Source of the DNA: Actinomycetales bacterium
GTDB taxonomy: Bacteria > Actinomycetota > Actinomycetes > Actinomycetales > Kineosporiaceae
Assembly: GCA_012719445.1 (NCBI GenBank)
Contig: JAAYAH010000190.1
Coordinates: forward strand, 1-64,000
Reading direction: 5' to 3'
Length of the DNA: 64,000 nucleotides
A model generated the notes under the pieces. It was not told where the DNA came from. It saw only the letters and a program-made list of their open reading frames with translations, and searched no databases. Positions 1 to 64,000 of the stretch are shown one piece after another. Within the stretch, counting starts at the first letter, position 1. Every line of letters starts with the position of its first letter. The position numbers were made by a program, and so were the translations under genes.

Positions 1-58
1 GCTCGTCCAGACGGCAGAACGTCGTCAGATCAGGACTGGTGAAGGTAACGTCGGACAC
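1..58 (-). CDS. ISL3-like transposase, N-terminal fragment (cut by window start)
   Basis: A GTG at 58 opens a minus-strand frame running off the window: VSDVTFTSPDLTTFCRLDE (19 residues). This resembles the start of actinobacterial ISL3 transposases, which continue into a Cys-rich zinc-binding region. A TAG at about 116-118 closes the frame upstream, so the start must lie downstream of it. Only the N-terminus is visible, so function cannot be confirmed; the adjacent IS-like terminus supports the call. Confidence 0.4.
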   Translation of the reverse strand, partial: MSDVTFTSPDLTTFCRLDE

Positions 59-165
59 GTCGAGGTCTTCCAGACGGGGCGTGTAGGAACCCCCATCATC
101 GGAAGACCTCGACCCCTACCCGGACACCCCCCACCCCGCCGCTACACCCTCAACTGCGAAGAGCC
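1..165 (-). mobile_element. End of an ISL3-family-like insertion sequence (partial)
   Basis: The left edge appears to be the terminus of an insertion sequence whose body lies outside the window. Read on the minus strand, the outer end at 165 begins GGCTCTTCGCAGTTGAGG, which resembles the terminal inverted repeat of ISL3-family elements as I remember it. About 107 bp further in, a reading frame starts that looks like the N-terminus of an ISL3 transposase. The bases at 166-173 (CGTTATGT) would be one copy of an 8-bp target duplication. The other end cannot be seen, so the family call rests on the terminus and 19 residues only. Confidence 0.5.
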
Positions 166-318
166 CGTTATGTTCCTTTTGTTGGGAACTGCACCGACGA
201 TGATCCGGGCTGTCTTCGGCTCGGCTCGACGGAGGTGGTCCCCTCATCGCTCCGGGTGAGCCGAACCGACGCGAGCACCCCTGTGGGAACCGCGGGATCG
301 GCCGAGCTCCGGGTTCTC

Positions 319-396
319 GGACCGCCGGGGAGGAGTCGACGCCCCGATCTCGCCCCGGGACGCCCCTCACCGTCGTCGACTCCTCCCGGTCGGTCC
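319..396. repeat. Long imperfect inverted repeat downstream of the MFS gene
   Basis: Positions 319-341 and 374-396 are inverted copies matching at 21 of 23 positions, separated by 32 nt; the inner 14 bp (GGGAGGAGTCGACG and its complement) are perfect. The repeat lies in the 300-bp gene-free stretch 166-465, between the IS end and the stop of the leftward MFS gene, so it may terminate that transcript. It has no T-tract. Nothing else recognisable is present in 166-465. Confidence 0.55.
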
Positions 397-465
397 GCGT
401 GACCGCCCCGGGGTCACGACGGAGCGGCGCCACGCGGTCGGAGGCGACGCGACGGGGCCACGCGG

Positions 466-2142
466 TCAGAGGTCGCGCGGAAGGGCCACCCAGACCAGGA
501 TCGTGGCGGCCAGGATGATCGCGGCGCAGATCAGCGTGGTGAGCTGGAAGCCGTCGAGATACGCCGCGAACGCGCCGTCGCGGATCCGGTCGACCAGATC
601 GGCCGGCAGCCCCACGACCGCCGCGCGGTCCAGCACCGGGGGGACGGTGGCGACGCTCGCGGAGAGCAGATCCTTGGCCGAGTCCGGGAACCAGGACGGC
701 AGCGACGCGAGCGTCGGCGCCAGCCGGTCGGCGTAGTGGTTGCCGAGGATCGTCCCGATGACCGCGACGCCGAGGGCGCTCAGCACCTGCCGGACCGTGC
801 TCTGCACCGCGGAGCCCGCCCCGGCCTTGTCCAGCGGCAGGCTGTTCTGGATCACGGTGGAGCCCGGGGCCGCGACGGTGCCCATGGCCACCCCGAAGGC
901 GAGGAACTCGGCGAGCAGGACCCACACCGGGGTGGACAGGGTGGTTCGGGCGACGACGCAGAGGGTTGCGACCATGCCGAGCATCCCGGTCGTCATCACC
1001 GCGCGGGAGCCGTACCGCTCCACGAGCGCGGCGCTCCTCGGCGCCGCCACCAGCTGACCGGCCGCGAACGGCAGGAAGCAGAGGCCTGCGGGCAGGGTCG
1101 ACATGCCCCGGAGCACCTGCAGGTAGAAGGGCAGCGTGAACACCAGGCCCATCAGCGCGAAGAAGGTGAGGCTGATCGAGGCCAGGCTGACCGTGAACCC
1201 GCGGTCGGCGAAGAGGGTGACGTCGAAGCTCATCCGGCTGCTGTGCCGCTCGAACACGACGAACGCCGCGAGCACCACCAGCCCGGCCCCGATCGGCGTC
1301 AGCACCGAGGCCGACGACCAGTCCTTCGTGTCACCGGCGTGCACGATCCCGTAGACCAGCGAGGTCAGGCCGACGACCGACGCGGCGAGACCGACGACGT
1401 CGAGCCGCCGCGGGTGGGGGTCGCGGGTCTCCGGGACCACCCTGACCACCCCGACCAGCCCCAGCGCGATCACCGGGATGTTGATGAGGAACACCGACCC
1501 CCAGTCGTTCCCGCTGAGCCAGCGGAACCACTGCGGGTTCTCCAGGAGCAGCCCGCCGACGACGGGCCCGAGGGCCATGGCCCCGCCGACCGCGCCGACC
1601 CAGACCCCGATCGCACGCCCCCGCTCGTGCCGGGGGAAGACCACCGTGATGATGGCGAGGGTCACCGGGATGACCGCGGCGCCACCGGCCCCCATCACCA
1701 CCCGGAAGGCGATGAGCCGCTCCGGGGTGGTGGCGAAGGCGCTGAGCACCGACCCGACGGCGAAGACCACCAGGCCGATCACGAGGACGAGCTTCCGCCC
1801 GTACCTGTCGCCCAGCGCTCCCCAGGTGAACAGCAGCGTGGCGAAGGCGAGGATGTAGGAGTCGACGGACCACACCAACTGGCTCAGTGACGCACCGAGG
1901 TCACGCTGGATGGTGGGCAACGCGATGTTCAGCACCGTGTTGTCGAGCACCACGATGAGCAGGCTGACGATGAGCACCGCGAGGACGGTCCACCGGCGGG
2001 GATGCCCGTCGGCACCGAAGGGGGCACCGTCGGGCTCGTCGCCGGGGACCAGGCAGGGGTCGACAGGCAGGGCTGCACCGTCGAACGGGTCCCGGGCCGG
2101 CTCCGTCGGCTCCTCGACCCGGACGGTCCGCTCGTCCGGCAC
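466..2142 (-). CDS. MFS drug transporter, DHA2 (EmrB/QacA) type
   Basis: Predicted 14-helix proton-driven exporter of the inner membrane (558 aa). A roughly 45-residue hydrophilic N-terminus precedes TM1 (LIVSLLIVVLDNTVLNIAL), which carries the DHA2 motif LDxTVxNVALP in the variant LDNTVLNIALP. The loop 2-3 motif GxLxDRxGRR is present as GALGDRYGRK, and the motif-C region is GAVGGAMALGPVVGG. I chose the GTG at 2142 because a GGGGAG ribosome site lies just upstream; the frame stays open to 2286. Substrate cannot be predicted. It is transcribed towards the IS-like terminus with an inverted repeat beyond its stop, and has no operon partner. Confidence 0.85.
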   Translation of the reverse strand: MPDERTVRVEEPTEPARDPFDGAALPVDPCLVPGDEPDGAPFGADGHPRRWTVLAVLIVSLLIVVLDNTVLNIALPTIQRDLGASLSQLVWSVDSYILAFATLLFTWGALGDRYGRKLVLVIGLVVFAVGSVLSAFATTPERLIAFRVVMGAGGAAVIPVTLAIITVVFPRHERGRAIGVWVGAVGGAMALGPVVGGLLLENPQWFRWLSGNDWGSVFLINIPVIALGLVGVVRVVPETRDPHPRRLDVVGLAASVVGLTSLVYGIVHAGDTKDWSSASVLTPIGAGLVVLAAFVVFERHSSRMSFDVTLFADRGFTVSLASISLTFFALMGLVFTLPFYLQVLRGMSTLPAGLCFLPFAAGQLVAAPRSAALVERYGSRAVMTTGMLGMVATLCVVARTTLSTPVWVLLAEFLAFGVAMGTVAAPGSTVIQNSLPLDKAGAGSAVQSTVRQVLSALGVAVIGTILGNHYADRLAPTLASLPSWFPDSAKDLLSASVATVPPVLDRAAVVGLPADLVDRIRDGAFAAYLDGFQLTTLICAAIILAATILVWVALPRDL

Positions 2143-2376
2143 GACCTGCTCCCCCCTGGGCTGCGTTGTGACCGGTCTCGCCACCGGGACCCGGCCTCCG
2201 CACCACCGATCACGGGGTGACGCTCGCCTCCCGGCGGTCCGCCGGACGACGCCCGTCGAGTCACCGGACGGCGCCCGTACAGTCAACCGTCCCCGCGGTC
2301 ACCCACCGGTACGACCCGCCGCTGCCGTCGGCCCGCACCGACCGACGTCGCCGCGGGATCGGGCCGGAGCCCGGTC

Positions 2377-5300
2377 CTAGCCCAGCTGGACCTGGTTGCG
2401 GCCGGACTCCTTGGCCCGGTAGAGCGCCCCGTCGGCGCGGTTGATCAAGCACTCGAGATCGTCACCCGGTCTCAGCTTGGCCATCCCGATGCTGATCGTC
2501 ACCCCGACGGGACCGGCGGGGCTGTCCACCCGGGTCTCGGCGACGGCTGTCCGGAGACGTTCGGCGACCTCCTCGGGAGCTGTGTGCAGACCGGTGAGCA
2601 GGACGACGAACTCCTCGCCGCCGTAGCGACCCAGGACATCACCGTCGCGAAGCTGGCCCTGCAGGACTCCGGCGACCGTACGGATCACGTCGTCACCGCA
2701 GCTGTGCCCGTGCTGGTCGTTGACCTCCTTGAAGTGGTCGATGTCCACCATCAGGACGCTCGCCGGCCGGGTGTTGTGGGCCGCGACACCCAGGTACTGG
2801 TTCGCCAGCTCGACGAAGTGGTGCCGGTTGTTGATGCCGGTCATGGCGTCGGTGACGGCCATCCGCTGGACCTCGGCGAAGAGCCGCGCGTGGGCGTAGG
2901 CGGCAGCCCCCTCACTGGTCAACGCCGAGGCGATGTCGAGGTGCGTCCGGGTGAACGCGGCGGTGGTCGATCCGGCGAGGAGGACCCCGCGGCCGTGGTC
3001 ACGGGTGACGAACGGCACCGCCAACCAGCCGCGGACCTCGCCGAGGACGCCGGCGATCCCGGGCGGCATGGTGGCCGTGCGGTCGCCGTGACAGGCCTCG
3101 TCCAGGGCGAGCAGGGCCTCGACGTCGACGCCGGCCACCTCGACCCGGTCGCAGCTCGACGTGACCTGCTCCCCGTCCTGGTGGACCACGCACACCCGGT
3201 CGGCGGGGACGGCCCGCTCCGTGATCGATGTCAGCCGGGTGAGCACCTCCCCCGGGTCGAGGACCGCGGCGAGCTCCTGGATCGCATGCCGCAGGAGCTC
3301 CGCGGTGTCCCGCTGGTCGCGGGCACCCTGGATCGCGATCTCCAGTTGTGCCGCCCGGGCTGTCTCGAGCGAGACGGCGATGTGGCTGGTGACAGCGGTG
3401 AGGATCTCGATGTCGGCCTCGGTGAAGACGCCCTTGGCGACCCGGCTGTCGAGGTACACCACCCCGATCAGCCGGTCGTCGAGCTCCAGCGGAGCGACCA
3501 TGATGCTGCGGAGCCCGTGCACCACCGCGCTCTCCGACCCCAGGGCAGCCCCCTCCGCGCTCCCGGTCACCACCAGGCAGGTCCGTTCGGTCGCGGCCCG
3601 GCCGACGAGCGTCGCGGAGTAGGCACTCAGCTCGGCCAGGTCGTGCGCCGCGACGTCCCGCCCGAGGCTGGGCCGGAGCGTTCCGTCGTCATCGGCGAGG
3701 AAGAGCACGGCCCGCTCGGCGCCCAGGATGCGCAACGTCTCGTCCAGGGCGACCCGGGCCAGCTGGTGGGGGTCCAGGATCCGCGCGGCGGCCGTGCTGA
3801 CCTGCTGCAGTGCCGTGAGCCTGCGGAGGGATCGGTCGGCGCCCGAGGAGTCGGCCCCCTGCCGGACACCGCCGACCGAGACGCTCCTGCCCGAGGCGTC
3901 GCCGAGGCTCCCGAACTCGCGGCGGAGCCACCGCTCCCGTCGTGCCCAGCCGTACCGCTGGGCCAGCGCCAGCGCCGTCTGCGCCACCCGGGTGGACAGG
4001 ACGTCCTCGCCCAGCGCGGCCAGCGCCCGTGCCCGCACCCGGGCGACCTCGTAGTCGACGAGCGGCGCGTCCAGGCGCCCCAGCGACGTGGCTGCTCGGG
4101 CCAGCACGTCGAGGGCTCGCTCGTGCTCGCCCTGCGCCTGCCACAAGCCGGCCTCCGCCGCCCGGTGGTAGCCGCGCAGGAGGTTCATCGCCTTGGTCTC
4201 CGCGCTGGGCCCCCCGCCCTTGGCCGCCCGCCGCAGCCGACGCAGCGCCTTCTGCGCCGCGTCCAGGCACTCCGCCCGGTCCGCCCGCTCGGCCCGCCGG
4301 TACCGGGCCAGGCGGACCATCGTCTCGTACGCGCAGACCATCCGGTACTCGGGGAAGAGCGCCGAGGTGGAGACGCCGAGCCCGTCGAAGACGCGCATCG
4401 CCGTGTCGAACGGCTCGCCCAGCTCGTCGTGCTCCACCGCGGTGTGCACAGCCCCCAGCACGAACTGGATGGCATGCCCCCTGTCGAGCGGCTCGGCGGC
4501 CCGCGCGGCGAAGGCGGCGGGTGCGTCGTCGTTGGCCCCGCCGAGCAGCGCCTCCGCCATGGCCCCCAGGACGGCGAAGCCGGGGAAGACGTCCGCCGTC
4601 GCCGCGGAGATCCGGCTCCGCCCCCGGTCGTGCCAGGACAACGCCTCGGTGGCGTATCCCCGCGCGAGCAGGTCCCTGCCCCGCATCAGGACGATGTTCG
4701 TGTAGAAGTCGAGCTCCAGCCAGTCACGCTGGGCGTCGGAGGCGTCGTTCCACTCCGCCATGCTCAGGTCCTTGCCCATGACCTTGGCGAAGGCCTCGAA
4801 CCACACGATGTTCGCGTAGGCCTTCGGGTCGCCCAGGTCCTCGGCGATCCGGTAGGCCTGCTGGAAGATCCGGTCGCGTCGTCTGCGCAGCCCCATCGAG
4901 CCGGCGACGGAGCCGACACCGGCCAGGTTCTCGGTGTAGGCGACGGTGGGACCGAGCCGGTGGGCGTCCCGGCTGGGCAGGACGTTGAAGGCGACCAGCT
5001 GCCCGTGCTGCAGGTTGATCGCAGCCGCGGCCGACGCCGCCCGGCACAGCAGCACGACGAGCCGCAGCCGCTCGGCCTCCTCACCCTCCGCCGGTCGGCT
5101 CGACGGCGGACGACTGCCCCTGATCAGCCAGCGGATCGTGGCTCCCGCGGTCGCCAGCCCGAACAGCACCGGGTTGTCCGGCAGCGCTCGGTCGAGCTCG
5201 GCCAGCCCGAGCCGCGCGCACTCGATGGACGCCTTCAGCTCCCAACTGGTGCGCAGCACGTGGGTGAGCTGCAGCCGCAGCGCCGCCCGCCGCAACGGGT

Positions 5301-7683
5301 CGGTCTCCTCGGCGAGCCCGGACTCCAGCTGCGTACGGGCCGGTTCGATGCGGCCCGTCTGCCAGTACGCCACCCCGAGGGCCTCCCGGAACCTGCTGTC
5401 CGGTTCGATGCCGGCCTCCACCGCGGCCGCGGCAGCCGACTCGAGGAAGGAGACGGCTGCGGCGGGGGCGCTCTCCGCGAGCGCGAGCTCGCCGGCAGCC
5501 AGTCCGCTGGTGAACACCTTCTCCGGGGTCCTGTGCGTCTCGCCCCTGGCGAAGTGCCGTGCCATGGCGTAGACGCCGGGAGGGTCGTCGCGCCCCGCCG
5601 CGGCCAGGCACTCCGCGATCCGCTGGTGCAGCCGGCGCAGGTCCTCCGGGCCGACGGCCGACAGCAGCGCCTCCCGGATCCGGTCGTGGATGAAGGCGTA
5701 GCTGCGGTCATCGCTCCGGAGCAGGCCGTGGCTGGTCGCGTCGGCGAGCGCCGCGGTCACGTCGGTGCCGCAGACCTCGGCGAGCAGCTCGGCGTCGATC
5801 GCCACGCCGCTCGCGGCGGCCGCGGTCAGCACCGTGCGGCTGCCCGGGCCGAGACCGTCGATGCGGGCCAGGATCAGGTCCATCACGCCATGGGGCAGGT
5901 CGATCGCCTGCAGCACGTCGGCGACCAGGCGCCAGGTCCCCCAGGACGGGCGCAGGGCTCCCGCGTTGATGACGGCCCGCAGGAACTCGAGGATGGTCAG
6001 CGCGTTGCCCTGCCCGCGGGCCGTCACCTCGGCGATGACGTCGCTGCCGACCGTGGCGCCGGCCAGGTACCAGGAGACCAGTTGGCGGGTCCCCTCCTCG
6101 TCCAGCGGGGCGAGCTGGACGACCGGGTCCAGGCGCTCGCCCAGGTCGGCCCGGAACGTCTCCAGGGCCGCGACGCTGGCGGGGTCGTCCCGGCTGGTGG
6201 CCAGGACGAGCAGGGGCACCCGGTCGATCCCCTCGACGAGCCGCAGCAGCACCTCCCGGCTCGCGACGTCCAGCCACTGCACGTCGTCGAGGACCAGCAG
6301 GCCGCCGGTCGTGGTGGCGAGTTCCGTGAGCAGCCCGGCGACGGCGTTGACGAACTGCCCGTGGTGCTGCTCGCCACCGGGCAGGTGGGGTGCGTCGAGG
6401 AGCACGGCCAGGGCAGGGGACAGCGGGCGCAGCAGTGACGCGCCCGCACCGGCGGCATCCCGGAGACGTTGCACGGCCCGGTCACGCTCGGTCGGGGGCA
6501 GCGACTCCACCACCCGTAGGTAGCCCTCGACCGCGGCCCGCAACGGCGCGAGCGGGACCGAGGAGTCCGGCTCGCACTTGCCGGCGAGGACCAGCCCGCC
6601 GTCCCCTCGGGCGACGTCGAGGACGGCGCGGGCGAGATGGCTCTTACCGGTTCCCGAGGCGCCGGCGACGAGCGCGGCGCCGCCGCGGCCGACCCGGGCC
6701 TGTCGCCACCGCTCGACGAGCTGGGCGCGCTCGTCCTCCCGCCCCACCATGGGCAGGTGAGGTACGGGGTCCCCCTCCGTCACCCGGACGGCGTCGACCG
6801 GCGGGTCGGTCGAGCCGTCGGTCAGCGCGGCCAGCGCGAGCAGCAGCTCGGCGGCACTCTGGAACCGGTCGTCCGGGTCCTTGGCCATCAGCCGGGTGAT
6901 GATCTCGGCCCAGCCGTCGGAGAGGTCCGGGCGCAGCGTGCGCGGGTCCGGCACCGGGGCGCTGGCGTGCATGGCGAGCAGGTCGCCCACGTCGGGCGTG
7001 TCGAACGGGAGAGAGCCCGTCGCGCACTGGAAGAGCACCACGCCGAGGGCGTACAGGTCGGCCCGCCCGTCGACGGCCCGGCACAGCATGCCGGTCTGCT
7101 CCGGAGCCGTGTACCGGAAGGTGCCGGTGGCCGACCCGGCCGCCGACTCCTCGCCGACGGCGGCCAGCCCGAAGTCGATCAGCCTGGCCCGGCCGTCGGC
7201 CGGAATGAGGATGTTCGCCGGCTTGATGTCCCGGTGCACCACCGAGGCCCGGTGGGCGGCGTCCAGGGCCGCCGCGACATTCGTCGCCAGCAGGTTCAGC
7301 GCCGGCTCGTCGAGGGGCCCTGCCTCGATCACACGGGCCAGCAGCCGTCCCTCGACGTACTCCTGCACGAGGTAGGGGCGCCCCCGCGCCGTCCCCACGT
7401 CGAACACGGCGGGAACCCCGGGATGGTTCACCCGCGCCAGCAGCGCAGCCTCCCGGCAGAAGGCCTCACCGTCACGCCGGTCGGTGAGCAGGGACCGGTT
7501 GAGCATCTTCACGGCGTAGTCGACGTCACCACGACGGATGTGGTAGACGACGGTCCGCGCACCACGCCCCAGCTCGGCGACCACCTCCACGTCGTCGCCC
7601 AGTCCGAGTTCAGCACCCAATCCTGGCGCAACCGGCGCACCGGACGCTCCGATCAGACCGGCCTGACCGTGACGGTCGTCCAT
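2377..7683 (-). CDS. Ser/Thr protein kinase - AAA-type ATPase - GAF - diguanylate cyclase fusion
   Basis: A 1768-residue cytoplasmic signalling protein. An N-terminal Hanks kinase domain (about 31-290) has the VAVK-type lysine at K59, HRDIKPAN at 150-157, DFG at 170 and an APE motif. It is followed by a PknK-like predicted ATPase with Walker A GASGTGKS (341-348) and Walker B LLVLDDVQW (462-470), then a long helical TPR-like region. Two GAF-type sensor domains (roughly 1265-1420 and 1435-1600) lead to a C-terminal GGDEF domain. The active site GGEEF starts at about 1688 and an RxxD inhibitory site (RDGD) lies five residues before it, so the cyclase looks active and product-inhibited. The start ATG has AGGAGG three bases upstream. 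No transmembrane segments are evident. It stands beside the polysaccharide locus, a typical c-di-GMP target, but that link is inference. Confidence 0.88.
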   Translation of the reverse strand: MDDRHGQAGLIGASGAPVAPGLGAELGLGDDVEVVAELGRGARTVVYHIRRGDVDYAVKMLNRSLLTDRRDGEAFCREAALLARVNHPGVPAVFDVGTARGRPYLVQEYVEGRLLARVIEAGPLDEPALNLLATNVAAALDAAHRASVVHRDIKPANILIPADGRARLIDFGLAAVGEESAAGSATGTFRYTAPEQTGMLCRAVDGRADLYALGVVLFQCATGSLPFDTPDVGDLLAMHASAPVPDPRTLRPDLSDGWAEIITRLMAKDPDDRFQSAAELLLALAALTDGSTDPPVDAVRVTEGDPVPHLPMVGREDERAQLVERWRQARVGRGGAALVAGASGTGKSHLARAVLDVARGDGGLVLAGKCEPDSSVPLAPLRAAVEGYLRVVESLPPTERDRAVQRLRDAAGAGASLLRPLSPALAVLLDAPHLPGGEQHHGQFVNAVAGLLTELATTTGGLLVLDDVQWLDVASREVLLRLVEGIDRVPLLVLATSRDDPASVAALETFRADLGERLDPVVQLAPLDEEGTRQLVSWYLAGATVGSDVIAEVTARGQGNALTILEFLRAVINAGALRPSWGTWRLVADVLQAIDLPHGVMDLILARIDGLGPGSRTVLTAAAASGVAIDAELLAEVCGTDVTAALADATSHGLLRSDDRSYAFIHDRIREALLSAVGPEDLRRLHQRIAECLAAAGRDDPPGVYAMARHFARGETHRTPEKVFTSGLAAGELALAESAPAAAVSFLESAAAAAVEAGIEPDSRFREALGVAYWQTGRIEPARTQLESGLAEETDPLRRAALRLQLTHVLRTSWELKASIECARLGLAELDRALPDNPVLFGLATAGATIRWLIRGSRPPSSRPAEGEEAERLRLVVLLCRAASAAAAINLQHGQLVAFNVLPSRDAHRLGPTVAYTENLAGVGSVAGSMGLRRRRDRIFQQAYRIAEDLGDPKAYANIVWFEAFAKVMGKDLSMAEWNDASDAQRDWLELDFYTNIVLMRGRDLLARGYATEALSWHDRGRSRISAATADVFPGFAVLGAMAEALLGGANDDAPAAFAARAAEPLDRGHAIQFVLGAVHTAVEHDELGEPFDTAMRVFDGLGVSTSALFPEYRMVCAYETMVRLARYRRAERADRAECLDAAQKALRRLRRAAKGGGPSAETKAMNLLRGYHRAAEAGLWQAQGEHERALDVLARAATSLGRLDAPLVDYEVARVRARALAALGEDVLSTRVAQTALALAQRYGWARRERWLRREFGSLGDASGRSVSVGGVRQGADSSGADRSLRRLTALQQVSTAAARILDPHQLARVALDETLRILGAERAVLFLADDDGTLRPSLGRDVAAHDLAELSAYSATLVGRAATERTCLVVTGSAEGAALGSESAVVHGLRSIMVAPLELDDRLIGVVYLDSRVAKGVFTEADIEILTAVTSHIAVSLETARAAQLEIAIQGARDQRDTAELLRHAIQELAAVLDPGEVLTRLTSITERAVPADRVCVVHQDGEQVTSSCDRVEVAGVDVEALLALDEACHGDRTATMPPGIAGVLGEVRGWLAVPFVTRDHGRGVLLAGSTTAAFTRTHLDIASALTSEGAAAYAHARLFAEVQRMAVTDAMTGINNRHHFVELANQYLGVAAHNTRPASVLMVDIDHFKEVNDQHGHSCGDDVIRTVAGVLQGQLRDGDVLGRYGGEEFVVLLTGLHTAPEEVAERLRTAVAETRVDSPAGPVGVTISIGMAKLRPGDDLECLINRADGALYRAKESGRNQVQLG

Positions 7684-7894
7684 GGTCCTCCTGATCGGCA
7701 GGTGCCGGACGGCGCTGGAGCGTGGAGGCCGTTTCCACAGGAAGACCGATGGTGTGTCGTCGACATCTCACCGGCCCCTGATCGAGCAGCGGTGAGATTG
7801 TACCCGTTCGGACATCTGGCGATCACTTTTCGTGACATGTCCACCGCGGGTATCGCGGTGCATCCGTCGCATGACGCACCCGTCCCGACGACGG

Positions 7895-7925
7895 ACCGCC
7901 CGCCGTCACGAGAGAGGCGGGCGGT
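7895..7925 (-). terminator. Hairpin after the HxGY cytidylyltransferase gene
   Basis: A perfect 10-bp stem (ACCGCCCGCC at 7895-7904 with GGCGGGCGGT at 7916-7925) and an 11-nt loop lie 7 bp past the stop at 7932. There is no U-tract, as is common in high-GC actinobacteria. The rest of 7684-7931 holds the ribosome site of the kinase gene and no other gene. Confidence 0.55.
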
Positions 7926-7931
7926 GCGCCG

Positions 7932-8348
7932 TCACGCGTTCGGGGCGTCGAGGATCTCCCGCAGCCGCCTGCTGGAGGTGTTCCTGGTGTAGGGGAAGTA
8001 GACGATCTCGACCGGGAGCCCGGCGAACTCCGCCTCCAGCGCCTCGCCGCGCTTGTCGCCCTCCCAGTCGCCGCCCTTGTACATGACGTCGAACCGCAGT
8101 TGCTCCCACATCCGCACCGAGTCGCTGGTCAGCTTGCCGACGACGGCGTCGACGAACCGGAGCGACCGGACGATCGCCATCCGCTCGGCGTACGGCACGG
8201 CGGGGAGCCGCCCGGTGAGCTCCAGCGCGACCTCGTCGGAGCAGACGGCGGCGAACAGGAAGTCGCAGTCCAGCTTGGCCCGGCGGAGCAGGTTGAGATA
8301 CCCGACGTGGAACAGGTCGAAGACCCCGGAGGTGTAGCCGATCCTCAT
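7932..8348 (-). CDS. Cytidylyltransferase-like protein (TagD family), HxGY variant
   Basis: A small (138 aa) nucleotidyltransferase of the glycerol-3-phosphate cytidylyltransferase superfamily, expected to make a CDP- (or ADP-) activated alcohol or polyol phosphate. The N-terminal signature GVFDLFHVGYLNLLRRA has Tyr where the classic HxGH motif has its second His. The C-terminal RTxGISTT-like element is YTRNTSSRRL. Its ATG overlaps the stop of the upstream CDP-alcohol phosphotransferase (ATGA at 8345-8348), so the two are translationally coupled. With the second cytidylyltransferase at 9213 it forms a three-gene leftward operon. The exact substrate is unknown. Confidence 0.82.
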   Translation of the reverse strand: MRIGYTSGVFDLFHVGYLNLLRRAKLDCDFLFAAVCSDEVALELTGRLPAVPYAERMAIVRSLRFVDAVVGKLTSDSVRMWEQLRFDVMYKGGDWEGDKRGEALEAEFAGLPVEIVYFPYTRNTSSRRLREILDAPNA

Positions 8349-9100
8349 GAGACAGCACCCTCCGGCTCGGTCGCCCGGACCGCGGCAGGTGCCGGTCCGA
8401 GCCCGGACAGGGCCCGCCACGAGGCGATCAGGTGCACCGCCAGGTACCCGGAGGCCGCGACGAGCAGCACCGCGTACCCGATCCAGAACACCGCCCCTGC
8501 CCCGAAGAACGCCACGAACAGGCAGAGCACCCCGGAGTCGACCGGAAGCTTCGCCAGCGACCGCAGCCCGCCGCCGCCGGTCACCACCGGCTTCGGCGCC
8601 CCCTTGACCCGCCGCAGCAGGTCGGTGAGCAGCCCGCTGGAGAACGTCATCACCGCGACCACCTGGAAGGTGAGCGGCAGCAGGAGCACGGCCGGGTCCA
8701 CGTCGAGGAACCGGTAGCCGGCGACGAGGATCGCGCTGTGCACCGCGACGGACTTGCCGGCGTCCAGGAGGTGGTCGAGCCACTCCCCGACCGGGCCGCC
8801 GGAGCCGCGCAGCCGGGCCAGTTGTCCGTCGGCGGAGTCGAAGACGTAGCCGACGGCCAGCAGCAGGGCCGCCAGCACGCTGGACCAGACCGCGGTCGGC
8901 ACCAGCACCAGGACGGCAAGACCCGCCACCGTGAGCGCCCCGCTGGCCCCGGTGAGCTGGTTCGGGGTCAGCCGCAGCTCGTGCGCCACCGCCGCGACGA
9001 ACCGGCCCGCTGGCCGGTTCACGTACAGCGTGTACGCCGGGACGCCGCGCGACGTCTTCTGCGCCGCCGCGAGCTGGCGTAGGTTCCCCGTGACCGTCAT
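8345..9100 (-). CDS. CDP-alcohol phosphatidyltransferase family membrane protein
   Basis: An integral membrane enzyme (251 aa) that transfers a phospho-alcohol from a CDP-activated donor to a second alcohol. The family motif DG-x2-AR-x8-G-x3-D-x3-D is complete: DGQLAR, then G, D and D in register (…GEWLDHLLD). Several hydrophobic helices follow. It lies between two cytidylyltransferases, overlapping the one downstream by 4 bp. In this context the product is more likely a phosphopolymer or headgroup decoration of the surface glycan than an ordinary phospholipid, but the acceptor cannot be read from sequence. Confidence 0.88.
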   Translation of the reverse strand: MTVTGNLRQLAAAQKTSRGVPAYTLYVNRPAGRFVAAVAHELRLTPNQLTGASGALTVAGLAVLVLVPTAVWSSVLAALLLAVGYVFDSADGQLARLRGSGGPVGEWLDHLLDAGKSVAVHSAILVAGYRFLDVDPAVLLLPLTFQVVAVMTFSSGLLTDLLRRVKGAPKPVVTGGGGLRSLAKLPVDSGVLCLFVAFFGAGAVFWIGYAVLLVAASGYLAVHLIASWRALSGLGPAPAAVRATEPEGAVS

Positions 9101-9212
9101 GACTCCGACCTCACTCCTCGCCGCCGTTGCTGGGGCGTCACCGCCACCTCGCCATCACCAGGTTCCGGGCGGCCTCCGCCACAGCGGACAGGCCCGTCCA
9201 CCGGTGGCTCGT

Positions 9213-9629
9213 TCACTCGTGGAAGACACGCTGCCGGAGCACGGTGCTCGAGATGTGCCGGGTGTACGACAGGTAGACGATATCCACACCGATCTCGGCG
9301 AACCGCTCCTCGATCTCCAACCAACTGGGACTGCCCTTCCAGTCGTCGCCCACGAACACGACGTCGAACTTGAGGTTGTTCCACGCCTCCACCTTGTTCA
9401 TGTTCACCTGCGGCACGACATCATCGACATACCGCACGTTCCCGACGATCTCCATCCGCTCCAGGAAGGGCACGATCGGACGCCGGCCCTTGCGGGACTC
9501 GACCAGCTCGTCGGTGCCAACCCCCACGATCAGGTAGTCGCAACGTTCCCGAGCCCGGCGCAGGATGTTGAGGTGCCCGACATGGAACATGTCGAAGGTT
9601 CCCGGCACGTACCCGATCCGGTTCGTCAT
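9213..9629 (-). CDS. Glycerol-3-phosphate cytidylyltransferase-like protein (TagD family)
   Basis: A 138-aa nucleotidyltransferase with the canonical site GTFDMFHVGHLNILRRA (HVGH intact) and a C-terminal YTRHISSTVLR matching the RTxGISTT element. It would activate a polyol phosphate with CTP. It is first in the leftward cassette with the CDP-alcohol phosphotransferase (112 bp downstream) and the HxGY paralogue. The ATG at 9629 is preceded by GGAGGGG about ten bases upstream. Having two diverged paralogues in one operon suggests two different CDP-alcohols or a heteromer. Confidence 0.87.
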   Translation of the reverse strand: MTNRIGYVPGTFDMFHVGHLNILRRARERCDYLIVGVGTDELVESRKGRRPIVPFLERMEIVGNVRYVDDVVPQVNMNKVEAWNNLKFDVVFVGDDWKGSPSWLEIEERFAEIGVDIVYLSYTRHISSTVLRQRVFHE

Positions 9630-9884
9630 ACCCCGATCCCCTCCGCAGCCGGCTGCCTACCCGTCCCGCCACGACGGCCTCCGCGGCCCGCGGCGACACC
9701 GGGGAGGGCGTGGTCCGACGGTGCCCTGCCCAGCCGATGTCCGCCGGATTCGCGGCGGGTACGGCTCACAGTGCCAGACCGTAGACTCTCATGCCTGGCA
9801 TTCGGGAGATCCCGGACCCCGTATTCCCCCGGTCGGCCCACCGGGGCGGGTCGACCGGTCACCGGCTCGGCCGCCGTCAGCTCG

Positions 9885-12800
9885 TCACCCCGCGGTGAAG
9901 CTCAGCACCAACTGCGGGCGGCCGGACGTCGCCCCCTCACGGGACACCAGCAGGATCGAGTCGTCACCGTCGGGTGAGACCGCCAGGGTGGTCCGCCGGC
10001 CCAGCAGCCCCCGGAACCGGCCGACATCCAACGGGATCGTGGAGGACGTGTTCACCGCCGTGCCCGCCGGGACGGTACCGAGGACGGTCGTTCCCAGAGT
10101 GGGTCTCGTGTCCCAGATCACCCCGGTCTCGGTCCAGTCGTCACCCGCCGTCACGATCGTGTGGCTGCTCCCCGAACTGGCCGCCGAGGACGCGGTGGTG
10201 CGCAGCCGCAGCTCCGCCCCGGCCAGTTCCTGCCCGGCCGGCACCGACGGCAGGTCGAAGCGCAGGTACGCGATCTGCAACGGACTGCTGTCCGCGATCA
10301 TGGTTGTGGAGGTGCCGAAGTTGGTGGTCCGCATCGCGGAGTTGACGTAGGTGTCGGCGGTCGGAGTGAGGGTGAGGATCACCGGCGGTCGCGGCATGGT
10401 GACGCTCACCGCCGCCGACGGCGGCCCGGTGTTGCCCGCCGCGTCGTGGGCGACCACCCGGTAGGACCAGGTGCCCTCGGGGACGCCCGGCTCCGCGAAC
10501 GTCCTCCCGGTGGCCGTGCCCACCTGCGCCGAGTTCGTCAGCGGGTCGCCGGGGGCCGCCGTCCGGTACACCGCGTAGCCGGTGACGGCACGGTTGTCGG
10601 TCGCCGTGGCCCAGGCCAGGTTCGCCGTCTGCCCCGACCGGGTCACCGTCAGCCAGGTAACCGCGGACGGCGGCTCCAGGTCGAGGTCGGCCTCCGGCCG
10701 GCCAGGAAGTGGTCTGCAGCCTCGGCGCCGCTCAGGGCCCGGTGGTAGACCGCGAACTCGTCGACGTCCCCGGCGACGGCGCTCTTCGCCGGACGGTTCG
10801 GCCAGCCGCTCAGCGTGTCGTAGCCGAGCTTCCAGTACCCCGGGTAGGAAGCGTTCGCGGTGCTCGCGCCGGAGGCGACCCGGACGCCGTCGACGTACAG
10901 CCGCATCCCGTCCGGACCCGAGGTGGCGACGACGTGGTGCCACTGCCTGTCGTTGTAGGCACTGGTCGAGGCGATGGTCACCCTCGTCGAGCCGGAGAGG
11001 GTGCCGAAGGTGAGCCGCCCGGTGTCGGTGAGGTAGAGCAGCCGGTCGGTGCGGGTGCTCAGCGAGTTCCGGTACACCGGCGGGGAACTGCCCGGCGGCT
11101 CCCGTTCGTACAGCTCCGTCCTGCGGTCGCCGAACCCGGCGAGCCGGCCCCCGCTCGTGCCCGCGGTCCGGAACCACAGCTCGACCGTGTACTCCGACGG
11201 GCCGGTCATCGCCGGCTCGAAGGCGTTGGTGAAGCTCTCCGCGATCCGGCCGGTGGTGCCGCTGAACCGGACCGAGTTCCCCGACCCGTCGGCCAGGGCG
11301 CTCGGGGCACCGAGGGCGTACCCGTCCGGTGAGACGGTGGTGTAGCCGCGGTCGGCCGTGGCCCGGCGGGCGTTCCCGGAGGAGTCCAGCATCCGCGCCC
11401 GGTAGTAGGCGGCCCCGTTGCGGGTCGCCGCCTGCTGCTCGGCCGTCTCGTCGAGGCGCCAGTACAGGGCCGGCGAGTCCGCGAGCACCGCGGCGGGGTA
11501 CCCGGTGTCGGTGGCCGCCGTGGTCACGGTGACGGCGGGGCCCTTGAGGCTGGTGTTCTCGCCGTCGGGTTCGAGGACCCGGAGCCGGTACTGGACCACC
11601 TGCCCCGGCTCCACCCCCGTGTCGAGATAGGAGAGCTGCCCGCGGGTCCACTCCCGCGAGCGCGCGGTGACCGTGTGGACGAGGGTGGTGTCCCGGTACA
11701 GCTCGTAGGTGAGGGCGTCCTCGTCCCGGTCGTAGGCGGCGATCCAGCTCACCACGTTCGCGCCGGCCCTGGTGGCCAGGACCGTCGGCACCGGGGGCGA
11801 CGCCGCGCGGAGGTCCGCCCGGCCGAACCGGGTCAGTCCGCGCTGGGCGACGGCGTTCACCGTGCTGAACTCCCCGCCGACCCAGAGGTGGTCGCCGGAG
11901 ACGGTGAGCGCCCGCGGCCCCTGGGGGGCGCTGCCGACGCCGTCGTTGGTGTCGGGGAAGAAGGTGGGGATGAGCTCCTTCGTCACCACGTCCTGGCCGG
12001 TGAGGTGGTTGCGGATCCCGTCCTCGAGCCACCCGCCGGGCGTGGTGGAGCACTCGTGGGCGTGGTGCCCGGCGTAGAGCACCCCCCGGTCGACGACGAG
12101 GGCCTGGGTCGCCCCGAGGCAGTAGTCCTTCCAGACCAGCTCCCCGGTGGCGAGGTCACCGGCGATCCGGCCGTCGAAGACGCCGTACCCGCTGCCCTCG
12201 TCCCCGACGTAGAACGACGTCGCGTCCCGGGTGATCGCCTTGGGCACGGAGTTCGCGGGGATCCAGCCGGGGAAGAACTGGACCACGGCGAGCGAGGTCG
12301 GGTCGACGGCGACGAGGCCCTTGTTGGTGGTCCCGTTCACCGTGGCGAAGTCACCGCCGACGAGCACCTTGCCGAAGTCGGGGGCTGCCTGCACCGCCCG
12401 CACCGGGGCGTCGAGGGTGACCGTCCCCGACATCAGGGTGCCGTTCGCGGTCAGCCCGGCGAACCGGGTCCTGGTCCTGCCGTCCATCCTGGTGAAGTCG
12501 CCGCCGACGTAGAGGGCCGTCGACGACGCCGAGAGGGCGCGCACCGCCGCCGAGACGTCGGGCCTGCGGAAGGACGAACTGGGCAGCAGCGCGCAGGTGC
12601 TCGGGTTCAGCGCGACCAGGCCGGCGACCCCGACCCCGCCCACCCGTCCGAACGAGCCGCCGACGTAGAGCCGGTCACCGGCCGGCGAGGCCTCCAGGGC
12701 GAACACCCTGGCCCGACCGCTGGAGGAGGTGATCGAGGGATGGCACGGCAGCACCTCGCCCGTCGCGGCGTCGAAGGCCGCGAGGTTGTTGCGGGTCACC

Positions 12801-13072
12801 TCCCTGGAGTCCCCCACGGCCGCCCCCGGCGGGCGCACCTTGGTGAACTCGCCGCCCGCGTAGACGACGCCGCCGACGGACTCCAGCGCCCACACCGGGC
12901 CGTTGGTCTGCCAGGTGGACAGGGCGTCGGCGCTGAAGGTCGCGGGCAGCGTGCCCGCGGCGGCCAGGGCGGAGGGCGTGGCGAGCTCGGCACCGGGCCC
13001 GAGGGGGGTGGCTCCTGTCGCGACGACCAGCGCCCCGATCGCCGCCACCCGCAACCGACGCCGTGCGTTCAT
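9885..13072 (-). pseudogene. Exported beta-propeller / LamG / Fn3 / DNRLRE surface protein, frameshifted
   Basis: Paralogue of the giant protein at 15669. The ATG at 13072 opens a frame with signal peptide MNARRRLRVAAIGALVV… and ribosome site GAGGAC. Next come Rax2/kelch-like propeller repeats (GGxF units), an Fn3-like segment, and a LamG domain starting at YWRLDE with the core DRQWHHVV. That frame stops at 10649. Homology then continues in the -1 frame from about 10697 down to the stop at 9885, covering one Fn3 (NRAVTGYAVYR) and a C-terminal DNRLRE/CBM96-like domain (ADTYVNSAMRTTNFG). The break lies in CCGGCCGG at about 10694-10703: adding one CCGG unit, or a single G, restores alignment with the paralogue. 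It may be a true mutation, a slippage-prone phase switch or a sequence error. As read, the protein lacks its last Fn3 and carbohydrate-binding domain. Confidence 0.82.
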
Positions 13073-13181
13073 CGTCCTCACCCTCCCCGAACGACCCGTT
13101 TGGTCACGGCCCGAAAACGTTAAGGTAAGGCAGCTCAGCGGGGGCGTGCCGGGGAATCGAGGGCAACGGCCCACAAGGGCA

Positions 13182-14402
13182 TCAGCCGGTCGTCCGAACG
13201 ATGCTGATCCGGAGGTGCCACCACCCGACAGCGGCCCCGACCCCCGCGGAGACCGCCAGCGCGAGGGAGACCGCCCGGACCTCGCCGACCGCGAGAGCCG
13301 CGGTCACTCCGAGGGCGGCCGTCAGCATCGCGACAACGGTCTTCTGCCGTATCAGCCGACCCGCCTCACCGCGCACCTTCAGGCCCAGCGTCCAGGCCGC
13401 TGCCAGGCCGACCCCGACGTACTCCAGCACGGTGAACGGCAGCACCGAGCGGGCTCCGTCCCAGGTGTCGCCCAGCAACGCCGTCCCCCACCGGTCGGGG
13501 AGCGCGAGCACCATCGCCCCCCAGACGATCACGACGGCCAGCACCCCCGTTGCGGTGAGCAGGCAGAAGCGCCGGTCGGCCGAGCGGGAACGACGGGCCA
13601 GCGCCGGCGTCAGCGCCAGGTTGACGAAGGCGAGCAGGACGTTCAGCGGTCCGACGAGCGTGCCCGCGCCCCGGATGCTGCCCGCCGCGGCGTCCGAGAT
13701 CGACGCCCCGACGGCCGAGACCACGAGGATGGACGCTCCCTGCATCACCACGGTGCCGTAGGCCACCGAGCCGCTCGTGCGGTCGATCGACCGCAGGGCA
13801 CGGACCCCCGCCCGGAGATCCGGGCGGACCCGGAGCCCGACCAGGGCGACGAGCAGCGCGGCGACCGCCGCCGCCGTCCAGGCGCTGAGCAGGACGGCCG
13901 CCCCCAGCCGGTTCGCCACCGGGAAGATGGCGGCCATGGCGAGCAGCCAGGTCAGGTCGGAGGCCAGCGCGACCCCCGGCCGCCGGGAGGCCACCGCGCC
14001 GAACCGGAGCGCGTCCTGCAGGCAGACCACCGGGGTGGAGACCGCGACCAGGCAGGTCAGCACGGCGTCGCGGCCATCCGTCACCGCCCACGCCGGCACC
14101 ATGACCACGAGCAGGAGCAGGGGCGAGAGCACCGACAGCGCCCCCAGCGAGGCGGCCGTCTCGGCCCGCACCGCCTCCCGCGTGGTGCGCAGCGAGATCG
14201 ACGTCCCGAACCAGGACCGGCTCACCCCGAGGGCGGAGACCAGGATGGCGTAGGCGATGGCGAACCGGCCGAACTCCTGCTCGCCCAGGGCGCGCGCCAC
14301 CAGGACCACCGCGAGCAGGTTGGACAGGCTGGAGGCGCCCTGGTCGGCGACCACCACGAGGCGCTGGCGCACGGCTCGTACCGCCCCCGTCGGCTGACGC
14401 AC
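13182..14402 (-). CDS. Polysaccharide flippase-like membrane protein (Wzx/MOP superfamily)
   Basis: A 406-aa, almost wholly hydrophobic protein with about 12 predicted helices and the charged loops typical of Wzx/oligosaccharide flippases. It starts near the N-terminus with VVVADQGASSLSNLLAVVLV, a common flippase opening (first helix with Q/G/S polar residues). Expected role: moving lipid-linked repeat units across the membrane. I chose the GTG at 14402 because the open frame further upstream overlaps the glycosyltransferase gene, whose stop is 15 bp away. It is probably co-transcribed with that GT4 gene. A Wzx call by topology and context is good, but sequence similarity among flippases is low. 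Confidence 0.72.
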   Translation of the reverse strand: MRQPTGAVRAVRQRLVVVADQGASSLSNLLAVVLVARALGEQEFGRFAIAYAILVSALGVSRSWFGTSISLRTTREAVRAETAASLGALSVLSPLLLLVVMVPAWAVTDGRDAVLTCLVAVSTPVVCLQDALRFGAVASRRPGVALASDLTWLLAMAAIFPVANRLGAAVLLSAWTAAAVAALLVALVGLRVRPDLRAGVRALRSIDRTSGSVAYGTVVMQGASILVVSAVGASISDAAAGSIRGAGTLVGPLNVLLAFVNLALTPALARRSRSADRRFCLLTATGVLAVVIVWGAMVLALPDRWGTALLGDTWDGARSVLPFTVLEYVGVGLAAAWTLGLKVRGEAGRLIRQKTVVAMLTAALGVTAALAVGEVRAVSLALAVSAGVGAAVGWWHLRISIVRTTG

Positions 14403-14416
14403 CCGGCGGGCCCGGC

Positions 14417-15571
14417 TCAGGGCGCCGGGACGCGCCCGCGCCCCGCCGGGATCGCCGCGAGGTAGGACTCCTCGAGCCTCCGGCCCACGGCCTCGATGCT
14501 CAAAGAGCGATCGACCAGGGCTCGGCCGTTCTCGCCGCTTTTCCGGGCCAGGGCGGGGTCGGCGAGCAGGCCCTCGACGGCGGCGGCGAGAGCGGCCGGG
14601 TCGTCCGCGGGGACGATCGTCCCGGCACCCGCCTCGGCGATCATCGGGGCGAGCCCGCAGGCCTCGGTCACCACGACGGGAACCCCGACGGACATGGCCT
14701 CCACGACCACCATGGGGAAGGCGTCCCGGGCTGAGGGCAGCACGAACACCGACGCGCGGGCGATCCGGGCCAGGCTGCCTGCCATGGGCGCGACGCCGCC
14801 GTAGGACACCCGGGTCAGCTCCGGCCGGCGCGCGATCGCCGCCGTGACCGCGGGCAACTCCCCCTCGTCCGGCCCCAGCAGGGTGAAGTCGGCGTCGACC
14901 CCCCTGGCCAGCAGCAGTTGCGCGGCCTCGACGAAGCGCACCGGCCGCTTGCACTCGTGCAGCCGGGCCAGGTAGAGCACCTCCGGCGGGCCGTCCGCCC
15001 CCTCGGCGGGCAGGTCGGCGGTGGGGACGCCGTTGGGCAGGATCTCCACCGGCAGGTCACCGAACCCCAGCGCCCTGACGCCGTCGAGCTCCTCACCGGT
15101 GAGCACGAAGCCGGTGGCCGCGCGCCGCATCGCCCCGCGCACCAGCAGCCGGTCGAAGGCCCACGCCGACCGCCGCGGCGAGGGCACCACCATGCCGTGG
15201 GTCTGGACCACGTACGGCACCCGGAGCAGGCGCAGCAGCTGCGCCGCCGGGGCCGTGGTCAGGTCCCGGGCCAGGTGCACGTGACAGACGTCGAACGACC
15301 GGCCGTGGGTGAGCAGCCACGCGTGCAGGCCGGGGGTCCAGTGGTAGGCGAAGCTGCGCCCGCCCGCGAGGTCGAGGGACCGGAAGAGCCGGCGGGACGT
15401 CGCGCCGAGCACCCGGGCCGGATCCCTGCGGGCCGCGGAGTCCGCCCCGGCGACGAGCACCGCCTGGTGACCGCGCCGGTTCAGCTCGTCGACCTGGTTG
15501 ACCGCCACCCGGAGCGGTCCGCCGTAGCTGGCCTCCCCGTCGACGAGGTTGACCACATGGGCGATCCTCAC
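14417..15571 (-). CDS. GT4-family glycosyltransferase
   Basis: A retaining glycosyltransferase of GT-B fold (384 aa), expected to add one sugar to a lipid-linked repeat unit on the cytoplasmic membrane face. The N-terminal Gly-rich loop is GEASYGGPLRVAVNQ. The C-terminal half has the GT4 hallmarks VLYLARLHECKRP and the E-x7-E region FPMVVVEAMSVGVPVV. The GTG at 15571 is preceded by GGAGAGG with about 9 bases spacing. The flippase gene follows 14 bp downstream on the same strand. Donor and acceptor are unknown. Confidence 0.87.
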   Translation of the reverse strand: MRIAHVVNLVDGEASYGGPLRVAVNQVDELNRRGHQAVLVAGADSAARRDPARVLGATSRRLFRSLDLAGGRSFAYHWTPGLHAWLLTHGRSFDVCHVHLARDLTTAPAAQLLRLLRVPYVVQTHGMVVPSPRRSAWAFDRLLVRGAMRRAATGFVLTGEELDGVRALGFGDLPVEILPNGVPTADLPAEGADGPPEVLYLARLHECKRPVRFVEAAQLLLARGVDADFTLLGPDEGELPAVTAAIARRPELTRVSYGGVAPMAGSLARIARASVFVLPSARDAFPMVVVEAMSVGVPVVVTEACGLAPMIAEAGAGTIVPADDPAALAAAVEGLLADPALARKSGENGRALVDRSLSIEAVGRRLEESYLAAIPAGRGRVPAP

Positions 15572-15586
15572 GCCCGCCCTCTCCTC

Positions 15587-15646
15587 TCCCCGTGACCGGG
15601 CGTGCCCCCGGTCCTGTCCCCGTGACCGGGCGTGCCCCCGGTCCTG
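15587..15646. repeat. Tandem duplication, 30-bp unit x2
   Basis: A 30-bp unit is duplicated exactly at 15587-15616 and 15617-15646. Each copy contains TGACCGGGCGTGCCCCCGGT. The second copy forms the left arm of the terminator hairpin of the next gene, so the duplication places half of that hairpin just upstream of the GT4 start. Confidence 0.85.
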
Positions 15647-15659
15647 TGGGGGCACGCCC
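15628..15659 (-). terminator. Strong hairpin terminator of the giant surface-protein gene
   Basis: A perfect 12-bp stem (GGGCGTGCCCCC at 15628-15639 with its complement at 15648-15659) and 8-nt loop lie 9 bp beyond the stop at 15669. It should separate the giant gene from the GT4 start at 15571. There is no U-tract. Confidence 0.75.
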
Positions 15660-15668
15660 GTCGGGCGG

Positions 15669-18600
15669 TCAGGTGTAGCTCAGCACCAGCACCGGCCTGG
15701 CCGCGGTCGACGCGAAGGTACGGGTCGCGAACTGGGCACTGTCGGCGCCCGCCATGGTCAGCGCGAGAGTGGTGCTGCCGGTCAGCTCACGCAGCGGTGC
15801 CGGGTCGAGCATGATCTGGTAGGTCGTGCCCATCGCCGCCACCTCCGGCAGGGTACCCAGTACCGCGCCATCCGTTGCGGGGCGGTCGTTCCAGGTCACC
15901 GTGGCCTCGTCCCAGGCGTCGGAGCCCAGTCGCACCGTCACCGGATCGGGGGTGAGGGCGACGGTGGACGCGGTGGACCGCAGGCGCAGGGTGGCCCCGG
16001 TGAGCCGCAGCCCGGACGGCGCCTGCGGCAGTTCGAACCGCAGCAGGGCCCTGGTGTCGGGGGTGCCGTCGACGAGCATGGTGGTCGCACCCCCGAACGC
16101 CGTGGTCTTGGCCCCCGCGTTGACGTAGGTGTCGGCCGTCGCGGTGAGCGTCACCTCCTGCGGGTCACCCCTGGTGACGGTGACCGGCACCGCAGGGGAC
16201 CCGGCGCTCGCGTTGCCGGCCTCGTCCCGGGCGATGACCCGGTAGTGCCAGGTGCCCGCGGGCACGTCGGACTCGGTTGCCGAGGTGCCCGAGACCGAGG
16301 CCACCCGGGTGGCCGAGGACGGCGTGAAGCCGGCGGTGCTGCCACGGTGCACCTCGTAGCCGGTGACGCCGCGGTTGTCCGTCGCTGCGGACCAGGTCAC
16401 CGCCACCTCACCGCCGTCCGCCGTGACCGTCACGTCCTCCGGCACCGAGGGCGGGGTGGTGTCCGGGGCCAGCACCTCGACCGGCTGGGAGGCACCGGCA
16501 TCGCTGCGGTTGCCCGCGGCGTCCACCGCCACCACCTTGTAGGTCCAGGTGCCCGGAGGCACCGTGGCCTCGGTCGCCGAGGTGGAGGTGGTCTGTGCCA
16601 CCCGGTTGGCGGTCGTCGGGGTGAACCCCGACCCCTCGCCGCGGTGGATCTCGTATCCGGTCACACCGAGGTTGTCGGTGGCCGCCTCCCAGGTGACCTC
16701 GGCCGAGGTGTCCTGGACCTGGGCGGTCACGTCACCGGGGACCGAGGGCGGGCGCCGGTCCACCGCCGACTCCAGACCGCCGACCTGCTCCATGGCGAGC
16801 GCCATCCGCTGGGCGAGGTAGGCGTGTCCGGCGTCCGTCGGGTGCACCCCGTCGGTGCCGACGTAGGCGTCCGCGTTGCCGTCGCCGACCGGTGCGGCGA
16901 TGGTGCCGGTGCCGGTGATCCAGGGCCGCTGCCGGGCCACGAGCTGTCCGGCGGCGTCGTACACCCGCCCGGTGATCGGCGAGATGAACGGGATCTCCTC
17001 GGACGCCGCGACGGAGCGCAGGGTGGCGTCCGTGGTGACCAGGGTGTCCGGTGGTGCCCCGGTGGGCGACCACGGGCCGACCACGAAGAGCTGCGCGTCG
17101 GGAGCGTCCGTCGCGATCGCGGTCACGGTCTGGCGCACCGCGGCCTGGAGGTCGGACTGGGACCGGGTGTGGTCGTTGTAACCGGCCCAGAGGACCACGC
17201 CGTCGGGAGCGTGACTGGCCACGTCGTCGGCGGCCCGTGCCGGGATGGCCACCGAGGCGCCCGGGTCGAGGTACCCGGTTCCGCCGATCGACTGGTTCCA
17301 GGTGTCACCCCAGCCGAGGTAGGCCCCGGCCCGGAGCACCCAGGTACCCGCGCCGGCACCGCTGTTCTGCCCGGAACCCCCGCTGATGGAGTCGCCGAGG
17401 ACGATCCACCGACCCGGCCGGTTCGGGGACTGGGTCAGGGTGCTGCCCGCGGGGACGTACACCCCACCGAACGGCGTGTAGGAGGTCTCCAGAGTGATCC
17501 GGCGGGTGGCCGCCGACCCCAGGTCAACCTTGTACAGCAGCCGGCTGCCCGGCTTGGTGCCGCCGACCGGACGCGGGGTCGCCGTGGTCCGCTGGCCGTC
17601 CACCTTCACCTGGATCGTCTGCGACGTGCTCAGGTACTTGGTGAAGACCTCGAAGACCGGGGCGTTGGTGGTGAACTCCACCGAGTACACCGGCTGGGAG
17701 CCCCGCGCGCTCGGGTACCGCGACGACGGCTGCAGGAACAGCGTGTCGGGGTAGGTGGTGCCGAACGAGAAGCCCGTGGCGCCGGTGAACCGGAACCGGG
17801 CGTCGTTCGGGCGCACCAGGGTCGCGCCGTCGATGGTGGTGTCGACTCCCGACGCCGGATGGGTCGAGGTGAAGATCGCCCCGTCCATCGGGGTGTCCGG
17901 GCCGGTCAGGTCGAGGTCGCTGCCGACGCGCCGGGTGTTCGCCTCCACCCCGGCCGACGGAGTGCCGACGTTGCCCGCGGCGTCCCTGGCGAGCACCCGG
18001 TAGTACCAGGTGCCGTCCGGGACGGCCGTCTCGGTGTACCGGGTGCCCAGGGTGGTGCCGACGAGGGTCTCCGGGCTCGGCGTGGCCGAGGTGGACGGGA
18101 GCCGGTGCACGTCGTAGCCGGTGACGGCGGTGTCGTCCGTCGACGGCTGCCAGGAGAGGTCGACCTCGTCGTCGAAGACCTCGGCGGTGACCCGCCGCGG
18201 CGCGCTGGGCGCCTCGGTGTCGACGACGCTGACCTCACGTTCGGCGGAGGCGGCGCTGGTGCTGCCGACGCCGTCGACGGCGACGACCCGGTAGTACCAG
18301 GTCCCCGGCGGGACGCCGGTCTCGTCGAAGCTCGCCCAGTCGGTGTTACCGACCAGGGTCGAGTCGTCCGGGGTGAAGCCGGAGGTCTGCGACCGGTGCA
18401 CCTGGTACCCGGCGACGAGCATGTCGTCGGTGGACGCGGTCCAGGTCAGCGAGACTCGCGAGGACCGGGTGGTCGCGGTCGGCACGCCCGGCCGCGACGG
18501 GTCGGCGGTGTCCGTCCAGCCACTCGGCCGGCCCTGCCGGAAGTGCTCGAAGATCCGGGCCGAGGTGAGCTGCTTGTCGTAGATGCTCACCTCGTCGATG

Positions 18601-20756
18601 CCGCCGGAGAAGTAGTTGCTGCTCGGCCTGTTCGGCCAGCCGCTGCCGATGGTGTCGCCGCCGACCCGCCACCAGCCGAAGTAGGCCTGGCCCGAGGTCA
18701 CCGTGTTCGCGCCGACCTGACGGCCGTCGACGTACAGCCGCATCCCCTGGGGGCCGGTGGTCCCGACCACGTGGTGCCACTGCCCGTCCCGGTAGCCGCT
18801 GGGGCTGATGACGGTCTGGGGGCTACCGGGATAGTTCCCGTACACCACGTTCCCGGCGTTGGTCAGGTAGAGGTGCCGGTCGTAACTGCTGCTGTTACCG
18901 GTGCGGCTGTTGCCGTAGCCGATGAGCTTGCCGCCACGGTTCGAGGTGGTCCGGAACCACAGCTCGACGGAGTAGTCGGAGACCGCGATCACCCGGTCGG
19001 GGTCCACGGTGTTCACCCGGCTCCTGGAGCCGTTGAAGGTCGCCGACAGCCCGTCCCCGTCGGCCAGGGCGCTGTCTCCGCCGAGGGTGACGTTGGCGTA
19101 GCTGCCGAGGTGCCCGCCGCCGGAGCTGTCGACGGCCGTCGTCCCTTCGGTCTCGTCGAGCCGCCAGTGGGTGTGCGGGGCGTCCGCGGACACCGCTCCG
19201 GCGTAGGGCAGGTCGGTCGTCGCGGCGGTCGCGGTCACCGCGGCACCCTTGGGGCTGATGTTGTCACCGTCGCTGGTCCGGATCCGGTACGAGGCGGTGA
19301 CGCCGCCGCCGACGGTGTCGGTGTAGGACATCCGGGGCCGCGACCACTCGCGGGAGCGGACGGTCTGCACGGAGATCGGCGCTGCCGTGCCCTCGCGGAA
19401 CAGCTCGTAGGTGACCTTGTCGTCGTCCAGGTCGTAGCCCGCCGTCCAGCTCACCGTGATCTTCCCAGTGCTGTGGCTGGCCGCCGTGAGCACCGGGGCG
19501 TTGACGTACCCGGTGTCCGGTTCGTCGGCGAACCGGGTGATCCCCTGCTGGGGGACGCCGTTGACGGTGGTGAACTCACCGACGACCCACAGGTCCCCGC
19601 CGCCGAAGACCATGCCTCGCGGTCCGATCGCCTCCCCGCTGGCGACCCCGTCGTTGGTGTCGGGGAACCAGGGCAGGATCGTGGTCGGGTCGTCGACGGA
19701 CTGGGCCAGCAGGTGGTGACGCTTCCCGTTGGGGAACCCGCCGGGGGTCAGGCTGCAGTCGTGGGTGTGGTGGCCGCTGTAGAGGACGCCGTCCCTGGCC
19801 GCGAGTGCCTGGGTGGCGCCGAGGCAGAGATCCTTCCAGACCATCTCGCCGGTGGACAGCACGCCGCCGATCCGGCCGTCGAACACCCCGGTGCCGGTGC
19901 CCTCGGCGCCGACGTAGAAGCGGTCGCCGTCCCGGGTGAGGACGTGCACGACGGAGTTGTTGGGGATCCATCCGGGGTAGCTCTGGACGATGGCGCCGGT
20001 GTCGGGGGAGAGGGAGACCAGACCGCGGTTCGCCACGCCGTTCACGGTGGCGAAGTCACCGCCCACGACCACCTTGCCGACCTCGGGGGCCGCGATCAGG
20101 GCCCGGACGGTCGTGTTGAAGGTAGCTGTCGCCGCGGTGAGCGCACCGGCCGAGGTGACAACGGCGAAGCGGCCACGGGTCTGGCCGTCGACCTGGCCGA
20201 ACTCACCGGCGAAGTACACCCGGTCGGGCGTCGCGGAGATCGCCCGCACCACCCCGTTGACGGCCGGCCGGCGGAAGGAGGACGTCGGGACCAGCGCGCA
20301 GGTCGCGGTGTCCAGGGCCACGAGGTTGGCGACCCCGGTGGTGCCCACGCGGCCGAAGCTGCCGCCGACGTACAGCCGGGATCCGTCCGGCGAACCCTCG
20401 AGGGTCCGAACCCACGCCGTCCCGCTGCTGCGGGTGAAGGACGGCGCACAGGGCAGGAGATCACCGGTCACGGCGTCGAAGGCGGCGAAGTTGAGCCGCT
20501 CCACCTCGCCAGCACCACCCGTGGCGACGCCCGGCGGGCGGACCTTGGTGAAGCTGCCGCCGACGTAGACGACATCGCCCACGGCCTCGACGGTCCAGGC
20601 GACTCCGTTCGTCTGCCAGGTTGGACGCGGGTCCGCCGAGATGGTGGCCAGGCTCTCCCATGCCTCCTCCGCCGCGGCGGGGGTGGCGAGGGACGCCACT
20701 CCGAGAGCCGGCACCACCACAGCGCCGACGGCCATCGCGCTCACCCAGCGGCGCAT
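15669..20756 (-). CDS. Giant exported beta-propeller / LamG / Fn3 protein with embedded SGNH hydrolase
   Basis: A 1695-aa secreted protein. The ATG at 20756 has GGAGGG five bases upstream and gives a clean signal peptide (MRRWVSAMAVGAVVV…ATPAAA). Order: Rax2/kelch-like propeller (about 35-470, repeated VGGxF), Fn3-like, LamG (about 560-730; HWRLDE, DGQWHHVV), two Fn3, a linker beta domain, and an SGNH/GDSL esterase (about 1115-1310). The esterase has all blocks: GDS in WIVLGDSISGG, the block II Gly in SIGGTGY, GYND, and DGVHP for the Asp-x-x-His pair. Two more Fn3 and a C-terminal DNRLRE/CBM96-like domain (ADTYVNAGAKTTAFG) follow. A possible role is binding and deacylating a surface glycan. 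No LPXTG or C-terminal anchor is visible. It is a paralogue of 9885-13072, and a strong hairpin follows its stop. Confidence 0.88.
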   Translation of the reverse strand: MRRWVSAMAVGAVVVPALGVASLATPAAAEEAWESLATISADPRPTWQTNGVAWTVEAVGDVVYVGGSFTKVRPPGVATGGAGEVERLNFAAFDAVTGDLLPCAPSFTRSSGTAWVRTLEGSPDGSRLYVGGSFGRVGTTGVANLVALDTATCALVPTSSFRRPAVNGVVRAISATPDRVYFAGEFGQVDGQTRGRFAVVTSAGALTAATATFNTTVRALIAAPEVGKVVVGGDFATVNGVANRGLVSLSPDTGAIVQSYPGWIPNNSVVHVLTRDGDRFYVGAEGTGTGVFDGRIGGVLSTGEMVWKDLCLGATQALAARDGVLYSGHHTHDCSLTPGGFPNGKRHHLLAQSVDDPTTILPWFPDTNDGVASGEAIGPRGMVFGGGDLWVVGEFTTVNGVPQQGITRFADEPDTGYVNAPVLTAASHSTGKITVSWTAGYDLDDDKVTYELFREGTAAPISVQTVRSREWSRPRMSYTDTVGGGVTASYRIRTSDGDNISPKGAAVTATAATTDLPYAGAVSADAPHTHWRLDETEGTTAVDSSGGGHLGSYANVTLGGDSALADGDGLSATFNGSRSRVNTVDPDRVIAVSDYSVELWFRTTSNRGGKLIGYGNSRTGNSSSYDRHLYLTNAGNVVYGNYPGSPQTVISPSGYRDGQWHHVVGTTGPQGMRLYVDGRQVGANTVTSGQAYFGWWRVGGDTIGSGWPNRPSSNYFSGGIDEVSIYDKQLTSARIFEHFRQGRPSGWTDTADPSRPGVPTATTRSSRVSLTWTASTDDMLVAGYQVHRSQTSGFTPDDSTLVGNTDWASFDETGVPPGTWYYRVVAVDGVGSTSAASAEREVSVVDTEAPSAPRRVTAEVFDDEVDLSWQPSTDDTAVTGYDVHRLPSTSATPSPETLVGTTLGTRYTETAVPDGTWYYRVLARDAAGNVGTPSAGVEANTRRVGSDLDLTGPDTPMDGAIFTSTHPASGVDTTIDGATLVRPNDARFRFTGATGFSFGTTYPDTLFLQPSSRYPSARGSQPVYSVEFTTNAPVFEVFTKYLSTSQTIQVKVDGQRTTATPRPVGGTKPGSRLLYKVDLGSAATRRITLETSYTPFGGVYVPAGSTLTQSPNRPGRWIVLGDSISGGSGQNSGAGAGTWVLRAGAYLGWGDTWNQSIGGTGYLDPGASVAIPARAADDVASHAPDGVVLWAGYNDHTRSQSDLQAAVRQTVTAIATDAPDAQLFVVGPWSPTGAPPDTLVTTDATLRSVAASEEIPFISPITGRVYDAAGQLVARQRPWITGTGTIAAPVGDGNADAYVGTDGVHPTDAGHAYLAQRMALAMEQVGGLESAVDRRPPSVPGDVTAQVQDTSAEVTWEAATDNLGVTGYEIHRGEGSGFTPTTANRVAQTTSTSATEATVPPGTWTYKVVAVDAAGNRSDAGASQPVEVLAPDTTPPSVPEDVTVTADGGEVAVTWSAATDNRGVTGYEVHRGSTAGFTPSSATRVASVSGTSATESDVPAGTWHYRVIARDEAGNASAGSPAVPVTVTRGDPQEVTLTATADTYVNAGAKTTAFGGATTMLVDGTPDTRALLRFELPQAPSGLRLTGATLRLRSTASTVALTPDPVTVRLGSDAWDEATVTWNDRPATDGAVLGTLPEVAAMGTTYQIMLDPAPLRELTGSTTLALTMAGADSAQFATRTFASTAARPVLVLSYT

Positions 20757-21111
20757 CGCGCCCTCCATCCGTCTCGCCGGAGACCTCGTGCCAGGCCTCT
20801 TGCCGTTCTCGCCCGACCGCACGGCCCCCGGCTCCGCGCGCCACGTCACGTTACGAAAGTTCAACACAGTGCGAGGACCCTTCGCCAGAGATCGTCCCTC
20901 GGACAGCCACAACCAACTCCGTAGAGTTACTCGTCAATACTGATAGTGACGACCCGCGGGGGGCGCGTCCGCCTGTCACCAGAAGGGATGTTCGCACCAT
21001 GCACCTCGAACTAGAGCATTCCGGGTGTCACCAGGCCCTACTCTCGAGCGCGGCAGACCTCACGTGACACCACAAGCAGAGCCGAACCTTACCGAGCCGA
21101 GAGGAGTCCAG
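20757..21111. other. Divergent intergenic region
   Basis: These 355 bp separate the leftward giant-protein gene from the rightward acetyltransferase. Composition is more AT-rich around 20840-20950, where promoters for both sides probably lie. I could not identify convincing -35/-10 pairs, and no gene is evident. Confidence 0.5.
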
Positions 21112-21642
21112 GTGCGGTCATTGGCAAGCTTCACCGGAACTGGTTACGACCGGGGGCGTTCCTTCATTCACCAGATTGCCTGGTATGTGGTGATGAATGT
21201 GTTCTTCGTCCGCTGGTGGTTCCCGGCCCGGTTCCGTCCCGCCCTGCTCCGGGCCTTCGGAGCCTCCGTCGGCAGCGGGGTGCTGGTGCGCTCGCGGGTA
21301 CGGGTGCACTGGCCGTGGAAGCTGACCATCGGGAACGACTGCTGGATCGGCGAGGGAGCCTGGCTGCTCAACCTGGAGCCGATCGTCCTCGGCCACGACG
21401 TGTGCGTCTCCCAGGAGGCGCTGCTGTGCACCGGCAGCCACGACCACCGCGACCCCGCCTTCGAGTTCGACAACGCCCCGATCTCCGTCGCGGACGGCGG
21501 CTGGGTCGCGACCCGCGCCGTCGTGCTCAGGGGGGTGCGGGTCGGCAGGGAGTCCATCGTCGCCGCCGGGGTCACCGCGCACCGGGACGTGCCGGACGGG
21601 CACGTCCTGCTCCCGTCCGGTCTGCGGGCCCTCGACGGCTGA
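21112..21642 (+). CDS. WcaF-like left-handed beta-helix O-acetyltransferase
   Basis: A 176-aa acetyl-CoA-dependent acyltransferase of the LbH (hexapeptide) superfamily, similar to colanic-acid WcaF, expected to acetylate a sugar of the surface polysaccharide. Features: a hydrophobic N-terminal helix (IAWYVVMNVFFVRWWF), imperfect hexapeptide turns, the conserved CTGSHDHRDPAFEF segment with its catalytic His, and the downstream VLRGVRVGRESIVAAGV turns. The GTG at 21112 is chosen for AGGAG five bases upstream. It stands alone, with a strong terminator 2 bp past its stop. Confidence 0.88.
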   Translation: MRSLASFTGTGYDRGRSFIHQIAWYVVMNVFFVRWWFPARFRPALLRAFGASVGSGVLVRSRVRVHWPWKLTIGNDCWIGEGAWLLNLEPIVLGHDVCVSQEALLCTGSHDHRDPAFEFDNAPISVADGGWVATRAVVLRGVRVGRESIVAAGVTAHRDVPDGHVLLPSGLRALDG

Positions 21643-21643
21643 C

Positions 21644-21692
21644 GGCGAAGGGCCCCTGGCCACCCTCGGAGGGTGACCAGGGGCCCTTCGCC
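21644..21692. terminator. Bidirectional terminator between convergent genes
   Basis: A 16-bp perfect stem (GGCGAAGGGCCCCTGG at 21644-21659 with its complement at 21677-21692) carries an inner 6-bp stem CACCCT/AGGGTG. It starts 2 bp after the acetyltransferase stop and lies 46 bp from the stop of the convergent GH71 gene, so it can serve both. Confidence 0.85.
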
Positions 21693-21737
21693 TGTCCACG
21701 GCTCACCGGAGCTGCCGGTGGGCGCCCAGCCGCACGG

Positions 21738-23894
21738 TCAGCGCAGGCTGCTCACCGCGTGGTACTCGAGATCCTGCACGTAGGGCCGCGAGGTGACCCG
21801 GTGCGGGGAGGTCACCTGCGTGGTCACCGCGCCGTTCCGGACGACCTTCCCCGAGACCGATCCCGTCGCCAGGGGGAAGACCTTCCTGCTCATCCCGGCC
21901 GGAGCGTCCCAGGTGTGCGTCGCCGAGCCGACGGTGACGGTGACGGTCGCGGGCTTGGTGAGGAAGACCAGCGCCTCCACCTGGTTCCGCGGCGACACCG
22001 CCCCCGACCTGATCTTCATCACCTTGGTCTGCGCGAAGCTGGGGGCTGCGTTGTACGTCTGGGTGCGATGCACGAGGTACAGCCCGTCCCGCTTCACCGC
22101 CGGCCGGCTTCCCGTCTTCCACCGCGCCAGGTAGTACGACGAGATGTCGAGGTAGGCCCACCCGTGCGACTGGGAGGGCGAGATCGAGGTGCCCTCGGAG
22201 TAGTCGTTCCAGGTCGGGATCTGCACCCAGTCCGCGTCCGAGGCGATCACCCCGGTCCAGCCGTCGCGCAGGGTCTCCGTCGCCCCGGCCTCGTCGTAGA
22301 TGCCCTGGTTGGGTCGCACGTCCTGAATCCGCACCGGTGCCATCCACAGCTTGCCCATGGCTTTGGCCTTGGCCGCGTGCTTGGCGGTCCTGGACGCGGA
22401 GTCGGGATGGGCGGTCGCCCAGTGCGAGAAGCCGTAGCTGATCCCGGCGTAGTCGTCGGCGTACTGCTGCCAGTCGAGGAAGGTGGGCACGAAGGCGACC
22501 GGCGTGTTGTGGGTGTTCTTCATGGTGGCCAACCAGCTCTTCCACCACGACGCCGACTTCGCCTCCGCCTTGAACGGTGAGATCACCAACCGGCCGTCGG
22601 CCAGTTTGAACGCGGCGGGGTACTTCGCGAGCCGGGCCATGGCGGAGGCCAGGGCCGCGGACGAGTCGTCGTCCAGGGTGGTCATGTCCGGCATGAGCAT
22701 GATCTTGAAGTCGGGGTCGACCCGGTGGGCCGCCTCGAGGAGCTCGATGCAGCGGTCCCAGTTCCGGCTGGTCAACGACAGGATGTCGACGTTGAAGCCG
22801 TCCAGGCCCGCGGCGATCGCCTGGCTGACCTCAGCCTCGAGGTCCTTGGCCACGAAGTCACCGGACAGGGCCGAGCGACCGAGGGGCCGGTCCCGCATCA
22901 GGCCGCCGTAGGCCCGGTGCTTGCCGTTCTCACCGTCCGGCGGGATCAGCTCCCTCGCGTAGTAGTCCGCGGACGCCGGTTTGTTGTCGTGGGATCGGGG
23001 GAACGGGGTGAAGTAGTGCGCGAAGACGAGCCGCTTGGAGGACTGCAGGGTGCTGGTCGACGGCATGTCGAAGGGGCGGACCCCCGCGGCCTGCTGGATG
23101 GTGCGCTGCGTCGTCGTGGTGGTGGTCGTCGTCGTCGCGGTCGTCGTCGCCGAGGTCGCCACCTGCACCTGGAGCACCGGCGGGTTGGCCGACTCACGGC
23201 TGGCCAGCTGCAGCTGTGCGTTGTGCACCCGGTGCAGCAGCTCGATCGACGTCTCCGTCGTCGTGGAGATCGCCTCCGGGCTCAACGGCACCGTCACCCA
23301 CTGGCGGGCACCGGGGACGGCGACCTGCCGGGAGACGGCCTTGGCCTGGTAGGCCGGCCGGGTCCGCGCGGTGACGGCGGCCTCCTGCCAGTCGTTGGCG
23401 AGCGGGTGGACCTCGAGCCCCGCCTCGGCGACGGCCACCTTGAGCACGTAGACCCGCAGCGAGGCGCCGACGACCTGCTTGCCCGCGGGAATCATGGGCT
23501 TGGTGTCGAACCGGAGGAAGGCGCGGTTCTCGCTCGTGGTCGCGTAGAGCCAGGCCCGGTCACCCCGGTTGGCCGTCGGCCGGGAGGCGACAACGTAGGT
23601 GTCCGCAACCGGCCGGCCCTCCACCGTCTGCACGGGCGCTGTCGTCCCCGAGACCGCTGCCCCCGGACCCACGTCGGCCGCCTGGACGATCGTGCCGGAC
23701 GAGGATCCGGGTGACCTGCCACCCGGCCAGCCCAGCGCCAGGTGGGCGTAGGCGCCTGCCCCGACGGCGAGGGCCGGGACCAGGAGAAGGCTCACCCGCA
23801 GCAGGCGCCGCCTGGGCCTGCCTCGCCTGCTCGCCGAACCGGGGACTCGAACATGGCGACGGGGAAACGGACCGGCGTCGTCTGGAGGTCTCAA
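21738..23894 (-). CDS. Exported GH71 endo-alpha-1,3-glucanase-like protein with DNRLRE-type domain
   Basis: A 718-aa protein with an Arg-rich N-terminus and a single TM or signal helix (LLRVSLLLVPALAVGAGAYA). A DNRLRE/CBM96-like beta-sandwich follows (VADTYVVASRPTANRG…RAFLRFDT), then a Thr-rich linker and a GH71 catalytic domain opening with VFAHYFTPFPRSHDN and containing GLDGFNVDIL. GH71 enzymes cleave alpha-1,3-glucan; a C-terminal beta domain ends the protein. The frame is open to 24005. I prefer the TTG at 23894 because AGGAG lies five bases upstream; the GTG at 23897 is an alternative. It could modify the polymer made by the locus or attack foreign glucans. Confidence 0.8.
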   Translation of the reverse strand: MRPPDDAGPFPRRHVRVPGSASRRGRPRRRLLRVSLLLVPALAVGAGAYAHLALGWPGGRSPGSSSGTIVQAADVGPGAAVSGTTAPVQTVEGRPVADTYVVASRPTANRGDRAWLYATTSENRAFLRFDTKPMIPAGKQVVGASLRVYVLKVAVAEAGLEVHPLANDWQEAAVTARTRPAYQAKAVSRQVAVPGARQWVTVPLSPEAISTTTETSIELLHRVHNAQLQLASRESANPPVLQVQVATSATTTATTTTTTTTTQRTIQQAAGVRPFDMPSTSTLQSSKRLVFAHYFTPFPRSHDNKPASADYYARELIPPDGENGKHRAYGGLMRDRPLGRSALSGDFVAKDLEAEVSQAIAAGLDGFNVDILSLTSRNWDRCIELLEAAHRVDPDFKIMLMPDMTTLDDDSSAALASAMARLAKYPAAFKLADGRLVISPFKAEAKSASWWKSWLATMKNTHNTPVAFVPTFLDWQQYADDYAGISYGFSHWATAHPDSASRTAKHAAKAKAMGKLWMAPVRIQDVRPNQGIYDEAGATETLRDGWTGVIASDADWVQIPTWNDYSEGTSISPSQSHGWAYLDISSYYLARWKTGSRPAVKRDGLYLVHRTQTYNAAPSFAQTKVMKIRSGAVSPRNQVEALVFLTKPATVTVTVGSATHTWDAPAGMSRKVFPLATGSVSGKVVRNGAVTTQVTSPHRVTSRPYVQDLEYHAVSSLR

Positions 23895-24190
23895 CACATC
23901 TCCTGAGCACTCGTCTGACTGCGTCCGGTGACGGTTGCCTCGCCACCGCTTCGCCCCGACACATCCCGCGCGCCGGAACAACGCGCCATCCTGGCACCGG
24001 ATCACCCGGACTGGCCAGGGCGCAGGCCCGGTCTTCCGGGCAAACGGCGGAGAATACTACTGATGGCCCATTAGCCCTCACTGACAGTAGTTGAATCCGG
24101 GTACTCCACCCGGAGGATCCGCTCCCCTCGCCGCGGTGGTCCACCGGCCCTCGGCGGCGGCATCCGGGCGGAGCGCCCGGGGGCAACCCC
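23895..24190. other. Intergenic region with small inverted repeat
   Basis: About 296 bp lie between the GDP-fucose synthase stop and the GH71 start, both leftward. A 7-bp inverted repeat, ACTACTG (24056-24062) and CAGTAGT (24085-24091), sits in an unusually AT-rich pocket about 170 bp upstream of the GH71 start. It is a candidate promoter or operator region for that gene. No coding sequence is evident. Confidence 0.35.
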
Positions 24191-25156
24191 TCAGTGCCGG
24201 AAATCGGTCACGTGGTCGCGGAACCAGGTGTAGGTCTGCCGGACCCCCTCGTCGAGAGGGATCCGCGCCTTCCACCCGAGTCCGGACAACCGGGACACAT
24301 CGAGCAGCTTCCGCGGCGTCCCGTCGGGCTTGTCGGTGTCCCACTCGATGACGCCCCGGTACCCCACGACGTCCGCCACGAGCTCGGCCATCTCCCGGAT
24401 GGTCACGTCCTCCCCCGTGCCCACGTTGACCGTGCTGTCGTCGTCGTAGTTCTCCAGCAGGAACAGGCAGGCCGCGGCCAGGTCGTCGACGTGGAGGAAC
24501 TCCCGGCGCGGGGTGCCGGTGCCCCAGCAGGTCACCACGGGCGCGTCCGACTCCCTCGCCTCGTGGAAGCGGCGGATCAGCGCGGGGAGCACGTGCGAGC
24601 TCTGCAGACCGAAGTTGTCCCCGGGACCGTAGAGGTTCGTCGGCATCGCCGAGATGTACCGGACCCCGTACTGCCGGCGCAGCGCCTGCACCTGGAAGAT
24701 CCCGGCGATCTTCGCGATCGCGTAGCCGTCGTTCGTCGGCTCCAGCGGCCCGGTGAGCAGCGAGTCCTCGGTGATCGGCTGTGGAGCGAACTTGGGGTAG
24801 ATGCAGCTCGACCCGAGGAAGAGCAGCCGCTCGGCACCGAACTCGCGGGCGGCGTCCATGACGTTGACCTGGATGCGCAGGTTGTCACTGAGGAACTCGG
24901 CCGGGTAGGTCGCGTTGGCGAGGATGCCGCCGACCCGGGCCGCGGCGAGGAGGACCACCTGCGGCCGCTCGGCGGAGAAGAAGGCCCGGACCGCCTCGCG
25001 GTCACGCAGGTCCAGCTCGGACGACGACCGCCCGACCAACCGGGTGAACCCCTGCTCGCCGAGGGCCCGCCACAACGCCGAACCGACCAGGCCACGGTGG
25101 CCGGCCACGTAGACCACGGCGTCACGGTCGAGAGGGTGCACACGCTGCGTCGTCAT
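24191..25156 (-). CDS. fcl: GDP-L-fucose synthase
   Basis: An NADPH-dependent epimerase/reductase (321 aa) of the extended SDR family that converts GDP-4-keto-6-deoxy-mannose to GDP-L-fucose. The cofactor loop is VAGHRGLVGSALW. The active-site Ser is in LGSSCIYPKFAPQPI, which is diagnostic for Fcl/WcaG, and Tyr/Lys are in YAIAKIAG. The downstream PTNLYGPGDNF and GTPRREFLHVDDLA are also typical. The partner GDP-mannose 4,6-dehydratase (gmd) is not in this window. It supplies fucose for the neighbouring polysaccharide genes. Its start region faces the divergent dehydrogenase gene across 532 bp. Confidence 0.92.
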   Translation of the reverse strand: MTTQRVHPLDRDAVVYVAGHRGLVGSALWRALGEQGFTRLVGRSSSELDLRDREAVRAFFSAERPQVVLLAAARVGGILANATYPAEFLSDNLRIQVNVMDAAREFGAERLLFLGSSCIYPKFAPQPITEDSLLTGPLEPTNDGYAIAKIAGIFQVQALRRQYGVRYISAMPTNLYGPGDNFGLQSSHVLPALIRRFHEARESDAPVVTCWGTGTPRREFLHVDDLAAACLFLLENYDDDSTVNVGTGEDVTIREMAELVADVVGYRGVIEWDTDKPDGTPRKLLDVSRLSGLGWKARIPLDEGVRQTYTWFRDHVTDFRH

Positions 25157-25587
25157 GGCGGTGAGTCTTCCACGTCACCGAGCCCTCCGACCGGCACAGG
25201 CGTCGGCGTCACGATTCCGGCCGAACCGGACCGGTCATCGAGTACCCGGAGGAAACGCCCCGCCGCTAGAGTGAGCCCGTCGTGCCCTGCGACAGCACCG
25301 TGTGGGGGGGCGAGTGCTCTCTCGGCACTCCCGCCGGCGTTCCTCGGCACTCCTGACGACCGGAACACCCGACGACCGGGCCTCCGGCGGCGCGATCCCG
25401 CGACCCGCAGGCCCGCACGTCCCGGCCGGTGCCGATCGTCCGGTGCCCGGCGCGCCCGGTGCCGGTCAATGCGCCCGACGCCGTGCTCTAGCGGTCGGCA
25501 CCGACGTCGTCCCCGGATCGTGCCTGCCTCGACCCGGCGGGGGAACGTCGTGACCGGGCGCGGGCAGTAGATCATGAGGATGACACC

Positions 25588-25680
25588 GCAGGCACGGACA
25601 CGGACACAGGCAGAAGCAGAGGCACAGGCAGAGGCAGAGGCAGACGAGCACGAGCACGGGCAGACGAGCACAGGTACAGG
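25588..25680. repeat. Degenerate GCAGAG-type hexanucleotide repeat upstream of the sugar dehydrogenase
   Basis: Purine-rich degenerate hexanucleotide units (GCAGAGGCAGAGGCAGACGA and variants, mixed with CACGGA/CACGAG) run for about 90 bp, ending at the AGGAGG ribosome site of the gene at 25689. They form the last part of the 532-bp divergent gap 25157-25688. The rest of that gap has a repeated TCGGCACTCC (around 25324 and 25345) and no recognisable gene. The repeat makes artificial long frames on both strands. It could affect leader RNA structure or promoter spacing. Confidence 0.75.
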
Positions 25681-25688
25681 AGGACGAC

Positions 25689-27038
25689 GTGACAGCAGGC
25701 GAGATCGGCACGACGGCAGCGTCGGAGGGCGCGCCGGAGTCGAAGGGGAGCGAGCACAGGGCCGACCCTCCTGATCGTCGCGGCTTCGCCCACGACGTCT
25801 GCATCGTCGGCACCGGACGGGTCGGGCTGCCCCTCGGGCTGTCCCTCGTCGAGGCCGGGCTGCGTACCGTCGGGGTCGACCTCGACCCGCAGGTACGGGA
25901 CGCCGTCAACGACGGCCGGATGCCCTTCCACGAGCCGGGCTACGACGAGCTGGTCGCCCGGCGCGAGTTCACCATCACCGACGACTCCTCCGTCGTCTCC
26001 CAGGCCGCCGCGATCGTGATCACCGTCGGGACGCCGCTGCACAACCACGTCGAGACCGACCTGTCCCAGATCCGCAAGGTGCTCGAGCAGATGCGCCCCC
26101 ACCTGCGCCCGAACCAGCTGCTCTGCCTGCGCAGCACGGTGGCCCCCGGGACGACCCGGTTCGTCCACCGCTGGCTGGAGCGCAACACCGGGCTGCGCAT
26201 CGGCCAGGACTTCTACCTCGCCTTCTGCCCCGAGCGCATCGCCGAGGGCAAGGCCTACACCGAGCTGCACACCCTCCCGCAGATCGTCGGCACGACGGAC
26301 CCGCGGAGCCGCGAGCTGGCGACGTCCCTGTTCTCCGTCCTCGCCCCGGAGATCCTGCCGACCGACTACGTCACCGCCGAGCTGGTCAAGCTCTTCAACA
26401 ACATCCTGCGGTACGTCCACTTCGCCCTGGCGAACCAGTTCGCCATCGTGGCCGACACCTTCGGCGCCAACATCCACGAGACCCGGCGGCTGGCGAACTA
26501 CAAGTACCCGCGGTCCTTCCTCGCCGCTCCCGGCTTCACCGCCGGGACCTGCCTGCGGAAGGACTTCGGCATGATCAACGAGTGGAGCCCCTACCCGGAC
26601 ATGCTGCTGTCCGCGTGGAAGGTCAACGAGTACATGCCGGCCTTCCTCGTCGACCACCTGCTCCGGCGGACCGAGGTCTTCGACCGGAAGGTGGCCATCC
26701 TCGGCTTCTCGTTCAAGGCGGAGACCGACGACCTCAGGGACAGCCTCGGCCCGAAGCTCTACCGCTACGTGCAGCGCCAGCTGCCGACCCGGATCCGGGT
26801 CAGCGACCACCACCTCCCCGACCCCATCCCCGAGGCCAGCGTCGAGTACCCGCGCAACCACTCGCTGGCCGAGGCGCTGGAGGACGCCGAGATCGTCTTC
26901 ATCGCGACCAACCACGCCGAGTACGGGCCGGCGCTCAAGGAACTCGCCGAGACCAACCCCGAGGCGTGGATCGTCGACCTCTGGAACGTCGGTGAGGCGG
27001 ACGAGATCTTCTACCAGGCCAAGACCGTGAGGAAGTGA
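25689..27038 (+). CDS. Nucleotide-sugar dehydrogenase (UDP-Glc/GDP-Man dehydrogenase family)
   Basis: An NAD-dependent enzyme (449 aa) that oxidises C6 of a nucleotide sugar twice to the uronic acid. The N-terminal Rossmann loop is CIVGTGRVGLPLG. The central domain has LVKLFNNILRYVHFALANQ, and the catalytic Cys (about residue 288) is in GFTAGTCLRKDFG. The C-terminal UDP-binding domain starts at VAILGFSFKAETDDLRDS. Subfamily is nearer WecC/UDP-ManNAc-type than plant-type UGD by these motifs, but the substrate is not certain. The GTG at 25689 has a perfect AGGAGG five bases before. The epimerase gene follows at once (its GTG alternative overlaps the stop as GTGA). Confidence 0.87.
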   Translation: MTAGEIGTTAASEGAPESKGSEHRADPPDRRGFAHDVCIVGTGRVGLPLGLSLVEAGLRTVGVDLDPQVRDAVNDGRMPFHEPGYDELVARREFTITDDSSVVSQAAAIVITVGTPLHNHVETDLSQIRKVLEQMRPHLRPNQLLCLRSTVAPGTTRFVHRWLERNTGLRIGQDFYLAFCPERIAEGKAYTELHTLPQIVGTTDPRSRELATSLFSVLAPEILPTDYVTAELVKLFNNILRYVHFALANQFAIVADTFGANIHETRRLANYKYPRSFLAAPGFTAGTCLRKDFGMINEWSPYPDMLLSAWKVNEYMPAFLVDHLLRRTEVFDRKVAILGFSFKAETDDLRDSLGPKLYRYVQRQLPTRIRVSDHHLPDPIPEASVEYPRNHSLAEALEDAEIVFIATNHAEYGPALKELAETNPEAWIVDLWNVGEADEIFYQAKTVRK

Positions 27039-27046
27039 CTCCAACG

Positions 27047-28015
27047 ATGAAGGTTCTCGTCACCGGCGGCAGCGGTTTCGTCGGCGCCTCCCTGGTCCGC
27101 GACCTGCTGGGGCAGGGACACGAGGTCGTCGTCATCGACGACAACTCCCGGGGGCATCTCGGTCGGCTGGAGGGGCTGGCGGACCGGCTGACCTTCGTCG
27201 AGGGCAACGTCTGCGTTCCGGACGACGTGCGCCGGGCCACCGAGGGCTGCGAGGTGGTCTGGCACCTCGCCTACATCAACGGCACCCGGTTCTTCTACGA
27301 GCGCCCCGACGACGTCCTCGAGGTCGGGATCAAGGGCACCCTCAACACCATCGAGGCCGCCCTCGCCTGCGGGGTCCGCCGGTACGTCCTGGCCTCGACG
27401 AGCGAGACGTACAACGTGCCCGCGACGGTACCGACGCCGGAGAGCGAGTGGCTGAAGATCCCCGACGTCACCAACCCCCGGTTCAGCTACGGCGGCGGGA
27501 AGATCGCCTGCGAGCTGATGACCCTCCACCTCGGCGGACACCGCGGCCTGGAGACCGTCATCTTCCGTCCGCACAACTTCTACGGTCCCGACATGGGGTT
27601 CGAGCACGTCATCCCGGAGATCACCCGACGCATCGTCGAGGAGTCGGCCGGGCTGACCCGTCCGTCCATCGACCTGGTCATCCAGGGCTCGGGCGAGGAG
27701 ACCCGGTCGTTCTGCTTCGTCACCGACGGCTCGCGGGGCGCCCTCATCGCCGGGGACCGGGGCACCCCCGGCGAGATCTACCACGTGGGCACCGAGCGGG
27801 AGCTGCCGATCCGGCGGCTCGTCGAGATGATCGCGGACGTCCTCTCGATCAAGGTGACCATCGTCTCCGGCGAACTCCGCGAGGGCGGGACGCCGCGGCG
27901 CTGCCCCGACATCGGCAAGCTGCGGGCGCTGGGGTACGAGCCCGAGGTGTCCCTGGAGGAGGGCCTCGAGCGCACGGTGAACTGGTACGCCCAGCACTAC
28001 CTCGCCGCGGGGTGA
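27047..28015 (+). CDS. NAD-dependent epimerase/dehydratase (extended SDR)
   Basis: A nucleotide-sugar modifying SDR (322 aa) with cofactor loop VTGGSGFVGASLV, Ser/Thr in ASTSETYNVP, and catalytic Tyr/Lys in FSYGGGKIACE. RPHNFYGPDMGFEHVIPE is the usual substrate loop. It follows the dehydrogenase by 8 bp, so the pair likely acts in sequence, for example C4-epimerisation or decarboxylation of a UDP-uronic acid. I chose the ATG at 27047 because family members begin MKVLVTGG; the GTG at 27035 is a coupled alternative. A strong terminator follows. Confidence 0.85.
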   Translation: MKVLVTGGSGFVGASLVRDLLGQGHEVVVIDDNSRGHLGRLEGLADRLTFVEGNVCVPDDVRRATEGCEVVWHLAYINGTRFFYERPDDVLEVGIKGTLNTIEAALACGVRRYVLASTSETYNVPATVPTPESEWLKIPDVTNPRFSYGGGKIACELMTLHLGGHRGLETVIFRPHNFYGPDMGFEHVIPEITRRIVEESAGLTRPSIDLVIQGSGEETRSFCFVTDGSRGALIAGDRGTPGEIYHVGTERELPIRRLVEMIADVLSIKVTIVSGELREGGTPRRCPDIGKLRALGYEPEVSLEEGLERTVNWYAQHYLAAG

Positions 28016-28033
28016 CCCGAGTCGCACGACCAC

Positions 28034-28068
28034 ACCTCCGCCCGGGTGCCCGGCACCCGGGCGGAGGT
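28034..28068 (+). terminator. Perfect 16-bp hairpin terminator after the epimerase gene
   Basis: ACCTCCGCCCGGGTGC (28034-28049) pairs perfectly with 28053-28068 across a CCG loop, 18 bp after the stop at 28015. It ends the dehydrogenase-epimerase operon before the Wzy-like gene. Confidence 0.85.
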
Positions 28069-28212
28069 CTGTCCGCTCGGAACCGTGATCACCCGATCCG
28101 GAGGCGTGACACGGCACCGCTTCCGACGACGTTCTGGAACGGCGCTCCTCCGGGAGCATGTGCCATGGTGGAGTGGTGGCAGTGCCGGCCGTGAACCAGG
28201 GGGGAGGCCTTC

Positions 28213-30165
28213 GTGACCGCTGACCTCCGCGGCCACACCCCCGGATGGCCGGAGGACCTCGGGGAGCTCCCGGCAGCCCCGGCCAGGAGGTCTCCCCGGC
28301 ACTGTCGGGCCGGATTCACCGCGGGAGGGTGGCAGGGCACCGAGGTCATCACCGTTCCCGACGAGGACGACCCGGCCGGAGAGACGACGGTCGAGGACGG
28401 CCCGAGGACATCCGTCGTGCCCGCTCCGACCCTGGAACCGCAGGCGGCACCGGCACCGGCACCCGCACCGGGACGGCCCACCGCACCGGCGCCCCCGACG
28501 GGACGACCCGCGACTCCGGAACCCGCGACCGGACGACCCGCCGCACCGGAGCCCGCGACAGGACAGCCGGCGACGGCACCCGGCACAGCGCCCGACACGG
28601 AGCGCGATACGGAGCCCGGCGCGACGGCGTCCGGCACGACCGATCCCCGGGCCGATCCCCGGGCCAGGGCGGCCACCATCGGCTGGTTCGCGGTCACCGC
28701 CCTGGTCATGGTGGGACTCGCACCGATCCTGCTGGTCAGCAGCACCCCGCTGGCCCCGGGGCACTCCCACGCCTGGGTCTACGCGCTGCTGCTGACCCTG
28801 GCCACCGGGGCCAGGTACGCCTGGCTCGTGGCCGACGGGTCACCCAGGCTGTTCGAGTTGGTCTTCTGGCTCTTCTGCTATGTCTTCACCGGCCTCGCCC
28901 CGCTGGTGCAGATGCGCAGCGACGTGTATCCGGCGACGACCCCGGCCATCGACACCTCGCGCAACGCCGCGACCATGGCGGTCGTCGCCGCGGGGATCGT
29001 GGCGTTCGCGGTGGGGATGGCCGTTGCCGGTCCGCCGGGGAGCGCGGCGGGCAACGTCCGGCCGAACACGATCGCTCCCAACCGGCTGGTGGTCGTCAGC
29101 TGGCTCGCGGTGCTGTTCTCCGCCCTCTACGCGAGCAAGATCGGCGTCTCGACCCTGTTCAGCACCCGGTCCCAGCGGGTGATCGCCGAACACGCCCTCT
29201 CGGGGAACTCCAGCGTGCTGGCCGTGGCCAAGGCGGCCGCGATGTTCCCTCTCGTCGTCGCCTTCCCCTCACTGGTCCAGCTCCGCAGGGACCGGCGGAG
29301 CGCCGGCGTCAAGGGAGCACCCACGATGCTGCCGCTGCTGGTGCTGGGCACTCTGCTCGTCACGGTGAACCCGATCTCCAGTCCTCGGTACGTCACCGGA
29401 ACGGCGGTCCTGGCCTGCATGACCGCCCTGGGCGCCACGGCCACGGTACGGCGCACCCGGGTCTTCGCCCTGGTGCTCGCGGTCGGCCTGGTGCTGGTCT
29501 TCCCCTACGCGGACGCCATGAGGTACCCGGACCAGTCCACGGCCCAGCAGGTGGGACCGGCCCAGGCGCTGGCGACGGCGGACTTCGACGCCTTCGACCA
29601 GATCAACAACACCCTGAAGTACACGGACACCGAGGGACACACCTGGGGACGGCAGATCACCGGTGCCGCCCTGTTCTTCATCCCCAGAGCGATCTGGAAG
29701 GACAAGCCGGAGGACACCGGCATCGTGCTGGCGACCTTCCGGGGTTACCGGATGGAGAACCTCTCCTCCCCGATCTGGTCGGAGCTGTTCATCGACGGAT
29801 CCTGGCCGTTGCTCCTGGTGGGGATGGCCGTCCTCGGCTTCGGGCTGCGCCGGCTGGACGGGCGGGCGGTCGCCGCCCGGTCCTCCGCCTCCGAGCTGAC
29901 GGTGCTCGGGGCCATCCTGCCTTGGTACATGATCATCATGCTCCGGGGCTCCCTGCTGCAGTCCATGGCCGGGTTGACGGTCCTGCTGGTCTGCTCGGCG
30001 GCCGTCACCATGCGGCAGCCGATGCTGCGCGGCAAGCACGAGGGGACCACCGGGCTCGGTGCGCCGGTGGCACCACCACCCCGGCACGCCCGCACCCCGA
30101 TACCGGTGCAGCTCCGCACGGACGGTCGGTACAAGCACGCCAGGCAGCGCAGCGGGATCTGGTGA
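28213..30165 (+). CDS. O-antigen polymerase-like (Wzy-type) membrane protein with Pro/Ala-rich N-terminus
   Basis: A 650-aa protein. Residues 1-155 are hydrophilic and low-complexity, with Pro/Ala/Thr/Gly repeats (TGRPATPEPA, TGRPAAPEPA). About 10-12 TM helices follow from TIGWFAVTALVMVGLAPILLV on. A large extracytoplasmic loop around 440-520 contains FIPRAIWKDKPEDTG, which resembles loops of Wzy/oligosaccharide repeat polymerases. The role inferred from topology and context is to polymerise flipped repeat units. The GTG at 28213 has GGGAGG five bases before. It is convergent with the Wzz-like gene. Family similarity is weak by eye, so polymerase is a context call. Confidence 0.65.
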   Translation: MTADLRGHTPGWPEDLGELPAAPARRSPRHCRAGFTAGGWQGTEVITVPDEDDPAGETTVEDGPRTSVVPAPTLEPQAAPAPAPAPGRPTAPAPPTGRPATPEPATGRPAAPEPATGQPATAPGTAPDTERDTEPGATASGTTDPRADPRARAATIGWFAVTALVMVGLAPILLVSSTPLAPGHSHAWVYALLLTLATGARYAWLVADGSPRLFELVFWLFCYVFTGLAPLVQMRSDVYPATTPAIDTSRNAATMAVVAAGIVAFAVGMAVAGPPGSAAGNVRPNTIAPNRLVVVSWLAVLFSALYASKIGVSTLFSTRSQRVIAEHALSGNSSVLAVAKAAAMFPLVVAFPSLVQLRRDRRSAGVKGAPTMLPLLVLGTLLVTVNPISSPRYVTGTAVLACMTALGATATVRRTRVFALVLAVGLVLVFPYADAMRYPDQSTAQQVGPAQALATADFDAFDQINNTLKYTDTEGHTWGRQITGAALFFIPRAIWKDKPEDTGIVLATFRGYRMENLSSPIWSELFIDGSWPLLLVGMAVLGFGLRRLDGRAVAARSSASELTVLGAILPWYMIIMLRGSLLQSMAGLTVLLVCSAAVTMRQPMLRGKHEGTTGLGAPVAPPPRHARTPIPVQLRTDGRYKHARQRSGIW

Positions 30166-30284
30166 CCCCGGCTCCCGCCTGCCCGAGGTCGCCCGTCCGG
30201 CGAGGTGGGGGCCGACCGCTCGGGTTCGAGCCGACCGTTTCGGGACGACCGCTCGGATCAGTCCTCTCGAGCTGACCGCTCGGA

Positions 30285-31526
30285 TCAGTTCCGGGGGGAC
30301 GGGCCCTTCGGCTCCTTCCGGGTGCCGGGGGCGTCGGAGCCGCCCCGGGTACCCGGGGCGGCCTGGGGCTGCTCACCGGGCCGCGACGGCGAGCCGTCCC
30401 CGTGGGAGTCGGCGTCACCATCCCGTCGAGGTCCCGTGGGGCGCGGCGGACCGGAGCCGTCCCTCGGCGCGACGGGAGGACGCTGCTGAGGGGCGAAGAG
30501 GTCGTTCGCCCGGAGCGGTGCCGCGGGCTCCTCCCGCCGGGGCGGTGCCGCGGGTTCCTCCCGCCGGTACGACACCGCGGGCTCCTCCCGCCGGGGCGGT
30601 GCCGCGGGCTCCTCCCGCCGGTACGACACCGCGGGTTCCTCCCGCCGGTAGGACGCCGCAGGTTCCTCCCGCCGGTAGGACGCCGCAGGTTCCTCCCGCC
30701 GGGCTGGCGGCTCCGGGAACCGGTGACCGGCGTTCTCCGCCCATCTGTCCCTTCCCCCGGGCTCGGCACCGAGGAGCCCGGGCGGCGGGGAGGGATAGGA
30801 CTCCTCCGGTGGCTGCGCCGTGACCGAGGGTCCCCGGTCCGGGGACGACTCGACAGATCCCTTCGCCTTCGGGAACGGATCGCCGGCGGGCTGGGACCCC
30901 GTCGCCGCGGCGGGCCTGCGCTGCAGGGCCTGGTCGCGGATGACGGCCATCAGCAGGCCGGATCCGAACCCGCAGACCAGCCCGAGCCCGATGATGAGCG
31001 GCCGGTTCGGGGACGACGGCATCACCGGCGGCGTCGCCGGGCGGGCGATGAACACGTCGACCAGTGGCTGCGTCGACCCCAGCGGGGTCTCCAGTTGCTC
31101 GATGCGGATCGACAACTGGGCGGCGGTCGCGTTGGCGATGGCGGCCGCGTTCTGGGGGTCGGCGGACACAGCAGAGATGCGCAGCAGCACCGTGCCGCTG
31201 GGCACCGACGCACCGACCCGCCCGCTCAACGCCTGCTCCGAGGTGGCGAGGCCGACCTGACTGATCACCCCGCGGATGACGTCAGGGGAGTGGACGAGGA
31301 CCGCGTAGGACTCCATGCGGTCCAGGACGAACTTGGACGCCGCCTGGGCCGCCGTGGTCGATCCGCGGGAGGTCACCACGCTGCCGACGAACACGTCCGC
31401 CTTGGCCGTGTACTGCTTGGGGCTGAGCATGGCCCAGGTGACCGAGAAGGAGAGTGCGACGAGCACGCACACGGTGACCAGGATCCAGCGCCGTCCGATC
31501 AAGCGCACATAGTCGATGAGGTCCAC
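30285..31526 (-). CDS. Wzz/YveK-like polysaccharide chain-length protein with RREEPA repeats
   Basis: A 413-aa membrane protein with N-terminal TM (WILVTVCVLVALSFSVTWAML), an extracytoplasmic Wzz domain, the Pro-rich stretch PATPPVMPSSPNRP, then TM2 (LIIGLGLVCGFGSGLLMAVI). This is the polysaccharide co-polymerase layout, without a BY-kinase domain (no Walker motifs). The long cytoplasmic tail holds seven 9-residue repeats of RREEPAxSY/RREEPAAPP type, then a Pro/Gly-rich end. The repeat tyrosines could be phosphorylation sites (speculative). The GTG at 31526 has GGGAGGG upstream. It lies 127 bp downstream of the GT4 gene on the same strand, with two hairpins between. Confidence 0.82.
   Translation of the reverse strand: MDLIDYVRLIGRRWILVTVCVLVALSFSVTWAMLSPKQYTAKADVFVGSVVTSRGSTTAAQAASKFVLDRMESYAVLVHSPDVIRGVISQVGLATSEQALSGRVGASVPSGTVLLRISAVSADPQNAAAIANATAAQLSIRIEQLETPLGSTQPLVDVFIARPATPPVMPSSPNRPLIIGLGLVCGFGSGLLMAVIRDQALQRRPAAATGSQPAGDPFPKAKGSVESSPDRGPSVTAQPPEESYPSPPPGLLGAEPGGRDRWAENAGHRFPEPPARREEPAASYRREEPAASYRREEPAVSYRREEPAAPPRREEPAVSYRREEPAAPPRREEPAAPLRANDLFAPQQRPPVAPRDGSGPPRPTGPRRDGDADSHGDGSPSRPGEQPQAAPGTRGGSDAPGTRKEPKGPSPRN
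30514..30702. repeat. 27-bp minisatellite encoding RREEPA repeats
   Basis: About seven 27-bp units encode the tail of the Wzz-like protein. Each contains GGCTCCTCCCGCC or a close variant on the plus strand. Units differ at a few bases, alternating SY and PP at the ends, so they are older than the perfect repeat at 32931. Confidence 0.85.
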
Positions 31527-31548
31527 GACCGCACCCTCCCATCAGCAT

Positions 31549-31600
31549 CGCCGGTGCCCCTCCCGCACCGGCGGCGGACGCGCCACCCGTCGTGACGGGT
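31549..31600 (-). promoter_or_regulatory. Two hairpins in the leader of the Wzz-like gene
   Basis: The 127-bp gap between the GT4 gene and the Wzz-like gene holds two perfect stems. One is 9 bp (31549-31557 with 31565-31573, CGCCGGTGC); the other is 7 bp (ACCCGTC at 31585-31591 with 31594-31600). They could attenuate read-through from the GT4 gene into wzz or end its transcript. Function is inferred. Confidence 0.45.
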
Positions 31601-31653
31601 CGCCGTCCTCCACTATTCCTTGTCAGGGAGCCGATCGGGCCGACCCCGGTGGA

Positions 31654-33099
31654 TCAGCGAGGCGTACGTCCCGGCGAGGCCCCCCGGCCGGCGTCCGCGA
31701 GGAGCGCCGTCACCAGCCCGAGGACGTTCCGTGCGGCGACGTCCCGCCCCAGTGCCCGTTCGGTGTACGCGACGGCGGAGGCTCCCATGGCCTCCCTCCG
31801 CCCGGCGTCCCCTGCCAGCGACCGCACCGCGGCCAGGAGCGCCTCGGGGTCGGCCGGGTCCACCCGCAGACCCGCGCCCTGGGACCGGGTCAGTTCGCGG
31901 GCGCAGGCCCCGCCGGCGGAGACGGCCGCCAGCACCGGCTGGCCCGCGGCGAAGTACGAGGTGAGCTTGCTGGGCAGGGACATCTCGCCCACCGAGGGCA
32001 GTTCGTTCACCAGCAGCAGGTCCGCGGCGCGTAACGCCTTGGGATACAGCTCGTCGGGGACCGGGGGATGGAAGCTCAGGGCGGCGACGTCCCGACCTGC
32101 CGCCTCCAGCTGGGCCCGCTGGTTCCCGTCGCCGAGGAGCACGAAGTGGATCCGGTCTGCCGCGTCCACCCGCCGGGCTGCCTCGATGACGTTGCCGAGG
32201 TCCTGCTTCAGCCCCATGTTGCCGGTGTGCAGCACCACGAACGCGTCGTCCGGCCAGCCGAGCTCGCGCCGGACCTGCGCCCGGTCCACCGCGGTCACCT
32301 GGATGTGGGTCCAGTTGGGGAACGAGACGACCCGCTCGCCGGGGATCCCGTACTCCTCGAGCTGGTCGCGGAAGCCCTCGCTGATCACCGCGACCCTGGC
32401 CGCGCGGCGGAGGAGTGCCGCCTCGACCCTGGTCACCGCCCCCGCGATCCTCCCGCCGCCGGACATCCCGCTCTGCCGCGCGGCCTGCCCGACGAGGTCC
32501 TGGACGACGACGCCGAGCGGTACCCGGTAGGCGCGCGCCCACCGGGCGCCCACCACGACCCCTCCGGGGCTGGGGGTCACCGCGATCACGATGTCGGGAC
32601 GGCGCCGCGGACGCATCGTGGCCGCGTTGAGGACGTAGGTGGCGTCCCACGGCATGCGCCAGAGCGCCGTCGGCGACCGGGGGACGTAGTGCCGGGCGCG
32701 CCGGACCTCCACCCCGTTGCGGGACTCCCGGGAGCGCAACCGCCACCGGTAGTCGGGGTCCACCCGCCACGACGGGTAGTGCGGGATCCCGGCGAGCACC
32801 TCGACCGACGCGCCCAGCCCCGCCGCGATCTCCGCCGTCCCGGTCGTGTACGGGGCGATACCGGTGTGTTCCGGCGCGTAGTTCATGCCCGTCACCAGGA
32901 TCGCCGTACCGGCGAGCGGCGGGTGCGCCGTCGACGCTGCCTCTGTCGACGCTGCCTCTGTCGACGCTGCCTCTGTCGACGCTGCCTCTGTCGACGCTGC
33001 CTCTGTCGACGCTGCCTCTGTCGACGATGTCCCGGCCGGCGATGCCTCCGCCGCGTCGTCCGTCGTCACGTCACTGGCCGCAGAGGCCGGTTCCGTCAC
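31654..33099 (-). CDS. WcaI/WbuB-like GT4 glycosyltransferase with STEAA repeat N-terminus
   Basis: A 481-aa glycosyltransferase. The catalytic part starts around residue 60 with ILVTGMNYAPEHTGIAPYTTG, the WcaI-type opening, and has GT4 features VVLHTGNMGLKQDL and LPSKLTSYFAAGQPVLAAV. The first roughly 55 residues are low-complexity and include tandem copies of STEAA encoded by a perfect 15-bp repeat. The GTG at 33099 is chosen for GGAGG five bases before; the open frame extends to 33204. It probably acts on the lipid-linked repeat unit at the membrane. The Wzz-like gene follows. Confidence 0.85.
   Translation of the reverse strand: MTEPASAASDVTTDDAAEASPAGTSSTEAASTEAASTEAASTEAASTEAASTEAASTAHPPLAGTAILVTGMNYAPEHTGIAPYTTGTAEIAAGLGASVEVLAGIPHYPSWRVDPDYRWRLRSRESRNGVEVRRARHYVPRSPTALWRMPWDATYVLNAATMRPRRRPDIVIAVTPSPGGVVVGARWARAYRVPLGVVVQDLVGQAARQSGMSGGGRIAGAVTRVEAALLRRAARVAVISEGFRDQLEEYGIPGERVVSFPNWTHIQVTAVDRAQVRRELGWPDDAFVVLHTGNMGLKQDLGNVIEAARRVDAADRIHFVLLGDGNQRAQLEAAGRDVAALSFHPPVPDELYPKALRAADLLLVNELPSVGEMSLPSKLTSYFAAGQPVLAAVSAGGACARELTRSQGAGLRVDPADPEALLAAVRSLAGDAGRREAMGASAVAYTERALGRDVAARNVLGLVTALLADAGRGASPGRTPR
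32931..33020. repeat. Perfect 15-bp minisatellite, six copies, in a glycosyltransferase gene
   Basis: TCGACGCTGCCTCTG occurs six times without a single difference (32931-33020), followed by a diverged seventh unit. On the coding strand it gives repeating Ser-Thr-Glu-Ala-Ala. The absence of any substitution suggests recent expansion; copy changes would keep the frame. Confidence 0.92.
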
Positions 33100-33259
33100 C
33101 TCAACCTCCAGGAGTCCCCGTCGCCGGACGGCCAGCCCGCCGCGCCTCAGGCACGCGCCCGCCGCGACCTCGCTCCTCGCGACCTCGCCACGCCACGTAC
33201 CCACGTCATCCTAGGTGCGCGAGCCGTGGGAACGCCTGCAACTCGGCCATTCGCCCCGG

Positions 33260-33985
33260 TCATCCGCGGTCGCCCGCCGAGGCCCCGTGGCCGGGAGCCC
33301 TCGTCGCGATCACGTCGAACACCTCGTGCCCGCCGTCCAGCGCCCGTCGCTCGAACCGGGTGACCGGCCGCCAGGCCGGCCGCTCGGCGTACCCGTCACC
33401 GTCGACGACTCCCCCGCCTCCGTCGTTGGCCAGCGACGGCTCGGCCGCCAGGAGGGACAGCATCCGCTCGGCGTAGGGCCGGTGGTCGGTCGCGCAGTGC
33501 AGCCGCCCCCCGACCCGGAGCCGGGATGCGGCCAGCCGGACGAACCCCGGCTCGACCAGGCGCCGCTTGTGATGGCGGGTCTTCGGCCACGGGTCGGGGA
33601 AGAAGACCCGGAGCTCGTCGAGAGTGCCCGGCGTCAGGAGCCGGAGGACGTCCCGGCCGTCCCCGAGCACGACCCGGACGTTCACCAGCCCGGCGGCGGC
33701 GACGTCGCGCAGCAGGGCGCCGGCCCCGGGGGTGTGCACGTCGACGGCCAGCACGTCCCGGTCGGGATCGGCGGCCGCCATGGCCACCGTCGCCTCGCCC
33801 ATCCCGAACCCGATCTCGACCACCAGCGGAGCCCGCCGCCCGTAGACCGTCGCCGGGTCGAACCGCCCGGTGCCGAGGTCGACGCCGTACCGGCGCCACA
33901 GGGTGTCCAGGGCGTGCCGCTGGCCTGGGGTGATCCGACCACGGCGGAGCTTGAACGTCCGCAGTTCCCCGTCCGCCCTCGGCAC
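33260..33985 (-). CDS. trmB: tRNA (guanine-N7-)-methyltransferase
   Basis: Methylates G46 of tRNA using S-adenosylmethionine (241 aa). The SAM motif is LVVEIGFGMGEATV. The TrmB signature VFFPDPWPKTRHHKRRLV and the C-terminal YAERMLSLLAAEP region are present. The start is the GTG at 33985, with AGGAG about eight bases upstream; the open frame to 34072 runs into a direct repeat and is probably not translated. It interrupts the polysaccharide gene set. Confidence 0.93.
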   Translation of the reverse strand: MPRADGELRTFKLRRGRITPGQRHALDTLWRRYGVDLGTGRFDPATVYGRRAPLVVEIGFGMGEATVAMAAADPDRDVLAVDVHTPGAGALLRDVAAAGLVNVRVVLGDGRDVLRLLTPGTLDELRVFFPDPWPKTRHHKRRLVEPGFVRLAASRLRVGGRLHCATDHRPYAERMLSLLAAEPSLANDGGGGVVDGDGYAERPAWRPVTRFERRALDGGHEVFDVIATRAPGHGASAGDRG

Positions 33986-34032
33986 CGCGCCGCTCCTCCC
34001 TGTCGCCGGGTCCGCGCCGGGTGCGCCCTCCC

Positions 34033-34193
34033 GTCCCGCCGGCGTCGCACCAGGGTCCCGCCGGCGTCGCACCAGGGTACGGAGCGAAGCCGGGGCGGAC
34101 CCGGCGGGACGGAGTCGGAACGGCGTCGGCGGGACGGAGTCGGGACGGCCTCAGCAGGACGGAGTCGGGACGGCCTCAGCAGGACGGAACAGG
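34033..34193. repeat. Two tandem repeats in the trmB-GH3 gap
   Basis: A 22-bp unit (GTCCCGCCGGCGTCGCACCA…) is duplicated at 34033-34076. Beyond it, a 25-bp unit based on GGGACGGAGTCGG is present about 3.5 times from 34106 to 34193, with the last full copies nearly identical. These fill most of the 313-bp region between trmB (33985) and the GH3 start (34299) and create spurious frames. No gene is seen. Confidence 0.8.
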
Positions 34194-34298
34194 AGACCCG
34201 CGACGTGCCGCGAGGTGCCACGAGACCGTCCGACCGCTCGGGGATGATGCGGGGTGGACGCGGCCGGATCACCGGCAACCCGACGTCGGAGGAGAGTC

Positions 34299-36638
34299 AT
34301 GAGCGGGACGCTGGACGTCGAGACCCTGGTCGGCCGGTTGACGCTGGAGGAGAAGGCCTCCCTGTGCCTCGGCGGGGACTTCTGGCACACGGCGGCGGTC
34401 GAACGCCTCGGCATTCCCCGGATCATGATGACCGACGGGCCGCACGGTCTGCGCAGGGAGCCGGACGACGCCGACGACCTCGCCCTGCACCGCAGCCTGC
34501 CGGCCACCTGCTTCCCGACCGCCTCCGCGCTGGCCTCGTCCTGGGACCGCGACCTGGTCCGGACGGTGGGCGAGGCGCTCGGCCGGGAGGCACGGTCCCA
34601 GGGCGTGGCGATCCTGCTCGGCCCGGGGGTCAACATCAAGCGGTCGCCGCTCTGCGGACGCAACTTCGAGTACTTCTCCGAGGACCCGATGCTCTCCGGC
34701 GAGCTGGGCGGTGCCCTGGTGCTCGGCATCCAGGGGCAGGGGGTCGGCGCGTCGGTCAAGCACTACGCGGTGAACAACCAGGAGACCGACCGGATACGGG
34801 TGAGCGCCGAGGTCGACGAGCGCGCCCTGCGGGAGATCTACCTCGCCTCCTTCGAGCGCGTGGTGACGCAGGCGCGGCCGTGGACCGTGATGTGCGCGTA
34901 CAACCGCGTGAACGGGACCTACGCCTCGCAGAACCACTGGCTGCTCACCGAGGTGCTCCGGAACGAGTGGGGGTTCGACGGTCTCGTGGTGTCCGACTGG
35001 GGCGCCGTCGTCGACCGGGTGGCCGCCCTCGCCGCCGGACTCGACCTGGAGATGCCGCCGAACCGCGGCGTCAGCGACGCGCTCGTCACCGCCGCGATCC
35101 GGTCCGGTGAGCTCGACGAGTCGGTCCTGGACACCGCGGTCGCCCGGCTGCTCACCGTCGTCGACCGGGCGGTGAGCGCTGCGGGGGCCGACGGCGACGC
35201 GACGGCCGATCCCGAGACCCACCACGCGCTCGCCCGGTCCGTCGCCCGGGACTGCGCCGTCCTGCTGAAGAACGACGGCGGGGTGCTGCCGCTGCGGCCG
35301 GTCCCCGGGGAGACCGTCGCGGTCATCGGCGAGTTCGCCAGGACGCCGCGGTTCCAGGGCGCGGGGAGCTCCCAGGTCAACCCCACCCGCCTCGACATCG
35401 CCCTCGACGAGCTCCGCGCCCTGGTCCCCGAGGGGGTCACCGTCACCTTCGCCGCCGGGTTCGGGCTGGACGACGACCGCAGGCCCCCCGCTCCGTCGCC
35501 CGATGGCCCGGCCGTGCCCGACGAGGCCGCGGGGCAGGCGCTGCTCGCCGAGGCGGTGGAGGTCGCCTCGCGCGCCGACCACGTGGTGGTGTTCCTCGGA
35601 CTGCCGCCGAGTGCCGAGTCCGAGGGGTTCGACCGCAGGCACCTCGACCTGCCCCCGGAGCAGCTCGCCCTGCTGCGGGCGGTGGCCGAGGCACACCCCC
35701 GGCCGGTGGTGGTGCTGGCCAACGGCTCGGTGGTCCGGGTCTCCGGGTGGGAGCGGCTCGCCGGTGCGCTGCTGGAGACCTGGTTGTCGGGGCAGGCCGC
35801 GGGCGGGGCCGTCGCGGACCTGCTGCTCGGCGTCGCCTCCCCGTCGGGCCGGCTGGCGGAGACGATCCCGCTCCACCTGGAGGACACCCCCGGCTTCCTC
35901 ACCTTCCCCGGCGAGGCGGGTCAGGTGCGCTACGGCGAGGGACTGTACGTCGGGTACCGCGGGTACGACGCCTGCCGCCGGGAGGTCAGCTACCCGTTCG
36001 GGCACGGGCTGACCTACACCACGTTCGGCTACGACGACCTCGCCGTCGAGGTCACCGGGAGCCACGCCACCGGTGATCTCGCGGTCCGGCTGGAGTGCAC
36101 GGTGACGAACACCGGTGACCGCGCGGGCAGGGAGGTCGTCCAGGCCTACGTCGGTGACGTGGCGGCGTCGGTCGGTCGGCCGGTCAGGGAGCTCAAGGCC
36201 TTCACCAAGGTGGCTCTGGACCCCGGGGTGTCGGCCCGGGTCACCTTCCGGCTCGGGAGCCGGGACTTCAGCCACTGGTCGGTGACCGCCCAGGACTGGG
36301 TGCTCGAGGCCGGCGAGTTCACCCTGGCGGTCGGGGCGTCGTCCCGCGACCTGCGCCTCTCGACCGTGGTCGATCTCCCCGCCCCGGCCCACCGTGCCCC
36401 CCTGGAGGCGGAGTCGACCCTCGAGGAGTGGCTCGCCGACCCCGACGGGGCCGCCGCGCTCCGCGAGGTGTTCCGGGACGACCGGGGGGCACCCGCCGGC
36501 CTGCTCGCGGACGAGGAGCTGGTCGCTCTCATCGGCAGCTTCCCGATGGACCGGATCGCCTCCCTCTTCGGGACGGACCTGGACCGGACCGCCCTCGACG
36601 CCCTGGTCCGGCGGGTCCGGGCGGCCAGGGCAGGCTGA
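34299..36638 (+). CDS. GH3 beta-glucosidase (cytoplasmic)
   Basis: A 779-aa glycoside hydrolase of family 3, removing terminal beta-linked sugars. The (alpha/beta)8 domain contains KHYAVNNQE (154-162) and the nucleophile Asp233 in GLVVSDWGAV. The second alpha/beta domain and a C-terminal Fn3-like domain (LECTVTNTGDRAGREVVQAYV) follow. An extra roughly 80-residue C-terminal helical extension is present. There is no signal peptide, so it likely works on imported oligosaccharides. The ATG at 34299 has GGAGGAGA three to four bases upstream. It is followed by the mazEF module. Link to the polysaccharide is uncertain. Confidence 0.92.
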   Translation: MSGTLDVETLVGRLTLEEKASLCLGGDFWHTAAVERLGIPRIMMTDGPHGLRREPDDADDLALHRSLPATCFPTASALASSWDRDLVRTVGEALGREARSQGVAILLGPGVNIKRSPLCGRNFEYFSEDPMLSGELGGALVLGIQGQGVGASVKHYAVNNQETDRIRVSAEVDERALREIYLASFERVVTQARPWTVMCAYNRVNGTYASQNHWLLTEVLRNEWGFDGLVVSDWGAVVDRVAALAAGLDLEMPPNRGVSDALVTAAIRSGELDESVLDTAVARLLTVVDRAVSAAGADGDATADPETHHALARSVARDCAVLLKNDGGVLPLRPVPGETVAVIGEFARTPRFQGAGSSQVNPTRLDIALDELRALVPEGVTVTFAAGFGLDDDRRPPAPSPDGPAVPDEAAGQALLAEAVEVASRADHVVVFLGLPPSAESEGFDRRHLDLPPEQLALLRAVAEAHPRPVVVLANGSVVRVSGWERLAGALLETWLSGQAAGGAVADLLLGVASPSGRLAETIPLHLEDTPGFLTFPGEAGQVRYGEGLYVGYRGYDACRREVSYPFGHGLTYTTFGYDDLAVEVTGSHATGDLAVRLECTVTNTGDRAGREVVQAYVGDVAASVGRPVRELKAFTKVALDPGVSARVTFRLGSRDFSHWSVTAQDWVLEAGEFTLAVGASSRDLRLSTVVDLPAPAHRAPLEAESTLEEWLADPDGAAALREVFRDDRGAPAGLLADEELVALIGSFPMDRIASLFGTDLDRTALDALVRRVRAARAG

Positions 36639-36684
36639 GCAGCCGGGGCGCGGTGCCCGGAAAATCCCTGGACGCCCCCCTCGG

Positions 36685-36715
36685 CATGGTGGTAATACCC
36701 GGTTATACTCATGGG
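36685..36715 (+). promoter_or_regulatory. Leaderless promoter with palindromic operator for mazEF
   Basis: A near-consensus -10 hexamer TATACT (36704-36709) lies 6 bp before the mazE GTG at 36716, so transcription may start on or next to the first base (leaderless mRNA). The -10 sits in an imperfect dyad, GTAATACCCGGTTATAC (6 of 8 pairs), within CATG…CATG flanks. This would suit autorepression by a ribbon-helix-helix MazE. No clear ribosome site is visible. Confidence 0.55.
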
Positions 36716-36958
36716 GTGAAGACCGCGATCTCCGTTCCGGACGACACCTTCGACCAGGCCACCCGGCGGGCGAGGGAACTCGGCATGAGTCGCTCGGAGT
36801 TCTTCTCCCGCGCCGCCCAGCGCTACCTGCAGGAACTCGACACCCGATCCCTCACGGAACAGATCGACAGGGCTGTCCTGGCGGCCGGTCCCGACGACTC
36901 GGGAGCCGCGGCCGTCGGCGCCGGCCTCGCGGTACTGGCCGGTGAGGACGACTGGTGA
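36716..36958 (+). CDS. mazE: MazE-type ribbon-helix-helix antitoxin
   Basis: An 80-aa antitoxin. The N-terminal RHH strand VKTAISVPDDTFDQATRRAR is followed by ELGMSRSEFFSRAAQRYL, closely resembling mycobacterial MazE6 as I recall it. The C-terminus (LAVLAGEDDW) would wrap the toxin. The start is the GTG at 36716, because the neighbouring ATG at 36711 meets a stop after one codon. The stop overlaps the toxin start by 4 bp (GTGA), so the two are coupled. Confidence 0.88.
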   Translation: MKTAISVPDDTFDQATRRARELGMSRSEFFSRAAQRYLQELDTRSLTEQIDRAVLAAGPDDSGAAAVGAGLAVLAGEDDW

Positions 36959-37296
36959 TCGAACGAGGCGCGATCTACTGGGTCGACCTCGGTGAGCCCC
37001 GCGGCAGCAGACCGGCGAAACGACGCCCGGTCCTGGTGGTCCAGACCGCCGCGTTCAACGCGAGCAGGCTCAACACCACCATCGCCCTTGTGATCACATC
37101 CAACACCGCCCTCGCCGCCATGCCGGGGAACGTCTTCGTCCCCGCCACCGCCTCGGGCCTCCCCCGCGACTCCGTCGTCAACGTCACCGCACCGGTGACC
37201 CTGAACAAGACGGACCTCACCGGCCCGGCCGGACGACTGCCCACCTCGCTCATGGAGAACGTCGAGCGGGGACTGCAGCGGGTCCTCGGCCTGTAG
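36955..37296 (+). CDS. mazF: MazF-type endoribonuclease toxin
   Basis: A 113-aa toxin that cleaves RNA at short sequences. MazF landmarks: IERGAIYWVDLGEPRGSRP, the RRPVLVVQ strand with its conserved Arg, the LVITSNTALAAMPGNVF loop, and LPRDSVVNVTAPVTLNKTD with the catalytic Thr region. Similarity to mycobacterial MazF6 is strong by memory. The GTG start at 36955 overlaps the mazE stop. No deletion or frameshift is seen, so the pair is probably functional. It sits between the GH3 and galE genes and could stabilise this region. Confidence 0.92.
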   Translation: MIERGAIYWVDLGEPRGSRPAKRRPVLVVQTAAFNASRLNTTIALVITSNTALAAMPGNVFVPATASGLPRDSVVNVTAPVTLNKTDLTGPAGRLPTSLMENVERGLQRVLGL

Positions 37297-37502
37297 CCGA
37301 CCTCGATCACCGATCCGGCTGCCCCCGCGGTGACCGGCGTCGCTGCGCCGGGCGTGACCAGGGCGTCCCCCGTCGCCCAACTCCCGATCACACCCGCCGT
37401 CGACGGGTGACGCCCCCACCTGATGAGGGGTACCGACCCTGCTCGACTACTGTGGGCTCACCGGTAGGACATCTGGGGTGACCGGGACGGAGGAGAACGA
37501 TT

Positions 37503-38498
37503 ATGAAGGTACTCATCACCGGTGGAGCAGGATTCATCGGCAGCACGGTGGCGTCGGCCTGCCGGGACGCCGGTCTCCCCGTCGTCATCCTCGACGACCT
37601 CAGCACCGGCCGCGTCGAGTTCACCAGCGGGCACGACTTCTACACCGGCGACATCGCGGACGGCGCCCTCATCGACCGGATCTTCTCCGACCACCCGGAC
37701 ATCGGGGTGGTCATCCACTGCGCCGCCCGGATCATCGTGCCGGAGTCGGTCTCCGACCCCCTGTCCTACTACCGCAACAACGTGAGCAAGACCGTCGAAC
37801 TGCTCGACCACCTCATCCGCAACCACTGCGAGCGGTTCATCTTCAGCTCCTCCGCGTCCGTGTACGCCTCCACCGACGACTTCCGGGTCGACGAGGCGAC
37901 CCCGATGGCGCCGCAGAGCCCGTACGCCCGGACGAAGATGATGGTCGAGCTGATCCTGGCCGACACCGCCCGCGCGCACCCCCTGCGGGTGCTGTCCCTG
38001 CGCTACTTCAACCCCATCGGCGCCGACCAGGATCTGCGCACCGGCCTGCAGATCAAGGAACCGACCCATGCCCTCGGCCGGATGCTCGACTGCTGGCGGG
38101 ACGGCGAGGTGTTCTCGGTCACCGGGACCGACTGGCCGACCCGGGACGGATCGGGGCTCCGGGACTACATCCACGTCTGGGACCTGGCGCTGGCCCACCT
38201 GCGCGGCGTCCAGCTCTTCGACCAGGCGGTCCCGGCCGACGACCCCTACCAGGTGCTCAACCTCGGCACCGGGACCGGGACGACCGTGCGCGAACTGGTG
38301 GCCGCCTTCGGGCAGGCCGCGGGACCGGGGCTGCGGGTGCAGGAGGCGCCACGGCGGGACGGCGACGTCGCTGGCTGCTACGCCGACCCCGGCGCCGCGA
38401 ACGAGCGCCTCGGCTGGCAGGCGGAGCTGAGCATCGAGGACGGGATCCGGGACGCCGTCGCCTGGCTCGACCGGCGCAAGGACGTCCTGGGGTACTGA
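37503..38498 (+). CDS. galE: UDP-glucose 4-epimerase
   Basis: Interconverts UDP-glucose and UDP-galactose (331 aa; NAD-bound extended SDR). The loop is ITGGAGFIGSTVA. SSSASVYAS gives the active-site Ser, and SPYARTKMMVE the Tyr/Lys. RYFNPIGAD and RDYIHVWDLALAH are diagnostic for GalE. The ATG at 37503 has GGAGGAG about seven bases before. It is convergent with cysN across 38 bp. It supplies UDP-galactose for the surface polymer, a reasonable inference from location. Confidence 0.92.
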   Translation: MKVLITGGAGFIGSTVASACRDAGLPVVILDDLSTGRVEFTSGHDFYTGDIADGALIDRIFSDHPDIGVVIHCAARIIVPESVSDPLSYYRNNVSKTVELLDHLIRNHCERFIFSSSASVYASTDDFRVDEATPMAPQSPYARTKMMVELILADTARAHPLRVLSLRYFNPIGADQDLRTGLQIKEPTHALGRMLDCWRDGEVFSVTGTDWPTRDGSGLRDYIHVWDLALAHLRGVQLFDQAVPADDPYQVLNLGTGTGTTVRELVAAFGQAAGPGLRVQEAPRRDGDVAGCYADPGAANERLGWQAELSIEDGIRDAVAWLDRRKDVLGY

Positions 38499-38536
38499 CC
38501 GGCGCTGTCGGGGCGGGGGCCGGGCCCTGGCCGACC

Positions 38537-39796
38537 TCAGTTGTTGATCATGCCGGCGGCGGCCGTGGTGTTGGTGGTCTCGTCGATGAGGATGAAGGCG
38601 CCGGTGGTGCGGTTGCGGGAGTAGGGGTCGGTGAACAGGGGCTGGGTGGTGCGCAGGGTGAGCCGGCCGATGTCGTTGAGGGCGAGCCGATCTGCGGTCT
38701 CGTCGCGGTGCAGGGTGGTGACGTCGAGGCGGTAGCGCAGGTCCTTGACCATGCAGCGGACCTGCCGGGTGGTGTGCTTGAGGGTGAGCTTCTGCCCGGG
38801 GCGCAGCGGGGTCTCGGTCATCCAGCAGACCATCGCGTCGAGATCCTGGGTGGTGCGGGGGGTGTTGTTCGGACGGCAGATCATGTCGCCGCGGGAGATG
38901 TCGAGGTCGTCGGCGAGCCGGAGGGTGACGGCCATGGGCGGGAAGGCCTCGGTCACGGGTCCGTCGAAGCCGTCGACGGCGGTGATCCGGCTGGTGAATC
39001 CCGAGGGCAGGACCATGACCTCGTCGCCGGGTCTGAGGACCCCTGAGGCCACGGTGCCGGCGTAGCCGCGGTAGTCGGGGTGGGCCGCGGACTGGGGGCG
39101 GATGACGTACTGGACCGGGAAGCGGACGTCGATGAGGTTGCGGTCGCTGGCCACGTGGACGTGTTCGAGGTGGTGCAGCAGCGAGGGTCCCTGGTACCAG
39201 GGCATCGCCTCGGAGCGGGTGACGATGTTGTCGCCGTGCAGCGCCGAGATCGGCACGACGGCCAGGTCGTGGACCTTGAGCCGGGTGGCGAAGCGGGTGA
39301 ACTCCTCGGCGATGGCCTCGAAGACCTGCTGGGAGTAGTCGACCAGGTCCATCTTGTTCACCGCGAGCACCAGGTGCGGGACCCGCAGCAGGGTGGCGAT
39401 GAAGGCGTGCCGCCTGCCCTGCTCGGTCAGGCCCCTGCGGGCGTCGACCAGCACGATCGCCAGGTCCGCTGTGGACGCTCCGGTGACCATGTTGCGGGTG
39501 TACTGCACGTGCCCCGGGGTGTCGGCGATGACGAACGTGCGCCGCGGGGTGGCGAAGTACCGGTAGGCCACGTCGATGGTGATGCCCTGTTCCCGCTCCG
39601 CACGCAGCCCGTCGGTGAGCAACGCCAGGTTGACGTAGTCGTCGCCGTGGGCTGCGCTGGCCGCCTCCACCGCGGCCAACTGGTCGGCGAAGACCGCCTT
39701 CGAGTCGTACAGCAGTCGCCCGATCAGCGTGGACTTCCCGTCGTCGACGCTGCCCGCGGTGGCGAAGCGCAGCAGGTCGGTTCCCGGACCGGCCAT
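38537..39796 (-). CDS. cysN: Sulfate adenylyltransferase subunit 1 (GTPase)
   Basis: The GTPase subunit (419 aa) that drives ATP sulfurylase (CysDN), making APS from sulfate. EF-Tu-like motifs: P-loop GSVDDGKST (15-23), DTPGH (92-96), NKMD (147-150). Two beta-barrel domains follow. The protein ends at the barrel region, with no C-terminal APS kinase (CysC) as in NodQ/CysNC fusions. It starts 2 bp after the cysD stop. Order cysQ-cysD-cysN with ATGA overlaps indicates one operon. Confidence 0.93.
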   Translation of the reverse strand: MAGPGTDLLRFATAGSVDDGKSTLIGRLLYDSKAVFADQLAAVEAASAAHGDDYVNLALLTDGLRAEREQGITIDVAYRYFATPRRTFVIADTPGHVQYTRNMVTGASTADLAIVLVDARRGLTEQGRRHAFIATLLRVPHLVLAVNKMDLVDYSQQVFEAIAEEFTRFATRLKVHDLAVVPISALHGDNIVTRSEAMPWYQGPSLLHHLEHVHVASDRNLIDVRFPVQYVIRPQSAAHPDYRGYAGTVASGVLRPGDEVMVLPSGFTSRITAVDGFDGPVTEAFPPMAVTLRLADDLDISRGDMICRPNNTPRTTQDLDAMVCWMTETPLRPGQKLTLKHTTRQVRCMVKDLRYRLDVTTLHRDETADRLALNDIGRLTLRTTQPLFTDPYSRNRTTGAFILIDETTNTTAAAGMINN

Positions 39797-39798
39797 CC

Positions 39799-40740
39799 TC
39801 AGAAGTACCCCTCTCGCTTCCGGTCCTCCATCGCGGCCTCGCTGAACCGGTCGTCGCCCCGGGTCGCGCCGCGTTCGGTGACCCGGGTGGCGGCGATCTC
39901 GGCGATGATCGCCTCGATGGTGTCGGCGTCGCTGGGCACGGCGGCGGTCAGCGAGGCATCGCCCACGGTGCGGTAGCGCACCCGCGCGGTGAACGTCTCC
40001 TCCCCCGCCCGCGGCCGGCAGCACTCGTTGACCGCGTACACCATGCCGTCGCGGCAGAAGACCTCGCGTTCGTGCGCGTAGTAGATCGACGGCAAGGCGA
40101 TCCGCTCGGCCCGGACGTACTGCCACACGTCCAGCTCGGTCCAGTTCGACAACGGGAACACCCGGATGCTCTCCCCCAGGTGGATCCGCCCGTTGTACAG
40201 ACTCCACAGCTCCGGCCGCTGCCGCTTGGGATCCCACTGCCCGAACTCGTCCCGGAAGGAGAACACCCGCTCCTTGGCCCGGGCCCGGTCCTCGTCCCGG
40301 CGCGCCCCACCGAACGCCGCGGTGAACCGGTGCTTGTCCAGCGCCTCCAGCAACACCGGGGTCTGGATCCGGTTCCGGGTCCCGTCCCGCCCCTCGGCCA
40401 CCAGCCCGCGCTCGATCGCCTCCGGCACGCTCGCCACCACGAGCTGCACCCCCAACTCGGCGACCTTCGCGTCGCGGAACGCCAGCACCTCGGGGAAGTT
40501 GTGCCCGGTGTCCACGTGCAGCACCGGGAACGGGATCCGCCCCGGCCAGAACGCCTTCTCCGCCAGCCGGAGCATGACGACGGAGTCCTTGCCCCCGGAG
40601 AACAGCAACACCGGCCGCTCGAACTCCGCGACCACCTCCCGGAAGATGTGCACCGACTCCGCCTCCAGCACCCCCAACTGGCTCAACCGGTACTCCGACG
40701 GCTCGTGCTCTCGGGTGGGGGTCGGGAGCGGTGGGGTCAT
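39799..40740 (-). CDS. cysD: Sulfate adenylyltransferase subunit 2
   Basis: The catalytic PP-loop ATPase subunit of ATP sulfurylase (313 aa). The PP motif LLFSGGKDSVVML is at 45-57. HVDTGHNFPE, GGARRDEDRARAKERVFSFRD and the C-terminal REGYF ending are typical CysD. The ATG at 40740 overlaps the cysQ stop (ATGA, 40737-40740). No cysH, sulfite reductase or sulfate transporter lies nearby, so APS made here may serve sulfation rather than cysteine synthesis. Confidence 0.94.
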   Translation of the reverse strand: MTPPLPTPTREHEPSEYRLSQLGVLEAESVHIFREVVAEFERPVLLFSGGKDSVVMLRLAEKAFWPGRIPFPVLHVDTGHNFPEVLAFRDAKVAELGVQLVVASVPEAIERGLVAEGRDGTRNRIQTPVLLEALDKHRFTAAFGGARRDEDRARAKERVFSFRDEFGQWDPKRQRPELWSLYNGRIHLGESIRVFPLSNWTELDVWQYVRAERIALPSIYYAHEREVFCRDGMVYAVNECCRPRAGEETFTARVRYRTVGDASLTAAVPSDADTIEAIIAEIAATRVTERGATRGDDRFSEAAMEDRKREGYF

Positions 40741-41501
40741 CGAGCGGTCACCTCGGTGGTGTGTCGGTTGATCCAGGTCAGGAGGGGGGAGGCCAGTTCC
40801 GGTCGACAGACCAGGAGATCGGGGAGCAGCAGGTCGGGCTGGTTGTACCGCAGGGGCGAGCCGTCGATCCGGCTGGTGTGCAGCCCAGCGGCCCTCGCGA
40901 CGGCGACCGGTGCGGCGGAGTCCCACTCGTGCTGCCCGCCGGTGTGGACGTAGGCGTCGGTCTCACCGAGCCAGACGCTCGCGCACTTGACCCCGGCCGA
41001 GCCGATGGGCACCAGCCGCCCGCCCAGCTCGGCGGCCATGGCCTCGGCGAAGGCCGGCGGCCGGGACCGGCTGACCGCGAACCGGATCGGTCCGGGGCGA
41101 CGCTCCGGCGGCAGCGCCGGGAGGTCCGTCGCGTAGCAGGTGTCCAGGGCCGGGACGGCGACGGCGCCCGCGACCAGGTCGCCCCCGGCCCACAGGGCGA
41201 CGTGCACGGCCCAGTCCTGACGGGGCGGCTCCGCGAACTCCCGCGTGCCGTCGAGGGGATCGACGATCCACACCCGGTCCGCGGTGAGCCGCGCGGTGGG
41301 GTCGGCCGCCTCCTCGCTGAGGACGACGTCGCCCGGCCTCTCCTGGGCGAGCCTCCGGACGAGCAGCCGGTGCGCCGCCCGGTCCCCGGCGTCGCCGAGC
41401 GCCGTGCCGTCGAGCGGGAGGTTCCGCACCCCGCGGAGAACCCGGCCTGCCTCCTCGGCGAGCGTCCGCGCGAGCTGGGCGTCCTCGATCCGCGCGATCA
41501 T
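40737..41501 (-). CDS. cysQ: 3'(2'),5'-bisphosphate nucleotidase (CysQ-like)
   Basis: A Mg-dependent, Li-sensitive phosphatase of the inositol monophosphatase family (254 aa) that turns PAP into AMP. Metal ligands: EE (63-64), DPLDGT (81-86) and a C-terminal EWDSAAP. The start is the ATG at 41501, with AAGGGA upstream. First gene of the cysQDN operon. PAP is the by-product of PAPS-dependent sulfotransferases and reductases, so its presence with cysDN fits PAPS turnover. The upstream 249-bp gap (41502-41750) holds an AT-richer stretch near 41585 that may be the promoter; nothing else is seen. Confidence 0.87.
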   Translation of the reverse strand: MIARIEDAQLARTLAEEAGRVLRGVRNLPLDGTALGDAGDRAAHRLLVRRLAQERPGDVVLSEEAADPTARLTADRVWIVDPLDGTREFAEPPRQDWAVHVALWAGGDLVAGAVAVPALDTCYATDLPALPPERRPGPIRFAVSRSRPPAFAEAMAAELGGRLVPIGSAGVKCASVWLGETDAYVHTGGQHEWDSAAPVAVARAAGLHTSRIDGSPLRYNQPDLLLPDLLVCRPELASPLLTWINRHTTEVTAR

Positions 41502-41750
41502 CGGTTCCCTTCTCCCTGGCCGGCGTTCCCGCGGCACCGTCACGACCTGTACCGGCGTCACCACCATGAACCGACGTCAAGGCAAGCTTAGTAAACCCTT
41601 CGTGCCTCGGGTCACAGCGGTGCACGACGCTACCGGAGATCGCGCCGGCGGGCTCGTCGAAACGGCCCCAGCTCGCCGGAGGAGGCCACGGGTTCGCCGG
41701 ACGACCCCGGGAGCATGCCGGAGGAGGCCGCGCTGGCCCGGGCGAACGCG

Positions 41751-43268
41751 TCAGTAGGCGCCGGAGCCGTGCACGACGGCACGCACCGTGCGCCACAGGA
41801 TGGAGAGGTCCAGAGCGAGGGACCAGTTGTCCACGTACCGCAGGTCCAGCCGCAGCGTCTCCTCCCAGGAGAGGTCGCTGCGTCCGCTGACCTGCCACAG
41901 CCCGGTGAGTCCCGGCCGCACCCTGAGCCGGCGGACGGCGTCGTCGGTGTAGACGGCGACCTCCTCCGGCAACGGCGGGCGGGGGCCGACGAGGGACATG
42001 TCGCCCCGGATGATGTTGAAGAGCTGCGGCAGCTCGTCGAGGGAGAACCGGCGCAGGATCGCCCCCACCCGGGTGATCCTTGGGTCGTCCTTCATCTTGA
42101 ACAGGATCTCGTTGCCCTCGCTGAGGTGCCGGATGCTGTCCCGGAGCCGCTCGGCGTCGACGACCATGGAGCGGAACTTCAGCATGGTGAACTCGCGGCC
42201 GTCCACGCCGATCCGGGTCTGGCGGAACAGCGCCGGACCGCGGCTGTCCAGCTTCACCGCGACGGCGATCAGCAGCAGCAGCGGAGAGATGGCCACGACG
42301 AGAGCCAGGCTGAGCACCCGGTCGAGCACGGCTTTGAGGATCATCCGGCCGCCGCGGGCCGACGGACGTTCCAGGTGCAGCAGCGACAGCCCGGCGACGG
42401 GACGGATGGACAGCCGGGGGCCGGCGACCTCGATGATGCCGGGCGACACCACGAGCTCGACGCCGCGCTCCTCCAGCGCCCAGGACAGCCTGCGCAGCGC
42501 CTGCCCGGCCAGGTCGGGGTGGGACACGACGGCGACGACGTGCGCGCCCGTGCGGTCAACGGCGTCGAGGATCCGCTCCGGGTCACCCAATACCGGCACC
42601 CCGTGCACGTGGGAGACCTGGATGCCGACGTTGGGCACACAGGCGCCGACGGCGACCAGCCCGTGGTGCGGCTCCCGGTCCAGGGTCTCGATGACCGAGA
42701 CGGTGGCGTCGGCGCGTCCGACGACGATGACCCGCTGCATCCCCTGCCCCTGTGCCCGCAGCCGGTACAGCCACCAGCGGAGCCGGTTGCGGCCGACCAG
42801 GGTCAGCAGGATGGTCGTCGGCACGGCGAGCAGCACGTAGCCGCGGGAGAGCTCGGCCCGTACCGCGTAGGACGCGACGGCGATGACCGTGAAGAGGAGG
42901 ACCCCGGCGTTGAGGACGCAGCGGTACTCGTCCACCCCGGTCCCGATGAAGCGGTACTCGTAGCCCCGCTGGAGGTAGATCAGGACGATCCAGGTGAACG
43001 GCACCAGGAGCGAGACGATCACGTAGAAGAGCGGGATGGAGCTCTCGAAGCGGAGCCGGGCCGCCAGTACACCCGCCAGGATCGCCGCCGAGGCGTCCGT
43101 GGCCTGGGCGATCAGCCGGTACCGGCCGAGCAGCTGCCACGGGCCGTCGTGAACGGGTCGTCGGATCGTGGGTCGGCGGGGGGTCACCAGGGTCCGCGAG
43201 GGCACGGTGGCCCGCGCCGTGATCTCGCGTCGGGTCAGTCCGGTCGTCGGCGTCGGTGCGATGCTCAC
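41751..43268 (-). CDS. Polyprenyl-phosphate glycosyl-1-phosphate transferase (WcaJ/CpsE type)
   Basis: The initiating transferase (505 aa) that loads the first sugar phosphate onto undecaprenyl phosphate. Four N-terminal TM helices and a nucleotide-binding CoA-like domain (RVIVVGRADATVSVI) precede a further TM helix. The catalytic bacterial sugar transferase domain has LFRQTRIGVDGREFTMLKFR, SLDELPQLFNIIRGDMSLVG and PGLTGLWQVSGRSDLSW. The GTG at 43268 is chosen for AGGAG five bases before; the open frame extends to 43388. It lies at the end of the polysaccharide region and likely primes the repeat unit with glucose- or galactose-1-phosphate. Confidence 0.92.
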   Translation of the reverse strand: MSIAPTPTTGLTRREITARATVPSRTLVTPRRPTIRRPVHDGPWQLLGRYRLIAQATDASAAILAGVLAARLRFESSIPLFYVIVSLLVPFTWIVLIYLQRGYEYRFIGTGVDEYRCVLNAGVLLFTVIAVASYAVRAELSRGYVLLAVPTTILLTLVGRNRLRWWLYRLRAQGQGMQRVIVVGRADATVSVIETLDREPHHGLVAVGACVPNVGIQVSHVHGVPVLGDPERILDAVDRTGAHVVAVVSHPDLAGQALRRLSWALEERGVELVVSPGIIEVAGPRLSIRPVAGLSLLHLERPSARGGRMILKAVLDRVLSLALVVAISPLLLLIAVAVKLDSRGPALFRQTRIGVDGREFTMLKFRSMVVDAERLRDSIRHLSEGNEILFKMKDDPRITRVGAILRRFSLDELPQLFNIIRGDMSLVGPRPPLPEEVAVYTDDAVRRLRVRPGLTGLWQVSGRSDLSWEETLRLDLRYVDNWSLALDLSILWRTVRAVVHGSGAY

Positions 43269-43344
43269 TACGTCTCCTGACCGGTCGGCAACAGCCGGTG
43301 CCTTTTGCACCGCTCGGTGTCGGTTCCGGAGGGATCCCTGAGCG

Positions 43345-43422
43345 AATATACGAGTGAGGGTTACCTGCGCGCCGGGAGAATGACGCAATTGGACTCGAAG
43401 GGACGGCAGGGTACTACCCTGC
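43345..43422 (-). promoter_or_regulatory. Candidate promoter and 17-bp palindrome upstream of the initiating transferase
   Basis: On the minus strand a TATATT hexamer (43345-43350) could be the -10 of the WcaJ-like gene, giving a leader of about 70 nt. About 60 bp further upstream is a perfect 17-bp palindrome, GCAGGGTACTACCCTGC (43406-43422), a typical regulator-binding shape. A matching -35 is not clear. The region 43269-43533 has no gene. Confidence 0.5.
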
Positions 43423-43533
43423 GAAATGGGATCATGACTTCGAGTGAGGAAACGACTGTCCGGGCAGGCCGCAGCCGGGTCCGGTCACCGGACGGACCGT
43501 CGGCACCCGGGACCGGTCGGCGGCCGGGTCCGG

Positions 43534-44187
43534 TCACCGCTCCCGGGTGTTGACGACGTTCTGGGCGCGGTCCCAACCGTCGCGGACCACACCGGTGACG
43601 GCGTCCGCCGCCTCGACGAGGATCACGGCCAGCTCCGTGCGCTCCGCCGAGGAGAAGTCCCGCAGCACGAAGTCGGCCGGGTCCATCCGGCCGGGCGGGC
43701 GACCGATGCCCACCCGGGCCCGGCAGTAGTCCCGGGTGCCGAGGGACTGGCTCACCGACCGCAGGCCGTTGTGACCGCCCTCCCCGCCACCGCGCTTGAG
43801 CCGGACCTCCCCGAAGGGCAGGTCGAGCTCGTCGTGGACGACGAGCAGCTGCTGGGGCGGGATCCGGAAGAACCGCGCCAGGGCGGAGACCGGGCCGCCG
43901 GAGAGGTTCATGTACCCCCGTGGCCGCCCGAGGACCACCCGCGGCCCCGGCACCCCGCCGAGGGGGGCCAGCCGCGCCTCGAGGACGTCGGCGACCCCCT
44001 TGTGGGAGGAGAACCGGCCGCCGAGCTCGGCGGCCAACCGGTCGAGCACCATGGCGCCGACGTTGTGCCGGTTACCCGCGTAGCCGGGCCCGGGGTTGCC
44101 CAGCCCGACGACCAGCCAGGGTCCTGCGGGCGCCGCCGGAGTACTCCGGGACGCCTCGCCGTTCGACCCGATCGTCTCCCGTTCCAC
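43534..44187 (-). CDS. pth: Peptidyl-tRNA hydrolase
   Basis: Releases tRNA from prematurely dropped peptidyl-tRNA (217 aa). Signatures: [19 protein letters not shown] with catalytic His41, the [10 protein letters not shown] segment, [11 protein letters not shown], and [12 protein letters not shown]. It has a roughly 20-residue N-terminal extension and starts at the GTG at 44187, with GGGAGG upstream. It is downstream of rplY on the same strand, the common actinobacterial order, but a hairpin lies between. Confidence 0.95.
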
Positions 44188-44254
44188 GATGACATCCTCC
44201 CCCGTCCACCGGCGCCTCGGGGCGCGGGACGGGTACGGGGCCGTCAGACGCGAA

Positions 44255-44291
44255 CCGCGGGGCGCCGGTCACGAGATCCGGCACCCCGCGG
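44255..44291 (-). terminator. rplY terminator hairpin
   Basis: A 14-bp stem, 44255-44268 (CCGCGGGGCGCCGG) with 44278-44291, pairs fully on the minus-strand RNA when one G-U wobble is allowed, with a 9-nt loop. It lies 32 bp after the rplY stop and 68 bp before pth. Confidence 0.7.
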
Positions 44292-44322
44292 ACGTCCTCG
44301 ACGGCCGGGGCCCTGCCCCCGC

Positions 44323-44919
44323 TCAGGCCTCCTCGGCCTCGGGGGTCTCCACCTCGGCGACCTCGGCCGGGGCCTCGGTGTCGGACTGACCAGCGGTGAT
44401 GTTGACGACGAGCGCGGAGGGGTCGGTGACCAGCGTCGCGCCGTCCGGAAGGACGATCTCGGAGGCGTGCACCTGGCGGCCGACGTCGGCACCGTCGATG
44501 TTCACCTCGACGGAGGCGGGGATTCGGGTCGCCTCGACCTCGAGGGTGATCGTGGACAGCTCCCCGACCACGACGGCGGACCCGATCGGCTCGCCGACGA
44601 CCCGCACCGGGATGTCGACGGAGACCCGCTCGCCCTTGCGCACGATGAGCAGGTCGACGTGCTCGATGATGCCGCGCAGCGGGTCACGCTGAACGTCCTT
44701 CGGCAGGGCGAGCTGGGTCTTGCCGCTGACGTCGAGGGTGAACAGGGCGTTGGAGTTCTTCAGCGCCAGCATCGTGGCGTGCCCGTCGAGGGACACGTGC
44801 ACCGGCGCCGCCCCGTGCCCGTAGAGCACCGCGGGGATCTTGTGTGCTCGACGCAGACGGCGGGCGGCGCCCTTGCCGAACTCCGTGCGCGGTTCCGCCG
44901 TCAACTTGACCTCGGACAC
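44323..44919 (-). CDS. rplY: 50S ribosomal protein L25 (general stress protein Ctc type)
   Basis: A 198-aa 5S-rRNA-binding protein of the long Ctc/TL5 form: N-terminal L25 domain (TEFGKGAARRLRRAHKIPAV, then LYGHG) plus C-terminal beta domain and an acidic Glu/Ala tail. The GTG at 44919 follows GAGGAGAGA, four to five bases away. Upstream, 286 bp without a gene separate it from prs and contain the prs terminator; the rplY promoter is probably in that gap. Confidence 0.93.
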   Translation of the reverse strand: MSEVKLTAEPRTEFGKGAARRLRRAHKIPAVLYGHGAAPVHVSLDGHATMLALKNSNALFTLDVSGKTQLALPKDVQRDPLRGIIEHVDLLIVRKGERVSVDIPVRVVGEPIGSAVVVGELSTITLEVEATRIPASVEVNIDGADVGRQVHASEIVLPDGATLVTDPSALVVNITAGQSDTEAPAEVAEVETPEAEEA

Positions 44920-45165
44920 GTCTCTCTCCTCGTCATGGGCGCATGCGACGCGCCTGCGGTCAGCAGCCGGGATGAGGGCACCCCGGTCTCGGTGGCTCAT
45001 GCTCAGGCCCGGACGGGGACGGCGCGATGGTTCCGCCGCACCGCTGCGGGCACCGCGCACGGCGCACCGCGTCGATCACGGCGCCGCTCTCGCGGCGTCC
45101 CTCGCCGAGGCAACGAAGGAGTCTAGCCCCTGGGCGGAACGGCCTCGCACCCGGCTCCGGCCGCT

Positions 45166-45202
45166 CCACCGGCACCGAACCCCGACCGGGGCGGACCGGT
45201 GG
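45166..45202 (-). terminator. prs terminator-like hairpin
   Basis: CCACCGG (45166-45172) pairs with CCGGTGG (45196-45202), and an inner CCCC/GGGG stem is possible. It lies just beyond the prs stop at 45206. Moderate stability and no U-tract. Confidence 0.45.
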
Positions 45203-45205
45203 CGC

Positions 45206-46183
45206 TCAGGCGTTCCCGTCGAAGAGGCTGGTCACCGAACCGTCGTCGAAGACCTCCCGGATGGCCCGGGCGATCATCGGCGCGATGGACAGCACGGTCA
45301 GCTGCGGGAAGAGCTGCTCCTCCGGCAACGGCAGGGTGTTGGTGACGATGACCTCGGAGATCCGGCTGTTCTTCAACCGGTCGACGGCGGGCCCGGACAG
45401 GACGGCGTGGGTCGCGGCGACGAGGACGTCCGACGCCCCGTTCTCGAACAGGGCCTCCGACGCCTGGGCGATGGTGCCCGCGGTGTCGATCATGTCGTCG
45501 ACGAGCAGGCAGGTGCGGCCGCGGACCTCACCGACGACCTCGTGCACCTTGACCTGGTTCGGAACGCTGGGGTCCCGGCGCTTGTGGATGATCGCCAGTG
45601 GCGCTCCGAGCCGGTCGGACCACAGGTCGGCGACCCGGACCCGCCCGGCGTCCGGGCTGACCACGGTGAGGCGGGTGCGGTCGACGCGGGTCCTGACGTA
45701 GTCGGACAGCAGCGGCAGCGCCCAGAGGTGGTCGAGCGGACCGTCGAAGAACCCCTGGATCTGGGCGGTGTGCAGGTCGACCGACATGAGCCGGTCGGCC
45801 CCCGCTGTGGCGAAGAGGTCGGCGATCAGGCGCGCCGAGATGGGCTCCCGGCCCTTGTGCTTCTTGTCCTGGCGGGAGTAGGCGTAGTACGGCGCGATGA
45901 CCGTGATGCGCTTGGCCGACGCCCGTTTGAGGGCATCCACCATGATCAGTTGCTCCATGAGCCACCGGTTGATCGGCGCGCAGTGGCTCTGGATGACGAA
46001 CGCGTCGCAGCCGCGCACGCTCTCGCCGTACCGCACGTAGATCTCGCCGTTGGCGAAGTCGTAGGCCGAGGTCGGGACGAGGTCGACGCCGAGCGCCTCG
46101 GCGACCTCCCCCGCGAGCTCGGGGTGGGCCCTGCCGGTGACCAGCACCAGCCTCTTCTCGCTCGGCACCGTGATCCCGGTCAT
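45206..46183 (-). CDS. prs: Ribose-phosphate pyrophosphokinase
   Basis: Makes PRPP from ribose-5-phosphate and ATP (325 aa). The flexible-loop region APYYAYSRQDKKHKGREPIS, VDLHTAQIQGFF, VVSPDAGRVRVADLW and the PRPP-binding loop LLVDDMIDTAGTI are all present. The ATG at 46183 overlaps the glmU stop (ATGA), so translation is coupled to glmU. The family length (about 315-330) is met. Confidence 0.95.
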   Translation of the reverse strand: MTGITVPSEKRLVLVTGRAHPELAGEVAEALGVDLVPTSAYDFANGEIYVRYGESVRGCDAFVIQSHCAPINRWLMEQLIMVDALKRASAKRITVIAPYYAYSRQDKKHKGREPISARLIADLFATAGADRLMSVDLHTAQIQGFFDGPLDHLWALPLLSDYVRTRVDRTRLTVVSPDAGRVRVADLWSDRLGAPLAIIHKRRDPSVPNQVKVHEVVGEVRGRTCLLVDDMIDTAGTIAQASEALFENGASDVLVAATHAVLSGPAVDRLKNSRISEVIVTNTLPLPEEQLFPQLTVLSIAPMIARAIREVFDDGSVTSLFDGNA

Positions 46184-47331
46184 GACCGCGTCGCTCCCTC
46201 GTCCGTCACGTCTGCGTACCCCCCGGCCGGCGATCCTGTCGCCGGCCGATCCCCGGCGGGCCACGGGACGGGGGGATCGGCCCCCTCCGCTGCCCTGAGA
46301 ACGGTCCCCGGTCGGAGGTGGGCGAACGGCCCGACCACCACGCCGTCCCCGATCACCGCCCGCACCGCCTGGGTCCGCACCACCGTGGCCCCCGCCCCGA
46401 CCTCGCTGTCGACGAGGGTGGTGTCCGGCCCGACGGTCGCCCCGCCGCGCACCCTGGTCCGGCCGAGCAGCTGCACCCCCGGCAGCAGGGTCACGTCGGG
46501 CTCCAGGTCGACCTGGACGTCGACCCACGTCGTCCCCGGGTCGCGCACGGTGACCCCGGCGACCATGGCCCGGCGGAGCACCCGCCGGTTGAGCTCGGCC
46601 CCGAGCGCGGCCAGCTGCGCCCGGTCGTTGACCCCCTCGACCTGCCACACGTCGTCGGTGCACCGGGCCGACACGGTGAGCCCGTCCGCCCTGGCGATGC
46701 CCAGCACGTCGGTGAGGTAGACCTCGCCCTGGACGTTGTCGGTGCCGACCCGGGCCAGCGCCGAGGCGAGCACCTCGGCGTCGAAGGCGTAGATGCCGGA
46801 GTTGATCTCCCGGACGGCGCGCTGCCCCTCGTCGGCGTCCTTGTGCTCGACGATGCCGAGGACGGTCCCGTCGTCGGCCCGGATCACCCGGCCGTACCCG
46901 GTCGGGTCGTCGACGGTCGCGGTGAGCACCGTGGCTGCTGCCCCCGAGGCGGTGTGGGCGACCAGCAGGTCGCCCAGTGTTGCCCCGGACAGCAGCGGGA
47001 CGTCGCCGTAGGTCACCACGACCGTCCCGGTGAGACCGGGCGGCAGGACGTTGAGCCCGCACCGTACGGCGCGTCCGGTGCCCTTGATCTCGTCCTGGTC
47101 GGCGACCAGGGCCTTGGGGTCGACCTCGACGACGTGGGGGGCGACCCGGTCCCGCCCGTGCCGGACCACGACGACGAGGTGGTCCGGGTCGAGCGACCGG
47201 GCCGCGGTCATCGCGTGCCCGAGCAGCGTGCGGCCGCCGATGGCGTGCAGCACCTTGGGGGTCGCCGACCGCATGCGGGTGCCCTCGCCAGCCGCGAGGA
47301 CGATGACGGCGGCTGGGCGGTTCTGGCTCAC
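46180..47331 (-). CDS. glmU: GlmU with intact uridylyltransferase but truncated acetyltransferase domain
   Basis: N-acetylglucosamine-1-phosphate uridylyltransferase. The N-terminal domain is complete (VIVLAAGEGTRMRSATPKVL, TYGDVPLL, EINSGIYAFD, VNDRAQLAAL). The left-handed beta-helix begins (PGTTWVDVQVDLEPDV) but homology stops right after GPFAHLRPGTVL (about residue 345). A 36-residue unrelated tail follows; total 383 aa against about 450-495 for the family. The missing part holds the catalytic His and the acetyl-CoA and GlcN-1-P sites, so glucosamine-1-phosphate acetylation should be absent. The tail DNA contains a perfect 9-bp inverted repeat (46225-46233 with 46239-46247). GTG at 47331, with AGGAGG about eight bases before. 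The downstream prs coupling is preserved, which suggests an internal deletion. Confidence 0.85.
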   Translation of the reverse strand: MSQNRPAAVIVLAAGEGTRMRSATPKVLHAIGGRTLLGHAMTAARSLDPDHLVVVVRHGRDRVAPHVVEVDPKALVADQDEIKGTGRAVRCGLNVLPPGLTGTVVVTYGDVPLLSGATLGDLLVAHTASGAAATVLTATVDDPTGYGRVIRADDGTVLGIVEHKDADEGQRAVREINSGIYAFDAEVLASALARVGTDNVQGEVYLTDVLGIARADGLTVSARCTDDVWQVEGVNDRAQLAALGAELNRRVLRRAMVAGVTVRDPGTTWVDVQVDLEPDVTLLPGVQLLGRTRVRGGATVGPDTTLVDSEVGAGATVVRTQAVRAVIGDGVVVGPFAHLRPGTVLRAAEGADPPVPWPAGDRPATGSPAGGYADVTDEGATRS

Positions 47332-47426
47332 GCGGTGGGCCTCCTCGGCGTCGAGCCGTGCGGGGTGGGTCGGGTCGGGCCGTGCGGCGGGCGGCGCCCG
47401 GGAGGGCTGGGCCGTCCGCACGACCG

Positions 47427-47498
47427 CTCCGCCCCCCTGATTCGAACAGGGACCTCAAGGCTCCAAAGGCCTGTGTGCTGCCGTTACACCAGGGCGGA
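47427..47498 (-). tRNA. tRNA-Gln (anticodon UUG)
   Basis: A 72-nt cloverleaf on the minus strand. The acceptor stem is TCCGCCC pairing with GGGCGGA plus discriminator G. The D-arm holds GTGTAACGGCAGCAC, the anticodon loop CTTTGGA gives UUG, and the T-arm is CCCTG-TTCGAAT-CAGGG. No CCA is encoded. It lies 95 bp upstream of glmU on the same strand. Confidence 0.95.
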
Positions 47499-47682
47499 TC
47501 GGCGGACCGCAGGTCGGGTGGATCGCGGACCCGCCGACGTCCACAGTGTGCCAAGTCCGCGATCGGCATGGACGGGGAGGTCGGCGGAGGCCGGCCGGCG
47601 GGACCGGCGCGGGCGGGGACCGGGCTGGCGGGAGGTCGGGTCAGGCGGGGCAGGGGACGGCGGGGACCCCGCCCGGAAGCGG

Positions 47683-47712
47683 GCTACGGAAACGTAGCTT
47701 ACGGTGGCGTAA
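47683..47712 (+). promoter_or_regulatory. Tandem TACG-N4-CGTA palindromes upstream of the desaturase
   Basis: Two adjoining perfect dyads, GCTACGGAAACGTAGC (47683-47698) and TTACGGTGGCGTAA (47699-47712), share the core TACG-N4-CGTA. Their centres are 15 bp apart. They lie about 70 bp before the desaturase ATG in the 285-bp gap between tRNA-Gln and the desaturase. The form fits an operator for a TetR-type or similar dimer; the TetR gene at 48889 is a candidate regulator. Confidence 0.65.
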
Positions 47713-47732
47713 CAGCCGTCGCGACGAGCGGA

Positions 47733-47790
47733 CGAGAACCCGAGACGACCTGCGAGAACCCGAGATGACCTGTGAGGACCGAGATGACCC
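47733..47790 (+). repeat. 20-bp direct repeat in the desaturase leader
   Basis: CGAGAACCCGAGACGACCTG (47733-47752) recurs with one change at 47753-47772, then a third degenerate copy spans the desaturase ribosome site and ATG (47773-47790). The start region thus seems to have been copied from, or into, its own leader. Confidence 0.7.
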
Positions 47791-48773
47791 CACCCCCGAC
47801 GGCGTCGACGGCGCCGGCAGCCCCGAGGAACCTCGCGGCCCCCGCCCAGCCCCGTCCTGACCGCAGCCGCGGCGAGCCCGTCCTCGACCCGGCCCCGAAG
47901 ACCTCCAGGGAGCAGGTCGCCCTGTTCCTCTTCATCACGATCCCGTTCCTCGCCCTGATCGCCGCCGTCCCCGTCGCGTGGGGGTGGGGCCTCGGGCCGC
48001 TGGACGTCGCCATCGCCGGCAGCGCCTACGTGATCACCGGCCTCGGCGTCACCGTCGGCTTCCACCGTCACTTCACCCACGGGTCGTTCCGGGCGACCCG
48101 GCCCCTGCGGGTCGCGTTGGCGGTCGCCGGGTCGCTGGCCATCGAGGGCCCGGTCACCCGCTGGGTGGCCGACCACCGGCGCCACCACGCGTTCAGCGAC
48201 CGCGAGGGCGACCCCCACTCGCCCTGGCGCTACGGGGAGACGATCCCGGCCCTGACCAAGGGGCTGTTCCACGCGCACGTCGGCTGGCTGTTCGACGCCG
48301 AACAGGCGAACCCGCGCCGGTACGCCCCCGACCTGCTGGCCGACCGGAACGTGGCCCGCGTCGCCCGCGCCTTCCCCGCGCTGGTCGCGTGCTCGGTGCT
48401 GCTGCCGCCCGCGTTGGGCGGGCTGCTGAGCTGGTCGTGGCAGGGTGCCCTGACGGCCTTCTTCTGGGGCTCACTGGTCCGGATCTCGCTGCTCCACCAC
48501 GTGACCTGGTCGATCAACTCGATCTGCCACGCCATCGGGGAGCGGCCGTTCCGCAGCCGGGACCGGTCCGGCAACGTCTGGTGGCTGGCCCTGCTGTCGT
48601 TCGGTGAGTCCTGGCACAACCTCCACCACGCCGACCCCACCTGCGCCCGGCACGGGGTGCTCCGGGGGCAGATCGACCCGAGTGCCCGGGTCATCCGGAT
48701 CTTCGAGCGCCTCGGTCTCGCCACCGACGTGCGTTGGCCGAGGGCTGATCGACTGGCCGCCCGCCGCACCTGA
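47784..48773 (+). CDS. Acyl-CoA/acyl-lipid delta-9-type fatty acid desaturase
   Basis: A membrane di-iron desaturase (329 aa). The three His boxes are HRHFTH (94-99), HRRHH (131-135) and WHNLHH (about 275-280), with hydrophobic helices between. This matches stearoyl-CoA-type desaturases (DesA3-like). I chose the ATG at 47784 over the in-frame GTG at 47772 because AGGA lies five bases before it. Two tandem palindromes upstream suggest tight control. The TetR gene follows 115 bp downstream. It introduces a double bond into membrane acyl chains. Confidence 0.9.
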   Translation: MTPPPTASTAPAAPRNLAAPAQPRPDRSRGEPVLDPAPKTSREQVALFLFITIPFLALIAAVPVAWGWGLGPLDVAIAGSAYVITGLGVTVGFHRHFTHGSFRATRPLRVALAVAGSLAIEGPVTRWVADHRRHHAFSDREGDPHSPWRYGETIPALTKGLFHAHVGWLFDAEQANPRRYAPDLLADRNVARVARAFPALVACSVLLPPALGGLLSWSWQGALTAFFWGSLVRISLLHHVTWSINSICHAIGERPFRSRDRSGNVWWLALLSFGESWHNLHHADPTCARHGVLRGQIDPSARVIRIFERLGLATDVRWPRADRLAARRT

Positions 48774-48888
48774 GCGTGACACCACCACAGCGGAGCGCCA
48801 CCTCCCTCCCGCACTGATCACTCTGCGTGACGCTGTCCTGCTGACATCACCCCAACCGGCGGTAGGAAACCCGACGAGGGAGGGCATG

Positions 48889-49590
48889 ATGGTGGTCGTG
48901 AGCGCATCCCGCGGTGCCGGCTCGGCGAGTCCCCAGGCGTCCCGCCCGGTCGCCAAGGCGCGGATGACCGGCAAGCAGCGGCGGGAGCAGCTGCTGGACA
49001 TCGGCCGCCACCTCTTCGCCGAGAAGGGCTTCGACGGCACCAGCGTCGAGGAGATCGCGTCCACGGCCGAGGTCTCCAAGCCCGTCGTCTACGAGCACTT
49101 CGGCGGCAAGGAGGGCCTGTACGCGGTCGTCGTCGACCGGGAGATCCGCTGCCTCCTCGACTCGATCACCGGAGCCCTGAGCACCGAGGCCCACCCCCGC
49201 CAGTTGCTGGAGCAGGCGGCACTGGCCCTGCTGGGCTACATCGAGACCTCGACCGACGGGTTCCGGATCCTGGTCCGCGACTCCCCCGTCGCCCAGTCCA
49301 CCGGGACCTTCGCCAGCCTCATCAGCGACGTCGCGAGCCAGGTGGAGTACATCCTCGCGGACGAGTTCAAGCGCCGCGGCTTCGAGCCACGGGTCGCCCC
49401 GCTGTACGCGCAGATGCTCGTCGGGATGGTCGCGCTCACCGGCCAGCACTGGCTCGACCACCGCAAACCGAAGAAATCCGACGTGGCAGCGCATCTGGTC
49501 AACCTGGCATGGAACGGGTTGTCGGGTCTCGAGCGTCGTCCCTCATTGAGAGGGCAGCCGGCGCCACCGGCCCCGAGTACCGGCACGTAG
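48889..49590 (+). CDS. TetR/AcrR-family transcriptional regulator
   Basis: A 233-aa regulator. The N-terminal HTH (GRHLFAEKGFDGTSVEEIAS, then TAEVSKPVVYEHFGGKEGLY) is a textbook TetR domain, with an all-helical ligand domain after it. The sequence recalls the mycobacterial TetR gene next to glmU (Rv1019), and its position near glmU agrees; this identification is from memory. The start is ATG at 48889 (or 48886), with AGGGAGG before it. It lies 115 bp after the desaturase and 10 bp before the MarR gene, so it may form an operon with the latter. Confidence 0.88.
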   Translation: MVVVSASRGAGSASPQASRPVAKARMTGKQRREQLLDIGRHLFAEKGFDGTSVEEIASTAEVSKPVVYEHFGGKEGLYAVVVDREIRCLLDSITGALSTEAHPRQLLEQAALALLGYIETSTDGFRILVRDSPVAQSTGTFASLISDVASQVEYILADEFKRRGFEPRVAPLYAQMLVGMVALTGQHWLDHRKPKKSDVAAHLVNLAWNGLSGLERRPSLRGQPAPPAPSTGT

Positions 49591-49600
49591 GAGGACGATC

Positions 49601-50131
49601 ATGCCGAGTCGCATGCCCCGGCTCACCTCACCGCACACCGAGGACGAGGTGGACCGCATCGTCGCAGCCTGGCGTAGGGAACGGCCGGACCTCGACGTCG
49701 CACCCCTCGAGGTGCTCTCCCGGATCACCCGGCTGGCGCGGCACGTCGACCGCGACCGGTCGACGGTCTTCGCCCGGCACGGCCTGGAGCCGTGGGAGTT
49801 CGACACCCTGACCTCGCTGCGCCTCGCCGGGCCGCCGCACCAGCTCAGCGCCTCGCAGCTGATCTCGCGGGCCACCGTGCCCAGCGGGACGATGACGGAC
49901 CGGATCGACCGGCTGGTCGAGCGGGAGCTGGCCCAGCGGCTGCCCGACCCGACGGACGGCAGCGGCATCGTGGTCCGGCTGACCCCGTCCGGACGCGAGC
50001 TCGTCGACGTCACGCTCACCGAGCTGCTGGAGCGAGAGCGCCGGCTGCTGTCCTTCCTCGACATCGTCCGGTGCCGGGAGCTGGCGAATCTGCTGCGCCG
50101 GCTCGTCGCGCCCTTCGACGGCGAGGAGTAG
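49601..50131 (+). CDS. MarR-family transcriptional regulator
   Basis: A 176-aa winged-helix regulator. The recognition region is LSASQLISRATVPSGTMTDR, followed by IDRLVERELAQRLPDPTDGS and the wing GIVVRLTPSGRELV. Dimerisation helices lie at both ends. The ribosome site AGGAGG overlaps the TetR stop, six bases before the ATG. The target is unknown. It is convergent with the ABC-F gene across 12 bp. Confidence 0.9.
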   Translation: MPSRMPRLTSPHTEDEVDRIVAAWRRERPDLDVAPLEVLSRITRLARHVDRDRSTVFARHGLEPWEFDTLTSLRLAGPPHQLSASQLISRATVPSGTMTDRIDRLVERELAQRLPDPTDGSGIVVRLTPSGRELVDVTLTELLERERRLLSFLDIVRCRELANLLRRLVAPFDGEE

Positions 50132-50143
50132 CCGCCGGGCAGG

Positions 50144-52027
50144 TCAGCCGGTGAGCTCGGCGAGCACCAGCCACTCCTCCTCCAGCGCCGACCGCTCGCC
50201 GACGACCTCCCTGAGCCGCGCGTCGAGGGCCAGCACGGCCTCGTGGTCGGTGGCCCGCGCCGCGAGCTCGGCGTGCAGGCGCTGCTCCTCGTCGACGGCG
50301 CGGGCGATCCGGCGCTCCAGCCGGGTCAGCTCCTTGCGCGCGGCCCGCACCGCCCCGGCGCTCGGTCCCGTCGCGACGGGCTCGGGCCCGCTCGCCCCGT
50401 GCCGGCCCTCGGCGCCGTCCTCGGCCCGTCCCGGCGCCGTCGCGCCGCGTCCGCCCGCTGTCGTGACGTCCCCGCCCCGGGGAGCGCCGGAGAGCGACCG
50501 GCGCAGCCGCAGGTACTCGTCGACGCCGCCCGGCAGGTCCCGGATCGTCCCGTCACCGGGCAGGGCGAAGAGCCGGTCGCAGACCCGCTCCAGCAAGTAG
50601 CGGTCGTGGGAGACGACGACGAGGGTCCCCGGCCAGCCGTCGAAGGCGTCCTCGACGGCGGCGAGGGTCTCGGTGTCCAGGTCGTTCGTCGGCTCGTCGA
50701 GGAGGACGACGTTCGGTTCGCCCATCAGCAGCCGCAGGAGCTGCAGCCGGCGCCGCTCCCCTCCGGAGAGGTCGGCGACGACGGTCTGCAGCCGCTCCCT
50801 GCGGAAGCCGAGCCGTTCCAGCAGCTGCCCGGCCCCCAGCTCCCGCCCGCCGACCCGGACCACTCCGGCGACCCGCTCGACGGCGTCCTGCACCCGCAGC
50901 TCCGCCACCTCGTCGAGCTCCGCGACGTCCTGGGACAGCATGGCCGACCGCACGGTGAGCCCGCGGCGCACCCGACCCGCCGTCGGCTCCAGCTCACCGA
51001 GCAGCAGCCGGAGCAGCGTGGTCTTCCCGGACCCGTTGACGCCGACGACGCCGACCCGGTCCCCCGGTCCCAGCCGCCAGGTCACCCCGTCGAGGATCGG
51101 GATCCGCGCCGTGGCGGGACCGACCTCGTAGCGGACGTCCTCAAGATCGAGCACGTCCTTGCCGAGCCGGGCTGTGGCCATCCGCTCCAGCGCCAGGGAG
51201 TCCCGCGGCGGCGGCTCGTCGGCGACCAGCCGGGCCGCGGCGTCCAGCCGGAACCGAGGCTTGCTCGTCCTGGCAGGGGCTCCCCTGCGCAGCCAGGCCA
51301 GCTCCTTGCGGAGCAGGTTCGCCCTGCGGGCCTCGGTCACCGCGGCCGTCCGGGCCCGCTCGGCCCGGGTCAGCACGTACGCCGCGTAGCCGCCGTCGTA
51401 GCCCTCGACCATCCCGTCGTGGACCTCCCACACCCGGGTGCACACCGCGTCGAGGAACCACCGGTCGTGGGTGACCACGACCAGTCCGCCCCGGCCCGAG
51501 GGCCATCGGCTGCGCAGATGGGTCGCCAGCCAGTCGACGCCCTCGACGTCGAGGTGGTTCGTCGGCTCGTCGAGGAGCAGGAGGTCGTGGCCGACGGTGA
51601 GCAGCGCGGCCAGGGCCACCCGGCGCCGCTGCCCGCCGGAGAGGGTGCCCACCGGGGCGGTCAGCCCGCCGACCCCCGCCGCGTCCAGCCCGCCGAGCAG
51701 GCCGGTGACGACGTCCCGGACCACCGGGTCCGCGGCCCAGACGTGGTCCGGGGTCTCGCCGAGGACGGCGCGGCGCACGTCGTGCCGGTCGTCGAGGTCG
51801 TCGTCCTGGGAGAGCAGGCCGAGCCTCAGGTCACGGGCGTGGGTGACCCGGCCGGCGTCGGGCTCCTGGCGCCGGGCGAGGAGCCGCAGCAGGGTCGACT
51901 TGCCGTCCCCGTTGCGACCGACCACCCCGACCCGGTCGCCGTCGTCCAGGCCGAGACCGACCCCGTCGAGCAGGGTCCTCGCGGCGTGGGCGACGGTGAG
52001 CGACTCGGCGTTGAGCAGGTGGGCCAT
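50144..52027 (-). CDS. ABC-F family ATP-binding protein (Uup-like)
   Basis: A 627-aa soluble protein with two ABC domains and no TM segments. The first P-loop is GRNGDGKSTLL with signature LSGGQRRRVAL; the second is GVNGSGKTTLL with LSGGERRRLQL. Each has a Walker B followed by DEPTNxLD. The C-terminus has a charged coiled coil (ARKELTRLERRIARAVDEEQ), as in Uup. ABC-F proteins act on ribosomes or DNA rather than transport. The ATG at 52027 has GAGGAG three bases upstream. Confidence 0.92.
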   Translation of the reverse strand: MAHLLNAESLTVAHAARTLLDGVGLGLDDGDRVGVVGRNGDGKSTLLRLLARRQEPDAGRVTHARDLRLGLLSQDDDLDDRHDVRRAVLGETPDHVWAADPVVRDVVTGLLGGLDAAGVGGLTAPVGTLSGGQRRRVALAALLTVGHDLLLLDEPTNHLDVEGVDWLATHLRSRWPSGRGGLVVVTHDRWFLDAVCTRVWEVHDGMVEGYDGGYAAYVLTRAERARTAAVTEARRANLLRKELAWLRRGAPARTSKPRFRLDAAARLVADEPPPRDSLALERMATARLGKDVLDLEDVRYEVGPATARIPILDGVTWRLGPGDRVGVVGVNGSGKTTLLRLLLGELEPTAGRVRRGLTVRSAMLSQDVAELDEVAELRVQDAVERVAGVVRVGGRELGAGQLLERLGFRRERLQTVVADLSGGERRRLQLLRLLMGEPNVVLLDEPTNDLDTETLAAVEDAFDGWPGTLVVVSHDRYLLERVCDRLFALPGDGTIRDLPGGVDEYLRLRRSLSGAPRGGDVTTAGGRGATAPGRAEDGAEGRHGASGPEPVATGPSAGAVRAARKELTRLERRIARAVDEEQRLHAELAARATDHEAVLALDARLREVVGERSALEEEWLVLAELTG

Positions 52028-52076
52028 GGGCTCCTCTGATGACGGTCTGCGGGTCAGCGGTCAACGGGGTTGCGGG

Positions 52077-52994
52077 TCAGCGGGGTTGGTCGACGATCCG
52101 CGCCCCGGGGACCGGGCCACGGGCACGGCGCACGTCGCGGACCGTCCCGGAGGCGGTGAGCGCGACCGACAGGTCGAGGGCGTGCTCGGCGTCCCTGGCG
52201 AGGAAGACCACCGTCGGCCCCGAACCGGAGACCAGCCCGCCGAGCGCCCCGGCATCCCTGCCCACGTGGAGGGTCCGCCGCAGCGAGGGCGCGAGCGAGC
52301 ACGCCGCGGGCTGCATGTCGTTGACGAGGCTGGCGCCCAGCGCCGCGGGGTCCCCGGACCGCAGCGCCTTCATGAGCCGGTCGGGCACCCGGGGGACCGG
52401 CAGGACCCGGTCGGCGCGCAGCCGGTCCAGCTCGGCGTACACGGTCGCGGTCGAGAGCCCGTACCCGGCGAGCGCGACGACCCAGTGGTGCTCGCCCCGG
52501 GCCAGCGCCGCGGTGAGCCGCTCCCCGCGGCCGGTGCCGATCGCCGTCCCGCCGAGCACCGAGAACGGCACGTCCGCGCCCAGTTCGGCGGCGAGCTCGC
52601 ACAGGCCGTCGCGGGACAGGCCGACCCGCCACAGCGCGTCGCAGGCGACGAGGGCCGCCGCGGCGTCCGCCGACCCGCCGGCCATGCCGCCGGCCACCGG
52701 GATCCCCTTGCGGATGTGCAGGTGGACACCGTCGGGGACACCCGCTCGCTCGGCCAGGAGCAGGGCGGCCCGCACGGCGATGTTGTCCGTGCCCGTCGGC
52801 ACGTCCTCGGCCTGGCTGCCCTCGACCGTGACGGTGATCTCGTCGGCAGGGGTCGCGGTGACGTCGTCGTAGAGGGAGATCGCGTGGAAGACGGTCGCGA
52901 GCTCGTGGTAACCGTCCCGCCGGGGACCTCCGACCACGAGGCCGAGGTTGACCTTGGCGGGGACGCGTACGGTGATCCCGGCCTGCGTCGTCAT
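52077..52994 (-). CDS. ispE: 4-diphosphocytidyl-2-C-methyl-D-erythritol kinase
   Basis: A GHMP kinase (305 aa) of the MEP isoprenoid pathway. VRVPAKVNLGLVVGGPRRDG at the N-terminus carries the catalytic Lys, the ATP loop is PVAGGMAGGSADAAAAL, and the C-terminal GLVSGSGPTVVFL is the third motif. The ATG at 52994 has AGGAGG eight bases upstream. It follows ksgA by about 110 bp in the conserved rpf-ksgA-ispE order. Confidence 0.94.
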   Translation of the reverse strand: MTTQAGITVRVPAKVNLGLVVGGPRRDGYHELATVFHAISLYDDVTATPADEITVTVEGSQAEDVPTGTDNIAVRAALLLAERAGVPDGVHLHIRKGIPVAGGMAGGSADAAAALVACDALWRVGLSRDGLCELAAELGADVPFSVLGGTAIGTGRGERLTAALARGEHHWVVALAGYGLSTATVYAELDRLRADRVLPVPRVPDRLMKALRSGDPAALGASLVNDMQPAACSLAPSLRRTLHVGRDAGALGGLVSGSGPTVVFLARDAEHALDLSVALTASGTVRDVRRARGPVPGARIVDQPR

Positions 52995-53105
52995 GGTCTC
53001 GGCCTCCTGCCCCACCGCCCGGACCCCCACGCCACCCTAGCCACTGGGTCGGGAGAGGTCCCTCCTGTCGTGCCGTCCGCCGGGTCACCCCTCGGCGGGG
53101 TCACC

Positions 53106-54008
53106 CTACGGCCGGTCGTCCCCCGGCCGGGTCGTCCCGTCGGCCCGGTCCCGGGTGAGGGCCCGGGTGAGGGCGACGAAGTCCGCCACGCCCAGCCGCT
53201 CGCCCCTCGCCCCCGGGTCGATCCCCGCTCGGCGGCACGCCTGCTCCGCGGCCTCCGCCGAGCCCGCCCACCGGGCCAGCGCGGCCCGCAACGTCTTGCG
53301 GCGTTGGGCGAACGCCGCGTCGACGCAGGCGAACACCGCCTCCCGGGAGCCGGGCTCGGCCGGCGGGTCGCGGCGGAGGAAGGACACCAGACCGGACTCC
53401 ACGTTCGGGACCGGCCAGAAGACCGACCGCGGCACGGAGCCGGCCCGGCGCGCCTCCGCGTACCAGGCCAGCTTCACCGAGGGGATGCCGTACGCCCCCT
53501 CCCCCGGCCGCGCCGCGAGCCGCGCCGCGACCTCGGCCTGCACCATCACCAGGCCGGAGCGGAGCGAGGGGAGGGCGGCGAGGAAGCCCAGCAGGACCGG
53601 GACGGCGATGTTGTAGGGCAGGTTCGCGACCAGGGCGCCCGGCGGGGGCCCTGGCAGGGACCGCACCCGCAGCGCGTCGGCGGCGACGACGGTGAGCCGG
53701 TCCACGGCGGCTGGCGCCCGCCGGGCGACGGTGTCCGGCAGGGCTCCGGCGAGGACCGGGTCGACCTCGACGGCGACCACCCTGGCCCCGGTCTCCAGCA
53801 GGGCGAGGGTCAGCGAGCCCAGCCCCGGTCCGATCTCGACGACGGTGTCCCCCGGTCCGACGGCCGCGAGCCTGGCGATCCGCCGCACGGTGTTCGCGTC
53901 GTGCACGAAGTTCTGGCCGAGGGCCTTGGTCGGCCGGATCCCGAGCGCGGCCGCGAGACCGCGGAGGTCGGCGGCCCCGAGCAGGTCGACGGTCGCTGGC
54001 CCGGTCAT
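53106..54008 (-). CDS. rsmA: 16S rRNA (adenine1518-N6/adenine1519-N6)-dimethyltransferase
   Basis: KsgA (300 aa), which dimethylates two adenines near the 3' end of 16S rRNA. It has [22 protein letters not shown] motif [16 protein letters not shown], and the adenine-binding motif [10 protein letters not shown]. The C-terminal helical domain ([15 protein letters not shown]) is intact. The ATG at 54008 lies close to a G-rich stretch. A hairpin terminator separates it from rpf, so its transcription may be partly independent. Confidence 0.95.
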
Positions 54009-54023
54009 CCCCCCAGCGTGGCA

Positions 54024-54064
54024 GACCCCGCCCCCTGTCCCGTCGGGGGACCGGGGGCGGGGTC
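54024..54064 (-). terminator. Hairpin between rpf and ksgA
   Basis: A 12-bp perfect stem (GACCCCGCCCCC at 54024-54035 with 54053-54064) and an inner TCCC/GGGA stem lie 8 bp beyond the rpf stop and 15 bp before the ksgA start. It may limit read-through from rpf to ksgA. Confidence 0.7.
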
Positions 54065-54072
54065 CCGAGGAC

Positions 54073-55284
54073 TCAGCTGAACAGCAGCCTGCCGCAGCTG
54101 GGCCAGGAGCCGGCACCGGCGCGGCGGTACAGGATCTTCGCGCGGGCGGTCTGCTCACCGGCGGAGGCCCGGCTCGGCAGCCCGCTGCCACCGACCCCGC
54201 GCCAGGTGGGGACGCTGAACTGGTAAAGGCCGTGGTAGCGCCCGTTCGGGCTGACCGCACGCGGGTTCCCGCCCGACTCGCAGCGGGCCAGCGCCGACCA
54301 GTTCAGCGAGTCCGCGGAGCCGCTCGCCCGGTCGTCTCCCCCGGTCGACCGGCGCGAGCTCGAACCGGAGGACCCGGTGGAGCGGTTCCAGGACGGGGAC
54401 GACGACGACCCCGACGACCCGGTCCCGACCTGCAGCACCCGGGTCACCGGCTTCCGCCGGACCGAACTGGAGACCACCGACCGGGCGATCTCCCTCCCCC
54501 CGACGGACACGACCTGGTAGACGACCTCCCGCACGCCGTCCCGGCCCTTGGTGACGACCCGCGTCCGCCCGGAGGGCAGCTCGTCGGTCTTCGTCCGGGT
54601 GGTGGTGAAGGCGATCGACTCCCGCTCGGTGACCCGCGTCGTCCGGACCCGGGACACCGTCACGTCCATGCCCTCGGTCAGGGACCTGCCCACCGCGGGC
54701 GACACCTGCTCGCCGGGGCCGAGTTGCAGGCCCTGCTCGGTGAGGAACTCCCCGACCGTGCGCGAGGCGGTGACGACGGTGCGCCGGCTGCCGGCGACGA
54801 CGAGGTCGACCTCGACCGGCGAGGCCAGGTCGAGGGTCAGCCCGCCGGGGCCGATCCGGGTGGACCGGGAGACGGGCATGCGGGTCGCGTCCGCATGGAT
54901 GCCCAGGACCTCGAGCGCGGCCCCCACCGTCTGCTCCGTCGTCCAGTAGACCCGGGACCTGCCGTTCTCGGAGATCGTGAACGGTCGGGCGTGCCGGACG
55001 ACGACCCGGGCGCCGTCCTCGAGTCGGGTGGCCGCCGCCGGGATCACGAGGTCGCGCTCGGAGATGTCGACCCCCCTGGCGGCGAGCAGGGCGTTGACCG
55101 TCCCGGGCGCGTCGGTGACCTTCGTGGTCGCTCCGTCCACGGTGAGGGTGACGTCGGTGCCGGAGGTGACGTAGAGGAGACCACCGGCGACGAGGGCGAG
55201 TGAGGCGACGGCGACCGCCGGCCAACCCACCCGCGAGGTGAGGGTTCGGGGCACGATGCTCCAGACCTCGATCCTCCCGGGCAC
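54073..55284 (-). CDS. rpfB: Resuscitation-promoting factor, RpfB type
   Basis: An exported or membrane-anchored lytic transglycosylase (403 aa) that cleaves peptidoglycan and helps regrowth. An N-terminal TM anchor ([17 protein letters not shown]) is followed by three DUF348 repeats, a G5 domain, a Ser-rich linker and the C-terminal Rpf domain with catalytic Glu in [10 protein letters not shown] and [12 protein letters not shown]. The start is the GTG at 55284, conserved with the second rpf; a GTG at 55251 is another option. Gene order tatD-rpf-ksgA-ispE matches mycobacterial rpfB. Confidence 0.93.
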
Positions 55285-55662
55285 GGAGTCCGAAGGCAGC
55301 CTGCCCCCCCGAGCGGGACGTGATCCGACGGATCCCGCCCCTGCGGGGAACCACGGGACCGCGGCTCCCCGACATCCGCCTCCGGGTGACTTCCGATCCC
55401 GGCTGCTGAGATCGAACCGTAACCGTTTTCATGGCGTCCCCCAAGAGGGTGGCCATGTCACTCAGCGTAGAGGATTGATCTACTTAACGTGTCGATGCAG
55501 GTGGATCGCGCGTCACCCCATGGAATGTGATCCGCAGCACATTTCGAGGGGCAGGGGGTCGGGAACGTCCTTGATAGGCCGATCGGGCGAATCCCGGGGC
55601 ACCGCGACGAGCCGGCGCCGTCGTCACCGCGGGCGACCGGGACCACGGGTGTTTCCTGCCGG
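55285..55662 (-). other. Structured 5' region of rpf
   Basis: These 378 bp lie between tatD and the rpf start, with no convincing gene. On the minus strand there are several possible hairpins: GCGGGA…TCCCGC enclosing GATCC-GAC-GGATC (about 55313-55338), and TTCGATC…GATCGGAA near 55400. The stretch around 55460-55500 is AT-rich and may hold the promoter. I looked for the c-di-AMP (ydaO) riboswitch known from some rpf genes and could not recognise its conserved core. Confidence 0.4.
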
Positions 55663-56556
55663 TCACCACGGTCCGTAGAGGCGCTCCGAGGTCGCGTCCA
55701 GGACCCGGCAGAGCTCCTCCAGCTCCGTCCCGAGCACCTCGGCCATGCAGCGCACGGTCAGCGGGACGAGGTAGCTGGCGTTCGGCCTGCCACGGTGAGG
55801 CATCGGCGCGAGGTAGGGGGCGTCGGTCTCGACCAGGACGGACCCGGGACCCGCGACGGCCAGCGCCTCGCGCAGCCCGGAGGCGTTGCGGAAGGTCAGG
55901 TTGCCGGCGAAGGACAGGTACCAGCCGTTGTCGAGGCAGCGCCGGGCCATGGCGGCGTCGCCGGAGAAGCAGTGCAGCACCGTGCGCTCCGGCGCCCCCT
56001 CGGCGTCGAGGATCCGCAGCACGTCGTCGTGGGCGTCCCGGTCGTGGATCTGCAGCACCTTCCCGAGCCGCTTGGCGAGGTCGATGTGCCGCCGGAAGGA
56101 CTCCTCCTGGGCAGCCCTGCCCTCGACGTCCTCCGCGGGGACCCAATGGTGGTCCAGCCCGGTCTCCCCGATCACCCGCACCCGGGGATGTCCGGCCAGC
56201 GCCTCGATCTCGGCGAAGGCCGCCTCGAACGCCTTCCACCCCGTCACCGCGTCGGGAGCCGAGGTGACCGCGGACGAGGTGACCGCGGACGAGGTGACGA
56301 GGGCCGACGCCTCGGTCGGGTGCAGGGCGACCCCGCCGAGCAGGGTGGGGTGCGCCGCGACGGCCTGCACCGTCCACCGAGCGCTCGGCAGCTCGCAACC
56401 GATCTGGATCGCGCGGGTGACGTTGACGGCCGCCGCGGCAGCCAACGCCTCCCTGACGTCCCACGGCTGTTCCCCGGCACGCGCGTGGTCGAGGTGGGCG
56501 TGGTTGTCCACCACGGGCCACGGGAGCGGGTCGGGGGTTGGCGGACGTCCGGTCAC
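55663..56556 (-). CDS. tatD: TatD-family metal-dependent deoxyribonuclease
   Basis: A TIM-barrel hydrolase (297 aa) with all metal ligands: HAHLDH, the Glu in GETGLDHH, HDRDAHDD, HCFSGD and the Asp in ETDAPYLAP. It is 30-40 residues longer than usual, in part from an inserted Val-Thr-Ser-Ser-Ala repeat after ALHPTEASAL. It starts at the GTG at 56556; the ribosome site is weak. Upstream is metG, downstream rpf, the usual actinobacterial order. Confidence 0.92.
   Translation of the reverse strand: MTGRPPTPDPLPWPVVDNHAHLDHARAGEQPWDVREALAAAAAVNVTRAIQIGCELPSARWTVQAVAAHPTLLGGVALHPTEASALVTSSAVTSSAVTSAPDAVTGWKAFEAAFAEIEALAGHPRVRVIGETGLDHHWVPAEDVEGRAAQEESFRRHIDLAKRLGKVLQIHDRDAHDDVLRILDAEGAPERTVLHCFSGDAAMARRCLDNGWYLSFAGNLTFRNASGLREALAVAGPGSVLVETDAPYLAPMPHRGRPNASYLVPLTVRCMAEVLGTELEELCRVLDATSERLYGPW
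56261..56305. repeat. 15-bp tandem repeat within tatD
   Basis: GAGGTGACCGCGGAC is repeated exactly twice (56261-56290), with a partial third copy. It encodes VTSSA units in a surface loop of TatD. It is in frame, so copy changes do not disrupt the gene. Confidence 0.8.
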
Positions 56557-56752
56557 GCCACGAGCCTACGAGAGAGCACCCGCGGGGAGGCCGCCCCACG
56601 AACAACCACCCACGCAGCCACGCAAGGGCTGACCGGATGAGGGGACCGGTCTCGCGCACCACGGCAGCGCACCGGGACACGCCCCGCCGACACCACCCCA
56701 CCGACCGTCGATCGGGTGACCCGCCACGGACGGCCCATTCCCTGGACCCCAT

Positions 56753-56780
56753 GGGTGACCCGCCCGTCGGGGGATCACCC
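56753..56780 (-). terminator. metG terminator-like hairpin
   Basis: GGGTGA-CCC (from 56753) can pair with GGG-a-TCACCC (to 56780), with one bulged A, just beyond the metG stop at 56787. The rest of the 230-bp gap to tatD (56557-56786) shows no gene. Confidence 0.5.
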
Positions 56781-56786
56781 GTTCGC

Positions 56787-58649
56787 CTAACGACCCGGCA
56801 CGGCGTCGTCCGCTCGCCCACCTCGGCCCGGCCGGAAGCACCCGCGCGAGTTGGCCCGCAGCCGCTCCAGCTCCTCCTCCACGATCGAGTCGTCGAGCTT
56901 GCGGAACACCGGGGTCGGCGCGCCGACCGGGGTCCCCGGCACGATCGGGACCCGACGCCACGGCCCGACCGTCGCGTCCACCCGGTAGTCGCCCGTGAGC
57001 ACCGGGTACCCCGGCCCGCCGTCGAGGTCGTCGACCTCGTCGATCCTCGGCATCGGCGAGACGGTTCCCGCGCCGCCCATGACCTCGTGCACGGTCTGCG
57101 CGCTGTGCGGGAGGAACGGCGAGAGCAGGGTGCGGCAGTCGCTCACCGCCTGGGCCGCCACGTGCAGCACGGTCTCCATCCGCTCCGGGTCGGCGGTGCG
57201 CAGCTTCCACGGCGCCTGGTCGGACAGGTACTTGTTCGCCTCGGCCACCGCCCGCATCGCCTCGGTGATCGCCTGCTTCTGCCGGTGGGAGGCCAACAGC
57301 GAGCCCACCCCGTCGAAGGCGGCTCCGGTCGCCGCGAGCAGGGCGTTGTCGGCGTCGGTCAGCGCGCCCGCGGCCGGGATCGCGCCGACGTTCTTGTGGA
57401 TCATGGAGGCGGTACGGTTCACCAGGTTGCCCCAGCCGGCGACCAGCTCGTCGTTGGTCCGGCGGACGAACTCGGACCAGGTGAAGTCGGTGTCCTGGGT
57501 CTCCGGGCCGGCGACCGCGATGAAGTACCGCAGCGCGTCCGGCTGGTAACGGGCCAGCACGTCACGCACGTAGATGACGACGCCGCGGCTGGAGGAGAAC
57601 TGCCGACCCTCCATGGTGAGGAACTCGCTGCTGACCACCTCGGTGGGCAGGTTGAGCGCCCCGTAGGTGCCTGGCTCACCGCCCCGCGACCCCTTCCCGG
57701 AGTACGCCAGCAGCTCGGCGGGCCAGATCTGGGAGTGGAAGGTGATGTTGTCCTTGCCCATGAAGTACGACGACCGCGCGGCCGGGTCGCACCACCAGGC
57801 CCGCCAGGCGTCCGGGTCCCCGGTGCGCCGCGCCCACTCGATCGAGGCCGACAGGTACCCGATGACCGCGTCGAACCAGACGTACAACCGCTTGTTCTGG
57901 TTCTCCTCCCACCCGGGCAGCGGAACCGGGATGCCCCAGTCGATGTCCCGGGTCATCGCCCGGGGGCGGACGTCCTCGAGCAGGTTGAGCGAGAACTTGA
58001 TGACGTTGGGACGCCAGTCCCCCGACGCCGAGCGGTCCTGCAGCCAGGACCCCAGGGCCTCGGCCAGCGCCGGCAGGTCGAGGAAGAAGTGCTCGGTCTC
58101 GACGAACTGCGGCACCTCGCCGTCCACCCGGCTGTGCGGGTTCCTCAGCTCGGCGGCGTCGAGCTGGTTGCCGCAGTTGTCGCACTGGTCGCCGCGGGCA
58201 CCGTCGTAGCCGCAGATCGGGCAGGTGCCCTCGATGTAGCGGTCGGGCAGGGTGCGCCCGGTGGACGGCGAGATCGCCCCGGTCGTCGTCCGGGGGATCA
58301 TGTACCCGTTGCGGTGCACGGTGCGGAACAGCTCCTGCGCCACCGCGTAGTGGTTGCGGGTCGTGGTCCTGGTGAACAGGTCGTAGGCCAGGCCGAGGGC
58401 GTGCAGGTCCTCGACGATCACCCGGTTGTACCGGTCGGCGAGCGCCTTCGGCTGGACACCCTCCTGCTCGGCCTGGACCAGGATCGGCGTCCCGTGCTCG
58501 TCGGTGCCGGAGACCATGAGCACGTCGTGCCCCGCCATCCGCATGTACCGGCTGTAGACGTCCGAGGGGACCCCGAACCCGGCGACGTGGCCGATGTGTC
58601 GGGGGCCGTTGGCGTAGGGCCAGGCGACGGCGGAGAGCACGTGTGTCAT
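56787..58649 (-). CDS. metG: Methionyl-tRNA synthetase
   Basis: A class I aminoacyl-tRNA synthetase (620 aa). The HIGH motif is HIGH at 18-21 in [12 protein letters not shown] four-Cys zinc knuckle is present ([18 protein letters not shown]). The KMSKS loop is replaced by FSSSRG ([11 protein letters not shown]), a variant I recall from other actinobacterial MetRS. The helical anticodon domain is present ([14 protein letters not shown]), but no C-terminal tRNA-binding extension. The ATG at 58649 follows the HAD gene on the same strand by 9 bp. Confidence 0.95.
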
Positions 58650-58658
58650 GACCCGATC

Positions 58659-59354
58659 CTAGGGAGGCATGCGACCCGACCGATCCGAGGGAGGTGCGCC
58701 CGCGGACTCCCCGCCCGTGAGGATGCGCACCGCCTCGTCCAGGGAGTCGACGGCGGCGTCCGGCGCCGGGAGCCCGTCGTCCCAGGATCGCCCGTGACGC
58801 AGCCAGATCGTGCGCAGGCCGACCCCCCGGCCGCCGACGACGTCCCACTGAGGGGAGTCGCCGACCATCCAGCCGGTGCCGTCGAGTCGCTCGCCGCAGC
58901 GCCGGGCCGCGACCTCGAAGATGCGGGGATCGGGCTTGCCCACCCCGAGCTCCCCGGACACCGCGATCGCGTCGACGACGGCGTCGAGCCCGGAGCGGCG
59001 GATCTTGGCCCGCTGCAGTGCGGTGTCGCCGTTCGTCACGATCGCGATCCGCCAGCCGGCCCGGCGCAGGAGAACGAGGGCACGCAACGCGCCCGGGTCG
59101 GGCTCGACGAGCGCCACCATGCGCTCACGGCACGCCTCGATCAGGGTGGGGACGGGCTCGTCGAGGCCGAGACGCTCGCGGACCGCCGTGAAGAACGCCT
59201 CCCGCGGGGTGTACCCGCCGCAGTCGGCGTCCACCAGCCAGGCGACCTCGTCGGCGCCGAGAGCGTGGTCGGCCGCCCACTCGGTCGCCCAGCGCCGGAC
59301 CAGGCCGGCGCGATCGACGAGCGTGTCGTCGAGATCGAAGATCACGAGGGGCAT
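58659..59354 (-). CDS. HAD-superfamily hydrolase
   Basis: A 231-aa phosphatase-like protein. Motif I is VIFDLDDTLVD with the nucleophile Asp, motif II TNGD, motif III Lys in GVGKPDPRIF, and motif IV GDSPQWDVVG. The helical cap is type C1, similar to phosphoglycolate phosphatase or YjjG-type nucleotidases. The substrate is unknown. The ATG at 59354 is chosen because it begins right at the family start; the ribosome site is weak. It is probably co-transcribed with metG, 9 bp downstream. Confidence 0.87.
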   Translation of the reverse strand: MPLVIFDLDDTLVDRAGLVRRWATEWAADHALGADEVAWLVDADCGGYTPREAFFTAVRERLGLDEPVPTLIEACRERMVALVEPDPGALRALVLLRRAGWRIAIVTNGDTALQRAKIRRSGLDAVVDAIAVSGELGVGKPDPRIFEVAARRCGERLDGTGWMVGDSPQWDVVGGRGVGLRTIWLRHGRSWDDGLPAPDAAVDSLDEAVRILTGGESAGAPPSDRSGRMPP

Positions 59355-59801
59355 ACCTGCATTCTCGACCGGAGCGGTGCGTTTCTCGCCCCGTTTCGCC
59401 GAACCCCCGGGCCGACGGCGCGCTCCGGCCCGACGGCGCACGGGTCGGGTGAGCCCGGGCCGGGAACCGGTGACGTGACGCACGGCCTGCCGGCCGCCGG
59501 CGCCGTCCGGGTCGCCCGGCCGGCGGCACCGGTACGGCGCAGCGGACCGTGGCCGGAGCGGCGACCGGCCAGTTCGGCACGGACGGCCGTCACCCACACG
59601 GAGGAATCACCGCACAGCGATCCAGATCACCCCATGGGGGATCTTCAGTTCCTCTCGCGAGATGTCGATAGCCGAGTGCATGATCAATGTCGTCATCCTC
59701 CGGCAGTCGACCCGACGGACGCCACGGGGGTCACGCCACGGGGGTGGGGACCTGCTCCGCCTGTTCCGCCGGCTCCGCCACCGGCGCGAACGGCGGACAC
59801 C
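59355..59801. other. Divergent gap between the HAD and sialidase genes
   Basis: These 447 bp have no gene I can support. The part 59600-59700 is clearly less GC-rich and is the likely promoter area for the rightward sialidase. It includes a 10-bp palindrome TCTCGCGAGA (59653-59662). Frames spanning the gap are low-complexity Arg/Pro/Gly translations without homology. Confidence 0.45.
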
Positions 59802-61349
59802 GTGATCCGCCCCGGCGGGAGGCGCCGCCCGCGGCGACGGATCGGCGTCGCGATCGCCCTGAGCGTCGCCGCGACGGGGCTGGTCGCCGGGTCCGGTCCG
59901 GCCGCGTCCGCCGCCGGTTCGGCCCCTGGTCGGGGTCAGGGTCCGGGTCAGGGTCCGGGAGGGGCGACGGTGGCCTCGTCGGCGCCGAGCTGCTCGTCGA
60001 CCCCGTTCCGGTCGAAACCGTCGGAGTCCCGGTGGTTCCGCATCCCGGCCGTCGTGCGGACGCCGAAGGGAACCCTCGTGGCCTTCGCCGAGCGCCGGGA
60101 CCGTGACGACAGCGACCTGGGCAACTTCGAGATCGTGACCGCCCGGTCCACCGACCACGGCTGCACCTGGAGCCCGTACCGGGTCATCGGCAACGACGCG
60201 AGCAACCGGGTCTCCAACCCGACCCCGGTCGTCGACACCACCACCGGGAAGATCTTCCTGTTCTCCGGCGTCACCGTCCGCCCGGGGAGCGGGGGCCGGG
60301 GCAAGGGCCTGTACCTGCAGACCAGCTCCGACGACGGCCGGACGTTCACCCCGCTGCTGAGCCGGCCGATCCGGCCGTCGGGCGCCTACAAGGGCGGGCT
60401 GCCGGGACCGGGCCACGGCATCCAGCTCAGGGTCCACCACAAGGGGCGCCTGATCATCCCGATGGGGTACCGGACGTCGGCCGGGTACTACGGCGCCTAC
60501 GGCATCTACAGCGACGACCACGGCTCGACCTGGCGGGTCGGGTTCGACCAGCAGGACACGACCGGGAACATCAAGCTCATCGAGGGCACCATCGCCGAGC
60601 AGGCGGACGGTGAGCTCTTCATCAGCTACCGGGTCAAGCGGGACGGCGCCAAGGCAGGCACGGTCCGGCGGTTCGCCCGGTCCTCGAACGGCGGGACCAC
60701 CCTGAGCAGGGCCTTCCGACTGGACGAGGACCTCCCGATCGTCTCCGTCCAGGGCAGCGCGCTGGGGCTCACCGGGATCCACAGCAACAAGCTGCTGTTC
60801 TCCGCCCCTGCCGACCGGACGCCGACCCTGCGCCGGGACATGACCATCTTCGTGAGCCGGACCCGGGGCGACACCTGGGGCAGGCGGTACCAGGTGGAAC
60901 TGGAGAGCACGCCCGGGTCCTACTCCGACCTGGTGCAGGTCGACGCCGGCACCGTCGGGGTGCTCTACGAGACCGGGATCGCCAGGTGGAAGGAACGGAT
61001 CGCCTTCGAGTCGGTGGCGATCCCGGCTCTGTCCGAGCCGCCGTCGGTGCCCTCGAGCCTGTCCCACCTGACGTCCTCGACCCGGCTCACCCCGTCGGTG
61101 AACCCGAGGGTCAGGGCGACGGTGCGGGTGGCGGGGATCTCGTCCCCTCCCGGACGGGTCACCCTCACCGCCACCCGCCCGGGCACGTCCCGCTCCGCCT
61201 CGGTGCTCCTCACCTACTCCAACCAGGGCACGCGCTGGATCACACTGCCGAGGCTCGCGAGGGGGACCTACACGCTGATCCTGAAGTACGGCGGCACCGG
61301 ACGGATCAAGCCGACCTCGCGGTCCGCCGGGACGATCCGGGTGTGGTGA
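59802..61349 (+). CDS. Secreted exo-alpha-sialidase (GH33) with C-terminal Ig-like domain
   Basis: A 515-aa exported sialidase. The Arg-rich signal peptide (RRRPRRRIGVAIALSVAATG) ends at about ASAAG. The six-bladed propeller has the FRIPAV motif bearing the first active-site Arg, Asp-boxes STDHGCTW, SSDDGRTF and SDDHGSTW, and near the end YSDL (candidate nucleophile Tyr) and VLYETG. A C-terminal beta domain (RATVRVAGISSPPGRVTLTA) may bind carbohydrate. The start GTG at 59802 lacks a good ribosome site, so the start is uncertain. It could release sialic or related nonulosonic acids. Confidence 0.85.
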   Translation: MIRPGGRRRPRRRIGVAIALSVAATGLVAGSGPAASAAGSAPGRGQGPGQGPGGATVASSAPSCSSTPFRSKPSESRWFRIPAVVRTPKGTLVAFAERRDRDDSDLGNFEIVTARSTDHGCTWSPYRVIGNDASNRVSNPTPVVDTTTGKIFLFSGVTVRPGSGGRGKGLYLQTSSDDGRTFTPLLSRPIRPSGAYKGGLPGPGHGIQLRVHHKGRLIIPMGYRTSAGYYGAYGIYSDDHGSTWRVGFDQQDTTGNIKLIEGTIAEQADGELFISYRVKRDGAKAGTVRRFARSSNGGTTLSRAFRLDEDLPIVSVQGSALGLTGIHSNKLLFSAPADRTPTLRRDMTIFVSRTRGDTWGRRYQVELESTPGSYSDLVQVDAGTVGVLYETGIARWKERIAFESVAIPALSEPPSVPSSLSHLTSSTRLTPSVNPRVRATVRVAGISSPPGRVTLTATRPGTSRSASVLLTYSNQGTRWITLPRLARGTYTLILKYGGTGRIKPTSRSAGTIRVW

Positions 61350-61572
61350 ACCGGGCCGGGCGGTTCCCCCGGGGAGCCGCCCCTCGGTCCCGGACGCCGG
61401 ACCTGCCGCCGGGCCCTGGAACCGAACCTGCCGCCGGATCCGTCACGCCGTCCGTCCGAGGCAACCGAAAGGGCCGTGCCTGCGTCGGAGGAACCGGGAG
61501 CGGCTCGAGCCGCTCGGGAACCGGTCCGCGCCGGAGGGGGCGGTCCGCACGGACACCGAGAAGAGGAACAGC

Positions 61573-61668
61573 ATGCGACACGCCACCCGCACCCGCCCGT
61601 CCCGGGGTGCCTGGCTCACCCGGATCCGCCTCAGGCGCCGGCAGCGGGGACGCACCTCGCGTCCGTGA
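61573..61668 (+). CDS. Possible 31-residue basic small protein
   Basis: An ATG preceded by AGAGGAA opens a 31-codon frame (MRHATRTRPSRGAWLTRIRL…), rich in Arg, in the 409-bp gap between the sialidase and second rpf genes. It stops 25 bp before the long terminator hairpin. It could be a real small ORF or chance; there is no family I recognise. The remainder of 61350-61758 has no other gene. Confidence 0.25.
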   Translation: MRHATRTRPSRGAWLTRIRLRRRQRGRTSRP

Positions 61669-61693
61669 CCGGCCGTCGGACGGCGAGACGACG

Positions 61694-61743
61694 GAAGGGG
61701 CAGGGTCTCCGATGGCGATGGCCATCGGAGACCCTGCCCCTTC
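61694..61743. terminator. 23-bp perfect hairpin between sialidase and second rpf
   Basis: 61694-61716 pairs perfectly with 61721-61743 (arm GAAGGGGCAGGGTCTCCGAT…) across a GATG loop. It lies between the convergent sialidase and rpf genes, 15 bp from the rpf stop, and should act in both directions. It is the longest perfect stem I found in the window. Confidence 0.9.
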
Positions 61744-61758
61744 GCCGGTCGACGACCC

Positions 61759-62904
61759 TCAGCTGAAGAGCCGCGATCCGCAGACCGGCCACGGATCGGC
61801 GCCGGACCGCTGGTAGAGCAGCTTCGCCCGGCTGGTCTGCTCGGCGGCCGATGCGGCCGAGGGCAGTCCGGTCCCGCCCACCGACTTCCAGGTGGACACG
61901 GAGAACTGGTAGAGGCCGTGGTAGAGACCGTTGGAGCTGACGATGGTCGGGTCACCACCGGACTCGCACTCGGCGAGAGCGGCCCAGTTGAGGCCGTCCC
62001 CGCCCGATCCCGAGGACGACGAGGACGACGACCGGGTGCCGACACCCAGGACGCGGGTCACCGGCTCGCGGACCACGGTGCTGGAGATCCTGGTGCGCCG
62101 GGTCTCCTCGCCGTCCGCCAGGACCACCCGGTAGGTGACCCTCCGGACGCCCGCGCGGCCCGGGGTGATCACCGTGGTGCTGCCCTCGGCGAGGCTACTC
62201 ATGGAGCGCCGGGTCGTGCCGTAGGCGATCGACTCGGTCTCGGTGACCTTGGTGAGCCGGATCCGGGTGACGGTCACCGTCAGGCCGTCGACGACGGGGG
62301 TCCGCGCGTCGACGGACAGTCGGTCCCGATCGCCGAGGCGGATCCCCCGCTCCTGGAGGAGCGCCCCGACGGTCGCCGACGTGGTGAGCACGGTCCGGGT
62401 GGTGCCGTCCGCCTCGATGTCGACCCGCCGGGGCTGGGTCAGGCTCAGGGACAGCCCCTCCCGACCGATGCTGGCCGACCGGGACACCGACATCCGGGCG
62501 CCCTCGGTGCGGATGCCGAGGACCATGAGCGCCCCGGCGACGGTGGTCTCCGTCGTCCAGTAGGTGCCGGTCCTGCCGTTGAGGGTGAGGGTGACCGGCC
62601 GCGCGAACCGGACGACGACCTTCGCGCCGTCCCGCAGCCGGGTGGAGGGAGCCGGCGCGACGAGGTCGCGTTCCCCGACCCGGATCCCCTCCTCGTCGAG
62701 GAGTTCCCCGACGGTCTCGTCGTCGACGGACACGTGGCGGGAGACCCCGTCCACGCTGAGGGTGACGCTCCCATCGTCACCAGGGAAGAGAGTCGCTCCC
62801 CCGCCGATGACGGCGGTGAGGACTGCGGCGTGCGCCGCGAACTGGCTGGTTCTTCCGGTGAGGAAACGGGGCACGATGCTCCAGACCTCGGTCTTCCCGG
62901 GCAC
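61759..62904 (-). CDS. Second resuscitation-promoting factor, RpfB type
   Basis: A paralogue (381 aa) of the rpf at 54073, with the same plan: N-terminal hydrophobic anchor (FAAHAAVLTAVIGGGATLF), three DUF348 domains, G5 domain, Ser-rich linker (SSSSSSSGSG) and Rpf domain with catalytic Glu in LAECESGGDP and [12 protein letters not shown]. The GTG at 62904 matches the paralogue start; the first 12 codons are nearly identical (EVWSIVPR). It is not part of the ksgA operon, which suggests separate control. Confidence 0.92.
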   Translation of the reverse strand: MPGKTEVWSIVPRFLTGRTSQFAAHAAVLTAVIGGGATLFPGDDGSVTLSVDGVSRHVSVDDETVGELLDEEGIRVGERDLVAPAPSTRLRDGAKVVVRFARPVTLTLNGRTGTYWTTETTVAGALMVLGIRTEGARMSVSRSASIGREGLSLSLTQPRRVDIEADGTTRTVLTTSATVGALLQERGIRLGDRDRLSVDARTPVVDGLTVTVTRIRLTKVTETESIAYGTTRRSMSSLAEGSTTVITPGRAGVRRVTYRVVLADGEETRRTRISSTVVREPVTRVLGVGTRSSSSSSSGSGGDGLNWAALAECESGGDPTIVSSNGLYHGLYQFSVSTWKSVGGTGLPSAASAAEQTSRAKLLYQRSGADPWPVCGSRLFS

Positions 62905-62983
62905 CGGACCCCGAGACCCGCACGCCGAGGTGCAGGCGGACGATCGCACGCTCTCGCGGCGATGCTGTCCCCCACGACACCCT

Positions 62984-63022
62984 GTGACGCCGGTCGACGC
63001 GGTCGTCGTCGACCGGCGTCAC
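62984..63022 (-). promoter_or_regulatory. 16-bp perfect stem-loop in the second rpf leader
   Basis: GTGACGCCGGTCGACG (62984-62999) pairs perfectly with 63007-63022, leaving a 7-nt loop, about 80 nt upstream of the rpf GTG. It lies in the 384-bp gap 62905-63288, which has no gene. The part 63120-63160 is AT-rich and may hold the promoter, so the stem would fall inside the leader RNA and could attenuate rpf. Confidence 0.6.
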
Positions 63023-63288
63023 CGGCCGGGCCGGCGTGCTGCTCTCGGGGCGCTCCGGCCCCGGCTGTCGACGGAAACGCTAGCGAGGACAGCGCGCCCG
63101 GCCAATCCAGCTTCACCGCCAGATAACAGTGATCTTGGTTTTTGCCGTTTTCGGCCGGGTTCCCGACGACCGTTCACCCAGGTGAGATCACCCCTCATGT
63201 GCCGTATGGGTGCCTTGTCGGAGCGACATTCCTCACATCGACGCCGCAGCGAGGGACGCCGGCCGAGGGGTCCTGACGCCCGCGGTGG

Positions 63289-64000
63289 TCAGCCGAGGCC
63301 GGGCAGGCCGCGCCGGATGGAACGCACGGCCTGGCCGATCCGGTGCTCGTTCTCGATGAGGGCGAAGCGCACGAAGCCGTCGCCGCCGGGGCCGAACCCG
63401 ATCCCCGGGGAGACGGCGACATCGCAGTCGGTCACCAGCTTCTTGGCGAACTCGATGGAGCCGAGGCTCCGGTAGGCCTCGGGGATCGGAACCCAGGCGA
63501 ACATGGTGCCCCGCGGCCTGGGGACGCTCCAGCCGATCCGGTCCAGCCCGTCGCACAGGGCGTTGCGCCGGGACTCGTAGATCGCGTTGACCTCCGCCGG
63601 GTACTCGGAGGCCTCGGTGAAGGTCACCGTCGCCGCGATCTGGACGGGCTGGAAGGTGCCGTAGTCGAGGTAGCTCTTCAGCTTCGTCAGCGCCCCGACC
63701 ACCTCGGCGTTGCCGAGCAGGAACGCCATCCGCCAGCCGGCCATGGAGAACGACTTCGTCATCGAGTAGAGCTCGACGGCGCAGTCCGTCGCCCCGTCGC
63801 ACTCCAGGATCGACGGCGGGCGCCAGCCGTCGAACGCGACGTCGGCGTAGGCGAAGTCGTGGACGACCACGACGTCCCGTTCCCTCGCCCAGTCGACCAG
63901 GCGCTGGAAGTCGGCCAGCTCGACGGTGGCCGTCGTCGGGTTGTGCGGGAACGAGCAGACCACGACGCGCGGCTTCGGCCAGCCGTACTCCCACGCCTCG
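63289..64000 (-). CDS. AlaC-like pyridoxal-phosphate aminotransferase (N-terminus cut by window end)
   Basis: The C-terminal 236 residues of a class I/II aminotransferase resembling E. coli AlaC (glutamate-pyruvate transaminase). VCSFPHNPTTATVELADFQR carries the conserved Asn-Pro. VVHDFAYADVAFDGW bears the Asp and Tyr near PLP, SMTKSFSMAGWRM the PLP-binding Lys, and SPGIGFGPGGDGFVRFALIE the C-terminal Arg. The frame is open to 64000, so the start is outside. The substrate is inferred by similarity. Confidence 0.88.
   Translation of the reverse strand, partial: EAWEYGWPKPRVVVCSFPHNPTTATVELADFQRLVDWARERDVVVVHDFAYADVAFDGWRPPSILECDGATDCAVELYSMTKSFSMAGWRMAFLLGNAEVVGALTKLKSYLDYGTFQPVQIAATVTFTEASEYPAEVNAIYESRRNALCDGLDRIGWSVPRPRGTMFAWVPIPEAYRSLGSIEFAKKLVTDCDVAVSPGIGFGPGGDGFVRFALIENEHRIGQAVRSIRRGLPGLG

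Follow-up and report, generated by a model that had tools for sequence, protein, structure and literature searches.

What are three exported multidomain proteins doing among genes for the synthesis of a sugar polymer, and which of their parts ties them to it? Exopolysaccharide matrices of actinobacteria are little characterised, and the question arises here from a 64,000-nucleotide stretch of high-GC actinomycete DNA, referred to as the window. Genes for beta-propeller, CBM96 and GH71 proteins cluster there with polysaccharide genes (Table 1), and on balance we read this cluster as an exopolysaccharide locus of the Wzx/Wzy type that brings along its own exported matrix proteins.

Table 1. Features of the locus in window coordinates, ordered by position
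Feature	Position	Strand	Remark
CDP-alcohol phosphatidyltransferase-family enzyme	8345..9100	-	
Cytidylyltransferase	9213..9629	-	second cytidylyltransferase at ~7932-8340
Gene 1, exported propeller-FN3-LamG protein + FN3-CBM96 tail in another frame	9885..13072	-	core match 10691-13072
CBM96/DNRLRE of gene 1	9900..10373	-	CBM96 88.1 bits
LamG (Laminin_G_3) of gene 1	10721..11209	-	
Beta-propeller of gene 1	11810..12973	-	
Wzx-like flippase, putative	13182..14417	-	start uncertain
GT4 glycosyltransferase	14417..15655	-	
Gene 2, exported propeller-FN3-LamG-FN3-SGNH-FN3-CBM96 protein	15669..20756	-	
CBM96/DNRLRE of gene 2	15678..16157	-	CBM96 84 bits
SGNH/GDSL esterase domain of gene 2	16821..17402	-	Lipase_GDSL_2 56.2 bits
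LamG of gene 2	18552..19016	-	
WD40-like beta-propeller of gene 2	19503..20678	-	AlphaFold model; VIA Z 30-32
Gene 3, N-terminal hydrophobic anchor or signal, CBM96, GH71	21738..23894	-	anchor or signal by eye
GH71 domain, WNDYSE catalytic dyad	21822..22850	-	PF03659 125.8 bits, cut-off 34
CBM96/DNRLRE of gene 3	23163..23624	-	CBM96 64.5 bits
GDP-L-fucose synthase-like protein	24191..25156	-	476.5 bits, below cut-off 500
Nucleotide-sugar dehydrogenase	25689..27038	+	
NAD-dependent sugar epimerase/dehydratase	27035..28015	+	
Wzy-like repeat-unit polymerase, putative	28213..30165	+	RodA/WaaL-like fold
Wzz chain-length determinant	30285..31526	-	
GT4 glycosyltransferase, WcaI-like	31654..33204	-	
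Initiating sugar-phosphate transferase (Bac_transf)	41751..43388	-	

An initiating transferase (Bac_transf), a Wzz protein and GT4 glycosyltransferases are all present, as in Wzx/Wzy-dependent loci. The putative flippase shows nine hydrophobic segments in a simple hydropathy script and no match in Pfam and NCBIfam profile searches, and its relatives occur in 14 of 79 propeller loci (tblastn; one duplicate included). For the putative polymerase, the top three structural matches of the model are RodA, RodA and WaaL (Z 8.0, 7.6 and 7.0; next 5.1), which at Z ≤ 8 possibly reflect just a common arrangement; its relative L033 has a sub-cut-off match to TIGR04370. Among the neighbours named in the original prediction, the glycosyltransferase (14417-15655) was recovered and the flippase in part, whereas no acetyltransferase was present among the ORFs scanned at 7.9-43.4 kb. 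Genes resembling CysN, CysD and CysQ lie at 38537-41567. A sulfated polymer was considered and set aside, with relatives of CysN and CysD in 0/79 propeller loci and no sulfotransferase among the scanned ORFs. None of the 79 loci yielded a relative of the GH3 gene, of the UDP-sugar dehydrogenase or of a TrmB-like gene (33260-34072, named by eye), and for the nucleotide-sugar dehydrogenase of Table 1 no relative was found near other propellers. A conserved chromosomal site near prs, rplY and pth was also dismissed, as these genes accompany only 4, 4 and 6 of the 79 loci.

The presence of a CBM96/DNRLRE domain in each of the three genes was confirmed: all copies score above the cut-off of 26 for CBM96 (PF24517, Table 1) and above that for DNRLRE (NF033679). 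The bodies to which they are attached also agree with those predicted, namely a weak propeller-type match and LamG in gene 1, the same with FN3 and GDSL/SGNH in gene 2, and GH71 in gene 3. A profile search of the window's own genome found one further, weak CBM96 copy (C244:9006-9422). Compared with solved beta-sandwich CBM96 structures, the gene 1 copy matched 8wab (4.7e-6) and 7vbo (1.9e-5) and the gene 2 copy matched 8wab (1.3e-4) and, only at 0.044, 7vbo, while the gene 3 copy gave no match up to E 1.

CBM96 was rejected as the defining part of the system, because both the locus and the propeller-LamG core persist in relatives without it. Pfam finds no CBM96 in the Actinomyces oris protein or in L146, and a purpose-built CBM96 profile finds none in 16 further order-level loci. 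Among 58 relatives of the window genome, its own included, 16 have CBM96 matches, mostly on other proteins; in the 15 others, only the G024 protein also matched propeller/LamG queries (3.4-kb stretches). The conserved part of the system is the beta-propeller/FN3/LamG core, with CBM96 as an exchangeable tail. In a CBM96 tree (44 of 64 rows used, 20 being dropped to thin near-copies), the N-terminal copies of GH71-CBM96 proteins are separated (98/98) from the C-terminal ones of G078 and G145, and the latter group with propeller copies (96/91). The AU test does not reject a single clade of the GH71-CBM96 copies (p 0.252), but the change from N- to C-terminus hints at two fusions.

Gene 2 is a paralogue of gene 1 (50% over 810 aa), which means that the three genes did not each acquire CBM96 independently. 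The stretch 9885-13072 had been taken for one gene; its domains are as described, but it is not a single frame (10 stops when read from 13174). A frameshift at about 10680-10720 splits it into propeller-LamG in ORF 10649-13174 and FN3-CBM96 in ORF 9885-12053, parts that lie in one frame in relatives such as L034. A phmmer search of the relatives' loci with the SGNH domain of the window showed its fusion to a propeller protein in the window alone, and this domain has no solved relative at E 0.01. The GH71 domain of gene 3 matches 8yfh at 6.6e-21, and its Asp/Glu pair three residues apart, compared with Asp265/Glu268 of AnGH71C, is kept as WNDYSE in 11/11 locus GH71 proteins, window included.

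Relatives usually lying away from polysaccharide genes would have refuted the original prediction, and this was not the case. From 121 relatives 80 were retained, and leaving the 24 non-actinobacterial ones out of the neighbourhood tests gave 56 named actinobacterial loci. Scoring used 14 marker families that had been derived from these named loci themselves. Four or more of them occur within 10 kb in 38 of the 56, compared to 0 of 19 random 20-kb control stretches from the same contigs; two of the controls have one marker. Ten of the 18 named loci below four markers are Actinacidiphila-type short-form loci outside polysaccharide loci. From 52 propeller genomes of the window's order, 20 further regions were picked by hand, four of them for GH71; L133 duplicates L083 (G118 genome) and was not counted. 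At least two markers, a threshold chosen after seeing the counts, were present in 16 of the remaining 19 loci and at least four in only 4, three of them picked for GH71; without these three, the numbers are 13/16 and 1/16. Near the Actinomyces oris relative, NCBI-style annotation lists a sugar transferase, a flippase, a CDP-alcohol transferase, a NodZ family protein, a GT4, a chain-length protein and an acyltransferase. Across actinobacteria, the propeller-FN3-LamG core thus often accompanies Wzx/Wzy-type loci. Carriage by phages or plasmids was dismissed: the 7 records from phages and 11 from plasmids were for the most part distant matches or matches to LamG alone.

Within the window's order, GH71 follows one polymerase subfamily. 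GH71 was detected in 6/248 genomes, all six of which have a propeller (at least 52/248 overall; P 6.7e-5, and 3.2e-4 with the window genome excluded), and the polymerase subfamily of the locus in 5 of the 6 versus at least 10/248 overall (P 2.0e-7; 4.1e-6 with that genome excluded; 8e-4 by genus); since the genomes are related and at most four propeller and six polymerase candidates were scored per genome, these are minimum counts, and the P values are too favourable. G012 and G205 match LamG alone and do not count as propeller genomes, which reduced 54 to 52. The propeller lies near GH71 in all five order genomes whose contigs allow the comparison, 2.4-6.6 kb away in the four other than the window genome. 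Five order genomes have the polymerase subfamily without GH71; in three of these no propeller was detected, and in two it lies far from the polymerase gene. A second GH71 gene of G118 is located on a different contig. In Streptomyces anandii, GH71 and a propeller-LamG-CBM96 gene stay together as a pair although the 20-kb stretch around them has no other marker. The idea of a dedicated set of binders and modifiers holds as far as the core clusters with polysaccharide genes and GH71 with one polymerase subfamily, but its marker is the propeller-LamG core and not CBM96.

We infer polymer binding, polymer cleavage and the identity of the polymer from these associations. With moderate confidence, and by analogy, we propose a matrix system in which the exported propeller-LamG proteins probably hold the polymer, like Bap1/RbmC of Vibrio, and GH71 probably cuts it, the esterase also taking part in trimming. 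Precedents are the Vibrio propeller and, for a trimming hydrolase, PelA. Against the proposal weigh the ten short-form loci outside polysaccharide loci, the 6 of 16 GH71 genes in named genomes that lie away from a propeller, the order genomes with the polymerase subfamily but no GH71, and the lack of CBM96 in many relatives. In this scheme Bac_transf would start the polymer, which may carry fucose, and the glycosyltransferases would build it; flipping would fall to Wzx and polymerisation to the 28213-30165 protein. The propeller-LamG proteins would bind the polymer via propeller and/or LamG, and could then cross-link it or present extra modules such as CBM96 and the esterase. Tethered to the polymer by its own CBM96, the GH71 protein would cut the product of the locus polymerase and so set chain length or release polymer, while the SGNH domain of gene 2 may take acyl groups off it.

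The same proteins might instead serve foraging, with GH71, esterase and CBM96 proteins degrading foreign alpha-glucan, e.g. of fungal cell walls, and the position in the locus being historical. Characterised GH71 enzymes indeed cut alpha-1,3-glucan (excerpts of PMC12394665), GH71 lies away from the propeller in 6 of 16 named genomes with both (whole-genome counts for 20 of the 56 loci, L031-L052 without L047 and L049), and a LacI-family gene occurs in 7/10 Actinacidiphila-type short-form loci. However, neither a sugar ABC transporter nor a LacI gene is present among the ORFs scanned at 7.9-43.4 kb of the window, and foraging does not predict that GH71 tracks a polymerase subfamily, as it does in the window's order; we consider this reading unlikely.

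Polysaccharide loci are variable genomic islands, and the propeller-LamG proteins could be wall proteins or general surface adhesins that lie on the same exchangeable island as sugar genes without contacting the polymer. Both the C-terminal modules, which differ between relatives, and the relatives outside polysaccharide loci fit this explanation, but the core is kept near polysaccharide genes in many genera and is paired with one glycan-cutting enzyme family, which makes mere neighbourhood rather improbable. Instead of binding the polymer, the core could also modify it as an uncharacterised enzyme, given that Gln100, Arg125, Trp359, Cys363, His382, His384, Cys386 and Arg460 (P0001 numbering) are invariant in 35 and again in 57 sequences, and Arg246 nearly so. 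The two Cys may, however, form a disulphide and the other residues may bind sugar. No catalytic family matched the propeller, and the Foldseek and VIA matches listed were generic propellers (WD40 folds) and LamG-like domains, so that reading a function from the fold was abandoned; we regard an enzymatic core as very unlikely.

Beyond the matrix system proposed for this locus, a wider and more doubtful, though possible, reading is that of an undescribed actinobacteria-wide system, in which the GH71 of this locus would be a depolymerase reserved for one polymer and coupled to that polymer's polymerase subfamily, and propeller-LamG proteins with exchangeable tails an independent Gram-positive counterpart of the Bap1/RbmC double-sided tape. 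Our literature searches, which mostly covered journals outside subscription, found no prior description of it. If true, the depolymerase-polymerase pairing predicts that the exopolysaccharide, perhaps fucose-bearing, has an alpha-1,3-type linkage. Genome sequences would then reveal which polymerase, depolymerase and polymer-binding protein belong together, allowing linkage types to be guessed from sequence and specific probes and enzymes to be derived for each polymer, and beta-propeller-based protein/polysaccharide matrices would have arisen in Gram-positives too.

Several known systems share parts of this arrangement. The alginate-binding domain of Dp0100 (7VBO, PMC9971899) is assigned to the same CBM96 family by Pfam/NCBIfam, and the gene 1 and 2 copies align with it. 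Alginate was nevertheless rejected as ligand: the binding residues of TM6-N4 (Lys10, 22, 25, 27, 31 and Arg36) are 6/6 replaced or gapped in both copies, the gene 2 alignment being weak and Tyr159 outside the alignment, and the gene 3 copy gave no alignment; this bears on specificity, not on family membership. GH71 alpha-1,3-glucanases have the family, the catalytic dyad and the CBM96 partner in common with gene 3, and GH71-CBM96 fusions are already reported, whereas a GH71 within an exopolysaccharide locus, linked to a polymerase subfamily and propeller-LamG, does not appear in the excerpts of that source (PMC12394665). The imp, wps-1..3 and gsf clusters of Actinoplanes missouriensis are likewise exopolysaccharide loci of an actinobacterium, and some include or adjoin a gene for a glycoside hydrolase (GH5, GH26), but propeller, LamG, GH71 and CBM96 are absent from the main text of these papers, the basis of this comparison (PMC12691653, PMC13390465). 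PelA, the polymer-trimming hydrolase of an EPS system, is likewise a glycoside hydrolase encoded with the machinery making its own substrate, though of another enzyme family and cell-envelope kind than the locus GH71 (PMC9894940, in excerpt). In Vibrio cholerae, the Bap1/RbmC propeller binds the exopolysaccharide of its own matrix (PMC10102183, in excerpt). It is eight-bladed and combined with beta-prisms, whereas the locus proteins have a WD40-like propeller (seven blades judged from matches), LamG, FN3 and CBM96, and Bap1/RbmC is not among the structural matches listed for it. The likeness is one of architecture and proposed function: both are exported multidomain proteins in which a conserved beta-propeller with varying modules is tied to one exopolysaccharide (PMC10102183, in excerpt).

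Profile searches recovered a CBM96 domain in each of three minus-strand genes, gene 1 (9885-13072), gene 2 (15669-20756) and gene 3 (21738-23894), and the DNRLRE model of NCBIfam concurred with these calls, in agreement with the original prediction of three exported proteins sharing this domain. In the 5.4-Mb genome, the PF24517 profile detected a single additional copy, which is weak. The bodies were also as predicted: a propeller-type and a LamG part in gene 1, the same architecture with FN3 and GDSL/SGNH domains in gene 2, and GH71 (125.8 bits) in gene 3. The translation of gene 2 contains GDS, GxND and DxxH motifs, which we take to be of the SGNH type. By eye, the N-termini of genes 1 and 2 are signal-like, and that of gene 3 is an arginine-rich hydrophobic stretch. 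Gene 1 had been described as one gene; read from 13174, it contains ten stops. ORF 10649-13174 encodes its propeller-LamG part and ORF 9885-12053 its FN3-CBM96 part, with the frame changing at about 10680-10720, between LamG and FN3-CBM96. Since both parts occur in a single frame in relatives, we attribute the frame change in gene 1 either to a disrupted gene or to an error in the draft sequence.

CBM96 domains (PF24517) detected in the three genes
Feature	Position	Strand	Score
CBM96, gene 1	9900-10373	minus	88.1 bits (cut-off 26)
CBM96, gene 2	15678-16157	minus	84 bits (cut-off 26)
CBM96, gene 3	23163-23624	minus	64.5 bits (cut-off 26)

The ORFs scanned between ~7.9 and 43.4 kb encode cytidylyltransferases, a CDP-alcohol transferase, a flippase-like protein, GT4 enzymes, a GDP-L-fucose synthase-like protein, a sugar dehydrogenase, epimerases, Wzz and an initiating sugar-phosphate transferase; the predicted acetyltransferase was absent among them. 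The membrane protein at 28213-30165 (plus strand) matched no Pfam family. Its model (32 sequences, mean pLDDT 74.9, disordered N-terminus) gave RodA, RodA and WaaL as the best three matches (Z 8.0, 7.6 and 7.0; next 5.1), as would be expected for a repeat-unit polymerase, at Z values too low for proof. At 7932-9629, two cytidylyltransferases lie on either side of a CDP-alcohol transferase that weakly matches inositol-phosphate types. The CDP-alcohol transferase family recurs in 24/57 loci and the family of the 9213-9629 cytidylyltransferase in 21/57; as judged from gene content, this set suggests a phosphodiester decoration of the polymer. CysN, CysD and CysQ-like genes are located within the sugar locus (38537-41567), and no relatives of CysN and CysD were found near other propellers; sulfated polymers are suspected for Actinoplanes wps-1 (PMC13390465). 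The stretch further encodes a MazF/PemK-like toxin (36428-37296) with a small ORF upstream and, at 2377-7683, a 1768-aa protein that combines Ser/Thr kinase, AAA ATPase, GAF and GGDEF domains.

Genes 1 and 2 are paralogues with 50% identity across propeller, linker and LamG. AlphaFold modelled this core with high confidence (mean pLDDT 92.1, 57 sequences in the alignment), and among the 50 matches listed its propeller resembles WD40-type propellers (Z 30.2-32.1, rmsd 2.2-3.5, 271-310 residues), a predicted likeness that is generic. Across the propeller and linker, eight residues, all polar, aromatic or Cys, are invariant in two alignments (Gln100, Arg125, Trp359, Cys363, His382, His384, Cys386 and Arg460).

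Scanning with an alignment of the two paralogues yielded 121 relatives, of which 80 were kept, including 56 from actinobacteria (Streptomyces, Actinacidiphila, Arthrobacter, Cryobacterium, Mycetocola, Microbacterium, Cellulomonas, Aeromicrobium and others). Propeller-LamG relatives frequently carry one to three C-terminal CBM96 copies, and GH71 lies within 10 kb of the core in 10/56 actinobacterial loci. All neighbours were clustered and representatives named by Pfam, giving 14 marker profiles of polysaccharide-locus genes with which each locus was scored. Rather than usually lying away from polysaccharide genes, the homologues had at least four markers in 38/56 loci, compared to 0/19 control stretches of 20 kb taken at random from these contigs (Fisher, 6e-8); two of the controls had one marker. 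Because these markers were derived from the very loci they score, we scored 19 further loci from the window's own order that had no part in marker building but were hand-picked, three for their GH71; at least two markers were found in 16/19 versus 0/19 (Fisher, 9e-8) and at least four in 4/19, or 13/16 and 1/16 without the three GH71-picked loci. The 18/56 loci with fewer than four markers count against the reading as polysaccharide loci. Ten are Actinacidiphila-type (L053-L055, L057-L060, L062, L067, L085), seven of them with a LacI-family gene; three Streptomyces loci (L047, L049, L079) have only the propeller; and LamG is present in five (L040, L064, L076-L078), three of which are on stretches of 5-14 kb. 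According to third-party annotation, a comparable polysaccharide locus surrounds a propeller-LamG protein of Actinomyces oris that lacks CBM96.

Propeller-LamG matches also occur in a phage and a plasmid record. An unverified faecal phage record (MT835675.1, 13787-15991) encodes a propeller-LamG protein with 34.8% identity to gene 2, reflecting either mis-binned DNA or phage carriage. On the 11-kb Arthrobacter alpinus plasmid pRK01 (8955-11130), a propeller-LamG match in three pieces, spanning two short hypothetical genes, looks decayed.

The GH71 Asp/Glu catalytic pair is kept as WNDYSE in 11/11 locus proteins, matching Asp265/Glu268 of AnGH71C (PMC12394665). For CBM96, six Lys/Arg residues bind alginate in 7VBO (PMC9971899). 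In genes 1 and 2, each of the six is substituted or falls in a gap (numbering offset of 16 set by us and checked on eight matching letters), so alginate, bound as in 7VBO, is on sequence grounds an unlikely ligand. The gene 3 domain aligned to no solved chain up to E 1.

Among 20 named propeller genomes, 16 have a single GH71 gene, and in 10/16 a propeller-type gene lies no more than 20 kb from it; in the other six (four Streptomyces, two Arthrobacter), the ~20 kb around GH71 showed no propeller and its contig no CBM96. In Streptomyces anandii, a divergent pair of GH71 and propeller-LamG-CBM96 genes has zero other markers in 20 kb. Within the own order (248 genomes), GH71 was detected in 6 genomes and the propeller in 52 (LamG-only matches removed), including 6/6 GH71 genomes. 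The two genes are less than 7 kb apart in five, the window included; the sixth (G024) is too fragmented. A further GH71 gene lies elsewhere in the Pseudactinotalea genome (G118, locus L083). In two genomes (G078, G145), CBM96 is on the C-terminal side of GH71, where the window has it N-terminally; these copies group with the CBM96 of propeller proteins.

The subfamily to which the window's polymerase belongs is present in 10/248 genomes, among them 5/6 GH71 genomes, where it lies within ~8 kb of the propeller. The chance of this overlap is P 2.0e-7 (own genome excluded, 4.1e-6; by genus, 8e-4), and among propeller genomes GH71 is found in 5/7 with the window-type polymerase versus 1/45 without (P 4.7e-5); these figures are optimistic, as the genomes are related, and the counts are lower bounds from limited candidates scored per genome. 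Five genomes have the polymerase without GH71, three with no detected propeller and two with the propeller far from the polymerase. That GH71 tracks the polymerase is expected if it cuts that polymerase's product, whereas foraging does not predict a depolymerase accompanying the polymerase.

Polymer binding, cleavage and polymer chemistry are what we infer from the observed domains, catalytic residues, neighbourhood and co-distribution. The locus would make a Wzy-type exopolysaccharide, the propeller-LamG proteins probably serve as polymer-binding matrix proteins, and GH71 and the esterase as polymer-trimming enzymes. In the open-licence literature, we found no description of the propeller-LamG family or of a link between GH71 and the polymerase. 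The nearest experimental work found concerns the Actinoplanes clusters imp, wps-1 to 3 and gsf; the main text of these papers does not mention propeller, LamG, GH71 or CBM96 (PMC12691653, PMC13390465). GH71 and CBM96 in one protein have already been published (PMC12394665). Bap1/RbmC bind exopolysaccharide by a propeller while their remaining domains vary (PMC10102183), and the hydrolase PelA is a precedent for polymer trimming (PMC9894940); we regard both as functional precedents only and claim homology for neither.
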